From positions 23,781,981 to 23,845,980 of the forward strand of contig OX393552.1 of assembly GCA_947650365.1 (NCBI GenBank): a DNA stretch of 64,000 nucleotides, in the 5' to 3' direction. A model generated the notes under the pieces. It saw nothing but the letters and a program-made list of their open reading frames with translations, was not told the origin of the DNA and made no database searches. Position 1 is the first letter of the stretch; each line of letters opens with the position of its first letter. This stretch comes from Chamaelirium japonicum. Taxonomy: Eukaryota; Streptophyta; Magnoliopsida; Liliales; Melanthiaceae. This document shows positions 1 through 64,000 of this stretch, piece by piece. The position numbers and the translations under genes are program-made.

Positions 1-2152
1 AAATAATAAAATAATTAATTATTTTATTATTCAATAAGTAATTAATGAAAATATTTAATTAATTATGTTTAATGAAATAATTATTAATTATTAATTATAA
101 ATTATAAATTTTATTATTTTATAAAATATTTTATTAATTTAATTATTTATTAAATAAAGTAATAAAATAATATATTAATATAATAAATGATTATTTATTA
201 TTTTAAAAAATAGATTATTTTAAAAAATATTTTATTATTTATATGATTAAATAATTAACTAATTATTTAAATAATAAGTAAATAGTTATTGAATTAATTT
301 TTTATGTTATTACTTCATGAAATAATTGATTTTTTGATGTAATTTATTTAATTTTTTATAATTTAATTAAATAATTTGTTATTTACTTCATTAGATAATA
401 ATTTATTTAAATTTTTATTTATTTAACCATAAAATTAATTAATAATTAAATTATTTCTTATTTAAGTAAATAATCTATTTAATATATTTCTTTATAAAAT
501 TAGTTTTTCAATATTTAAATAATAGACTAATCTATTTAACTAAATTTTTTAAAATAATTTATTTATATATCAAATAGATTATTTACTTAAAAAATAAATA
601 TTTTTATTATTAAATAATTTCATAGGTAAATAAAAAATAAATTACAAAAAATATTTTATAATTAAATAAATATAAAATTTTATTAAATTATGAGATATTA
701 ATTAAAATAACTGAAAAAAATAATTATTCAATTAAGTAATAAAATAAAACAATAATTTAATAATAATTTACTTATAATTTAAATAGATAGTTAATTATTT
801 GAATATATAAATAATAAAATATTTTTTAAAAAAGCTTAATATTTTTTTTTATAATCAAATAAATAGTTATATAACTATTAATAATTTTAAAATTAATTTA
901 GTTATAGAATTATTAATTAATTTAGTTAGATAATTACTTATTTGAAAAAATTATTATTTAAACAATTCTTTATATCATTATTTAATTAGAAAAAAATTAA
1001 TTTGATAATTATTTCAATAAAGAATTATTTAATAAATTATTTCAATAATAATTTAATAAGTTTATTATATTATAATTTAGTTATGTAATTATTAATTAAA
1101 TTATTGTATTATTTTAAAAAATTAATATATAATATAATTTATTCTTAAAATTATTAATTAAATATTTTAAAAATAAAATACATAAATTTATTTTGTTAAA
1201 ATATTATATAATTATATAATGGAATTATTTTATTAGAATATAATAATAATATAAAGAAATAATAAAATTATTCAAATATTTTCTAAAATAATTAAATATT
1301 ATTTGATATCATTATTCTATAAATTATAATTAATCTAATATTTTAATTATTTACTTATGGAATAATTCAATAATGACAATTGAATTGTTTCATTATTGAA
1401 TTATTCAATAACTAAATCATAAAAATATTTAATTAATTATAATTTATGGAATAATGATTCAAATAAATATTTAATAATTTTGAAAAATATTTAAATAATT
1501 TCATTATTTCTTTATGTTATTAATATTTTATAATAAAATAATTCATTTATATAATTATATAATATTTTAATCAAATAATTAAAGTATTTTATTATTTAAA
1601 TATTAACTTAATAATATAAAGTATAAATTATATTAATAAATAATTTTTGAAATTAATAAAATAATTTAATCAATAATTATATAACTAAATTATTATATAA
1701 TAAAATTAGTGAAAATATATAGATTATTTACTTAAAAAAATTAATATGTTTATTATTAAATAATATCATAGTTAAATAATTAATAATTTAAATAAATTAT
1801 TATATAATTTATTTAATATAAAATATTATGAAATTATAAGATATTAATTGAAATAACTAAAAATAATATTTATTTAATTAAGTAATCAAATAAAATAATA
1901 ATGTAATATATATTTATTTATTATTTAAATAATTAGTTAATATTTGAAATATATGAATATGAAAATATTTCTTCAGTTAGATTTATAATTTTTTAATAAT
2001 TAAAAAAATATTTATTTATTTTAATATTTAATTAATAAATTATTAGTTTAAATTATTTAATTATATAGATAATTAAATATTTCATTAATTATTTAAATTT
2101 TTAATTTATTTAACTATTTAATTTATTAAACTAATTAAATTAATTAAATAAT
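1..2152. repeat. AT-rich palindromic spacer P1, copy 1
   Basis: Almost pure A/T sequence between M7 of the preceding unit (off window) and M1. It is an imperfect inverted repeat centred at about 1382. The 15 bases 1361-1375 are the exact reverse complement of 1391-1405, and the loop between them holds a second perfect dyad, acaatt-g-aattgt (1376-1388). The arms continue outward with recognisable reverse-complement matches. No gene is seen. Confidence 0.85.
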
Positions 2153-2296
2153 AGGAAGTAAAGAAGGAAGATGAGGCACACCCGAATTTTTGGCTTTAAA
2201 AAAATATATATTATTCTTTAAAGAAATTTAAAACATTACAAGTTTTATGAGATCGTTCGATCGGATGACTGTCCACCGTCGGATCTCTCCCATAGA

Positions 2297-2348
2297 TTAG
2301 GGTTTCCCATATTATACTTAGGCCCTAAGTAAGCTTACTCTATAAATA
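2297..2348 (+). promoter_or_regulatory. Telo-box plus TATA core promoter in M1
   Basis: TTAGGGTTT (reverse complement of the plant telo-box AAACCCTAA) at 2297-2305 is followed 35 bases later by TATAAATA at 2341-2348, the classic plant TATA box. A T/C-rich patch follows at 2381-2404, where a plant transcription start region would lie. Equivalent sites lie at +18710 in copy 2, +37568 in copy 3 and +56428 in copy 4. Promoter activity is inferred from the motifs only. Confidence 0.5.
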
Positions 2349-2408
2349 ATATACGACCCTTTAGGGTGTGGTACGTTTGACGGCTCTTTTTTTCTTTCAT
2401 CTCAGAAT

Positions 2409-2501
2409 ATGTTATCAACACGAATATATCGAGTCCAAACGACCCATCGCAAGGAAACAGAAAGAGAAACGAAGATAGAAGAGAGAGAAGAAGAGAGATG
2501 A
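2409..2501 (+). other. Possible 30-codon small ORF downstream of the M1 promoter
   Basis: The frame starts at ATG 2409, about 60 bases after the TATA box, and ends at TGA 2499-2501. It begins MLSTRIYR and becomes rich in Arg, Lys, Glu and Thr. The same frame, with the same length and the same stop, is open in M2, M4, M6 and M7 and in all units (copy 2: 21119-21211; copy 3: 39977-40069; copy 4: 58837-58929). Many differences between modules change the amino acid, so selection for a peptide is not shown. I would not call it a gene. Confidence 0.15.
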
Positions 2502-2660
2502 GAATGGAGAAATAAACAAAGAGAGAAGAAGTCCTGCTCCAGTCTATTGGCCACGGGTATAGGTTTGAAGTAAGAAGTAATCTAAATTCTAAAACTCCAC
2601 TTCTCAATAGTATCATCTCAATGTTATTATGATTATCATTGTAATGTTTCTATAATTTTT

Positions 2661-3820
2661 TTAACAATATTAATCGTTTATTTACTTATAAAATAATTTT
2701 AATAATTAAAAAATTTTAATAATTAAGTTTTTATTAAAATAATTATTTTATTTAATTATTTAATTTTTTAATTATCTAGTTATTTAATGAAATTTATTAT
2801 TTTATTTATTTATTAAAATTATTATTTCAAAAAATTATTCATTAATATAATTTACTCTTTCAATTATTAATTAAATATTTAAAAATAAAATACTTAAATT
2901 TATTTAGTTAAAATATTATATAATTATATATTGGAATTATTTTATTCGAATAAAATAATAACATAAAGATATAATTTAATTATTCAAATATTTTATTAAA
3001 TAATTTAATAATTATTTGAATTATTATTCCATAAATTATAATTAATCCAATATTTTTATTATTTACTTATTAAATAATTCAATAATGATTATTGAATTAT
3101 TTTATTATTGAATTTCTCAATAAGTAAATAATAAAAATATTTGATTAATTATAATTTATAGAATAATGATTCAAAAATTTATTTAATTATTGAATCAATA
3201 ATTTATTCAAAAAAATTATTCGATTATCATTTAAATAAATTATTAAATTATTATTTATTTTTATAACTAAAATATTAGAATTTAATTATTTAGATAATGA
3301 AATAAAGAATTATTTAAATAATTAATTATTTAGTCATTTATTAAAATATTTAAAAACTTAATTAGTAAAGAAATATATCAAATAGATAATTTACTTAAAA
3401 AAATAAATATTTTCATTAGTAAATAATTTTATAGTAAAATAAATAATAATTTAAATAAAATATTATATAATAAAATAAATAAAATTTATTAAATTATGAG
3501 ATATTAATTGAAATAAGTTAAACTATTAATTATTTAATTAAGTAATAAAATAAGACAATAATTTAATAACTATTTACTTATTATTTAAATAATTAGTTAA
3601 TTATTTGAAAATATGAATTATAAAATATTTTTTAAATTGCTTAATATTTTTTTTAATAATCATTAAAATATTTATTGATTTTAATATTTAAATAATAAAT
3701 AATTAGTATAAATAATTTAATTATATAGATAATTAAATATTTCTTTAATTATTTAATTATTTAATTATTTTATTTATATAACTATTTAATTTATAAAACT
3801 AATTAAATTAATAATATAAT
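2661..3820. repeat. AT-rich palindromic spacer P2, copy 1
   Basis: Shortened member of the palindrome family, centred at about 3095 on the shared core (AATAAT at 3081 pairing with ATTATT at 3104, flanked by ttattaaataattc and its inverted partner). Parts of both arms are missing compared with P1 and P8. No gene is seen. Confidence 0.8.
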
Positions 3821-4274
3821 AGGAAGTAAATAAGGAAGATGAGGCACACCCGAAGTTTTTGCTTTAAAAAAACTTATATTTTTCTGTAAAAAAGTTTAAA
3901 ACATTACAACTATTATGAGATCGTTCGATCGGATGATTGTTCACCGTCGGATCTCTCCCATAGATTAGGATTTCCCATATAATACTTAGGCCCTTAGTAA
4001 GCTTAGCCTATAAATAATATACGACACCTTTAGGGTGGGGTACGTTTGACGGCTCTCTCTTTCTCCCATCTCACAATATGTTATCAACACGAATATATCG
4101 AGCCCAGCTAATCCGTCGCAAGAAAACGAAGAGAGAAACGAAGACAGAAGAGAGAGAAGAAGAGAGATGAGAATGGAAAAATAAATGAAGAGAGAAGAAA
4201 TCCTGCCCCAGTCCATTGGCCACGGGTATAGGTTTGAAATAAGAAGTAATCTAAATTTTAAAACTCCACTTTTT
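3821..4274 (+). repeat. Promoter-bearing module M2, copy 1 (3' truncated)
   Basis: Same module family. The telo-box is changed (AGGATTT at about 3968-3974), but TATAAATA is kept at 4009-4016, as is the pyrimidine patch and the purine-rich tract. The 3' end stops at about 4274 in the CTCCACTT tract and is fused directly to the inner left arm of a palindrome (ttagaatgtaaacataac), so about 70 bases of module plus the outer arm are missing. Confidence 0.8.
4078..4170 (+). other. Possible 30-codon small ORF in M2
   Basis: Same frame as in M1: ATG 4078, TGA ending at 4170, 30 codons. Equivalent frames are at 22788-22880, 41646-41738 and 60506-60598. The TATA box lies about 60 bases upstream. Weak candidate for the reasons given at M1. 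Confidence 0.13.
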
Positions 4275-4870
4275 ATTAGAATGTAAACATAACATAAAGA
4301 AATAATTGAATTATTCAAATATTTTATAAAATTATTAAATAATTTTTTGAATCATTATTCCATAAATTATAATTAATCAAATATTTTTATTATCTACTTA
4401 TTGAATAATTCAATAATGATTATTGAATTATTTTTTTATTGAATTATTCAATAATTAAATTATAAAAATATTTAATTAAATATAATTTATGGAATAAGGA
4501 TTCAAATAATTATTTAATTAACTTATAAAATATTTAAATAATTTTATTATTTCTTTATGTTATTAATATTTTTTCATAGAATAATTCAATTATATAATTA
4601 TATAATATTTTAATCAAATAATTTAATTATTTAATTATTTTATTATTTACTTAATAATTTAAAGTATAAATTATATAAATTAATAAGTTTTTTACAATAA
4701 TAAAATAATTTAATCAATAATTACATAACTAAATTATTATGTAATAAAATTATTATATTATCATTTAAACAAATTATTAAATAATTATTATGTAATAAAA
4801 ACTAAGTCTGGAATTATTAAATTATTAAATAATTATTAAATAATTATTAAATTATAAATTATTATGTAAT
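4275..4870. repeat. AT-rich palindromic spacer P3, copy 1
   Basis: Half-length palindrome, centred at about 4426. It begins inside a left arm, fused to M2, and its right arm ends at satellite island A. At 4786-4816 a stretch ending AAAACTAAGTCTGG is a stray copy of the satellite edge. The same edge recurs at 4857-4888, so the border was locally duplicated. Confidence 0.8.
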
Positions 4871-5222
4871 AAAAACTAAGTCTGGAATGCACACTCCGAA
4901 GCGTGGCGCACCGAAGACCGGCCAAAATTCGCCCGAAAAACTAAGTCAAAAACGCGCACCCCGAAGCATGGTACATTGAAGTCCGACCAAAATTCGCCCG
5001 AAAAACTAAGTCTAGAACGCTCACCCCGAAGCGTGGTGCACCGAAGACCGGCCTTGCTCGAAATACTAAGTTTGGAAGGCGCAGCCCGAAGCGTGGCGCA
5101 CCAAAGACTGGCCGAAATTCACCCGAAAAACTAAGTCTGGAATGCGACCCCAAAGCGTGGCGCACCGAAGACCGACCGAAATTCGCTTGAAAAACTCAGT
5201 CTGGAACACGCATCCCGAAGCT
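4871..5222 (+). repeat. 65-bp satellite island A, copy 1
   Basis: About 5.4 monomers of a 65-bp GC-rich satellite. Recognisable blocks in each monomer are CTAAGTCTGGAACGCGCACC, CCGAAGCGTGGCGCACCGAA, then GACCGGCCGAAATTCGCCCG and an A run. The monomers match the last ones of island B in order, so A looks like a duplicate of the 3' end of B. The island ends at GAAGCT, where AT-rich DNA resumes. Confidence 0.93.
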
Positions 5223-6128
5223 AAAATTTTAATTTGATAATTATTTCAATAAAGAATTATTTAATAATTTATTTCAATAATAATCTAATAAGTTTATTAT
5301 ATAATAATTTAGGTATTTAATTATTAATTAAATTATTATATTATTTCAAAAAATTAATAAATAATATAATTTATTCTTAAAATTATTAATTAAATATTTT
5401 AAAAATAAAATACTTAAATTTATTTTGTTAAAATATTATATAATTATATAATGGAATTATTTTATTAGAATATAATAATAACATAAAGAAATAATAGAAT
5501 TATTCAAATATTTTATTAAATAATTATTTGAATCATTATTCCATAAATTATAATTAATCCAATAATTTTATTATTTACTTATTGAATAATTCAATAATGA
5601 TTATTGAATTATTTTATTATTGAATTATTAAATAAGTAAATAATAAAAATATTTAATTAAATATAATTTATGGAATAATGATTTAAATAATAATTTAATT
5701 ATTATATAAAATATTTAAATAATTTTATTAATTCTATATTTTATTAATATTTTTTAATAAAATAATTCAATTATATAATTATATAATATTTTCATCAAAT
5801 AATTTAAGTATTTTATTACTTCAATATTTAAGTAATAATTTAAAGTATAAATTATATTAATTAATAATTTTTTAAAATAATAAAATAATTGAATAAATAA
5901 TTATATGACTAGATTATTATGTAATAAAATTATTAGATTATCATTAAAATAAATTATTAAATAATTATTTATTTATATAACTAAAATATTAGAATTTAAT
6001 TATTAAGATAATTAAATAAAGAATTATTTAAATAATAATTTTTTGAAATAATTAAATAGTTAGTCAATTATTGAAATATTTAAAAATTTAATTAGTGAAT
6101 AAATATATCAAATAGATTATTTATATAA
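5223..6128. repeat. AT-rich palindromic spacer P4, copy 1
   Basis: Spacer between islands A and B, centred at about 5607. It is nearly identical to the first 0.9 kb of P5, including the aaaattttaattt junction. It breaks off abruptly at tttatataa|gaccg, where satellite begins; P5 continues past the same point as AT-rich DNA. Confidence 0.85.
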
Positions 6129-8388
6129 GACCGATCGAAATTAGATTGAAAAACTAAGTCATAAATGCGCACCCTGAAGCGTGGCGCACCGAAGACCGAC
6201 CTTAATTCGCACAAAAAACTAAGTCTGGAGTGCGATCCCAGAAGCGTGGCGCACCGAGGACCGGCCAAAATTCTCCCGAAAAACTAAGTCTGGAATGTGC
6301 ACCCCAAAGCGTGGCGTACCAAGGACATGCAAAAATTCGCTCGAAAAACTAAGTCTGGAACGAGCACCCCGAAGCGTGGCGCATCGACGATCGGCCGAAA
6401 TTCGCCCAAAAAACTAAGTCTGGAACATGCACCCCAAAGCATGGTGCACCGAAAACCGGTCGAAAATTCGTACGAAAAACGAAGTCTGTAATGCGCACCC
6501 CGAAGCGTGGTTCACCAAAGACCGATCGAAATTCATCCAAAAAACTAATTTAGGAACGCGCACCCTGAAGAGTGGCACACTAAAGACCTGCCGAAATTCG
6601 ACAAAAAAACTAAGTCTGGAATGCGCACCCTGAAGCGTAGTGCACCGAAAACCGACCGAAATTCGCTCGAAAAGCAAACTCTGGAACGTGCACACCGAAG
6701 CGTGGCGCACCGAAGACCATCCAAAATTCGTCAGAAAAACTAAGTCTGCAATGCGCACCCCGAAGCGTGGCACAACGAAGACCGGCCGAAATTTGCCCGA
6801 AATGATAAGTCTAGAACGCGCACCACGAAGAGTGGCGCACCGAAGAACGACCGAAATTCGCTCGAAAATCTAAGTCTGTAATGCGCATCCCGAAGCATGG
6901 TGCACCGAAAACTAGCCAAAATTCGGTAAAGAAACAAAGTCTAGAACGCGCACCCCAAAGCGTGGTGTAGCGAAAACCGACCAAAATTCGCACGAAAAAC
7001 TAAGTCTGGAACGTGCATGATGAAGCGTGGCGCACTGTAGACCGATCGAAATTCTCCCGAAAAACTAAGTCTCGAACACGCACCCCGAAGCGTGGTGCAC
7101 CGAAGACCGGCCAAAATTTATCCAGAAAACTAAGTCTGGAATGTGCACCCCAAAGCATGGCGCACAGAAGACCGGCCAAAATTTGCCCGGAAAACTAAGT
7201 CTGGAACGTGCACCCCGATGCGTGGCTCACCGAGGACCGACCAAAATTCGTCCGAAAAACTAAGTTAGGAACACGCACCCCGAAGAGTGGTGCACCGAAG
7301 ACTGGTCGAAATTTACCCAAAAAACTAAGTCTGGAACGCACACCTCGAAGCGTGGCGCACCGAAGACCGACCAAAATTCGATCGAAATACTAAGTCTGGA
7401 ATGCGCACCCCAAAGCGTGGCGCACCCAAAACTGGCTGAAATTCACCCGAATAACTAAGTCTAGAATGCACACACCAAAGCATGGCACATCGAAGATCGG
7501 CCGAATTTCACTTAAAAAACTATGTCTGGAATGCACATCCTGAAGCGTGGAGCACCGAAGACCGACCGAAATTTGCCCAAAAAACTAAGTCTAGAGTGCG
7601 CACCCCGAAGCATGACGCACAGAGGATCGGGCGAAATTCGCCCAAAAAAATAAATCTGGAACGTGCACCCTGAAGCGTGGCGTACCAAGGACCGGCCGAA
7701 ATTTGGCAGAAAAACTAAGTCTGGAACTCGCACCCTGAAGCGTGGAGCAGTGAAGACCGATCGAAATTCACCCGAAAAACTAAGTCTTGAATGCGCACGC
7801 CAAAGCGTGGTGCACCGAAGACCGGCAGAAATTTGCCCGAAAAACTTAATCTGGAATGCGCACCCCGAAGCATGGCGCACCGAAGACAAGCCAAAATTCG
7901 CCCGAAAAATTAAGTCTGGAACGCGCACCCCGAAGAGTGCCGGACCGAAGACCGACCGAAATTTACCTGAAAAACTAAGTTTGGAACGCGCACGTCAAAG
8001 CATGGCGCACCGAAGACCGATCGAAATTCGTGGGGAAAACTAAGTCTGGAACGTGCACCCCGAAGCATGGCGCACCGAAGACTAACCAAAATTCACCCGA
8101 AAAACTGAGTCTGGAATGCGCACCCCGATGTATGGCGCACCGACGATCAGCCAAAATTTGATCGAAAAACTAAGTCTGGAATGCACACTCCGAAGCGTGG
8201 CGCACCGAAGACCGGCCAAAATTCGCCCGAAAAAACTAAGTCAAAAACGCGCACCCCGAAGCATGGTGCATTGAAGTCCGACCAAAATTCGCCCGAAAAA
8301 CTAAGTCTAGAACGCGCACCCCGAAGCGTGGTGCACCGAAGACCGGCCTTGCTCGAAATACTAAGTTTGGAATGCGCATCCCGAAGCT
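6129..8388 (+). repeat. 65-bp satellite island B, copy 1 (about 35 monomers)
   Basis: Head-to-tail 65-bp monomers, all on one strand. The consensus is about 61% GC with roughly ten CpG sites per monomer. Most monomer differences are CG to TG or CA changes (for example GCGTGG/GCATGG and GACCG/GACTG). Because 65 is not a multiple of three, one reading frame cycles through three phases every 195 bases; this creates many false ORFs on both strands. This copy is three monomers shorter than copies 2 and 3: one is missing near 6717 and two near 8380. Confidence 0.96.
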
Positions 8389-9628
8389 AAAATTTTAATT
8401 TTATAATTATTTCAATAAAGAATTATTTAATAATTTATTTCAATAATAATCTAATAAGTTTATTATATAATAATTTAGGTATTTAATTATTAATTAAATT
8501 ATTATATTATTTCAAAAAATTAATAAATAATATAATTTATTCTTAAAATTATTAATTTAATATTTTAAAAATAAAATAATTAAATTTATTTTGTTAAAAT
8601 ATTATATAATTATATAATGGAATTATTTTATTAGAATATAATAATAACATAAAGAAATAATAGAATTATTCAAATATTTTATTAAATAATTAAATAATTA
8701 TTTGAATCATTATTCCATAAATTATAATTAATCCAATAATTTTATTATTTACTTATTGAATAATTCAATAATGATTATTGAATTATTTTATTATTGAATT
8801 ATTAAATAAGTAAATAATAAAAATATTTAATTAATTATAATTTATGGAATAATGATTTAAATAATAATTTAATTATTATCTAAAATATTTAAATAATTTT
8901 ATTATTTAAATATTTTATTAATATTTTTTAATAAAATAATTCAATTATATAATTATATAATATTTTCATCAAATAATTTAAGTATTTTATTACTTCAATA
9001 TTTAAGTAATAATTTAAATTATAAATTATATTAATTAATAATTTTTTAAAATAATAAAATAATTGAATAAATAATTACATGACTAAATTATTATGTAATA
9101 AAATAATTAGATTATCATTAAAATAAATTATTAAATAATTATTTATTTATATAACTAAAATATTAGAATTTAATTATTAAGATAATTAAATAAAGAATTA
9201 TTTAAATAATAATTTTTTGAAATAATTAAATAGTTAGTCATTTATTGAAATATTTAAAAATTTAATTAGTGAATAAATATATCAAATAGATTATTTATAT
9301 AAAAAAATAAATATTTTCATTATTAAATAAATTTATAGTTAAATAAATAATAATTTAAATAAAATATTGTATAATGAAATAAATATAAAATTTTATAAAA
9401 TTATGAGATATTAATTTAAATAACTTAAAAAATAATTATTTAATTCAGTAATAAAATAAAACAATAATTTAATAACTATTACTTATTATTTAAATAATTA
9501 ATTAATTATTTGAATATATGGAAAATAAAAATAAAATTTAAATAGCTTAATATTTTTTTTAATAATCAAAAAAATATTTATTGATTTTTATATTTAAATA
9601 ATAAATAATTAGTTTAAATAATTTAATT
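8389..9628. repeat. AT-rich palindromic spacer P5, copy 1
   Basis: Imperfect palindrome centred at about 8781, between island B and M3. The right arm is long and the left arm is cut at the satellite edge. No gene is seen. Confidence 0.83.
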
Positions 9629-9825
9629 ATGAAGAAACGAAGGCAGAAGAGAGAGAAGAAGATATATGATAATGGAGAAATAAACGAGGAGAGAAGAAAT
9701 CCTGCTCCAGTCCATTAGCCACAAGTATAGGTTTGAAGTAAGAAGTAATCTAAATTCCAAAACTTCACTTCTCAATAGTATCATCTCAACGTTATTATGA
9801 TTATCATTGAAATATTTCTATAATT
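9629..9825 (+). repeat. Module M3, copy 1 (5' truncated)
   Basis: Only the 3' part of the module remains, starting in the GAAGAAACGAAGGCAGAAGA tract. The promoter region is absent. It joins the spacer directly at about 9629 and ends in the attatgattatcattgaaat segment shared by all modules with an intact 3' end. Confidence 0.75.
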
Positions 9826-12800
9826 ATTTTAATAATAGTAAACATTTATTTAATTATAAAATAATTGAAATAATTTAAATATTTTAATAATTAACTTTTA
9901 TTAAAATAATAATTTTATTTAATTATCTAGTTATTTAATAGAATTTATTATTTTATTTATTTATTAATTATTATAATATTAAATAATCATATTATGTACC
10001 TATTTAATGGTTTAAAATATTAAATAAAGAAGTAATAATTTAATTATATAATTTAATTTATTTTATTAGTTATTTCTTTAATTATTATTATTTTTTAAAT
10101 TAATTTAACTAATTTATTAAATAATAAATTGTTAAAATAATAAAATAATTAATTATTTCATATTTTATTATTTAATAAGTAATTAATGAAAATATTTCAT
10201 TAATTACCATTAATGAAATAATTATTATAATTTTTATTTAATTATTTTATGAAATAATTTATTAATTTCATTATTTCTTTAATAAAGTAATATAATAATA
10301 TAATAACTAATTCCTTATTATTTTTTTAAAAATCTATTATTTAAAAAAATATTTTATTATTTCTATATTCACATAATTCACTAATTATTTATATAATAAG
10401 TAAATAGTTATTGAATTAATATTTTATATTATTATTTAATAAAATAATTAATTTTTTGATATATTTAATTTAATTTTTTATAATTTATTTAAATAATTTG
10501 TTAATTATTTCATTACATTATTATTTAAGTTAATTATTATTTATTTAACTATAAAATTATTTAATAATTAAATTATTTTTTTGTTTAAGTACTTAATCTA
10601 TTTAATATATTTCTTTGCTAAATAAATTATAACATATTTAAATAATTAACTAATTATTTAATTATTTCAAAAAAATATTATTTAAATAATTCTTTATATA
10701 ATTATCTAAGTAATGAAATTCTAACTTTATAATTATTTCCTTAAATAATTATTCAAAAACTAATTTAAATAATAAAATAATAATCTTATTACATAATAAT
10801 TTAGTTATGTAATTATTAAATAAATTATTTTAATATTTTCAAAAAATATAATTTATTTAATTTATTATTTATTTAACTATGAAATTATTTAATAATTAAA
10901 TTATTTTTTTGTTTAAGTAAGTATTCCATTTAATATATTTCTTTACTAAAATGTTTTTAAATATTTAACTAATTAAATAAATATTCACTTATTTTGAAAA
11001 ATTATTATTGAAACTATTCTTTATATCATTATTTAATTAATGAAATTCTAATTTTATAATTATTTCAATAAATAATTATTTAATAATTTATATCAATAGT
11101 AATCTAATAATTTTATTACATAATAATTTAGGTATGTAATTATTAATTAAATTATTATATTATTTCAAAAAATTATTAATTAATATAATTTATTCTTAAA
11201 ATTATTACATAAATATTTAAAAAATATAATACATAAATTTATTTTGTTAAAATATTATATAATTATATAATGGAATTATTTTATTAGAATATAATAATAA
11301 TATAAAGAAATAATTTATTTTCTAAAATAATTAAATTATTATTTGATATCATTATTCCATAAATTATAATTAATCTAATATTTTTATTATTTACTTATTG
11401 AATAATTCGATAATGATAATTGAATTATTTCATTATTGAATTATTCAATAAGTAAATAATATAGATATTTCATTATTTATAATTTATGGAATAATGATTC
11501 AAATAATTATTTAATTATTTAATAAAATATTTTAATAATTCCATTATTTCTTAATGTTATTTATATTTTATATTAAAATAATTCAATTATACAATTATTT
11601 AATATTTAAATAAAATAATTTAAGTATTTTATTATTTAAATAGTGATGAAATAATTTAAAGTATAAATTATATTAATAAATAATTTTTGAAATTCATAAA
11701 ATAATTTAATCAATATTTACAAAAATAAATTATTATATAATACAATTTTTAGATTATCATTTAAATAAATTATTAAATAATTATTTATTTATATAACTAA
11801 AATATTATAATTTAGTTATTTAGATAATTAAATATAGAATTATTTAAATAATTAAATATTTATTCAATTATTGAGATATTTAAAAACTTAATTAGTGAAG
11901 ATATATATCAAATAGATTATTTACTTAAAAAAATCAATATTTTTATTATTAAAAAATTTCATTTTTAAATAAATAATAATTTCATTATATAATTAATTTA
12001 TTATATTAGTTATTTTTTTAATTATTACTATCTTTTTAATTAATTTAATTAGTTTATTAAATAATAAATTAGAGAAATAATAAAATAATTAATTAATTCA
12101 TTATTTTATTATTTAATATGTAATTAATGAAAATATTTAATTAATTACCATTAATAAAATAATTTTTATAATTTTTATTTAATTATATTATAAAATATTT
12201 GATTAATTTAATTATTTATTTCATAAAGTAATAAAATAATATAATAACTAATTATTTATAATTTATAATTTAATAAAATAATTTGTGAATTATTTCATTA
12301 CATAATAATTTAATTAAATTATTATTTATTTAACTATAAAATTATTTAATAATTAAATTATTTTTTTGTTTAAGTAAATAATCTATTTAATATATTACTT
12401 TACTAAATAAGTTTTGAAATATTTAAATAATTCTTTTTATAATTATCTAAATAATGAAATTAGCATTTAATAATTATTTTAATAAAATAATTTGTAAAAA
12501 ATTTATTTAATTGATAATACAATAATTTTATTATATAATAATTTAGTTATGTAATTATTAAATAAATTATTTTATTATTTGAAAAAATAATATTTTTTTA
12601 AATTATTCTTTTGCTTAAGTAAATAATCCATTTAATATATTTCTTTACTAAATAAGTTTTTAAATATTTAAATAATTGAATAATTATTCATTTATATAAA
12701 AAAATTATTATTGAAATAATTATTTATATAGTTATCTACTTAATAAAACTCTAATTTTACAGTTATATCAATAAATTATTATTTAATATTTTATTTAAAT

Positions 12801-13280
12801 AATAATCTAATAATTTTATTACATAATAATTTAGTTATGTAATTATTAATGAAATTATTTTATTATTTCAAAAAATTATTAATTAATATAATTTAATCTT
12901 TGAATTATTAATGAAATATTTAAAAAATAAAATAGTTAAATTTGTTTACTTAAATAATTTTATAGTTAAATAAATAATAATTTAAATAAAATATTATATA
13001 ATGAAATAAATAAAAAAATTTATTAAATTATGAGATATTAATTTAAATAACAAAAAAAAAATTATTTAATTAAGTAATAAAATAAGAAAATAATTTAATA
13101 ACTATTTACTTATTATTCAAATAATTAGTTAATTATTTGAATATATGAATAATAAAATATTTTTTTAAATAGCTTAATACTTTTATTAATAATTAAAGAA
13201 ATATTTATTGATTTTAATATTTAATTATTTAATTTATTTAACTATTTAATTTATTAAACTAATTAAATTAATTAAATAAA
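9826..13280. repeat. Composite AT-rich spacer P6, copy 1
   Basis: At 3.45 kb this is the longest spacer. The first part (to about 11965) is a palindrome centred at about 11423, with 11401-11415 paired to 11431-11445. A second left arm then begins without a module in between. It runs to about 12945, where it jumps to the outer end of a right arm with no centre. The left arm at 10541-10600 is repeated directly at about 10869, giving a 328-bp sub-repeat. No gene is seen. Confidence 0.8.
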
Positions 13281-13695
13281 AGGAAGTAAAGAAGGAAGAT
13301 GAGGCACACCCGAATTTTTTGCTTTAAAAAAATTTATATTTTTCTTTTAAAAAATTTAAAACATTACAACTGTTATGTGATCGTTCGATCGGATGACTAT
13401 TCACCGTCAGATCTCTCACATAGATTTGGGTTTCCTAAATAATACTTAGGCCCTAAGTAAACTTACCCTAAAAATAATATACAACCCCTTTAGGGTGGGG
13501 CATGTTTGACGGCTCTCTCTTTCTCCCATCTCACAATATGTTATCAACACGAATATATCAAGCCGAGCCAATCCGTGGCAAGAAAACGGAGAGAGAAACA
13601 AAGACAGAAGAGGGAGAAGAAGAGAGATGAGAATGGAGAAATAAACGAATAGAGAAGAAGTCCTGCCCCAGTCCATTGGCCATGGGTATAGGTTT
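13281..13695 (+). repeat. Module M4, copy 1 (3' truncated)
   Basis: Retains the GATCGTTCGATC dyad, the promoter region and the purine tract. The TATA box is changed (cctaaaaata near 13468) and the telo-box reads TTTGGGTTT. It ends at GGGTATAGGTTT and joins a palindrome left arm directly. Confidence 0.78.
13538..13630 (+). other. Possible 30-codon small ORF in M4
   Basis: Same frame as in M1, starting at ATG 13538 and ending at TGA 13630. Equivalents are at 32439-32531 and 51253-51345. An extra upstream ATG (gcatgtttgac) exists in this module, so this would not be the first start codon. Weak candidate. Confidence 0.12.
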
Positions 13696-14435
13696 AATTT
13701 ATTTCTTTACTAAATAAGTTTTTAAATATTTAAATAAATAAATAATTATTTATATAATTATCTAATTAATAAAATTCTAATTTTAAAATTATTTCAAAAC
13801 ATAGATTTTTAATAATTTATTTAAATCATAATATAATAATTTTATTATATAATAATTTAGTTATATAATTATTATTGAAATTAATTTATAATTTAAAAAA
13901 ATTATTAATTTATATAATTTATTCTTTAAATTATTACTTAAATATTTAAAAAATAAAATATTTTAATTTATTTTGTTAAAATATTATATAATTATATAAT
14001 GGAATTATATTATTATAATATAATAATAATAAAAAGATATAATTAAATTATTTAAATATTTTCTAAAATAATTAATAATTATTTGAATCATCATTTCATA
14101 AATTATAATTAATCAAATATTTGTATTATTTACTTATTGAATAATTCAATAATAATTATTGAATTATTTAATTATTGAATTATATAATAAGTAAATAATT
14201 AAAATATTTAATTAACTATAATTTATAGATAATTAAATATTAGTTAAAAAATTTAATTAACTATAATTTATAATAATAAAAAATTAACTATAATTTAATT
14301 AACTATAATTTATAATAATAAAAAATTAGTTAAAAAATTTTAATTATATAGATAATTAAATATTTCATTAATTATTTAATTTATTAATTTATTGAACTAT
14401 TTAATTTTTTAAAATAATGAAATTAATTAAATAAT
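13696..14435. repeat. AT-rich spacer P7 with short internal repeats, copy 1
   Basis: Palindrome remnant centred at about 14162. Most of the right arm is replaced by a local repeat at 14209-14340, in which AATTAACTATAATTTA occurs four times with AAAAAATTA spacers. No gene is seen. Confidence 0.78.
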
Positions 14436-14770
14436 ATGAAGTAAAGAAGTAAGATGAGGCACACCCGAATTTTTTGCTTTAAAAAATTTATATTTTTATT
14501 TAAAAAAATTTAAAACATTACAACTGTTATGAGATCGTTCGATTGGATGACTGTCCACTGTCGGAAGAAAACGAAGAGAGAAATAAAGGCAGAAGAGAGA
14601 GAAGATTAGATATGAGAATGGAAAAATAAACGAAGAGAGAAGAAATCATGCTCCAGTCCATTAGCCATGGATATACGTTTGAAGTAAAAAGTAATCTAAA
14701 TTCCAAAACGCCACTTCTCAATAGTATCATCTTAACGTTATTATGATTATCATTGAAATATTTCTATAAT
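14436..14770 (+). repeat. Module M5, copy 1 (internally deleted)
   Basis: The 5' end and 3' end of the module are present, but about 190 bases between GTCGGA (near 14560) and AGAAAACGAAG are missing. This removes the telo-box, TATA box and small-ORF start. The module begins ATGAAGTAAAG rather than AGGAAGTAAAG. Confidence 0.77.
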
Positions 14771-15195
14771 TTTTTTAATAATAGTAATTATTTATTTAAT
14801 TATAAAATATTTTAAATAATAGAAATATTTTAATAATTAACTTTTTACTAAAATAATATTTTTATTTAATTATTTAATTATCTAGTTATTTAATGAAATT
14901 AATTATTTTATTTATTTAATAATTATTATATTATTAAATAATTAAATTATGTACCTATTTAATGGTTTAAAATATTAAATAAAGAAATAATGATTTAATT
15001 ATATAATTAATTTATTTTATTAGTTATTTATTTTATTATTATTATTTTTTAAATTAATTTAATTAATTCATGAAATAATAAAATGCTGAAATAATAAAAT
15101 AATTAGTTTAAATAATTAAATATTTCTTTAATTATTTAATTATTTAATTTATTTCATTATTTAATTTAATAAACTAATTAAATTAATTAAATAAT
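14771..15195. repeat. Collapsed AT-rich spacer between M5 and M6, copy 1
   Basis: Only 425 bp. The outer part of a left arm joins the outer part of a right arm near 15100. The palindrome centre and inner arms are missing, as in the second half of P6. Confidence 0.75.
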
Positions 15196-15340
15196 AGGAA
15201 GTAAAGAAGGAAGATGAGGCACACCCAAATTTTTTGCTTTAAAAAAATTTATTTTTTTCTTTTTAAAAAATTTAAAATATTATAACTGTTATGAGATCGT
15301 TCGATCGGATGACTGTCCACCGTCGGATCCCTCCCTTAGA

Positions 15341-15392
15341 TTAGGGTTTCCCATATAATACTTAGGCCATAAGTAAGCTTACCCTATAAATA
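15341..15392 (+). promoter_or_regulatory. Telo-box plus TATA core promoter in M6
   Basis: Perfect TTAGGGTTT followed 35 bases later by TATAAATA, the same spacing as in M1. A C/T-rich patch lies about 40 bases downstream. Equivalent sites lie at +18857 in copy 2 and +37716 in copy 3. Activity is inferred. Confidence 0.5.
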
Positions 15393-15451
15393 ATATACGA
15401 CCCCTTTAGGGTGGGGCACGTTTGACGGCTCTCTTTTTCCCATCTCATAAT

Positions 15452-15544
15452 ATGTTATTAACACGAACATATCGAGCCCAATCGACCCGTCGTAAGAAAA
15501 CAGAGAGAACAACGAAGACAAAAGAGAGAGAAGAAGAGAGATGA
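15452..15544 (+). other. Possible 30-codon small ORF in M6
   Basis: ATG 15452 to TGA 15544, 30 codons, with the same start and stop positions relative to the TATA box as the other modules. Equivalents are at 34309-34401 and 53168-53260. It has several replacement differences from M1, so conservation of length is the main argument. Confidence 0.14.
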
Positions 15545-15700
15545 GAATGGTGAAATAAACAAAGAGGGAAGAAGTCCTGCTCCAGTCCATTGGCCATGGG
15601 TATAGGTTTGAAGTAAGAAGTAATCTAAATTCCAAAAATCCACTTCTCAATAGTATCATCTCAACGTTACTATGATTATCATTGTAATATTTCTATAATT

Positions 15701-17896
15701 TTTTAAATAATAGTAATCATTTAATTATTTGATTATCTAGTTATTTATTGAAATTTGTTATTTTATTTATTTATTAATTATTATATTATTAAATAATTAA
15801 ATTATGTAACTATTTAATGGTTTAAAATATTAAATAAAGTAATAATGATTTAATTATATAATTAATTTATTTTATTAGTTATTTCTTTAATTATTATTAT
15901 TTTTTCAATTAATTTTATTAATTTATTAAATAATAAATTATTGAAATAATTATTGAATTAATTTTTTATTTAATTAACTAATAAAATAATTAATTTTTGA
16001 ATGTAATTTATTTAATTTTTTATAATTTAATAAAATAATTTTTTAATTATTCTGTTACATAATAATTTATTTAAACTATTATTTATTTAACTTTTAAATT
16101 ATTTAATAATAATTTTTTTTTGTTTAAGTAAATAATCAATTTAATATATTTTATTACTAAATAAGTTTTTAAATATTTAAACTATAGACTAATTATTTAA
16201 TTAGTTAAAAAAATTATAATTTAAATAATTCTTTATATAATTATCTAAATAATGAAATTATAATTTTATAATTATTTTAATAAATAATTATTCAAAAATT
16301 TATTGAAATGATAATATAATAATTTAATTACATATTAATTTAGTTATATAATTATTGATTAAATTATTTTATATTTCAAAAAATTATAATTTAATTAAAT
16401 TAAGATTTATTGAACTATGGAATAATTGAATAATTAAATTATTTTTTTGTTTCAGTAAATAATCAATTTAATATATTTACTAACTAAATAAGTTTTTAAT
16501 TATTTAAATAATTAAATAATTATTTACTTATTTCAAAAAATTATTATTTAAATAGTTCTTTGTATAATTATCTAATTATTGAAATTCTAATTTTATAATT
16601 TTTTGAAAAAATAATTATTTAATAATTTATTAAAATAATAATATTTTAATTTTTTTATATAATAATTTATTTATGTAGTAATTAAATAAATGATTTTATT
16701 ATTTCAAAAAATTATTAATTAATATAATTTATTTTTTTAGTGATTATTAAAATATTTAATAAATAAAATACTTAAATATATTTTATAAAAATATTGTATA
16801 ATTATATAATGGAATTATTTTATTAGAATATAAACATAACATAAAGAAATAATTGAATTATTCAAATATTTTATAAAATTATTAAATAATTTTTTGAATC
16901 ATTATTCCATAAATTATAATTAATCAAATATTTTTATTATCTACTTATTGAATAATTCAATAATGATTATTGAATTATTTTAATATTGAATTATTCAATA
17001 AGTAAATAATAAAAATATTTAATTAAATATAACTTATGGAATAAGGATTCAAATAATTATTTAATTAACTTATAAAATATTTAAATAATTTTATTATTTC
17101 TTTATGTTATTAATATTTTTTCATAGAATAATTCAATTATATAATTATATAATATTTTAATCAAATAATTTAATAATTTAATTATTTTATTATGTACTTA
17201 TTAATTTAAAGTATAAATTATATAAATTAATAAGGTTTTTTGAATAATAAAATAATTTAATCAATAATTACATAACTAAATTATTATGGAATAAAATTAT
17301 TATATTATCATTTAAACAAATTATAAAATAATTATTTATTTATATAACTAAAATATTAGAGTTTAATTATTTAGATAATTAAATAAATATTATTTAAATA
17401 ATTTTTTTTAAATAATTAAATCATTAGTCAATTATTGAAATATTTAAAAACTTAATTAGTGAAGAAATATATCAAATAGATTATTTACTTAAAAAAATAT
17501 ATTTTTATTATTAAATAATTTCATTTGTTAGATAAATAATAATTTAAATAAAATATTGTATAATGAAATAAATATAAAATTTTATTAAATTATGGGATAT
17601 TAATTGAAATAACTAAAAAAAATAATTATTTAATTAAATAATAAAATAAAACAATAATTTAATAACTATTTACGTATTATTTGAATAATTAGTTAATTAT
17701 TTGAATATATAAATATTAAAATATTTTTTTAAATAGTTTAATATTTTTTTTAATAATCAAAGAAATATTTATTGATTTTAATATTTAATTAATAAATAAT
17801 TTCATTATATAAATAATTAAATATTTCTTTAATTATTTAATTATATAATTTTTTTAACTATTTAATTTATTAAACTAATTAAATTAATTAAATAAT
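15701..17896. repeat. AT-rich palindromic spacer P8, copy 1
   Basis: One of the most complete palindromes at about 2.2 kb, centred at about 16973. Reading the right arm backwards from M7 as reverse complement reproduces the left arm's landmarks in order: a tcaaataattaactaatta block, then TTTAAGTAAATAATC, then ACATAATAATTTAGTTATG, then the AATTATATAATGGAATTATT block. The left arm also holds a direct repeat of about 327 bp (TGTTTAAGTA at 16121 and TGTTTCAGTA at 16448). No gene is seen. Confidence 0.87.
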
Positions 17897-18048
17897 AGAA
17901 AGTAAAGATGGAAGATGAGGCAAACCCAAATTTTTTTCTTTAAAAAAATATATTTTTCTTTAAAAAAATTTAAAATATTATAACTGTTATGGGATCATTC
18001 GATCGGATGACTGTCCACCGTCGGATCCCTCTCTTAGATTAGGGTTTC

Positions 18049-18090
18049 CCATATAATACTAAGGCCCTAAGTAAGCTTACCCTATAAATA
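18049..18090 (+). promoter_or_regulatory. Telo-box plus TATA core promoter in M7
   Basis: TTAGGGTTT and TATAAATA in the usual order, with a pyrimidine-rich stretch at about 18127-18145. Equivalent sites are at about 36907-36948 in copy 2 and 55766-55807 in copy 3. Activity is inferred. Confidence 0.48.
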
Positions 18091-18151
18091 ATATACGACT
18101 CCTTTAGGGTGGGGTATGTTTGACGGCTCTCTCATTCTCCCATCTCATAAT

Positions 18152-18244
18152 ATGTTATTAATACGAACTTATCGAGCCCAGTCGACCCGTCGCAAGAAAG
18201 CGGAGAGAGAAACGAAGACAAAAGAGACAGAAGAAGAAAGATGA
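18152..18244 (+). other. Possible 30-codon small ORF in M7
   Basis: ATG 18152 to TGA 18244, the same 30-codon frame. Equivalents are at 37010-37102 and 55869-55961. An upstream ATG (gtatgtttgac) is present. Weak candidate. Confidence 0.13.
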
Positions 18245-18390
18245 GAATGAAGAAATAAATGAAGAGAGAAAAAGTCATGCTCCAATCCATTGGCCATAGG
18301 TCTGAAGTAAGAAGTAATCTAAATTCCAAATCTCCACTTCTTAATAGTATTATCTCAACGTTATTATGATTATCATTGCAATATTTCTAT

Positions 18391-20862
18391 AATTTTTTTA
18401 ATAATAGTAATCGTTTATTTAATTATAAAATAAATTAACTAATTGAAATTTTTTAATATTTAACTTTTTATTAAAATAATAATTTTATTTAATTATTTAA
18501 TTATCTAGTTATTTAATGAAATTTATTATATATTTCATTTATTAATTATTATATTATTAAATAATTAAATTATTTAACTATTTAATGGTTTAAAATATGA
18601 AATAAAGAAATAATGATTTTATTATATAATTAATTTATTTTATTATTTATTTCTTTACTTATTATTATTTTTTAAAAGTATTTTATTAATTAATGAAATA
18701 ATAAATATTTAAAATAATAAAATAATTAATTATTTTATTATTCAATAAGTAATTAATGAAAATATTTAATTAATTATGTTTAATGAAATAATTATTAATT
18801 ATTAATTATAAATTATAAATTTTATTATTTTATAAAATATTTTATTAATTTAATTATTTATTAAATAAAGTAATAAAATAATATATTAATATAATAAATG
18901 ATTATTTATTATTTTAAAAAATAGATTATTTTAAAAAATATTTTATTATTTATATGATTAAATAATTAACTAATTATTTAAATAATAAGTAAATAGTTAT
19001 TGAATTAATTTTTTATGTTATTACTTCATGAAATAATTGATTTTTTGATGTATTTTATTTAATTTTTTATAATTTAATTAAATAATTTGTTATTTACTTC
19101 ATTAGATAATAATTTATTTAAATTTTTATTTATTTAACCATAAAATTAATTAATAATTAAATTATTTCTTATTTAAGTAAATAATCTATTTAATATATTT
19201 CTTTATAAAATTAGTTTTTAAATATTTAAATAATAGACTAATCTATTTAACTAAATTTTTTAAAATAATTTATTTATATATCAAATAGATTATTTACTTA
19301 AAAAATAAATATTTTTATTATTAAATAATTTCATAGGTAAATAAAAAATAAATTACAAAAAATATTTTATAATTAAATAAATATAAAATTTTATTAAATT
19401 ATGAGATATTAATTAAAATAACTGAAAAAAATAATTATTCAATTAAGTAATAAAATAAAACAATAATTTAATAATAATTTACTTATAATTTAAATAGATA
19501 GTTAATTATTTGAATATATAAATAATAAAATATTTTTTTAAAAAGCTTAATATTTTTTTTTATAATCAAATAAATAGTTATATAACTATTAATAATTTTA
19601 AAATAAATTTAGTTATAGAATTATTAATTAATTTAGTTAGATAATTACTTATTTGAAAAAATTATTATTTAAACAATTCTTTATATCATTATTTAATTAA
19701 AAAAAATTAATTTGATAATTATTTCAATAAAGAATTACTTAATAAATTATTTCAATAATAATTTAATAAGTTTATTATATTATAATTTAGTTATGTAATT
19801 ATTAATTAAATTATTGTATTATTTTAAAAAATTAATAAATAATATAATTTATTCTTAAAATTATTAATTAAATATTTTAAAAATAAAATACATAAATTTA
19901 TTTTGTTAAAATATTATATAATTATATAATGGAATTATTTTATTAGAATATAATAATAATATAAAGAAATAATAAAATTATTCAAATATTTTCTAAAATA
20001 ATTAAATATTATTTGATATTATTATTCTATAAATTATAATTAATCTAATATTTTAATTATTTACTTATGGAATAATTCAATAATGACAATTGAATTGTTT
20101 CATTATTGAATTATTCAATAACTAAATCATAAAAATATTTAATTAATTATAATTTATGGAATAATGATTCAAATAAATATTTAATAATTTTGAAAAATAT
20201 TTAAATAATTTCATTATTTCTTTATATTATTAATATTTTATAATAAAATAATTCATTTATATAATTATATAATATTTTAATCAAATAATTAAAGTATTTT
20301 ATTATTTAAATATTAACTTAATAATATAAAGTATAAATTATATTAATAAATAATTTTTGAAATTAATAAAATAATTTAATCAATAATTATATAACTAAAT
20401 TATTATATAATAAAATTAGTGAAAATATATAGATTATTTACTTAAAAAAATTAATATGTTTATTATTAAATAATATCATAGTTAAATAATTAATAATTTG
20501 AATAAATTATTATATAATTTATTTAATATAAAATATTATGAAATTATAAGATATTAATTGAAATAACTAAAAATAATATTTATTTAATTAAGTAATCAAA
20601 TAAAATAATAATGTAATATATATTTATTTATTATTTAAATAATTAGTTAATATTTGAAATATATGAATATGAAAATATTTCTTCAGTTAGATTTATAATT
20701 TTTTAATAATTAAATAAATATTTATTTATTTTAATATTTAATTAATAAATTATTAGTTTAAATTATTTAATTATATAGATAATTAAATATTTCATTAATT
20801 ATTTAAATTTTTAATTTATTTAACTATTTAATTTATTAAACTAATTAAATTAATTAAATAAT
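18391..20862. repeat. AT-rich palindromic spacer P1 (full length), unit 1/2 junction
   Basis: Complete P1 at about 2.47 kb, between M7 and M1, so module plus palindrome measures 2966 bp here. The centre is at about 20092 with the same nested dyad as at 1382. No gene is seen. Confidence 0.87.
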
Positions 20863-21370
20863 AGGAAGTAAAGAAGGAAGATGAGGCACACCCGAATTTT
20901 TGGCTTTAAAAAAATATATATTATTCTTTAAAGAAATTTAAAACATTACAAGTTTTATGAGATCGTTCGATCGGATGACTGTCCACCGTCGGATCTCTCC
21001 CATAGATTAGGGTTTCCCATATTATACTTAGGCCCTAAGTAAGCTTACTCTATAAATAATATACGACCCTTTAGGGTGTGGTACGTTTGACGGCTCTTTT
21101 TTTCTTTCATCTCAGAATATGTTATCAACACGAATATATCGAGTCCAAACGACCCATCGCAAGGAAACAGAAAGAGAAACGAAGATAGAAGAGAGAGAAG
21201 AAGAGAGATGAGAATGGAGAAATAAACAAAGAGAGAAGAAGTCCTGCTCCAGTCTATTGGCCACGGGTATAGGTTTGAAGTAAGAAGTAATCTAAATTCT
21301 AAAACTCCACTTCTCAATAGTATCATCTCAATGTTATTATGATTATCATTGTAATGTTTCTATAATTTTT
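20863..21370 (+). repeat. Promoter-bearing module M1, copy 2
   Basis: Essentially identical to 2153-2660, with telo-box, TATA box and small ORF (21119-21211) all kept. Confidence 0.8.
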
Positions 21371-22530
21371 TTAACAATATTAATCGTTTATTTACTTATA
21401 AAATAATTTAAATAATTAAAAAATTTTAATAATTAAGTTTTTATTAAAATAATTATTTTATTTAATTATTTAATTTTTTAATTATCTAGTTATTTAATGA
21501 AATTTATTATTTTATTTATTTATTAAAATTATTATTTCAAAAAATTATTCATTAATATAATTTACTCTTTCAATTATTAATTAAATATTTAAAAATAAAA
21601 TACTTAAATTTATTTAGTTAAAATATTATATAATTATATATTGGAATTATTTTATTCGAATAAAATAATAACATAAAGATATAATTTAATTATTCAAATA
21701 TTTTATTAAATAATTTAATAATTATTTGAATTATTATTCCATAAATTATAATTAATCCAATATTTTTATTATTTACTTATTAAATAATTCAATAATGATT
21801 ATTGAATTATTTTATTATTGAATTATTCAATAAGTAAATAATAAAAATATTTGATTAATTATAATTTATAGAATAATGATTCAAATAATTATTTAATTAT
21901 TGAATCAATAATTTATTCAAAAAAATTATTCGATTATCATTTAAATAAATTATTAAATTATTATTTATTTTTATAACTAAAATATTAGAATTTAATTATT
22001 TAGATAATGAAATAAAGAATTATTTAAATAATTAATTATTTAGTCATTTATTAAAATATTTAAAAACTTAATTAGTAAAGAAATATATCAAATAGATTAT
22101 TTACTTAAAATAATAAATATTTTCATTAGTAAATAATTTTATAGTAAAATAAGTAATAATTTAAATAAAATATTATATAATAAAATAAATAAAATTTATT
22201 AAATTATGAGATATTAATTGAAATAAGTTAAACTATTAATTATTTAATTAAGTAATAAAATAAGACAATAATTTAATAACTATTTACTTATTATTTAAAT
22301 AATTAGTTAATTATTTGAAAATATGAATTATAAAATATTTTTTAAATTGCTTAATATTTTTTTTAATAATCATTAAAATATTTATTGATTTTAATATTTA
22401 AATAATAAATAATTAGTATAAATAATTTAATTATATAGATAATTAAATATTTCTTTAATTATTTAATTATTTAATTATTTTATTTATATAACTATTTAAT
22501 TTATAAAACTAATTAAATTAATAATATAAT
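21371..22530. repeat. AT-rich palindromic spacer P2, copy 2
   Basis: Centre at about 21805. The right core half reads gaattattcaataag, which pairs better with the left half than the version in copies 1 and 4 (gaatttctcaataag). Confidence 0.8.
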
Positions 22531-22984
22531 AGGAAGTAAATAAGGAAGATGAGGCACACCCGAATTTTTTGCTTTAAAAAAACTTATATTTTTCTGTAAA
22601 AAAGTTTAAAACATTACAACTATTATGAGATCGTTTGATCGGATGATTGTTCACCGTCGGATCTCTCCCATAGATTAGGATTTCCCATATAATACTTAGG
22701 CCCTTAGTAAGCTTAGCCTATAAATAATATACGACCCCTTTAGGGTGGGGTACGTTTGACGGCTCTCTCTTTCTCCCATCTCATAATATGTTATCAACAC
22801 GAATATATCAAGCCCAGCTAATCCGTCGCAAGAAAACGAAGAGAGAAACGAAAACAGAAGAGAGAGAAGAAGAGAGATGAGAATGGAAAAATAAATGAAG
22901 AGAGAAGAAATCCTACCCCAGTCCATTGGCCACGGGTATAGGTTTGAAATAAGAAGTAATCTAAATTTCAAAACTCCACTTTTT
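22531..22984 (+). repeat. Promoter-bearing module M2, copy 2 (3' truncated)
   Basis: Same truncation point as copy 1. Carries the variants CGAATTTTTT, ACGACCCC, TATCAAGCCC and CCTACCCC, shared with copy 3 but not with copies 1 and 4. Open small frame at 22788-22880. Confidence 0.8.
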
Positions 22985-23570
22985 ATTAGAATGTAAACAT
23001 AACATAAAGAAATAATTGAATTATTCAAATATTTTATAAAATTATTAAATAATTTTTTGAATCATTATTCCATAAATTATAATTAATCAAATATTTTTAT
23101 TATCTACTTATTGAATAATTCAATAATGATTATTGAATTATTTTTTTATTGAATTATTCAATAATTAAATTATAAAAATATTTAATTAAATATAATTTAT
23201 GGAATAAGGATTCAAATAATTATTTAATTAACTTATAAAATATTTAAATAATTTTATTATTTCTTTATGTTATTAATATTTTTTCATAGAATAATTCAAT
23301 TATATAATTATATAATATTTTTAATCAAATAATTTAATTATTTAATTATTTTATTATTTACTTAATAATTTAAAGTATAAATTATATAAATTAATAAGTT
23401 TTTTACAATAATAAAATAATTTAATCAATAATTACATAACTAAATTATTACGTAATAAAATTATTATATTATCATTTAAACAAATTATTAAATAATTATT
23501 ATGTAATAAAAACTAAGTCTGGAATTATTAAACTATTAAATAATTATTAAATTATAAATTATTATGTAAT
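22985..23570. repeat. AT-rich palindromic spacer P3, copy 2
   Basis: Centre at about 23136. The duplicated satellite edge is present but the AT tract between the two edges is shorter than in copy 1. Confidence 0.8.
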
Positions 23571-23922
23571 AAAAACTAACTCTGGAATGCACACTCCGAA
23601 GCGTGGCGCACCGAAGACCGGCCAAAATTCGCCCGAAAAACTAAGTCAAAAACGCGCACCCCGAAGCATGGTACATTGAAGTCCGACCAAAATTCGCCCG
23701 AAAAACTAAGTCTAGAACGCTCACCCCGAAGCGTGGTGCACCGAAGACCGGCCTTGCTCGAAATACTAAGTTTGGAAGGCGCAGCCCGAAGCGTGGCGCA
23801 CCAAAGACTGGCCGAAATTCACCCGAAAAACTAAGTCTGGAATGCGACCCCAAAGCGTGGCGCACCGAAGACCGACCGAAATTCGCTTGAAAAACTCAGT
23901 CTGGAACACGCATCCCGAAGCT
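23571..23922 (+). repeat. 65-bp satellite island A, copy 2
   Basis: Same 5.4 monomers as 4871-5222. Confidence 0.93.
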
Positions 23923-24835
23923 AAAATTTTAATTTGATAATTATTTCAATAAAGAATTATTTAATAATTTATTTCAATAATAATCTAATAAGTTTATTAT
24001 ATAATAATTTAGGTATTTAATTATTAATTAAATTATTATATTATTTCAAAAAATTAATAAATAATATAATTTATTCTTAAAATTATTAATTAAATATTTT
24101 AAAAATAAAATACTTAAATTTATTTTGTTAAAATATTATATAATTATATAATGGAATTATTTTATTAGAATATAATAATAACATAAAGAAATAATAGAAT
24201 TATTCAAATATTTTATTAAATAATTAAATAATTATTTGAATCATTATTCCATAAATTATAATTAATCCAATAATTTTATTATTTACTTATTGAATAATTC
24301 AATAATGATTATTGAATTATTTTATTATTGAATTATTAAATAATAAATAATAAAAATATTTAATTAATTATAATTTATGGAATAATGATTTAAATAATAA
24401 TTTAAATATTATATAAAATATTTAAATAATTTTATTAATTCTATATTTTATTAATATTTTTTAATAAAATAATTCAATTATATAATTATATAATATTTTC
24501 ATCAAATAATTTAAGTATTTTATTACTTCAATATTTAAGTAATAATTTAAAGTATAAATTATATTAATTAATAATTTTTTAAAATAATAAAATAATTGAA
24601 TAAATAATTATATGACTAGATTATTATGTAATAAAATTATTAGATTATCATTAAAATAAATTATTAAATAATTATTTATTTATATAACTAAAATATTAGA
24701 ATTTAATTATTAAGATAATTAAATAAAGAATTATTTAAATAATAATTTTTTGAAATAATTAAATAGTTAGTCAATTATTGAAATATTTAAAAATTTAATT
24801 AGTGAATAAATATATCAAATAGATTATTTATATAA
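23923..24835. repeat. AT-rich palindromic spacer P4, copy 2
   Basis: Centre at about 24315. Unlike P4 in copies 1, 3 and 4, it has an extra 8 bases (AATTAAAT) near 24225 and TTAATTAATTATAA near 24362. Both are the states found in P5, which suggests a patch copied from P5. Confidence 0.85.
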
Positions 24836-27289
24836 GACCGATCGAAATTAGATTGAAAAACTAAGTCATAAATGCGCACCCTGAAGCGTGGCGCACCGAA
24901 GACCGACCTTAATTCGCACAAAAAACTAAGTCTGGAGTGCGATCCCAGAAGCGTGGCGCACCGAGGACCGGCCAAAATTCTCCCGAAAAACTAAGTCTGG
25001 AATGTGCACCCCAAAGCGTGGCGTACCAAGGACATGCAAAAATTCGCTCGAAAAACTAAGTCTGGAACGAGCACCCCGAAGCGTGGCGCATCGACGATCG
25101 GCCGAAATTCGCCCAAAAAACTAAGTCTGGAACATGCACCCCAAAGCATGGTGCACCGAAAACCGGTCGAAAATTCGTACGAAAAACGAAGTCTGTAATG
25201 CGCACCCCGAAGCGTGGTTCACCAAAGACCGATCGAAATTCATCCAAAAAACTAAGTTAGGAACGCGCACCCTGAAGAGTGGCACACTAAAGACCTGCCG
25301 AAATTCGACAAAAAAACTAAGTCTGGAATGCGCACCCTGAAGCGTAGTGCACCGAAAACCGACCGAAATTCGCTCGAAAAGCAAACTCTGGAACGTGCAC
25401 ACCGAAGCGTGGCGCACCGAAGACAGATCGAAGTTCACCCAAAAAACTAAGTCTGGAATACGCGTCCTGAAGCGTGGCGCACCGAAGACCATCCAAAATT
25501 CGTCAGAAAAACTAAGTCTGCAATGCGCACCCCGAAGCGTGGCACAACGAAGACCGGCCGAAATTTGCCCGAAATGATAAGTCTAGAACGCGCACCATGA
25601 AGAGTGGCGCACCGAAGAACGACCGAAATTCGCTCGAAAATCTAAGTCTGTAATGCGCATCCCGAAGCATGGTGCACCGAAAACTAGCCAAAATTCGGTA
25701 AAGAAACAAAGTCTAGAACGCGCACCCCAAAGCGTGGTGTAGCGAAAACCGACCAAAATTCGCACGAAAAACTAAGTCTGGAACGTGCATGATGAAGCGT
25801 GGCGCACTGTAGACCGATCGAAATTCTCCCGAAAAACTAAGTCTCGAACACGCACCCCGAAGCGTGGTGCACCGAAGACCGGCCAAAATTTATCCAGAAA
25901 ACTAAGTCTGGAATGTGCACCCCAAAGCATGGCGCACAGAAGACCGGCCAAAATTTGCCCGGAAAACTAAGTCTGGAACGTGCACCCCGATGCATGGCTC
26001 ACCGAGGACCGACCAAAATTCGTCCGAAAAACTAAGTTAGGAACACGCACCCCGAAGAGTGGTGCACCGAAGACTGGTCGAAATTTACCCAAAAAACTAA
26101 GTCTGGAACGCACACCTCGAAGCGTGGCGCACCGAAGACCGACCAAAATTCGATCGAAATACTAAGTCTGGAATGCGCACCCCAAAGCGTGGTGCACCCA
26201 AAACTGGCTGAAATTCACCCGAATAACTAAGTCTGGAATGCACACACCAAAGCATGGCACATCGAAGATCGGCCGAAATTCACTTAAAAAACTATGTCTA
26301 GAATGCACATCCTGAAGCGTGGAGCACCGAAGACCGACCGAAATTTGCCCAAAAAACTAAGTCTAGAGTGCGCACCCCGAAGCATGACGCACAGAGGATC
26401 GGGCGAAATTCGCCCAAAAAAATAAATCTGGAACGTGCACCCTGAAGCGTGGCGTACCAAGGACCGGCCGAAATTTGGCAGAAAAACTAAGTCTGGAACT
26501 CGCACCCTGAAGCGTGGAGCAGTGAAGACCGATCGAAATTCACCCGAAAAACTAAGTCTTGAATGCGCACGCCAAAGCGTGGTGCACCGAAGACCGGCAG
26601 AAATTTGCCCGAAAAACTTAATCTGGAATGCGCACCCCGAAGCATGGCGCACCGAAGACAAGCCAAAATTCGCCCGAAAAATTAAGTCTGGAACGCGCAC
26701 CCCGAAGAGTGCCGGACCGAAGACCGACCGAAATTTACCTGAAAAACTAAGTTTGGAACGCGCACGTCAAAGCATGGCGCACCGAAGACCGATCGAAATT
26801 CGTGGGGAAAACTAAGTCTGGAACGTGCACCCCGAAGCATGGCGCACCGAAGACTAACCAAAATTCACCCGAAAAACTGAGTCTGGAATGCGCACCCCGA
26901 TGTATGGCGCACCGACGATCAGCCAAAATTTGATCGAAAAACTAAGTCTGGAATGCACACTCCGAAGCGTGGCGCACCGAAGATCGGCCAAAATTCGCCC
27001 GAAAAAACTAAGTCAAAAACGCGCACCCCGAAGCATGGTGCATTGAAGTCCGACCAAAATTCGCCCGAAAAACTAAGTCTAGAATGCGCACCCCGAAGCG
27101 TGGTGCACCGAAGACCGGCCTTGCTCGAAATACTAAGTTTGGAATGCGCAGCCCGAAGCGTGGCGCACCAAAGACTGACCGAAATTCACCCGAAAAACTA
27201 AGTCTGGAATACGACCCCAAAGCGTGGCGCACCGAAGACCAGCCGAAATTCGCTTGAAAAACTCAGTCTGGAACACGTATCCCGAAGCT
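24836..27289 (+). repeat. 65-bp satellite island B, copy 2 (about 38 monomers)
   Basis: 2454 bp. Includes the monomer at about 25425-25489 that is absent from copies 1 and 4, and two 3' monomers absent from copy 1. Confidence 0.96.
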
Positions 27290-28529
27290 AAAATTTTAAT
27301 TTTATAATTATTTCAATAAAGAATTATTTAATAATTTATTTCAATAATAATCTAATAAGTTTATTATATAATAATTTAGGTATTTAATTATTAATTAAAT
27401 TATTATATTATTTCAAAAAATTAATAAATAATATAATTTATTCTTAAAATTATTAATTAAATATTTTAAAAATAAAATAATTAAATTTATTTTGTTAAAA
27501 TATTATATAATTATATAATGGAATTATTTTATTAGAATATAATAATAACATAAAGAAATAATAGAATTATTCAAATATTTTATTAAATAATTAAATAATT
27601 ATTTGAATCATTATTCCATAAATTATAATTAATCCAATAATTTTATTATTTACTTATTGAATAATTCAATAATGATTATTGAATTATTTTATTATTGAAT
27701 TATTAAATAAGTAAATAATAAAAATATTTAATTAATTATAATTTATGGAATAATGATTTAAATAATAATTTAATTATTATCTAAAATATTTAAATAATTT
27801 TATTATTTCTATATTTTATTAATATTTTTTAATAAAATAATACAATTATATAATTATATAATATTTTCATCAAATAATTTAAGTATTTTATTACTTCAAT
27901 ATTTAAGTAATAATTTAAAGTATAAATTATATTAATTAATAATTTTTTAAAATAATAAAATAATTGAATAAATAATTACATGACTAAATTATTATGTAAT
28001 AAAATTATTAGATTATCATTAAAATAAATTATTAAATAATTATTTATTTATATAACTAAAATATTAGAATTTAATTATTAAGATAATTAAATAAAGAATT
28101 ATTTAAATAATAATTTTTTGAAATAATTAAATAGTTAGTCAATTATTGAAATATTTAAAAATTTAATTAGTGAATAAATATATCAAATAGATTATTTATA
28201 TAAAAAAATAAATATTTTCATTATTAAATAAATTTATAGTTAAATAAATAATAATTTAAATAAAATATTGTATAATGAAATAAATATAAAATTTTATAAA
28301 ATTATGAGATATTAATTTAAATAACTTAAAAAATAATTATTTAATTCAGTAATAAAATAAAACAATAATTTAATAACTATTACTTATTATTTAAATAATT
28401 AATTAATTATTTGAATATATGGAAAATAAAAATAAAATTTAAATAGCTTAATATTTTTTTTAATAATCAAAAAAATATTTATTGATTTTTATATTTAAAT
28501 AATAAATAATTAGTTTAAATAATTTAATT
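27290..28529. repeat. AT-rich palindromic spacer P5, copy 2
   Basis: Centre at about 27682; matches 8389-9628. Confidence 0.83.
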
Positions 28530-28726
28530 ATGAAGAAACGAAGGCAGAAGAGAGAGAAGAAGATATATGATAATGGAGAAATAAACGAGGAGAGAAGAAA
28601 TCCTGCTCCAGTCCATTAGCCACAAGTATAGGTTTGAAGTAAGAAGTAATCTAAATTCCAAAACTTCACTTCTCAATAGTATCATCTCAACGTTATTATG
28701 ATTATCATTGAAATATTTCTATAATT
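28530..28726 (+). repeat. Module M3, copy 2 (5' truncated)
   Basis: Same 5' break as copy 1; no promoter. Confidence 0.75.
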
Positions 28727-31700
28727 ATTTTAATAATAGTAAACATTTATTTAATTATAAAATAATTGAAATAATTGAAATATTTTAATAATTAACTTTT
28801 ATTAAAATAATAATTTTATTTAATTATCTAGTTATTTAATAGAATTTATTATTTTAATTATTTATTAATTATTATAATATTAAATAATCATATTATGTAC
28901 CTATTTAATGGTTTAAAATATTAAATAAAGAAGTAATAATTTAATTATATAATTTAATTTATTTTATTAGTTATTTCTTTAATTATTATTATTTTTTAAA
29001 TTAATTTAACTAATTTATTAAATAATAAATTGTTAAAATAATAAAATAATTAATTATTTCATATTTTATTATTTAATAAGTAATTAATGAAAATATTTCA
29101 TTAATTATTATTAATGAAATAATTATTATAATTTTTATTTAATTATTTTATGAAATAATTTATTAATTTCATTATTTCTTTAATAAAGTAATATAATAAT
29201 ATAATAACTAATTCCTTATTATTTTTTAAAAAATCTATTATTTAAAAAAATATTTTATTATTTCTATATTCACATAATTCACTAATTATTTATATAATAA
29301 GTAAATAGTTATTGAATTAATATTTTATATTATTATTTAATAAAATAATTAATTTTTTGATATATTTAATTTAATTTTTTATAATTTATTTAAATAATTT
29401 GTTAATTATTTCATTACATTATTATTTAAGTTAATTATTATTTATTTAACTATAAAATTATTTAATAATTAAATTATTTTTTTGTTTAAGTACTTAATCT
29501 ATTTAATATATTTCTTTGCTAAATAAATTATAACATATTTAAATAATTAACTAATTATTTAATTATTTCAAAAAAATATTATTTAAATAATTCTTTATAT
29601 AATTATCTAAGTAATGAAATTCTAACTTTATAATTATTTCCTTAAATAATTATTCAAAAACTAATTTAAATAATAAAATAATAATCTTATTACATAATAA
29701 TTTAGTTATGTAATTATTAAATAAATTATTTTAATATTTTCAAAAAATATAATTTATTTAAATTATTATTTATTTAACTATGAAATTATTTAATAATTAA
29801 ATTATTTTTTTGTTTAAGTAAGTATTCCATTTAATATATTTCTTTACTAAAATGTTTTTAAATATTTAACTAATTAAATAAATATTCACTTATTTTGAAA
29901 AATTATTATTGAAACTATTCTTTATATCATTATTTAATTAATGAAATTCTAATTTTATAATTATTTCAATAAATAATTATTTAATAATTTATATCAATAG
30001 TAATCTAATAATTTTATTACATAATAATTTAGGTATGTAATTATTAATTAAATTATTATATTATTTCAAAAAATTATTAATTAATATAATTTATTCTTAA
30101 AATTATTACATAAATATTTAAAAAATATAATACATAAATTTATTTTGTTAAAATATTATATAATTATATAATGGAATTATTTTATTAGAATATAATAATA
30201 ATATAAAGAAATAATTTATTTTCTAAAATAATTAAATTATTATTTGATATCATTATTCCATAAATTATAATTAATCTAATATTTTTATTATTTACTTATT
30301 GAATAATTCGATAATGATAATTGAATTATTTCATTATTGAATTATTCAATAAGTAAATAATATAGATATTTCATTATTTATAATTTATGGAATAATGATT
30401 CAAATAATTATTTAATTATTTAATAAAATATTTTAATAATTCCATTATTTCTTAATGTTATTTATATTTTATATTAAAATAATTCAATTATACAATTATT
30501 TAATATTTTAATAAAATAATTTAAGTATTTTATTATTTAAATAGTGATGAAATAATTTAAAGTATAAATTATATTAATAAATAATTTTTGAAATTCATAA
30601 AATAATTTAATCAATAATTACAAAAATAAATTATTATATAATACAATTTTTAGATTATCATTTAAATAAATTATTAAATAATTATTTATTTATATAACTA
30701 AAATATTATAATTTAGTTATTTAGATAATTAAATATAGAATTATTTAAATAATTAAATATTTATTCAATTATTGAGATATTTAAAAACTTAATTAGTGAA
30801 GATATATATCAAATAGATTATTTACTTTAAAAAATCAATATTTTTATTATTAAAAAATTTCATTTTTAAATAAATAATAATTTCATTATATAATTAATTT
30901 ATTATATTAGTTATTTTTTTAATTATTACTATCTTTTTAATTAATTTAATTAGTTTATTAAATAATAAATTAGAGAAATAATAAAATAATTAATTAATTC
31001 ATTATTTTATTATTTAATATGTAATTAATGAAAATATTTAATTAATTACCATTAATAAAATAATTTTTATAATTTTTATTTAATTATATTATAAAATATT
31101 TGATTAATTTAATTATTTATTTCATAAAGTAATAAAATAATATAATAACTAATTATTTATAATTTATAATTTAATAAAATAATTTGTGAATTATTTCATT
31201 ACATAATAATTTAATTAAATTATTATTTATTTAACTATAAAATTATTTAATAATTAAATTATTTTTTTGTTTAAGTAAATAATCTATTTAATATATTACT
31301 TTACTAAATAAGTTTTGAAATATTTAAATAATTCTTTTTATAATTATCTAAATAATGAAATTAGTATTTAATAATTATTTTAATAAAATAATTTGTAAAA
31401 AATTTATTTAATTGATAATACAATAATTTTATTATATAATAATTTAGTTATGTAATTATTAAATAAATTATTTTATTATTTGAAAAAATAATATTTTTTT
31501 AAATTATTCTTTTGCTTAAGTAAATAATCCATTTAATATATTTCTTTACTAAATAAGTTTTTAAATATTTAAATAATTGAATAATTATTCATTTATATAA
31601 AAAAATTATTATTGAAATAATTATTTATATAGTTATCTACTTAATAAAACTCTAATTTTACAGTTATTTCAATAAATTATTATTTAATATTTTATTTAAA

Positions 31701-32181
31701 TAATAATCTAATAATTTTATTATATAATAATTTAGTTATGTAATTATTAATGAAATTATTTTATTATTTCAAAAAATTATTAATTAATATAATTTAATCT
31801 TTGAATTATTAATGAAATATTTAAAAAATAAAATAGTTAAATTTGTTTACTTAAATAATTTTATAGTTAAATAAATAATAATTTAAATAAAATATTATAT
31901 AATGAAATAAATAAAAAAATTTATTAAATTATGAGATATTAATTTAAATAACAAAAAAAAAATTATTTAATTAAGTAATAAAATAAGAAAATAATTTAAT
32001 AACTATTTACTTATTATTCAAATAATTAGTTAATTATTTGAATATATGAATAATAAAATATTTTTTTAAATAGCTTAATACTTTTATTAATAATTAAAGA
32101 AATATTTATTGATTTTAATATTTAATTATTTAATTTATTTAACTATTTAATTTATTAAACTAATTAAATTAATTAAATAAA
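28727..32181. repeat. Composite AT-rich spacer P6, copy 2
   Basis: Palindrome centre at about 30324, followed from about 30867 by a second left arm that lacks its module and its centre, as in copy 1. Confidence 0.8.
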
Positions 32182-32596
32182 AGGAAGTAAAGAAGGAAGA
32201 TGAGGCACACCCGAATTTTTTGCTTTAAAAAAATTTATATTTTTCTTTTAAAAAATTTAAAACATTACAACTGTTATGTGATCGTTCGATCGGATGACTA
32301 TTCACCGTCAGATCTCTCACATAGATTTGGGTTTCCTAAATAATACTTAGGCCCTAAGTAAACTTACCCTAAAAATAATATACAACCCCTTTAGGGTGGG
32401 GCATGTTTGACGGCTCTCTCTTTCTCCCATCTCACAATATGTTATCAACACGAATATATCAAGCTGAGCCAATCCGTTGCAAGAAAACGGAGAGAGAAAC
32501 AAAGACAGAAGAGGGAGAAGAAGAGAGATGAGAATGGAGAAATAAACGAATAGAGAAGAAGTCCTGCCCCAGTCCATTGGCCATGGGTATAGGTTT
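32182..32596 (+). repeat. Module M4, copy 2 (3' truncated)
   Basis: Matches 13281-13695 with a few private substitutions (GCTGAGCC, CCGTTGC). Open small frame at 32439-32531. Confidence 0.78.
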
Positions 32597-33292
32597 AATT
32601 TATTTCTTTACTAAATAAGTTTTTAAATATTTAAATAATTAAATAATTATTTATATAATTATCTAATTAATAAAATTCTAATTTTAAAATTATTTCAAAA
32701 TAATTAAATAATTTAGTTATATAATTATTATTGAAATTAATTTATAATTTAAAAAAATTATTAATTTATATAATTTATTCTTTAAATTATTACTTAAATA
32801 TTTAAAAAATAAAATATTTTAATTTATTTTGTTAAAATATTATATAATTATATAATGGAATTATATTATTATAATATAATAATAATAAAAAGATATAATT
32901 AAATTATTTAAATATTTTCTAAAATAATTAAATAATTATTTGAATCATCATTTCATAAATTATAATTAATCAAATATTTGTATTATTTACTTATTGAATA
33001 ATTCAATAATAATTATTGAATTATTTAATTATTGAATTATATAATAAGTAAATAATTAAAATATTTAATTAACTATAATTTATAGATAATTAAATATTAG
33101 TTAAAAAATTTAATTAACTATAATTTATAATAATAAAAAATTAACTATAATTTAATTAACTATAATTTATAATAATAAAAAATTAGTTAAAAAATTTTAA
33201 TTATATAGATAATTAAATATTTCATTAATTATTTAATTTATTAATTTATTGAACTATTTAATTTTTTAAAATAATGAAATTAATTAAATAAT
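32597..33292. repeat. AT-rich spacer P7, copy 2
   Basis: Centre at about 33019. A net 44-bp deletion near 32697 removed the catagatttttaataa segment kept in copies 1 and 3. Confidence 0.78.
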
Positions 33293-33627
33293 ATGAAGTA
33301 AAGAAGTAAGATGAGGCACACCCGAATTTTTTGCTTTAAAAAATTTATATTTTTCTTTAAAAAAATTTAAAACATTACAACTGTTATGAGATCGTTCGAT
33401 TGGATGACTGTCCACTGTCGGAAGAAAACGAAAAGAGAAATAAAGGCAGAAGAGAGAGAAGATTAGATATGAGAATGGAAAAATAAACGAAGAGAGAAGA
33501 AATCATGCTCCAGTCCATTAGCCATGGATATACGTTTGAAGTAAAAAGTAATCTAAATTCCAAAACGCCACTTCTCAATAGTATCATCTTAACGTTATTA
33601 TGATTATCATTGAAATATTTCTATAAT
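33293..33627 (+). repeat. Module M5, copy 2 (internally deleted)
   Basis: Same promoter-removing internal deletion as copy 1. Confidence 0.77.
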
Positions 33628-34052
33628 TTTTTTAATAATAGTAATTATTTATTTAATTATAAAATATTTTAAATAATAGAAATATTTTAATAATTAACTT
33701 TTTACTAAAATAATATTTTTATTTAATTATTTAATTATCTAGTTATTTAATGAAATTAATTATTTTATTTATTTAATAATTATTATATTATTAAATAATT
33801 AAATTATGTACCTATTTAATGGTTAAAAATATTAAATAAAGAAATAATGATTTAATTATATAATTAATTTATTTTATTAGTTATTTATTTTATTATTATT
33901 ATTTTTTAAATTAATTTAATTAATTCATGAAATAATAAAATGCTGAAATAATAAAATAATTAGTTTAAATAATTAAATATTTCTTTAATTATTTAATTAT
34001 TTAATTTATTTCATTATTTAATTTAATAAACTAATTAAATTAATTAAATAAT
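33628..34052. repeat. Collapsed AT-rich spacer, copy 2
   Basis: Matches 14771-15195; no palindrome centre. Confidence 0.75.
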
Positions 34053-34557
34053 AGGAAGTAAAGAAGGAAGATGAGGCACACCCAAATTTTTTGCTTTAAA
34101 AAAATTTATTTTTTTCTTTTTAAAAAATTTAAAATATTATAACTGTTATGAGATCGTTCGATCTGATGACTGTCCACCGTCGGATCCCTCCCTTAGATTA
34201 GGGTTTCCCATATAATACTTAGGCCATAAGTAAGCTTACCCTATAAATAATATACGACCCCTTTAGGGTGGGGCATATTTGACGGCTCTCTTTTTCCCAT
34301 CTCATAATATGTTATTAACACGAACATATCGAGCCCAATCGACCCGTCGTAAGAAAACAGAGAGAACAACGAAGACAAAAGAGAGAGAAGAAGAGAGATG
34401 AGAATGGTGAAATAAACAAAGAGGGAAGAAGTCCTGCTCCAGTCCATTGGCCATGGGTATAGGTTTGAAGTAAGAAGTAATCTAAATTCCAAAAATCCAC
34501 TTCTCAATAGTATCATCTCAACGTTACTATGATTATCATTGTAATATTTCTATAATT
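34053..34557 (+). repeat. Promoter-bearing module M6, copy 2
   Basis: Telo-box and TATAAATA intact. The GATCGTTCGATC dyad is followed by TGATGAC instead of GGATGAC. Small frame open at 34309-34401. Confidence 0.82.
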
Positions 34558-36754
34558 TTTTAAATAATAGTAATCATTTAATTATTTGATTATCTAGTTA
34601 TTTATTGAAATTTGTTATTTTATTTATTTATTAATTATTATATTATTAAATAATTAAATTATGTAACTATTTAATGGTTTAAAATATTAAATAAAGTAAT
34701 AATGATTTAATTATATAATTAATTTATTTTATTAGTTATTTCTTTAATTATTATTATTTTTTCAATTAATTTTATTAATTTATTAAATAATAAATTGTTG
34801 AAATAGTTATTGAATTAATTTTTTATTTAATTAACTAATAAAATAATTAATTTTTGAATGTAATTTATTTAATTTTTTATAATTTAATAAAATAATTTTT
34901 TACTTATTCTGTTACATAATAATTTATTTAAACTATTATTTATTTAAGTTTTAAATTATTTAATAATAATTTTTTTTTGTTTAAGTAAATAATCAATTTA
35001 ATATATTTTATTACTAAATAAGTTTTTAAATATTTAAACTATAGACTAATTATTTAATTAGTTAAAAAAATTATAATTTAAATAATTCTTTATATAATTA
35101 TCTAAATAATGAAATTATAATTTTATAATTATTTTAATAAATAATTATTCAAAAATTTATTGAAATGATAATATAATAATTTAATTACATATTAATTTAG
35201 TTATATAATTATTGATTAAATTATTTTATATTTCAAAAAATTATAATTTAATTAAATTAAGATTTATTGAATTATGGAATAATTGAATAATTAAATTATT
35301 TTTTTATTTCAGTAAATAATCAATTTAATATATTTACTAACTAAATAAGTTTTTAATTATTTAAATAATTAAATAATTATTTACTTATTTCAAAAAATTA
35401 TTATTTAAATAGTTCTTTGTATAATTATCTAATTATTGAAATTCTAATTTTATAATTTTTTGAAAAAATAATTATTTAATAATTTATTAAAATAATAATA
35501 TTTTAATTTTTTTACATAATAATTTAGTTATGTAGTAATTAAATAAATGATTTTATTATTTCAAAAAAATATTAATTAATATAATTTATTTTTTTAATGA
35601 TTATTTAAATATTTAATAAATAAAATACTTAAATATATTTTATAAAAATATTGTATAATTATATAATGGAATTATTTTATTAGAATATAAACATAACATA
35701 AAGAAATAATTGAATTATTCAAATATTTTATAAAATTATTAAATAATTTTTTGAATCATTATTCCATAAATTATAATTAATCAAATATTTTTATTATCTA
35801 CTTATTGAATAATTCAATAATGATTATTGAATTATTTTATTATTGAATTATTCAATAAGTAAATAATAAAAATATTTAATTAAATATAACTTATGGAATA
35901 AGGATTCAAATAATTATTTAATTAACTTATAAAATATTTAAATAATTTTATTATTTCTTTATGTTATTAATATTTTTTCATAGAATAATTCAATTATATA
36001 ATTATATAATATTTTAATCAAATAATTTAATAATTTAATTATTTTATTATTTACTTATTAATTTAAAGTATAAATTATATAAATTAATAAGTTTTTTTGA
36101 ATAATAAAATAATTTAATCAATAATTACATAACTAAATTATTATGGAATAAAATTATTATATTATCATTTAAACAAATTATAAAATAATTATTTATTTAT
36201 ATAACTAAAATATTAGAGTTTAATTATTTAGATAATTAAATAAATATTATTTAAATAAATTTTTTTTAAATAATTAAATCATTAGTCAATTATTGAAATA
36301 TTTAAAAACTTAATTAGTGAAGAAATATATCAAATAGATTATTTATTTAAAAAAATATATTTTTATTATTAAATAATTTCATTTGTTAAATAAATAATAA
36401 TTTAAATAAAATATTGTATAATGAAATAAATATAAAATTTTATTAAATTATGGGATATTAATTGAAATAACTAAAAAAAATAATTATTTAATTAAATAAT
36501 AAAATAAAACAATAATTTAATAACTATTTACGTATTATTTGAATAATTAGTTAATTATTTGAATATATAAATATTAAAATATTTTTTTAAATAGTTTAAT
36601 ATTTTTTTTAATAATCAAAGAAATATTTATTGATTTTAATATTTAATTAATAAATAATTTCATTATATAAATAATTCAATATTTCTTTAATTATTTAATT
36701 ATATAATTTTTTTAACTATTTAATTTATTAAACTAATTAAATTAATTAAATAAT
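34558..36754. repeat. AT-rich palindromic spacer P8, copy 2
   Basis: Centre at about 35830; same arm order as 15701-17896. Confidence 0.87.
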
Positions 36755-37248
36755 AGAAAGTAAAGATGGAAGATGAGGCAAACCCAAATTTTTTTCTTTA
36801 AAAAAATATATTTTTCTTTAAAAAAATTTAAAATATTATAACTGTTATGGGATCATTCGATCGGATGACTGTCCACCGTCGGATCCCTCTCTTAGATTAG
36901 GGTTTCCCATATAATACTAAGGCCCTAAGTAAGCTTACCCTATAAATAATATACGACTCCTTTAGGGTGGGGCATGTTTGACGGCTCTCTCATTCTCCCA
37001 TCTCATAATATGTTATTAATACGAACTTATCGAGCCCAGTCGACCCGTCGCAAGAAAGCGGAGAGAGAAACGAAGACAAAAGAGACAGAAGAAGAAAGAT
37101 GAGAATGAAGAAATAAATGAAGAGAGAAAAAGTCATGCTCCAATCCATTGGCCATAGGTCTGAAGTAAGAAGTAATCTAAATTCCAAATCTCCACTTCTT
37201 AATAGTATTATCTCAACGTTATTATGATTATCATTGCAATATTTCTAT
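36755..37248 (+). repeat. Promoter-bearing module M7, copy 2
   Basis: Matches 17897-18390; small frame open at 37010-37102. Confidence 0.82.
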
Positions 37249-39720
37249 AATTTTTTTAATAATAGTAATCGTTTATTAAATTATAAAATAAATTAACTAA
37301 TTGAAATTTTTTAATATTTAACTTTTTATTAAAATAATAATTTTATTTAATTATTTAATTATCTAGTTATTTAATGAAATTTATTATATATTTCATTTAT
37401 TAATTATTATATTATTAAATAATTAAATTATTTAACTATTTAATGGTTTAAAATATGAAATAAAGAAATAATGATTTTATTATATAATTAATTTATTTTA
37501 TTATTTATTTCTTTACTTATTATTATTTTTTAAAAGTATTTTATTAATTAATGAAATAATAAATATTTAAAATAATAAAATAATTAATTATTTTATTATT
37601 CAATAAGTAATTAATGAAAATATTTAATTAATTATGTTTAATGAAATAATTATTAATTATTAATTATAAATTATAAATTTTATTATTTTATAAAATATTT
37701 TATTAATTTAATTATTTATTAAATAAAGTAATAAAATAATATATTAATATAATAAATGATTATTTATTATTTTAAAAAATAGATTATTTTAAAAAATATT
37801 TTATTATTTATATGATTAAATAATTAACTAATTATTTAAATAATAAGTAAATAGTTATTGAATTAATTTTTTATGTTATTACTTCATGAAATAATTGATT
37901 TTTTGATGTATTTTATTTAATTTTTTATAATTTAATTAAATAATTTGTTATTTACTTCATTAGATAATAATTTATTTAAATTTTTATTTATTTAACCATA
38001 AAATTAATTAATAATTAAATTATTTCTTATTTAAGTAAATAATCTATTTAATATATTTCTTTATAAAATTAGTTTTTAAATATTTAAATAATAGACTAAT
38101 CTATTTAACTAAATTTTTTAAAATAATTTATTTATATATCAAATAGATTATTTACTTAAAAAATAAATATTTTTATTATTAAATAATTTCATAGGTAAAT
38201 AAAAAATAAATTACAAAAAATATTTTATAATTAAATAAATATAAAATTTTATTAAATTATGAGATATTAATTAAAATAACTGAAAAAAATAATTATTCAA
38301 TTAAGTAATAAAATAAAACAATAATTTAATAATAATTTACTTATAATTTAAATAGATAGTTAATTATTTGAATATATAAATAATAAAATATTTTTTTAAA
38401 AAGCTTAATATTTTTTTTTATAATCAAATAAATAGTTATATAACTATTAATAATTTTAAAATAAATTTAGTTATAGAATTATTAATTAATTTAGTTAGAT
38501 AATTACTTATTCGAAAAAATTATTATTTAAACAATTCTTTATATCATTATTTAATTAAAAAAAATTAATTTGATAATTATTTCAATAAAGAATTACTTAA
38601 TAAATTATTTCAATAATAATTTAATAAGTTTATTATATTATAATTTAGTTATGTAATTATTAATTAAATTATTGTATTATTTTAAAAAATTAATAAATAA
38701 TATAATTTATTCTTAAAATTATTAATTAAATATTTTAACAATAAAATACATAAATTTATTTTGTTAAAATATTATATAATTATATAATGGAATTATTTTA
38801 TTAGAATATAATAATAATATAAAGAAATAATAAAATTATTCAAATATTTTCTAAAATAATTAAATATTATTTGATATTATTATTCTATGAATTATAATTA
38901 ATCTAATATTTTAATTATTTACTTATGGAATAATTCAATAATGACAATTGAATTGTTTCATTATTGAATTATTCAATAACTAAATCATAAAAATATTTAA
39001 TTAATTATAATTTATGGAATAATGATTCAAATAAATATTTAATAATTTTGAAAAATATTTAAATAATTTCATTATTTCTTTATGTTATTAATATTTTATA
39101 ATAAAATAATTCATTTATATAATTATATAATATTTTAATCAAATAATTAAAGTATTTTATTATTTAAATATTAACTTAATAATATAAAGTATAAATTATA
39201 TTAATAAATAATTTTTGAAATTAATAAAATAATTTAATCAATAATTATATAACTAAATTATTATATAATAAAATTAGTGAAAATATATAGATTATTTACT
39301 TAAAAAAATTAATATGTTTATTATTAAATAATATCATAGTTAAATAATTAATAATTTGAATAAATTATTATATAATTTATTTAATATAAAATATTATGAA
39401 ATTATAAGATATTAATTGAAATAACTAAAAATAATATTTATTTAATTAAGTAATCAAATAAAATAATAATGTAATATATATTTATTTATTATTTAAATAA
39501 TTAGTTAATATTTGAAATATATGAATATGAAAATATTTCTTCAGTTAGATTTATAATTTTTTAATAATTAAATAAATATTTATTTATTTTAATATTTAAT
39601 TAATAAATTATTAGTTTAAATTATTTAATTATATAGATAATTAAATATTTCATTAATTATTTAAATTTTTAATTTATTTAACTATTTAATTTATTAAACT
39701 AATTAAATTAATTAAATAAT
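37249..39720. repeat. AT-rich palindromic spacer P1, unit 2/3 junction
   Basis: Full-length palindrome centred at about 38950 with the acaattgaattgt nested dyad. Confidence 0.87.
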
Positions 39721-40228
39721 AGGAAGTAAAGAAGGAAGATGAGGCACACCCGAATTTTTGGCTTTAAAAAAATATATATTATTCTTTAAAGAAATTTAAA
39801 ACATTACAAGTTTTATGAGATCGTTCGATCGGATGACTGTCCACCGTCGGATCTCTCCCATAGATTAGGGTTTCCCATATTATACTTAGGCCCTAAGTAA
39901 GCTTACTCTATAAATAATATACGACCCTTTAGGGTGTGGTACGTTTGACGGCTCTTTTTTTCTTTCATCTCAGAATATGTTATCAACACGAATATATCGA
40001 GTCCAAACGACCCATCGCAAGGAAACAGAAAGAGAAACGAAGATAGAAGAGAGAGAAGAAGAGAGATGAGAATGGAGAAATAAACAAAGAGAGAAGAAGT
40101 CCTGCTCCAGTCTATTGGCCACGGGTATAGGTTTGAAGTAAGAAGTAATCTAAATTCTAAAACTCCACTTCTCAATAGTATCATCTCAATGTTATTATGA
40201 TTATCATTGTAATGTTTCTATAATTTTT
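39721..40228 (+). repeat. Promoter-bearing module M1, copy 3
   Basis: Telo-box, TATAAATA and small frame (39977-40069) intact. Confidence 0.8.
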
Positions 40229-41388
40229 TTAACAATATTAATCGTTTATTTACTTATAAAATAATTTAAATAATTAAAAAATTTTAATAATTAAGTTTTT
40301 ATTAAAATAATTATTTTATTTAATTATTTAATTTTTTAATTATCTAGTTATTTAATGAAATTTATTATTTTATTTATTTATTAAAATTATTATTTCAAAA
40401 AATTATTCATTAATATAATTTACTCTTTCAATTATTAATTAAATATTTAAAAATAAAATACTTAAATTTATTTAGTTAAAATATTATATAATTATATATT
40501 GGAATTATTTTATTCGAATAAAATAATAACATAAAGATATAATTTAATTATTCAAATATTTTATTAAATAATTTAATAATTATTTGAATTATTATTCCAT
40601 AAATTATAATTAATCAAATATTTTTATTATTTACTTATTAAATAATTCAATAATGATTATTGAATTATTTTATTATTGAATTATTCAATAAGTAAATAAT
40701 AAAAATATTTGATTAATTATAATTTATAGAATAATGATTCAAATAATTATTTAATTATTGAATCAATAATTTATTCAAAAAAATTATTCGATTATCATTT
40801 AAATAAATTATTAAATTATTATTTATTTTTATAACTAAAATATTAGAATTTAATTATTTAGATAATGAAATAAAGAATTATTTAAATAATTAATTATTTA
40901 GTCATTTATTAAAATATTTAAAAACTTAATTAGTAAAGAAATATATCAAATAGATTATTTACTTAAAATAATAAATATTTTCATTAGTAAATAATTTTAT
41001 AGTAAAATAAGTAATAATTTAAATAAAATATTATATAATAAAATAAATAAAATTTATTAAATTATGAGATATTAATTGAAATAAGTTAAACTATTAATTA
41101 TTTAATTAAGTAATAAAATAAGACAATAATTTAATAACTATTTACTTATTATTTAAATAATTAGTTAATTATTTGAAAATATGAATTATAAAATATTTTT
41201 TAAATTGCTTAATATTTTTTTTAATAATCATTAACATATTTATTGATTTTAATATTTAAATAATAAATAATTAGTATAAATAATTTAATTATATAGATAA
41301 ATAAATATTTCTTTAATTATTTAATTATTTAATTATTTTATTTATATAACTATTTAATTTATAAAACTAATTAAATTAATAATATAAT
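40229..41388. repeat. AT-rich palindromic spacer P2, copy 3
   Basis: Centre at about 40663; variant state like copy 2. Confidence 0.8.
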
Positions 41389-41842
41389 AGGAAGTAAATA
41401 AGGAAGATGAGGCACACCCGAATTTTTTGCTTTAAAAAAACTTATATTTTTCTGTAAAAAAGTTTAAAACATTACAACTATTATGAGATCGTTCGATCGG
41501 ATGATTGTTCACCGTCGGATCTCTCCCATAGATTAGGATTTCCCATATAATACTTAGGCCCTTAGTAAGCTTAGCCTATAAATAATATACGACCCCTTTA
41601 GGGTGGGGTACGTTTGACGGCTCTCTCTTTCTCCCATCTCACAATATGTTATCAACACGAATATATCAAGCCCAGCTAATCCGTCGCAAGAAAACGAAGA
41701 GAGAAACGAAAACAGAAGAGAGAGAAGAAGAGAGATGAGAATGGAAAAATAAATGAAGAGAGAAGAAATCCTACCCCAGTCCATTGGCCACGGGTATAGG
41801 TTTGAAATAAGAAGTAATCTAAATTTCAAAACTCCACTTTTT
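41389..41842 (+). repeat. Promoter-bearing module M2, copy 3 (3' truncated)
   Basis: Variant state like copy 2; small frame open at 41646-41738. Confidence 0.8.
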
Positions 41843-42427
41843 ATTAGAATGTAAACATAACATAAAGAAATAATTGAATTATTCAAATATTTTATAAAAT
41901 TATTAAATAATTTTTTGAATCATTATTCCATAAATTATAATTAATCAAATATTTTTATTATCTACTTATTGAATAATTCAATAATGATTATTGAATTATT
42001 TTTTTATTGAATTATTCAATAATTAAATTATAAAAATATTTAATTAAATATAATTTATGGAATAAGGATTCAAATAATTATTTAATTAACTTATAAAATA
42101 TTTAAATAATTTTATTATTTCTTTATGTTATTAATATTTTTTCATAGAATAATTCAATTATATAATTATATAATATTTTAATCAAATAATTTAATTATTT
42201 AATTATTTTATTATTTACTTAATAATTTAAAGTATAAATTATATAAATTAATAAGTTTTTTACAATAATAAAATAATTTAATCAATAATTACATAACTAA
42301 ATTATTACGTAATAAAATTATTATATTATCATTTAAACAAATTATTAAATAATTATTATGTAATAAAAACTAAGTCTGGAATTATTAAACTATTAAATAA
42401 TTATTAAATTATAAATTATTATGTAAT
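41843..42427. repeat. AT-rich palindromic spacer P3, copy 3
   Basis: Centre at about 41994; ends at the satellite edge. Confidence 0.8.
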
Positions 42428-42779
42428 AAAAACTAAGTCTGGAATGCACACTCCGAAGCGTGGCGCACCGAAGACCGGCCAAAATTCGCCCGAAAAACTA
42501 AGTCAAAAACGCGCACCCCGAAGCATGGTACATTGAAGTCCGACCAAAATTCGCCCGAAAAACTAAGTCTAGAACGCTCACCCCGAAGCGTGGTGCACCG
42601 AAGACCGGCCTTGCTCGAAATACTAAGTTTGGAAGGCGCAGCCCGAAGCGTGGCGCACCAAAGACTGGCCGAAATTCACCCGAAAAACTAAGTCTGGAAT
42701 GCGACCCCAAAGCGTGGCGCACCGAAGACCGACCGAAATTCGCTTGAAAAACTCAGTCTGGAACACGCATCCCGAAGCT
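42428..42779 (+). repeat. 65-bp satellite island A, copy 3
   Basis: Same monomer order as the other copies. Confidence 0.93.
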
Positions 42780-43685
42780 AAAATTTTAATTTGATAATTA
42801 TTTCAATAAAGAATTATTTAATAATTTATTTCAATAATAATCTAATAAGTTTATTATATAATAATTTAGGTATTTAATTATTAATTAAATTATTATATTA
42901 TTTCAAAAAATTAATAAATAATATAATTTATTCTTAAAATTATTAATTAAATATTTTAAAAATAAAATACTTAAATTTATTTTGTTAAAATATTATATAA
43001 TTATATAATGGAATTATTTTATTAGAATATAATAATAACATAAAGAAATAATAGAATTATTCAAATATTTTATTAAATAATTATTTGAATCATTATTCCA
43101 TAAATTATAATTAATCCAATAATTTTATTATTTACTTATTGAATAATTCAATAATGATTATTGAATTATTTTATTATTGAATTATTAAATAAGTAAATAA
43201 TAAAAATATTTAATTAAATATAATTTATGGAATAATGATTTAAATAATAATTTAATTATTATATAAAATATTTAAATAATTTTATTAATTCTATATTTTA
43301 TTAATATTTTTTAATAAAATAATTCAATTATATAATTATATAATATTTTCATCAAATAATTTAAGTATTTTATTACTTCAATATTTAAGTAATAATTTAA
43401 AGTATAAATTATATTAATTAATAATTTTTTAAAATAATAAAATAATTGAATAAATAATTATATGACTAGATTATTATGTAATAAAATTATTAGATTATCA
43501 TTAAAATAAATTATTAAATAATTATTTATTTATATAACTAAAATATTAGAATTTAATTATTAAGATAATTAAATAAAGAATTATTTAAATAATAATTTTT
43601 TGAAATAATTAAATAGTTAGTCAATTATTGAAATATTTAAAAATTTATTTAGTGAATAAATATATCAAATAGATTATTTATATAA
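42780..43685. repeat. AT-rich palindromic spacer P4, copy 3
   Basis: Centre at about 43164; has the copy 1/4 state at the two sites where copy 2 looks converted. Confidence 0.85.
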
Positions 43686-46139
43686 GACCGATCGAAATTA
43701 GATTGAAAAACTAAGTCATAAATGCGCACCCTGAAGCGTGGCGCACCGAAGACCGACCTTAATTCGCACAAAAAACTAAGTCTGGAGTGCGATCCCAGAA
43801 GCGTGGCGCACCGAGGACCGGCCAAAATTCTCCCGAAAAACTAAGTCTGGAATGTGCACCCCAAAGCGTGGCGTACCAAGGACATGCAAAAATTCACTCG
43901 AAAAACTAAGTCTGGAACGAGCACCCCGAAGCGTGGCGCATCGACGATCGGCCGAAATTCGCCCAAAAAACTAAGTCTGGAACATGCACCCCAAAGCATG
44001 GTGCACCGAAAACCAGTCGAAAATTCGTACGAAAAACGAAGTCTGTAATGCGCACCCCGAAGCGTGGTTCACCAAAGACCGATCGAAATTCATCCAAAAA
44101 ACTAATTTAGGAACGCGCACCCTGAAGAGTGGCACACTAAAGACCTGCCGAAATTCGACAAAAAAACTAAGTCTGGAATGCGCACCCTGAAGCGTAGTGC
44201 ACCGAAAACCGACCAAAATTCGCTCGAAAAGCAAACTCTGGAACGTGCACACCGAAGCGTGGCGCACCGAAGACAGATCGAAGTTCACCCAAAAAACTAA
44301 GTCTGGAATACGCGTCCTGAAGCGTGGCGCACCGAAGACCATCCAAAATTCGTCAGAAAAACTAAGTCTGCAATGCGCACCCCGAAGCGTGGCACAACGA
44401 AGACCGGCCGAAATTTGCCCGAAATGATAAGTCTAGAACGCGCACCACGAAGAGTGGCGCACCGAAGAACGACCGAAATTCGCTCGAAAATCTAAGTCTG
44501 TAATGCGCATCCCGAAGCATGGTGCACCGAAAACTAGCCAAAATTCGGTAAAGAAACAAAGTCTAGAACGCGCACCCCAAAGCGTGGTGTAGCGAAAACC
44601 GACCAAAATTCGCACGAAAAACTAAGTCTGGAACGTGCATGATGAAGCGTGGCGCACTGTAGACCGATCGAAATTCTCCCGAAAAACTAAGTCTCGAACA
44701 CGCACCCCGAAGCGTGGTGCACCGAAGACCGGCCAAAATTTATCCAGAAAACTAAGTCTGGAATGTGCACCCCAAAGCATGGCGCACAGAAGACCGGCCA
44801 AAATTTGCCCGGAAAACTAAGTCTGGAACGTGCACCCCGATGCGTGGCTCACCGAGGACCGACCAAAATTCGTCCGAAAAACTAAGTTAGGAACACGCAC
44901 CCCGAAGAGTGGTGCACCGAAGACTGGTCGAAATTTACCCAAAAAACTAAGTCTGGAACGCACACCTCGAAGCGTGGCGCACCGAAGACCGACCAAAATT
45001 CGATCGAAATACTAAGTCTGGAATGCGCACCCCAAAGCGTGGCGCACCCAAAACTGGCTGAAATTCACCCGAATAACTAAGTCTAGAATGCACACACCAA
45101 AGCATGGCACATCGAAGATCGGCCGAAATTCACTTAAAAAACTATGTCTGGAATGCACATCCTGAAGCGTGGAGCACCGAAGACCGACCGAAATTTGCCC
45201 AAAAAACTAAGTCTAGAGTGCGCACCCCGAAGCATGACGCACAGAGGATCGGGCGAAATTCGCCCAAAAAAATAAATCTGGAACGTGCACCCTGAAGCGT
45301 GGCGTACCAAGGACCGGCCGAAATTTGGCAGAAAAACTAAGTCTGGAACTCGCACCCTGAAGCGTGGAGCAGTGAAGACCGATCGAAATTCACCCGAAAA
45401 ACTAAGTCTTGAATGCGCACGCCAAAGCGTGGTGCACCGAAGACCGGCAGAAATTTGCCCGAAAAACTTAATCTGGAATGCGCACCCCGAAGCATGGCGC
45501 ACCGAAGACAAGCCAAAATTCGCCCGAAAAATTAAGTCTGGAACGCGCACCCCGAAGAGTGCCGGACCGAAGACCGACCGAAATTTACCTGAAAAACTAA
45601 GTTTGGAACGCGCACGTCAAAGCATGGCGCACCGAAGACCGATCGAAATTCGTGGGGAAAACTAAGTCTGGAACGTGCACCCCGAAGCATGGCGCACCGA
45701 AGACTAACCAAAATTCACCCGAAAAACTGAGTCTGGAATGCGCACCCCGATGTATGGCGCACCGACGATCAACCAAAATTTGATCGAAAAACTAAGTCTG
45801 GAATGCACACTCCGAAGCGTGGCGCACCGAAGACCGGCCAAAATTCGCCCGAAAAAACTAAGTCAAAAACGCGCACCCCGAAGCATGGTGCATTGAAGTC
45901 CGACCAAAATTCGCCCGAAAAACTAAGTCTAGAACGCGCACCCCGAAGCGTGGTGCACCGAAGACCGGCCTTGCTCGAAATACTAAGTTTGGAATGCGCA
46001 GCCCGAAGCGTGGCGCACCAAAGACTGACCGAAATTCACCCGAAAAACTAAGTCTGGAATACGACCCCAAAGCGTGGCGCACCGAAGACCAGCCGAAATT
46101 CGCTTAAAAAACTCAGTCTGGAACACGCATCCCGAAGCT
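43686..46139 (+). repeat. 65-bp satellite island B, copy 3 (about 38 monomers)
   Basis: 2454 bp, same length as copy 2, including the extra monomer at about 44275-44339. Confidence 0.96.
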
Positions 46140-47379
46140 AAAATTTTAATTTTATAATTATTTCAATAAAGAATTATTTAATAATTTATTTCAATAATAA
46201 TCTAATAAGTTTATTATATAATAATTTAGGTATTTAATTATTAATTAAATTATTATATTATTTCAAAAAATTAATAAATAATATAATTTATTCTTAAAAT
46301 TATTAATTAAATATTTTAAAAATAAAATAATTAAATTTATTTTGTTAAAATATTATATAATTATATAATGGAATTATTTTATTAGAATATAATAATAACA
46401 TAAAGAAATAATAGAATTATTCAAATATTTTATTAAATAATTAAATAATTATTTGAATCATTATTCCATAAATTATAATTAATCCAATAATTTTATTATT
46501 TACTTATTGAATAATTCAATAATGATTATTGAATTATTTTATTATTGAATTATTAAATAAGTAAATAATAAAAATATTTAATTAATTATAATTTATGGAA
46601 TAATGATTTAAATAATAATTTAATTATTATCTAAAATATTTAAATAATTTTATTATTTCTATATTTTATTAATATTTTTTAATAAAATAATACAATTATA
46701 TAATTATATAATATTTTCATCAAATAATTTAAGTATTTTATTACTTCAATATTTAAGTAATAATTTAAAGTATAAATTATATTAATTAATAATTTTTTAA
46801 AATAATAAAATAATTGAATAAATAATTACATGACTAAATTATTATGTAATAAAATTATTAGATTATCATTAAAATAAATTATTAAATAATTATTTATTTA
46901 TATAACTAAAATATTAGAATTTAATTATTAAGATAATTAAATAAAGAATTATTTAAATAATAATTTTTTGAAATAATTAAATAGTTAGTCAATTATTGAA
47001 ATATTTAAAAATTTAATTAGTGAATAAATATATCAAATAGATTATTTATATAAAAAAATAAATATTTTCATTATTAAATAAATTTATAGTTAAATAAATA
47101 ATAATTTAAATAAAATATTGTATAATGAAATAAATATAAAATTTTATAAAATTATGAGATATTAATTTAAATAACTTAAAAAACAATTATTTAATTCAGT
47201 AATAAAATAAAACAATAATTTAATAACTATTACTTATTATTTAAATAATTAATTAATTATTTGAATATATGGAAAATAAAAATAAAATTTAAATAGCTTA
47301 ATATTTTTTTTAATAATCAAAAAAATATTTATTGATTTTTATATTTAAATAATAAATAATTAGTTTAAATAATTTAATT
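46140..47379. repeat. AT-rich palindromic spacer P5, copy 3
   Basis: Centre at about 46532. Confidence 0.83.
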
Positions 47380-47576
47380 ATGAAGAAACGAAGGCAGAAG
47401 AGAGAGAAGAAGATATATGATAATGGAGAAATAAACGAGGAGAGAAGAAATCCTGCTCCAGTCCATTAGCCACAAGTATAGGTTTGAAGTAAGAAGTAAT
47501 CTAAATTCCAAAACTTCACTTCTCAATAGTATCATCTCAACGTTATTATGATTATCATTGAAATATTTCTATAATT
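47380..47576 (+). repeat. Module M3, copy 3 (5' truncated)
   Basis: Same break as the other copies; no promoter. Confidence 0.75.
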
Positions 47577-50500
47577 ATTTTAATAATAGTAAACATTTAT
47601 TTAATTATAAAATAATTGAAATATTTTAATAATTAACTTTTTATTAAAATAATAATTTTATTTAATTATCTAGTTATTTAATAGAATTTATTATTTTATT
47701 TATTTATTAATTATTATAATATTAAATAATCATATTATGTACCTATTTAATGGTTTAAAATATTAAATAAAGAAGTAATAATTTAATTATATAGTTTAAT
47801 TTATTTTATTAGTTATTTATTTAATTATTATTATTTTTTAAATTAATTTAACTAATTTATTAAATAATAAATTGTTAAAATAATAAAATAATTAATTATT
47901 TCATATTTTATTATTTAATAAGTAATTAATGAAAATATTTCATTAATTACCATTAATGAAATAATTATTATAATTTTTATTTAATTATTTTATGAAATAA
48001 TTTATTAATTTCATTATTTCTTTAATAAAGTAATATAATAATATAATAACTAATTCCTTATTATTTTTTAAAAAATCTATTATTTAAAAAAATATTTTAT
48101 TATTTCTATATTCACATAATTCACTAATTATTTATATAATAAGTAAATAGTTATTGAATTAATATTTTATATTATTATTTAATAAAATAATTAATTTTTT
48201 GATATATTTAATTTAATTTTTTATAATTTATTTAAATAATTTGTTAATTATTATTTATTTAACTATAAAATTATTTAATAATTAAATTATTTTTTTGTTT
48301 AAGTACTTAATCTATTTAATATATTTCTTTGCTAAATAAATTATAACATATTTAAATAATTAACTAATTATTTAATTATTTCAAAAAAATATTATTTAAA
48401 TAATTCTTTATATAATTATCTAAGTAATGAAATTCTAACTTTATAATTATTTCCTTAAATAATTATTCAAAAACTAATTTAAATAATAAAATAATAATCT
48501 TATTACATAATAATTTAGTTATGTAATTATTAAATAAATTATTTTAATATTTTCAAAAAATATAATTTATTTAAATTATTATTTATTTAACTATGAAATT
48601 ATTTAATAATTAAATTATTTTTTTGTTTAAGTAAGTATTCCATTTAATATATTTCTTTACTAAAATGTTTTTAAATATTTAACTAATTAAATAAATATTC
48701 ACTTATTTTGAAAAATTATTATTGAAACTATTCTTTATATCATTATTTAATTAATGAAATCCTAATTTTATAATTATTTCAATAAATAATTATTTAATAA
48801 TTTATATCAATAGTAATCTAATAATTTTATTACATAATAATTTAGGTATGTAATTATTAATTAAATTATTATATTATTTCAAAAAATTATTAATTAATAT
48901 AATTTATTCTTAAAATTATTACATAAATATTTAAAAAATATAATACATAAATTTATTTTGTTAAAATATTATATAATTATATAATGGAATTATTTTATTA
49001 GAATATAATAATAATATAAAGAAATAATTTATTTTCTAAAATAATTAAATTATTATTTGATATCATTATTCCATATATTATAATTAATATAATATTTTTA
49101 TTATTTACTTATTGAATAATTCGATAATGATAATTGAATTATTTCATTATTGAATTATTCAATAAGTAAATAATATAGATATTTCATTATTTATAATTTA
49201 TGGAATAATGATTCAAATAATTATTTAATTATTTAATAAAATATTTTAATAATTCCATTATTTCTTAATGTTATTTATATTTTATATTAAAATAATTCAA
49301 TTATACAATTATTTAATATTTTAATAAAATAATTTAAGTATTTTATTATTTAAATAGTGATGAAATAATTTAAAGTATAAATTATATTAATAAATAATTT
49401 TTGAAATTCATAAAATAATTTAATCAATAATTACAAAAATAAATTATTATATAATACAATTTTTAGATTATCATTTAAATAAATTATTAAATAATTATTT
49501 ATTTATATAACTAAAATATTATAATTTAGTTATTTAGATAATTAAATATAGAATTATTTAAATAATTAAATATTTTTTCAATTATTGAGATATTTAAAAA
49601 CTTAATTAGTGAAGATATATATCAAATAGATTATTTACTTAAAAAAATCAATATTTTTATTATTAAAAAATTTCATTTTTAAATAAATAATAATTTCATT
49701 ATATAATTAATTTATTATATTAGTTATTTTTTTAATTATTACTATCTTTTTAATTAATTTAATTAGTTTATTAAATAATAAATTAGAGAATTAATAAAAT
49801 AATTAATTAATTCATTATTTTATTATTTAATATGTAATTAATGAAAATATTTAATTAATTACCATTAATAAAATAATTTTTATAATTTTTATTTAATTAT
49901 ATTATAAAATATTTGATTAATTTAATTATTTATTTCATAAAGTAATAAAATAATATAATAACTAATTATTTATAATTTATAATTTAATAAAATAATTTGT
50001 GAATTATTTCATTACATAATAATTTAATTAAATTATTATTTATTTAACTATAAAATTATTTAATAATTAAATTATTTTTTTGTTCAAGTAAATAATTTAT
50101 TTAATATATTACTTTACTAAATAAGTTTTGAAATATTTAAATAATTCTCTTTATAATTATCTAAATAATGAAATTAGCATTTAATAATTATTTTAATAAA
50201 ATAATTTGTAAAAAATTTATTTAATTGATAATATAATAATTTTATTATATAATAATTTAGTTATGTAATTATTAAATAAATTATTTTATTATTTGAAAAA
50301 ATAATATTTTTTTAAATTATTCTTTTGCTTAAGTAAATAATCCATTTAATATATTTCTTTACTAAATAATGTTTTTAAATATTTAAATAATTGAATAATT
50401 ATTCATTTATATAAAAAAATTATTATTGAAATAATTATTTATATAGTTATCTACTTAATAAAACTCTAATTTTACAGTTATTTCAATAAATTATTATTTA

Positions 50501-50995
50501 ATATTTTATTTAAATAATAATCTAATAATTTTATTACATAATAATTTAGTTATGTAATTATTAATGAAATTATTTTATTATTTCAAAAAATTATTAATTA
50601 ATATAATTTAATCTTTGAATTATTAATGAAATATTTAAAAAATAAAATAGTTAAATTTGTTTACTTAAATAATTTTATAGTTAAATAAATAATAATTTAA
50701 ATAAAATATTATATAATGAAATAAATAAAAAAATTTATTAAATTATGAGATATTAATTTAAATAACAAAAAAAAATTTATTTAATTAAGTAATAAAATAA
50801 GAAAATAATTTAATAACTATTTACTTATTATTCAGATAATTAGTTAATTATTTGAATATATGAATAATAAAATATTTTTTTAAATAGCTTAATACTTTTA
50901 TTAATAATTAAAGAAATATTTATTGATTTTAATATTTAATTATTTAATTTATTTAACTATTTAATTTATTAAACTAATTAAATTAATTAAATAAA
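47577..50995. repeat. Composite AT-rich spacer P6, copy 3
   Basis: Centre at about 49137. A 29-bp deletion near 48250 is bounded by GTTAATTATT direct repeats that are still separate in copy 1 (10500 and 10529). Confidence 0.8.
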
Positions 50996-51410
50996 AGGAA
51001 GTAAAGAAGGAAGATGAGGCACACCCGAATTTTTTGCTTTAAAAAAATTTATATTTTTCTTTTAAAAAATTTAAAACATTACAACTGTTATGTGATCGTT
51101 CGATCGGATGACTATTCACCGTCAGATCTCTCACATAGATTTGGGTTTCCTAAATAATACTTAGGCCCTAAGTAAACTTACCCTAAAAATAATATACAAC
51201 CCCTTTAGGGTGGGGCATGTTTGACGGCTCTCTCTTTCTCCCATCTCACAATATGTTATCAACACGAATATATCAAGCCGAGCCAATCCGTGGCAAGAAA
51301 ACGGAAAGAGAAATAAAGACAGAAGAGGGAGAAGAAGAGAGATGAGAATGGAGAAATAAACGAATAGAGAAGAAGTCCTGCCCCAGTCCATTGGCCATGG
51401 GTATAGGTTT
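50996..51410 (+). repeat. Module M4, copy 3 (3' truncated)
   Basis: Small frame open at 51253-51345 despite private substitutions in the purine tract. Confidence 0.78.
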
Positions 51411-52151
51411 AATTTATTTCTTTACTAAATAAGTTTTTAAATATTTAAATAATTAAATAATTATTTATATAATTATCTAATTAATAAAATTCTAATTTTA
51501 AAATTATTTCAAGACATAGATTTTTAATAATTTATTTAAATCATAATATAATAATTTTATTATATAATAATTTAGTTATATAATTATTATTGAAATTAAT
51601 TTATAATTTAAAAAAATTATTAATTTATATAATTTATTCTTTAAATTATTACTTAAATATTTAAAAAATAAAATATTTTAATTTATTTTGTTAAAATATT
51701 ATATAATTATATAATGGAATTATATTATTATAATATAATAATAATAAAAAGATATAATTAAATTATTTAAATATTTTCAAAAATAATTAAATAATTATTT
51801 GAATCATCATTACATAAATTATAATTAATCAAATATTTGTATTATTTACTTATTGAATAATTCAATAATAATTATTGAATTATTTAATTATTGAATTATA
51901 TAATAAGTAAATAATTAAAATATTTAATTAACTATAATTTATAGATAATTAAATATTAGTTAAAAAATTTAATTAACTATAATTTATAATAATAAAAAAT
52001 TAACTATAATTTAATTAACTATAATTTATAATAATAAAAAATTAGTTAAAAAATTTTAATTATATAGATAATTAAATATTTCATTAATTATTTAATTTAT
52101 TAATTTATTGAACTATTTAATTTTTTAGAATAATGAAATTAATTAAATAAT
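51411..52151. repeat. AT-rich spacer P7, copy 3
   Basis: Centre at about 51878. Keeps the 44 bp missing from copy 2 and the AATTAACTATAATTTA short repeats. Confidence 0.78.
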
Positions 52152-52486
52152 ATGAAGTAAAGAAGTAAGATGAGGCACACCCGAATTTTTTGCTTTAAAA
52201 AATTTAAATTTTTCTTTAAAAAAATTTAAAACATTACAACTGTTATGAGATCGTTCGATTGGATGACTGTCCACTGTCGGAAGAAAACGAAGAGAGAAAT
52301 AAAGGCAGAAGAGAGAGAAGATTAGATATGAGAATGGAAAAATAAACGAAGAGAGAAGAAATCATGCTCCAGTCCATTAGCCATGGATATACGTTTGAAG
52401 TAAAAAGTAATCTAAATTCCAAAATGCCACTTCTCAATAGTATCATCTTAACGTTATTATGATTATCATTGAAATATTTCTATAAT
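52152..52486 (+). repeat. Module M5, copy 3 (internally deleted)
   Basis: Same internal deletion as the other copies. Confidence 0.77.
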
Positions 52487-52911
52487 TTTTTTAATAATAG
52501 TAATTATTTATTTAATTATAAAATATTTTAAATAATAGAAATATTTTAATAATTAACTTTTTACTAAAATAATATTTTTATTTAATTATTTAATTATCTA
52601 GTTATTTAATGAAATTAATTATTTTATTTATTTAATAATTATTATATTATTAAATAATTAAATTATGTACCTATTTAATGGTTTAAAATATTAAATAAAG
52701 AAATAATGATTTAATTATATAATTAATTTATTTTATTAGTTATTAATTTTATTATTATTATTTTTTAAATTAATTTAATTAATTCATGAAATAATAAAAT
52801 GCTGAAATAATAAAATAATTAGTTTAAATAATTAAATATTTCTTTAATTATTTAATTATTTAATTTATTTCATTATTTAATTTAATAAACTAATTAAATT
52901 AATTAAATAAT
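52487..52911. repeat. Collapsed AT-rich spacer, copy 3
   Basis: Matches 14771-15195; no palindrome centre. Confidence 0.75.
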
Positions 52912-53416
52912 AGGAAGTAAAAAAGGAAGATGAGGCACACCCAAATTTTTTGCTTTAAAAAAATTTATTTTTTTCTTTTTAAAAAATTTAAAATATTATA
53001 ACTGTTATGAGATCGTTCGATCGGATGATTGTCCACCGTCGGATCCCTCCCTTAGATTAGGGTTTCCCATATAATACTTAGGCCATAAGTAAGCTTACCC
53101 TATAAATAATATACGACCCCTTTAGGGTGGGGCACGTTTGACGGCTCTCTTTTTCCCATCTCATAATATGTTATTAACACGAACATATCGAGCCCAATCG
53201 ACCCGTCGTAAGAAAACAGAGAGAACAACGAAGACAAAAGAGAGAGAAGAAGAGAGATGAGAATGGTGAAATAAACAAAGAGGGAAGAAGTCCTGCTCCA
53301 GTCCATTGGCCATGGGTATAGGTTTGAAGTAAGAAGTAATCTAAATTCCAAAAATCCACTTCTCAATAGTATCATCTCAACGTTACTATGATTATCATTG
53401 TAATATTTCTATAATT
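52912..53416 (+). repeat. Promoter-bearing module M6, copy 3
   Basis: Telo-box, TATAAATA and small frame (53168-53260) intact. Confidence 0.82.
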
Positions 53417-55613
53417 TTTTAAATAATAGTAATCATTTAATTATTTGATTATCTAGTTATTTATTGAAATTTGTTATTTTATTTATTTATTAATTATTAT
53501 ATTATTAAATAATTAAATTATGTAACTATTTAATGGTTTAAAATATTAAATAAAGTAATAATGATTTAATTATATAATTAATTTATTTTATTAGTTATTT
53601 CTTTAATTATTATTATTTTTTCAATTAATTTTATTAATTTATTAAATAATAAATTGTTGAAATAATTATTGAATTAATTTTTTATTTAATTAACTAATAA
53701 AATAATTAATTTTTGAATGTAATTTATTTAATTTTTTATAATTTAATAAAATAATTTTTTAATTATTCTGTTACATAATAATTTATTTAAACTATTATTT
53801 ATTTAACTTTTAAATTATTTAATAATAAATTTTTTTTGTTTAAGTAAATAATCAATTTAATATATTTTATTACTAAATAAGTTTTTAAATATTTAAACTA
53901 TAGACTAATTATTTAATTAGTTAAAAAAATTATAATTTAAATAATTCTTTATATAATTATCTAAATAATGAAATTATAATTTTATAATTATTTTAATAAA
54001 TAATTATTCAAAAATTTATTGAAATGTTAATATAATAATTTAATTACATATTAATTTAGTTATATAATTATTGATTAAATTATTTTATATTTCAAAAAAT
54101 TATAATTTAATTAAATTAAGATTTATTGAACTATGGAATAATTGAATAATTAAATTATTTTTTTGTTTCAGTAAATAATCAATTTAATATATTTACTAAC
54201 TAAATAAGTTTTTAATTATTTAAATAATTTAATAATTATTTACTTATTTCAAAAAATTATTATTTAAATAGTTCTTTGTATAATTATCTAATTATTGAAA
54301 TTCTAATTTTATAATTTTTTGAAAAAATAATTATTTAATAATTTATTAAAATAATAATATTTTAATTTTTTTATATAATAATTTAGTTATGTAGTAATTA
54401 AATAAATGATTTTATTATTTCAAAAAATTATTAATTAATATAATTTATTTTTTTAGTGATTATTTAAATATTTAATAAATAAAATACTTAAATATATTTT
54501 TTAAAAATATTGTATAATTATATAATGGAATTATTTTATTAGAATATAAACATAACATAAAGAAATAATTGAATTATTCAAATATTTTATAAAATTATTA
54601 AATAATTTTTTGAATCATTATTCCATAAATTATAATTAATCAAATATTTTTATTATCTACTTATTGAATAATTCAATAATGATTATTGAATTATTTTATT
54701 ATTGAATTATTCAATAAGTAAATAATAAAAATATTTAATTAAATATAACTTATGGAATAAGGATTCAAATAATTATTTAATTAACTTATAAAATATTTAA
54801 ATAATTTTATTATTTCTTTATGTTATTAATATTTTTTCATAGAATAATTCAATTATATAATTATATAATATTTTAATCAAATAATTTAATAATTTAATTA
54901 TTTTATTATTTACTTATTAATTTAAAGTATAAATTATATAAATTAATAAGGTTTTTTGAATAATAAAATAATTTAATCAATAATTACATAACTAAATTAT
55001 TATGGAATAAAATTATTATATTATCATTTAAAAAAATTATAAAATAATTATTTATTTATATAACTAAAATATTAGAGTTTAATTATTTAGATAATTAAAT
55101 AAATATTATTTAAATAAATTTTTTTTAAATAATTAAATCATTAGTCAATTATTGAAATATTTAAAAACTTAATTAGTGAAGAAATATATCAAATAGATTA
55201 TTTACTTAAAAAAATATATTTTTATTATTAAATAATTTCATTTGTTAGATAAATAATAATTTAAATAAAATATTGTATAATGAAATAAATATAAAATTTT
55301 ATTAAATTATGGGATATTAATTGAAATAACTAAAAAAAATAATTATTTAATTAAATAATAAAATAAAACAATAATTTAATAACTATTTACGTATTATTTG
55401 AATAATTAGTTAATTATTTGAATATATAAATATTAAAATATTTTTTTAAATAGTTTAATATTTTTTTTAATAATCAAAGAAATATTTATTGATTTTAATA
55501 TTTAATTAATAAATAATTTCATTATATAAATAATTAAATATTTCTTTAATTATTTAATTATATAATTTTTTTAACTATTTAATTTATTAAACTAATTAAA
55601 TTAATTAAATAAT
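53417..55613. repeat. AT-rich palindromic spacer P8, copy 3
   Basis: Centre at about 54689. Confidence 0.87.
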
Positions 55614-56107
55614 AGAAAGTAAAGATGGAAGATGAGGCAAACCCAAATTTTTTTCTTTAAAAAAATATATTTTTCTTTAAAAAAATTTAAAATATTATAA
55701 CTGTTATAGGATCATTCGATCGGATGACTGTCCACCGTCGGATCCCTCTCTTAGATTAGGGTTTCCCATATAATACTAAGGCCCTAAGTAAGCTTACCCT
55801 ATAAATAATATACGACTCCTTTAGGGTGGGGTATGTTTGACGGCTCTCTCATTCTCCCATCTCATAATATGTTATTAATACGAACTTATCGAGCCCAGTC
55901 GACCCGTCGCAAGAAAGCGGAGAGAGAAACGAAGACAAAAGAGACAGAAGAAGAAAGATGAGAATGAAGAAATAAATGAAGAGAGAAAAAGTCATGCTCC
56001 AATCCATTGGCCATAGGTCTGAAGTAAGAAGTAATCTAAATTCCAAATCTCCACTTCTTAATAGTATTATCTCAACGTTATTATGATTATCATTGCAATA
56101 TTTCTAT
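55614..56107 (+). repeat. Promoter-bearing module M7, copy 3
   Basis: Small frame open at 55869-55961. Confidence 0.82.
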
Positions 56108-58580
56108 AATTTTTTTAATAATAGTAATCGTTTATTTAATTATAAAATAAATTAACTAATTGAAATTTTTTAATATTTAACTTTTTATTAAAATAATAAT
56201 TTTATTTAATTATTTAATTATCTAGTTATTTAATGAAATTTATTATATATTTCATTTATTAATTATTATATTATTAAATAATTAAAATATTTAACTATTT
56301 AATGGTTTAAAATATGAAATAAAGAAATAATGATTTTATTATATAATTAATTTATTTTATTATTTATTTCTTTACTTATTATTATTTTTTAAAAGTATTT
56401 TATTAATTAATTAAATAATAAATATTTAAAATAATAAAATAATTAATTATTTTATTATTCAATAAGTAATTAATGAAAATATTTAATTAATTATGTTTAA
56501 TGAAATAATTATTAATTATTAATTATAAATTATAAATTTTATTATTTTATAAAATATTTTATTAATTTAATTATTTATTAAATAAAGTAATAAAATAATA
56601 TATTAATATAATAAATGATTATTTATTATTTTAAAAAATAGATTATTTTAAAAAATATTTTATTATTTATATGATTAAATAATTAACTAATTATTTAAAT
56701 AATAAGTAAATAGTTATTGAATTAATTTTTTATGTTATTACTTCATGAAATAATTGATTTTTTGATGTAATTTATTTAATTTTTTATAATTTAATTAAAT
56801 AATTTGTTATTTACTTCATTAGATAATAATTTATTTAAATTTTTATTTATTTAACCATAAAATTAATTAATAATTAAATTATTTCTTATTTAAGTAAATA
56901 ATCTATTTAATATATTTCTTTATAAAATTAGTTTTTCAATATTTAAATAATAGACTAATCTATTTAACTAAATTTTTTAAAATAATTTATTTATATATCA
57001 AATAGATTATTTACTTAAAAAATAAATATTTTTATTATTAAATAATTTCATAGGTAAATAAAAAATAAATTACAAAAAATATTTTATAATTAAATAAATA
57101 TAAAATTTTATTAAATTATGAGATATTAATTAAAATAACTGAAAAAAATAATTATTCAATTAAGTAATAAAATAAAACAATAATTTAATAATAATTTACT
57201 TATAATTTAAATAGATAGTTAATTATTTGAATATATAAATAATAAAATATTTTTTAAAAAAGCTTAATATTTTTTTTTATAATCAAATAAATAGTTATAT
57301 AACTATTAATAATTTTAAAATTAATTTAGTTATAGAATTATTAATTAATTTAGTTAGATAATTACTTATTTGAAAAAATTATTATTTAAACAATTCTTTA
57401 TATCATTATTTAATTAGAAAAAAATTAATTTGATAATTATTTCAATAAAGAATTATTTAATAAATTATTTCAATAATAATTTAATAAGTTTATTATATTA
57501 TAATTTAGTTATGTAATTATTAATTAAATTATTGTATTATTTTAAAAAATTAATATATAATATAATTTATTCTTAAAATTATTAATTAAATATTTTAAAA
57601 ATAAAATACATAAATTTATTTTGTTAAAATATTATATAATTATATAATGGAATTATTTTATTAGAATATAATAATAATATAAAGAAATAATAAAATTATT
57701 CAAATATTTTCTAAAATAATTAAATATTATTTGATATCATTATTCTATAAATTATAATTAATCTAATATTTTAATTATTTACTTATGGAATAATTCAATA
57801 ATGACAATTGAATTGTTTCATTATTGAATTATTCAATAACTAAATCATAAAAATATTTAATTAATTATAATTTATGGAATAATGATTCAAATAAATATTT
57901 AATAATTTTGAAAAATATTTAAATAATTTCATTATTTCTTTATGTTATTAATATTTTATAATAAAATAATTCATTTATATAATTATATAATATTTTAATC
58001 AAATAATTAAAGTATTTTATTATTTAAATATTAACTTAATAATATAAAGTATAAATTATATTAATAAATAATTTTTGAAATTAATAAAATAATTTAATCA
58101 ATAATTATATAACTAAATTATTATATAATAAAATTAGTGAAAATATATAGATTATTTACTTAAAAAAATTAATATGTTTATTATTAAATAATATCATAGT
58201 TAAATAATTAATAATTTAAATAAATTATTATATAATTTATTTAATATAAAATATTATGAAATTATAAGATATTAATTGAAATAACTAAAAATAATATTTA
58301 TTTAATTAAGTAATCAAATAAAATAATAATGTAATATATATTTATTTATTATTTAAATAATTAGTTAATATTTGAAATATATGAATATGAAAATATTTCT
58401 TCAGTTAGATTTATAATTTTTTAATAATTAAAAAAATATTTATTTATTTTAATATTTAATTAATAAATTATTAGTTTAAATTATTTAATTATATAGATAA
58501 TTAAATATTTCATTAATTATTTAAATTTTTAATTTATTTAACTATTTAATTTATTAAACTAATTAAATTAATTAAATAAT
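56108..58580. repeat. AT-rich palindromic spacer P1, unit 3/4 junction
   Basis: Centre at about 57810 with the nested dyad. The part inside copy 4 carries the copy 1 variant states. Confidence 0.87.
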
Positions 58581-59088
58581 AGGAAGTAAAGAAGGAAGAT
58601 GAGGCACACCCGAATTTTTGGCTTTAAAAAAATATATATTATTCTTTAAAGAAATTTAAAACATTACAAGTTTTATGAGATCGTTCGATCGGATGACTGT
58701 CCACCGTCGGATCTCTCCCATAGATTAGGGTTTCCCATATTATACTTAGGCCCTAAGTAAGCTTACTCTATAAATAATATACGACCCTTTAGGGTGTGGT
58801 ACGTTTGACGGCTCTTTTTTTCTTTCATCTCAGAATATGTTATCAACACGAATATATCGAGTCCAAACGACCCATCGCAAGGAAACAGAAAGAGAAACGA
58901 AGATAGAAGAGAGAGAAGAAGAGAGATGAGAATGGAGAAATAAACAAAGAGAGAAGAAGTCCTGCTCCAGTCTATTGGCCACGGGTATAGGTTTGAAGTA
59001 AGAAGTAATCTAAATTCTAAAACTCCACTTCTCAATAGTATCATCTCAATGTTATTATGATTATCATTGTAATGTTTCTATAATTTTT
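58581..59088 (+). repeat. Promoter-bearing module M1, copy 4
   Basis: Telo-box, TATAAATA and small frame (58837-58929) intact. Confidence 0.8.
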
Positions 59089-60248
59089 TTAACAATATTA
59101 ATCGTTTATTTACTTATAAAATAATTTTAATAATTAAAAAATTTTAATAATTAAGTTTTTATTAAAATAATTATTTTATTTAATTATTTAATTTTTTAAT
59201 TATCTAGTTATTTAATGAAATTTATTATTTTATTTATTTATTAAAATTATTATTTCAAAAAATTATTCATTAATATAATTTACTCTTTCAATTATTAATT
59301 AAATATTTAAAAATAAAATACTTAAATTTATTTAGTTAAAATATTATATAATTATATATTGGAATTATTTTATTCGAATAAAATAATAACATAAAGATAT
59401 AATTTAATTATTCAAATATTTTATTAAATAATTTAATAATTATTTGAATTATTATTCCATAAATTATAATTAATCCAATATTTTTATTATTTACTTATTA
59501 AATAATTCAATAATGATTATTGAATTATTTTATTATTGAATTTCTCAATAAGTAAATAATAAAAATATTTGATTAATTATAATTTATAGAATAATGATTC
59601 AAAAATTTATTTAATTATTGAATCAATAATTTATTCAAAAAAATTATTCGATTATCATTTAAATAAATTATTAAATTATTATTTATTTTTATAACTAAAA
59701 TATTAGAATTTAATTATTTAGATAATGAAATAAAGAATTATTTAAATAATTAATTATTTAGTCATTTATTAAAATATTTAAAAACTTAATTAGTAAAGAA
59801 ATATATCAAATAGATAATTTACTTAAAAAAATAAATATTTTCATTAGTAAATAATTTTATAGTAAAATAAATAATAATTTAAATAAAATATTATATAATA
59901 AAATAAATAAAATTTATTAAATTATGAGATATTAATTGAAATAAGTTAAACTATTAATTATTTAATTAAGTAATAAAATAAGACAATAATTTAATAACTA
60001 TTTACTTATTATTTAAATAATTAGTTAATTATTTGAAAATATGAATTATAAAATATTTTTTAAATTGCTTAATATTTTTTTTAATAATCATTAAAATATT
60101 TATTGATTTTAATATTTAAATAATAAATAATTAGTATAAATAATTTAATTATATAGATAATTAAATATTTCTTTAATTATTTAATTATTTAATTATTTTA
60201 TTTATATAACTATTTAATTTATAAAACTAATTAAATTAATAATATAAT
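59089..60248. repeat. AT-rich palindromic spacer P2, copy 4
   Basis: Centre at about 59523; copy 1 variant state (gaatttctcaataag). Confidence 0.8.
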
Positions 60249-60702
60249 AGGAAGTAAATAAGGAAGATGAGGCACACCCGAAGTTTTTGCTTTAAAAAAA
60301 CTTATATTTTTCTGTAAAAAAGTTTAAAACATTACAACTATTATGAGATCGTTCGATCGGATGATTGTTCACCGTCGGATCTCTCCCATAGATTAGGATT
60401 TCCCATATAATACTTAGGCCCTTAGTAAGCTTAGCCTATAAATAATATACGACACCTTTAGGGTGGGGTACGTTTGACGGCTCTCTCTTTCTCCCATCTC
60501 ACAATATGTTATCAACACGAATATATCGAGCCCAGCTAATCCGTCGCAAGAAAACGAAGAGAGAAACGAAGACAGAAGAGAGAGAAGAAGAGAGATGAGA
60601 ATGGAAAAATAAATGAAGAGAGAAGAAATCCTGCCCCTGTCCATTGGCCACGGGTATAGGTTTGAAATAAGAAGTAATCTAAATTTTAAAACTCCACTTT
60701 TT
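60249..60702 (+). repeat. Promoter-bearing module M2, copy 4 (3' truncated)
   Basis: Copy 1 variant state (CGAAGTTTTT, ACGACACC) with one private change near 60638. Small frame open at 60506-60598. Confidence 0.8.
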
Positions 60703-61287
60703 ATTAGAATGTAAACATAACATAAAGAAATAATTGAATTATTCAAATATTTTATAAAATTATTAAATAATTTTTTGAATCATTATTCCATAAATTATAA
60801 TTAATCAAATATTTTTATTATCTACTTATTGAATAATTCAATAATGATTATTGAATTATTTTTTTATTGAATTATTCAATAATTAAATTATAAAAATATT
60901 TAATTAAATATAATTTATGGAATAAGGATTCAAATAATTATTTAATTAACTTATAAAATATTTAAATAATTTTATTATTTCTTTATGTTATTAATATTTT
61001 TTCATAGAATAATTCAATTATATAATTATATAATATTTTAATCAAATAATTTAATTATTTAATTATTTTATTATTTACTTAATAATTTAAAGTATAAATT
61101 ATATAAATTAATAAGTTTTTTACAATAATAAAATAATTTAATCAATAATTACATAACTAAATTATTATGTAATAAAATTATTATATTATCATTTAAACAA
61201 ATTATTAAATAATTATTATGTAATAAAAACTAAGTCTGGAATTATTAAATTATTAAATAATTATTAAATTATAAATTATTATGTAAT
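60703..61287. repeat. AT-rich palindromic spacer P3, copy 4
   Basis: Centre at about 60854. The AT tract between the duplicated satellite edges is 11 bp shorter than in copy 1. Confidence 0.8.
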
Positions 61288-61639
61288 AAAAACTAAGTCT
61301 GGAATGCACACTCCGAAGCGTGGCGCACCGAAGACCGGCCAAAATTCGCCCGAAAAACTAAGTCAAAAACGCGCACCCCGAAGCATGGTACATTGAAGTC
61401 CGACCAAAATTCGCCCGAAAAACTAAGTCTAGAACGCTCACCCCGAAGCGTGGTGCACCGAAGACCGGCCTTGCTCGAAATACTAAGTTTGGAAGGCGCA
61501 GCCCGAAGCGTGGCGCACCAAAGACTGGCCGAAATTCACCCGAAAAACTAAGTCTGGAATGCGACCCCAAAGCGTGGCGCACCGAAGACCGACCGAAATT
61601 CGCTTGAAAAACTCAGTCTGGAACACGCATCCCGAAGCT
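61288..61639 (+). repeat. 65-bp satellite island A, copy 4
   Basis: Same monomer order as the other copies. Confidence 0.93.
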
Positions 61640-62545
61640 AAAATTTTAATTTGATAATTATTTCAATAAAGAATTATTTAATAATTTATTTCAATAATAA
61701 TCTAATAAGTTTATTATATAATAATTTAGGTATTTAATTATTAATTAAATTATTATATTATTTCAAAAAATTAATAAATAATATAATTTATTCTTAAAAT
61801 TATTAATTAAATATTTTAAAAATAAAATACTTAAATTTATTTTGTTAAAATATTATATAATTATATAATGGAATTATTTTATTAGAATATAATAATAACA
61901 TAAAGAAATAATAGAATTATTCAAATATTTTATTAAATAATTATTTGAATCATTATTCCATAAATTATAATTAATCCAATAATTTTATTATTTACTTATT
62001 GAATAATTCAATAATGATTATTGAATTATTTTATTATTGAATTATTAAATAAGTAAATAATAAAAATATTTAATTAAATATAATTTATGGAATAATGATT
62101 TAAATAATAATTTAATTATTATATAAAATATTTAAATAATTTTATTAATTCTATATTTTATTAATATTTTTTAATAAAATAATTCAATTATATAATTATA
62201 TAATATTTTCATCAAATAATTTAAGTATTTTATTACTTCAATATTTAAGTAATAATTTAAAGTATAAATTATATTAATTAATAATTTTTTAAAATAATAA
62301 AATAATTGAATAAATAATTATATGACTAGATTATTATGTAATAAAATTATTAGATTATCATTAAAATAAATTATTAAATAATTATTTATTTATATAACTA
62401 AAATATTAGAATTTAATTATTAAGATAATTAAATAAAGAATTATTTAAATAATAATTTTTTGAAATAATTAAATAGTTAGTCAATTATTGAAATATTTAA
62501 AAATTTAATTAGTGAATAAATATATCAAATAGATTATTTATATAA
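61640..62545. repeat. AT-rich palindromic spacer P4, copy 4
   Basis: Centre at about 62024; same abrupt AT-to-satellite junction. Confidence 0.85.
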
Positions 62546-64000
62546 GACCGATCGAAATTAGATTGAAAAACTAAGTCATAAATGCGCACCCTGAAGCGTG
62601 GCGCACCGAAGACCGACCTTAATTCGCACAAAAAACTAAGTCTGGAGTGCGATCCCAGAAGCGTGGCGCACCGAGGACCGGCCAAAATTCTCCCGAAAAA
62701 CTAAGTCTGGAATGTGCACCCCAAAGCGTGGCGTACCAAGGACATGCAAAAATTCGCTCGAAAAACTAAGTCTGGAACGAGCACCCCGAAGCGTGGCGCA
62801 TCGACGATCGGCCGAAATTCGCCCAAAAAACTAAGTCTGGAACATGCACCCCAAAGCATGGTGCACCGAAAACCGGTCGAAAATTCGTACGAAAAACGAA
62901 GTCTGTAATGCGCACCCCGAAGCGTGGTTCACCAAAGACCGATCGAAATTCATCCAAAAAACTAATTTAGGAACGCGCACCCTGAAGAGTGGCACACTAA
63001 AGACCTGCCGAAATTCGACAAAAAAACTAAGTCTGGAATGCGCACCCTGAAGCGTAGTGCACCGAAAACCGACCGAAATTCGCTCGAAAAGCAAACTCTG
63101 GAACGTGCACACCGAAGCGTGGCGCACCGAAGACCATCCAAAATTCGTCAGAAAAACTAAGTCTGCAATGCGCACCCCGAAGCGTGGCACAACGAAGACC
63201 GGCCGAAATTTGCCCGAAATGATAAGTCTAGAACGCGCACCACGAAGAGTGGCGCACCGAAGAACGACCGAAATTCGCTCGAAAATCTAAGTCTGTAATG
63301 CGCATCCCGAAGCATGGTGCACCGAAAACTAGCCAAAATTCGGTAAAGAAACAAAGTCTAGAACGCGCACCCCAAAGCGTGGTGTAGCGAAAACCGACCA
63401 AAATTCGCACGAAAAACTAAGTCTGGAACGTGCATGATGAAGCGTGGCGCACTGTAGACCGATCGAAATTCTCCCGAAAAACTAAGTCTCGAACACGCAC
63501 CCCGAAGCGTGGTGCACCGAAGACCGGCCAAAATTTATCCAGAAAACTAAGTCTGGAATGTGCACCCCAAAGCATGGCGCACAGAAGACCGGCCAAAATT
63601 TGCCCGGAAAACTAAGTCTGGAACGTGCACCCCGATGCGTGGCTCACCGAGGACCGACCAAAATTCGTCCGAAAAACTAAGTTAGGAACACGCACCCCGA
63701 AGAGTGGTGCACCGAAGACTGGTCGAAATTTACCCAAAAAACTAAGTCTGGAACGCACACCTCGAAGCGTGGCGCACCGAAGACCGACCAAAATTCGATC
63801 GAAATACTAAGTCTGGAATGCGCACCCCAAAGCGTGGCGCACCCAAAACTGGCTGAAATTCACCCGAATAACTAAGTCTAGAATGCACACACCAAAGCAT
63901 GGCACATCGAAGATCGGCCGAATTTCACTTAAAAAACTATGTCTGGAATGCACATCCTGAAGCGTGGAGCACCGAAGACCGACCGAAATTTGCCCAAAAA
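62546..64000 (+). repeat. 65-bp satellite island B, copy 4 (partial, about 22 monomers)
   Basis: Runs off the window end. Lacks the same single monomer as copy 1 (near 63134) and shares its small variants. Confidence 0.95.

Follow-up and report, generated by a model that had tools for sequence, protein, structure and literature searches.

Imperfect AT-rich palindromes in a probably retroelement-derived macrosatellite of Chamaelirium japonicum

In higher-order repeats of the alpha-satellite type, diverged monomers are fixed in a larger repeated unit. The locus that we describe here has diverged monomers in a larger unit in common with them, and differs from them in that its monomers are kilobase-long, mixed in kind and palindrome-bearing. 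Satellites of Lathyrus sativus derived from tandem repeats of LTR retrotransposons, as presented in the part of the source used here (PMC7004042), likewise place retroelement-related sequence in long arrays in particular chromosome regions. The seed of those satellites is a set of short tandem repeats inside the element, whereas our locus combines a module resembling the 5' side of an element with a palindromic AT-rich spacer, in units of 18.86 kb. Another close system is the foldback transposon Tetris of Drosophila virilis with its TIR-220 satellite, for which the consulted section of PMC4079207 also ties an inverted-repeat structure to satellite formation. In Tetris the subrepeats of the terminal inverted repeats (TIRs) are arrayed, whereas here whole module-plus-palindrome monomers are arrayed and element ends were not found.

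The AT-rich spacers of the locus had been predicted to resemble palindromic AT-rich repeats (PATRRs). The portion of PMC4940405 considered here describes PATRRs as several hundred bp long, more than 90% AT, nearly perfect, free of a spacer and of little mutual homology; they break at the centre, and symmetric alleles are more active. Like the human PATRR11/22 of that source, our spacers are more than 90% AT, symmetric and hundreds of bp long. Unlike the nearly perfect PATRR11/22, their arms carry large indels and agree, with gaps left out, at 0.80-0.96 within 100 bp of the axis and at 0.72-0.89 further out, and these gap-free values are inflated (shuffles average 0.76-0.79), with gap-counting and arm-versus-arm scores added beside them. 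Also unlike PATRRs as that source presents them, with little homology between copies, the 13 palindromes sampled here are all homologous. Because the arms are not near-perfect and the copies are homologous, the spacers are by definition not PATRRs; what stands of the predicted resemblance is the AT content above 90% and the general symmetry. Among the matches listed by a literature search there was no title on a plant macrosatellite of AT-rich palindromes, which does not prove absence. The structure is best seen as a real, unusual form of transposable-element-derived satellite DNA, a macrosatellite unit with eight large AT-rich palindromes and with relatives on many chromosomes, whose sampled copies all come from one ancestor.

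Palindromy of the AT-rich spacers

The window, which is the whole stretch of 64,000 nucleotides that was analysed, covers positions 23,781,981-23,845,980 on the 94.9-Mb contig C4 of a 1.52-Gb genome in 3253 contigs, of which C1-C12 were taken as pseudochromosomes. In this genome, a profile of copia-type reverse transcriptase gave 26,664 first-look candidates, of which 150 were scored. The window is made of units of 18.86 kb, in which AT-rich spacers (P1 to P8) alternate with modules that measure about 0.5 kb, have 36% GC and share one strand, some of them being truncated. Each unit also contains two GC-rich blocks of a 65-bp satellite (Table 1). The search for tRNA genes found none in the window, nor did any Rfam family reach its gathering score there, and the stop-to-stop ORFs above the cut-off of 110 aa numbered 14, with lengths of 121-160 aa.

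Table 1 Coordinates of spacers, modules, satellite blocks and one complete unit in the window.
Feature	Position	Strand	Remarks
P8 spacer	15705..17882	.	~92% AT, axis 16973; right arm to ~650 bp, left arm to ~980 bp with 327-bp duplication
P8 core hairpin, 140 nt	16903..17042	.	-37.8 kcal/mol as single-stranded DNA, z -12.4
P1 spacer	18401..20848	.	axis 20093; further copies 1383, 38951, 57811
P2 spacer	21374..22516	.	axis 21805; palindromy only ~100 bp per arm
P3 spacer	22993..23572	.	axis 23136; left arm shortened to 144 bp
P4 spacer	23935..24840	.	axis ~24314.5
P5 spacer	27296..28529	.	axis 27682; near-duplicate of P4
P6 spacer	9832..13266	.	axis 11423; longest arms, 1592 and 1843 bp
P7 spacer	13704..14421	.	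axis 14162; weakest palindrome, z 3.6 vs dinucleotide shuffles
Reference module	17883..18400	+	~0.5 kb, 36% GC, TATA-like CCCTATAAATA, GA-rich tail; kin to 5' side of dispersed retroelement-like sequence
Module	15182..15704	+	90% identity to reference module
Module	20849..21373	+	87% identity to reference module
Module, 3'-truncated	22517..22992	+	
Module, 3'-truncated	13267..13687	+	
Module with internal deletion	14422..14777	+	
Module, 3' fragment only	9633..9831	+	
Short GC-rich block (52%)	23573..23934	.	site of unit 1's short 65-bp array
Long GC-rich (51%) 65-bp satellite block	24841..27295	.	same block at 6127-8387, 34.8 copies by TRF
Complete higher-order unit, 18,858 bp, P1 axis to P1 axis	20093..38950	+	99.0% identical to next unit

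When P8 was compared with its own reverse complement by blastn, positions 16094-17840 aligned at 75% identity over 1795 columns. Off-register AT-rich inverted pairs also align in blastn, at about 66% identity and with very low E-values; a blastn inverted match alone was therefore rejected as proof of a palindrome, and shuffle and Markov controls were used. The reverse-complement self-score of each of the eight spacers exceeded all 100 of its dinucleotide shuffles, with z values from 3.6 (P7) to 34.2 (P5), including 32.9 for P8 and 16.4 for P1. Against 100 order-4 Markov texts modelled on the spacers, six spacers reached z values of 7.2-18.2, P2 reached 3.9 and P7 reached 2.1, the self-score of P7 being surpassed by the best of the 100 texts. 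The AT-rich spacers are imperfect palindromes, and the original prediction, which had called them imperfect inverted repeats and proposed the comparison with dinucleotide shuffles, agrees with this outcome for all eight.

The eight centres per unit with one common core, also part of that prediction, were located at 1383, 3095, 4426, 5607, 8781, 11423, 14162 and 16973, with 1.2-3.2 kb between neighbouring axes within the unit and the series restarting at 20093. The seven other cores are 88-97% identical to the P8 core by blastn, and the arms are related too. In most of the spacers analysed, the inverted match is not confined to the central 60 bases. With the innermost 100 nt removed, the arms still scored far above 100 shuffles in P8 (z 24.7), P1 (16.9), P6 (23.1), P4 (33.7) and P5 (32.2), whereas P2 showed no palindromy above shuffles more than 100 nt from its axis (z 1.4), and P7 was palindromic near its core only (z 1.9 beyond 30 nt and 0.7 beyond 100 nt). 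This outer-arm test covered every spacer except P3, whose left arm is 144 nt long. A scan for centres over 14501-33500 over-scored the GC-rich blocks and was set aside. There are further inverted matches off the eight axes, one of them inside P1 (18415-20083, centre about 19249, 72% identity).

With gaps counted, the collinear arms of P8 pair at 0.76-0.85 out to 600 nt, compared with 0.63-0.66 in shuffles, and then fall to background; the collinear arms of P6 likewise pair at 0.75-0.87, and P1 is collinear to 300 nt. Read in this collinear way, the outer arms would be lost beyond 600 nt, a reading that we rejected since a shift-tolerant comparison finds their continuation after large indels. 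In this comparison, which covered P8, P1 and P6 with 60 shuffles each, the right arm of P8 at 300-650 pairs with its left arm at 627-980, at a shift of 327-330 (z 23.1 and 11.7), the right arm of P1 at 300-650 pairs with its left arm at 901-1211 (z 7.9 and 11.1), and the right arm of P6 at 1500-1844 pairs with its left arm at 837-1172 (z 18.7 and 13.7). Past 650, the right arm of P8 gives a weak inverted match (z 4.5-4.7). The arms of P8 and P1, broken by large indels, match to 0.65 kb on the right and to 1.0-1.2 kb on the left, and the reach of 0.8-1.1 kb that had been predicted for both is attained by the left arms with indels allowed. A direct duplication of 327 bp (83%) is present in the left arms of P8 (16062-16731) and P6 (10489-11194). 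The length of the P8 duplication equals the shift of its outer inverted match.

Higher-order units, array and dispersal

Over 18.9 kb, units u2 and u3 show 99.0% identity. Unit u1 is about 96% identical to u2 and u3 by blastn, in which its 65-bp block is out of register, and 99.5% identical in gap-free columns. Within a unit, the modules are 84-90% identical to the reference module. This is satellite DNA with higher-order repeats, in which neighbouring units are more alike than the monomers within a unit.

The array on C4 extends over about 450 kb, from a stretch of 65-bp satellite near 23.637 Mb (locus L033) to a gap of 500 N at about 24.091 Mb (locus L034). Among the matches listed, 12 of 20 intervals between C4 modules measure 17-19 kb, with a range of 14-34 kb, and because this spacing varies, it points to unequal exchange. 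Left of the array, the GC-rich satellite of 65 bp extends over at least 9 kb (L033:1-9220), and it also occurs within the units (window 6127-8387). Inserted in this 65-bp array at L033:4267-4612 is an inverted-repeat element with ends like GGGATGGCAA / TTGCCATCCC, which in our view resembles a hAT-type MITE.

On C63 the same array is found from about 1.360 Mb to the contig end at 1.641 Mb. It begins beside another short-unit satellite and keeps the plus orientation for roughly 7 kb; of the module copies further in, those listed are in minus orientation. The adjoining satellite is made of units of about 23 bp (AATGAATTAGAATGGATCGTACG; L035:1-2385), with a flip of orientation near 2055. The C4 array halts at its 500-N gap (L034:8237-8736, about 24.0912 Mb), C63 ends within the same array in compatible orientation, and C63 may be the missing neighbour across the gap.

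Beyond these two contigs, a 27-mer of the module has 10,353 exact occurrences genome-wide, compared with 0 for the reversed pattern used as control. Related palindromes were found on 12 other contigs, and smaller, diverged copies of the array on C37, C48 and C223. With the diverged C37 copy as query, the best 40 matches placed the core on C15, C1, C3, C7, C10, C2, C59 and C361, at 94-99% identity in direct and 82-84% in inverted sense, and the module was present on seven of these eight contigs. Stretches of at least 9 kb on C7, C1 and C10 agree with one another at 94.5-97.5%, and all include a palindrome of 1.7-1.8 kb with 75% identity. Two subsampling patterns, with 14 and 36 hits, placed the family on nine of the contigs C1-C12 and on many contigs outside this set.

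One variant of the module, identical over the 80 letters compared, is found on the plus strand at C5:400676, C6:400080 and C7:424751, where the left contig end is 0.40-0.43 Mb away, and on the minus strand at C7:85459026, with 0.41 Mb left to the right end of the contig. Further copies of this variant are on C32 and on C5, there 9.7 Mb from the right end. Its position about 0.4 Mb from four contig ends, on the opposite strand at the right end, suggests exchange between subtelomeres; since it is found both near ends and inland, some blocks lie near chromosome ends and others are internal. We abandoned the idea of a centromere, as C1, C3, C4, C5 and C7 have sites at several positions; some sites lie near the ends of C5, C6 and C7. 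Locus L062, some 0.4 Mb inside the left end of C5, holds dense, scrambled module fragments in both orientations with little AT-rich spacer.

Ancestry of the arms and origin of the module

For the ancestry of the arms, we used a tree of 13 palindromes from six contigs, in which all 13 left arms fall into a single clade with a support of 0.997. These were 13 of 59 arm pairs; the remaining 46 comprised further copies and close relatives of the same palindromes, the near-duplicates P3 and P5, and weak matches of 73-77%. Outside the window, the left and right labels rest on the better-matching strand of a 180-bp core, a choice that the palindromes of the window do not need. Since the left arms are all in one clade, left and right were therefore separated once, before these palindromes were copied. 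By this tree, the 13 sampled palindromes descend from one ancestor that was copied many times.

The two arms of the same palindrome have an identity of 0.850, compared with 0.841 between different palindromes, and 1.8% of permutations reach the observed value in the set of 13. For the palindromes of the window alone, the corresponding shares are 5.7-7.6% for the outer arms and 86-88% near the axis, where arm identity is 0.894 within the same palindrome and 0.900 between different ones. We read these comparisons as pointing to little arm-to-arm repair, with at most rare exchange, and to no clear compensatory evolution. The locus provides a natural set of related palindromes with measurable divergence, in which arm identity can be tested against breakage, switches, copy number and silencing.

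The GC content of the spacers is 7.2% over one unit and about 5-9% in 500-bp windows lying wholly in spacers. Mutations were counted as singleton changes across the three aligned units, and the majority base served as the ancestral state. Per site, GC>AT changes were 18 times as frequent as AT>GC changes in the spacers (28 and 20 changes), 6.6 times as frequent in the modules (17 and 5) and 5.3 times in the blocks of 65-bp satellite (11 and 2). The rates in the spacers predict a GC content of 5%, compared with 7% observed, and mutation bias therefore suffices for the extreme AT content. Many AT-rich palindromes together need not be fragile sites, and mutation bias alone can account for their composition. 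The changes per site between units are alike in modules (0.0076) and spacers (0.0074), so that recent selection on the modules is not seen by this weak test.

For the origin of the module, we read two isolated relatives, which lie on C1 at 42.14 and 46.06 Mb. Five modules match at 72-81% identity (E 6e-27 to 3e-36), with the matched part running from about 100 to at most 380 of the module, and the reversed reference module, as control, reached a best E of 0.16 against the second locus. Both relatives lack AT-rich arms in the sequence read. Downstream of the 46.06-Mb relative there is a broken reading frame, of which a 54-aa piece has at least 150 matches, many in open frames of up to 371 aa; the protein of this piece looks like a plant copia gag. 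The short broken pieces downstream of the isolated module gave no Pfam match, and no pair of flanking LTRs was seen around the retroelement-like sequence. Among the 41 matches of the first isolated copy, one of which is the query itself, four sit 1.6-2.1 kb upstream of matches of the 54-aa piece on the same strand; one of these four is the piece's own locus, another has an identical piece and two are on C2. The connection to a retroelement is thus indirect; judged by these matches, the module is retroelement-related and probably an LTR or leader. Beside an isolated module copy, L064:760-1654 contains nested inverted repeats with long TA runs, which are MITE-like.

Competing explanations and rearrangement

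We consider the locus to be a retroelement-derived complex satellite (macrosatellite) carrying decaying palindromes, with a probability of roughly 0.63. Its monomer would consist of a retroelement-related module of about 0.5 kb followed by an imperfectly palindromic AT-rich spacer. This monomer would have been duplicated head to tail, truncated in part and joined to the 65-bp satellite; the result would then have been fixed as the 18.86-kb higher-order unit and amplified over hundreds of kb by unequal exchange or segmental duplication, and the family would have spread as blocks over many chromosomes. The palindrome would have arisen once, before the copies spread, and its arms would have drifted apart since, with mutual repair at most rare. 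We infer amplification by unequal exchange, a retroelement origin of the module and palindromes without present function. This explanation leaves the origin of the palindrome itself unexplained.

Alternatively, the monomer could be a transposon of the foldback type, tandemly arrayed, in which the module is flanked by terminal inverted repeats of about 1 kb and each palindrome is the junction of two elements. This is the main rival, although we regard it as unlikely. It agrees with the position of the module between inverted arms in a fixed head-to-tail order, both in the window and at locus L059, and with a palindrome older than its dispersal, and Tetris of Drosophila virilis, whose TIR repeats seeded a satellite, would be its nearest model (PMC4079207). 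Against it, no isolated element with ends or a target-site duplication was found, and the two isolated relatives that we read are the ones without AT-rich arms. We consider it highly improbable that the array serves as a source of hairpin RNA, in which TATA-like modules would drive transcription through the palindromes and give double-stranded RNA, small RNAs and silencing of the blocks. A TATA-like word is indeed present in the modules, their sequence is similar to the 5' side of a retroelement, inverted arms lie downstream of most of them, and the GC>AT bias is as expected of methylated DNA; however, the stems show no clear co-evolution, and such a bias is common in plant heterochromatin anyway. 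An assembly artefact, of the palindromes or of the array, is barely credible: the array does end at a gap on C4 and at the contig end on C63, but palindromes of this kind, with arms diverged to a similar degree, are present on several separate contigs, and inverted false joins would yield identical arms rather than diverged ones.

The spacers could also be PATRR-like fragile sites that extrude as cruciforms, are broken at the axis and cause the array to rearrange, which we hold to be improbable. Besides the AT content and the strong symmetry near the axis, folding speaks for it. As single-stranded DNA, the 280-nt core of P8 folds at -80.1 kcal/mol, compared with -26.7 +/- 3.1 for shuffles, six 140-nt cores reach z values of -7.9 to -14.0 (200 shuffles each), and a 1200-nt stretch of P8 folds mostly to one long hairpin, in a single fold run without shuffles at that length. 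In addition, the two readable switches of array orientation, on C63 and C48, are both inside palindrome spacers; this matches the prediction of a role in rearrangement, but, as spacer sequence accounts for the greater part of the unit, two such switches prove little. The arms are too diverged for the PATRR definition, and in yeast, according to the part of PMC10164571 drawn on here, arm divergence suppresses rearrangement in double-stranded DNA, with up to 25% tolerated in long single-stranded DNA. Breakage at the axis also fits poorly with the edges of arms and insertions within the unit, which lie 144-1843 bp from the axes, and with 11 partial copies of P8 (identity 85% or more), whose inner ends are 75-846 bp away from the axis; one 77% match ends at 44 bp, and these copy ends are weak evidence, as alignment ends are imprecise in such AT-rich DNA.

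A further reading, which we likewise hold to be improbable, is that the palindromic cores take an active part in the array: in single-stranded DNA at replication forks they would fold back and trigger template switching, which would flip and expand the higher-order units. If true, this would be a self-amplifying satellite that has its own palindrome as amplification signal and uses it in blocks on many chromosomes.

The switch on C63 lies at a palindrome with its axis near L035:8892 (region 8540-9407, about 1.367 Mb). Out to +1000 on the right side of the axis, the sequence corresponds to the reversed left arm of P1 (0.96-0.99); on the left side, beyond -350, it is the plus-sense sequence that lies left of P4 (0.98). 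Over the inner 330 nt on the left the two candidates match equally well (0.864), which narrows the position of the switch no further than to the interval from about -350 to the axis. On C48, the start of a truncated module in reversed orientation is 439 bp to the right of a plus-sense axis.
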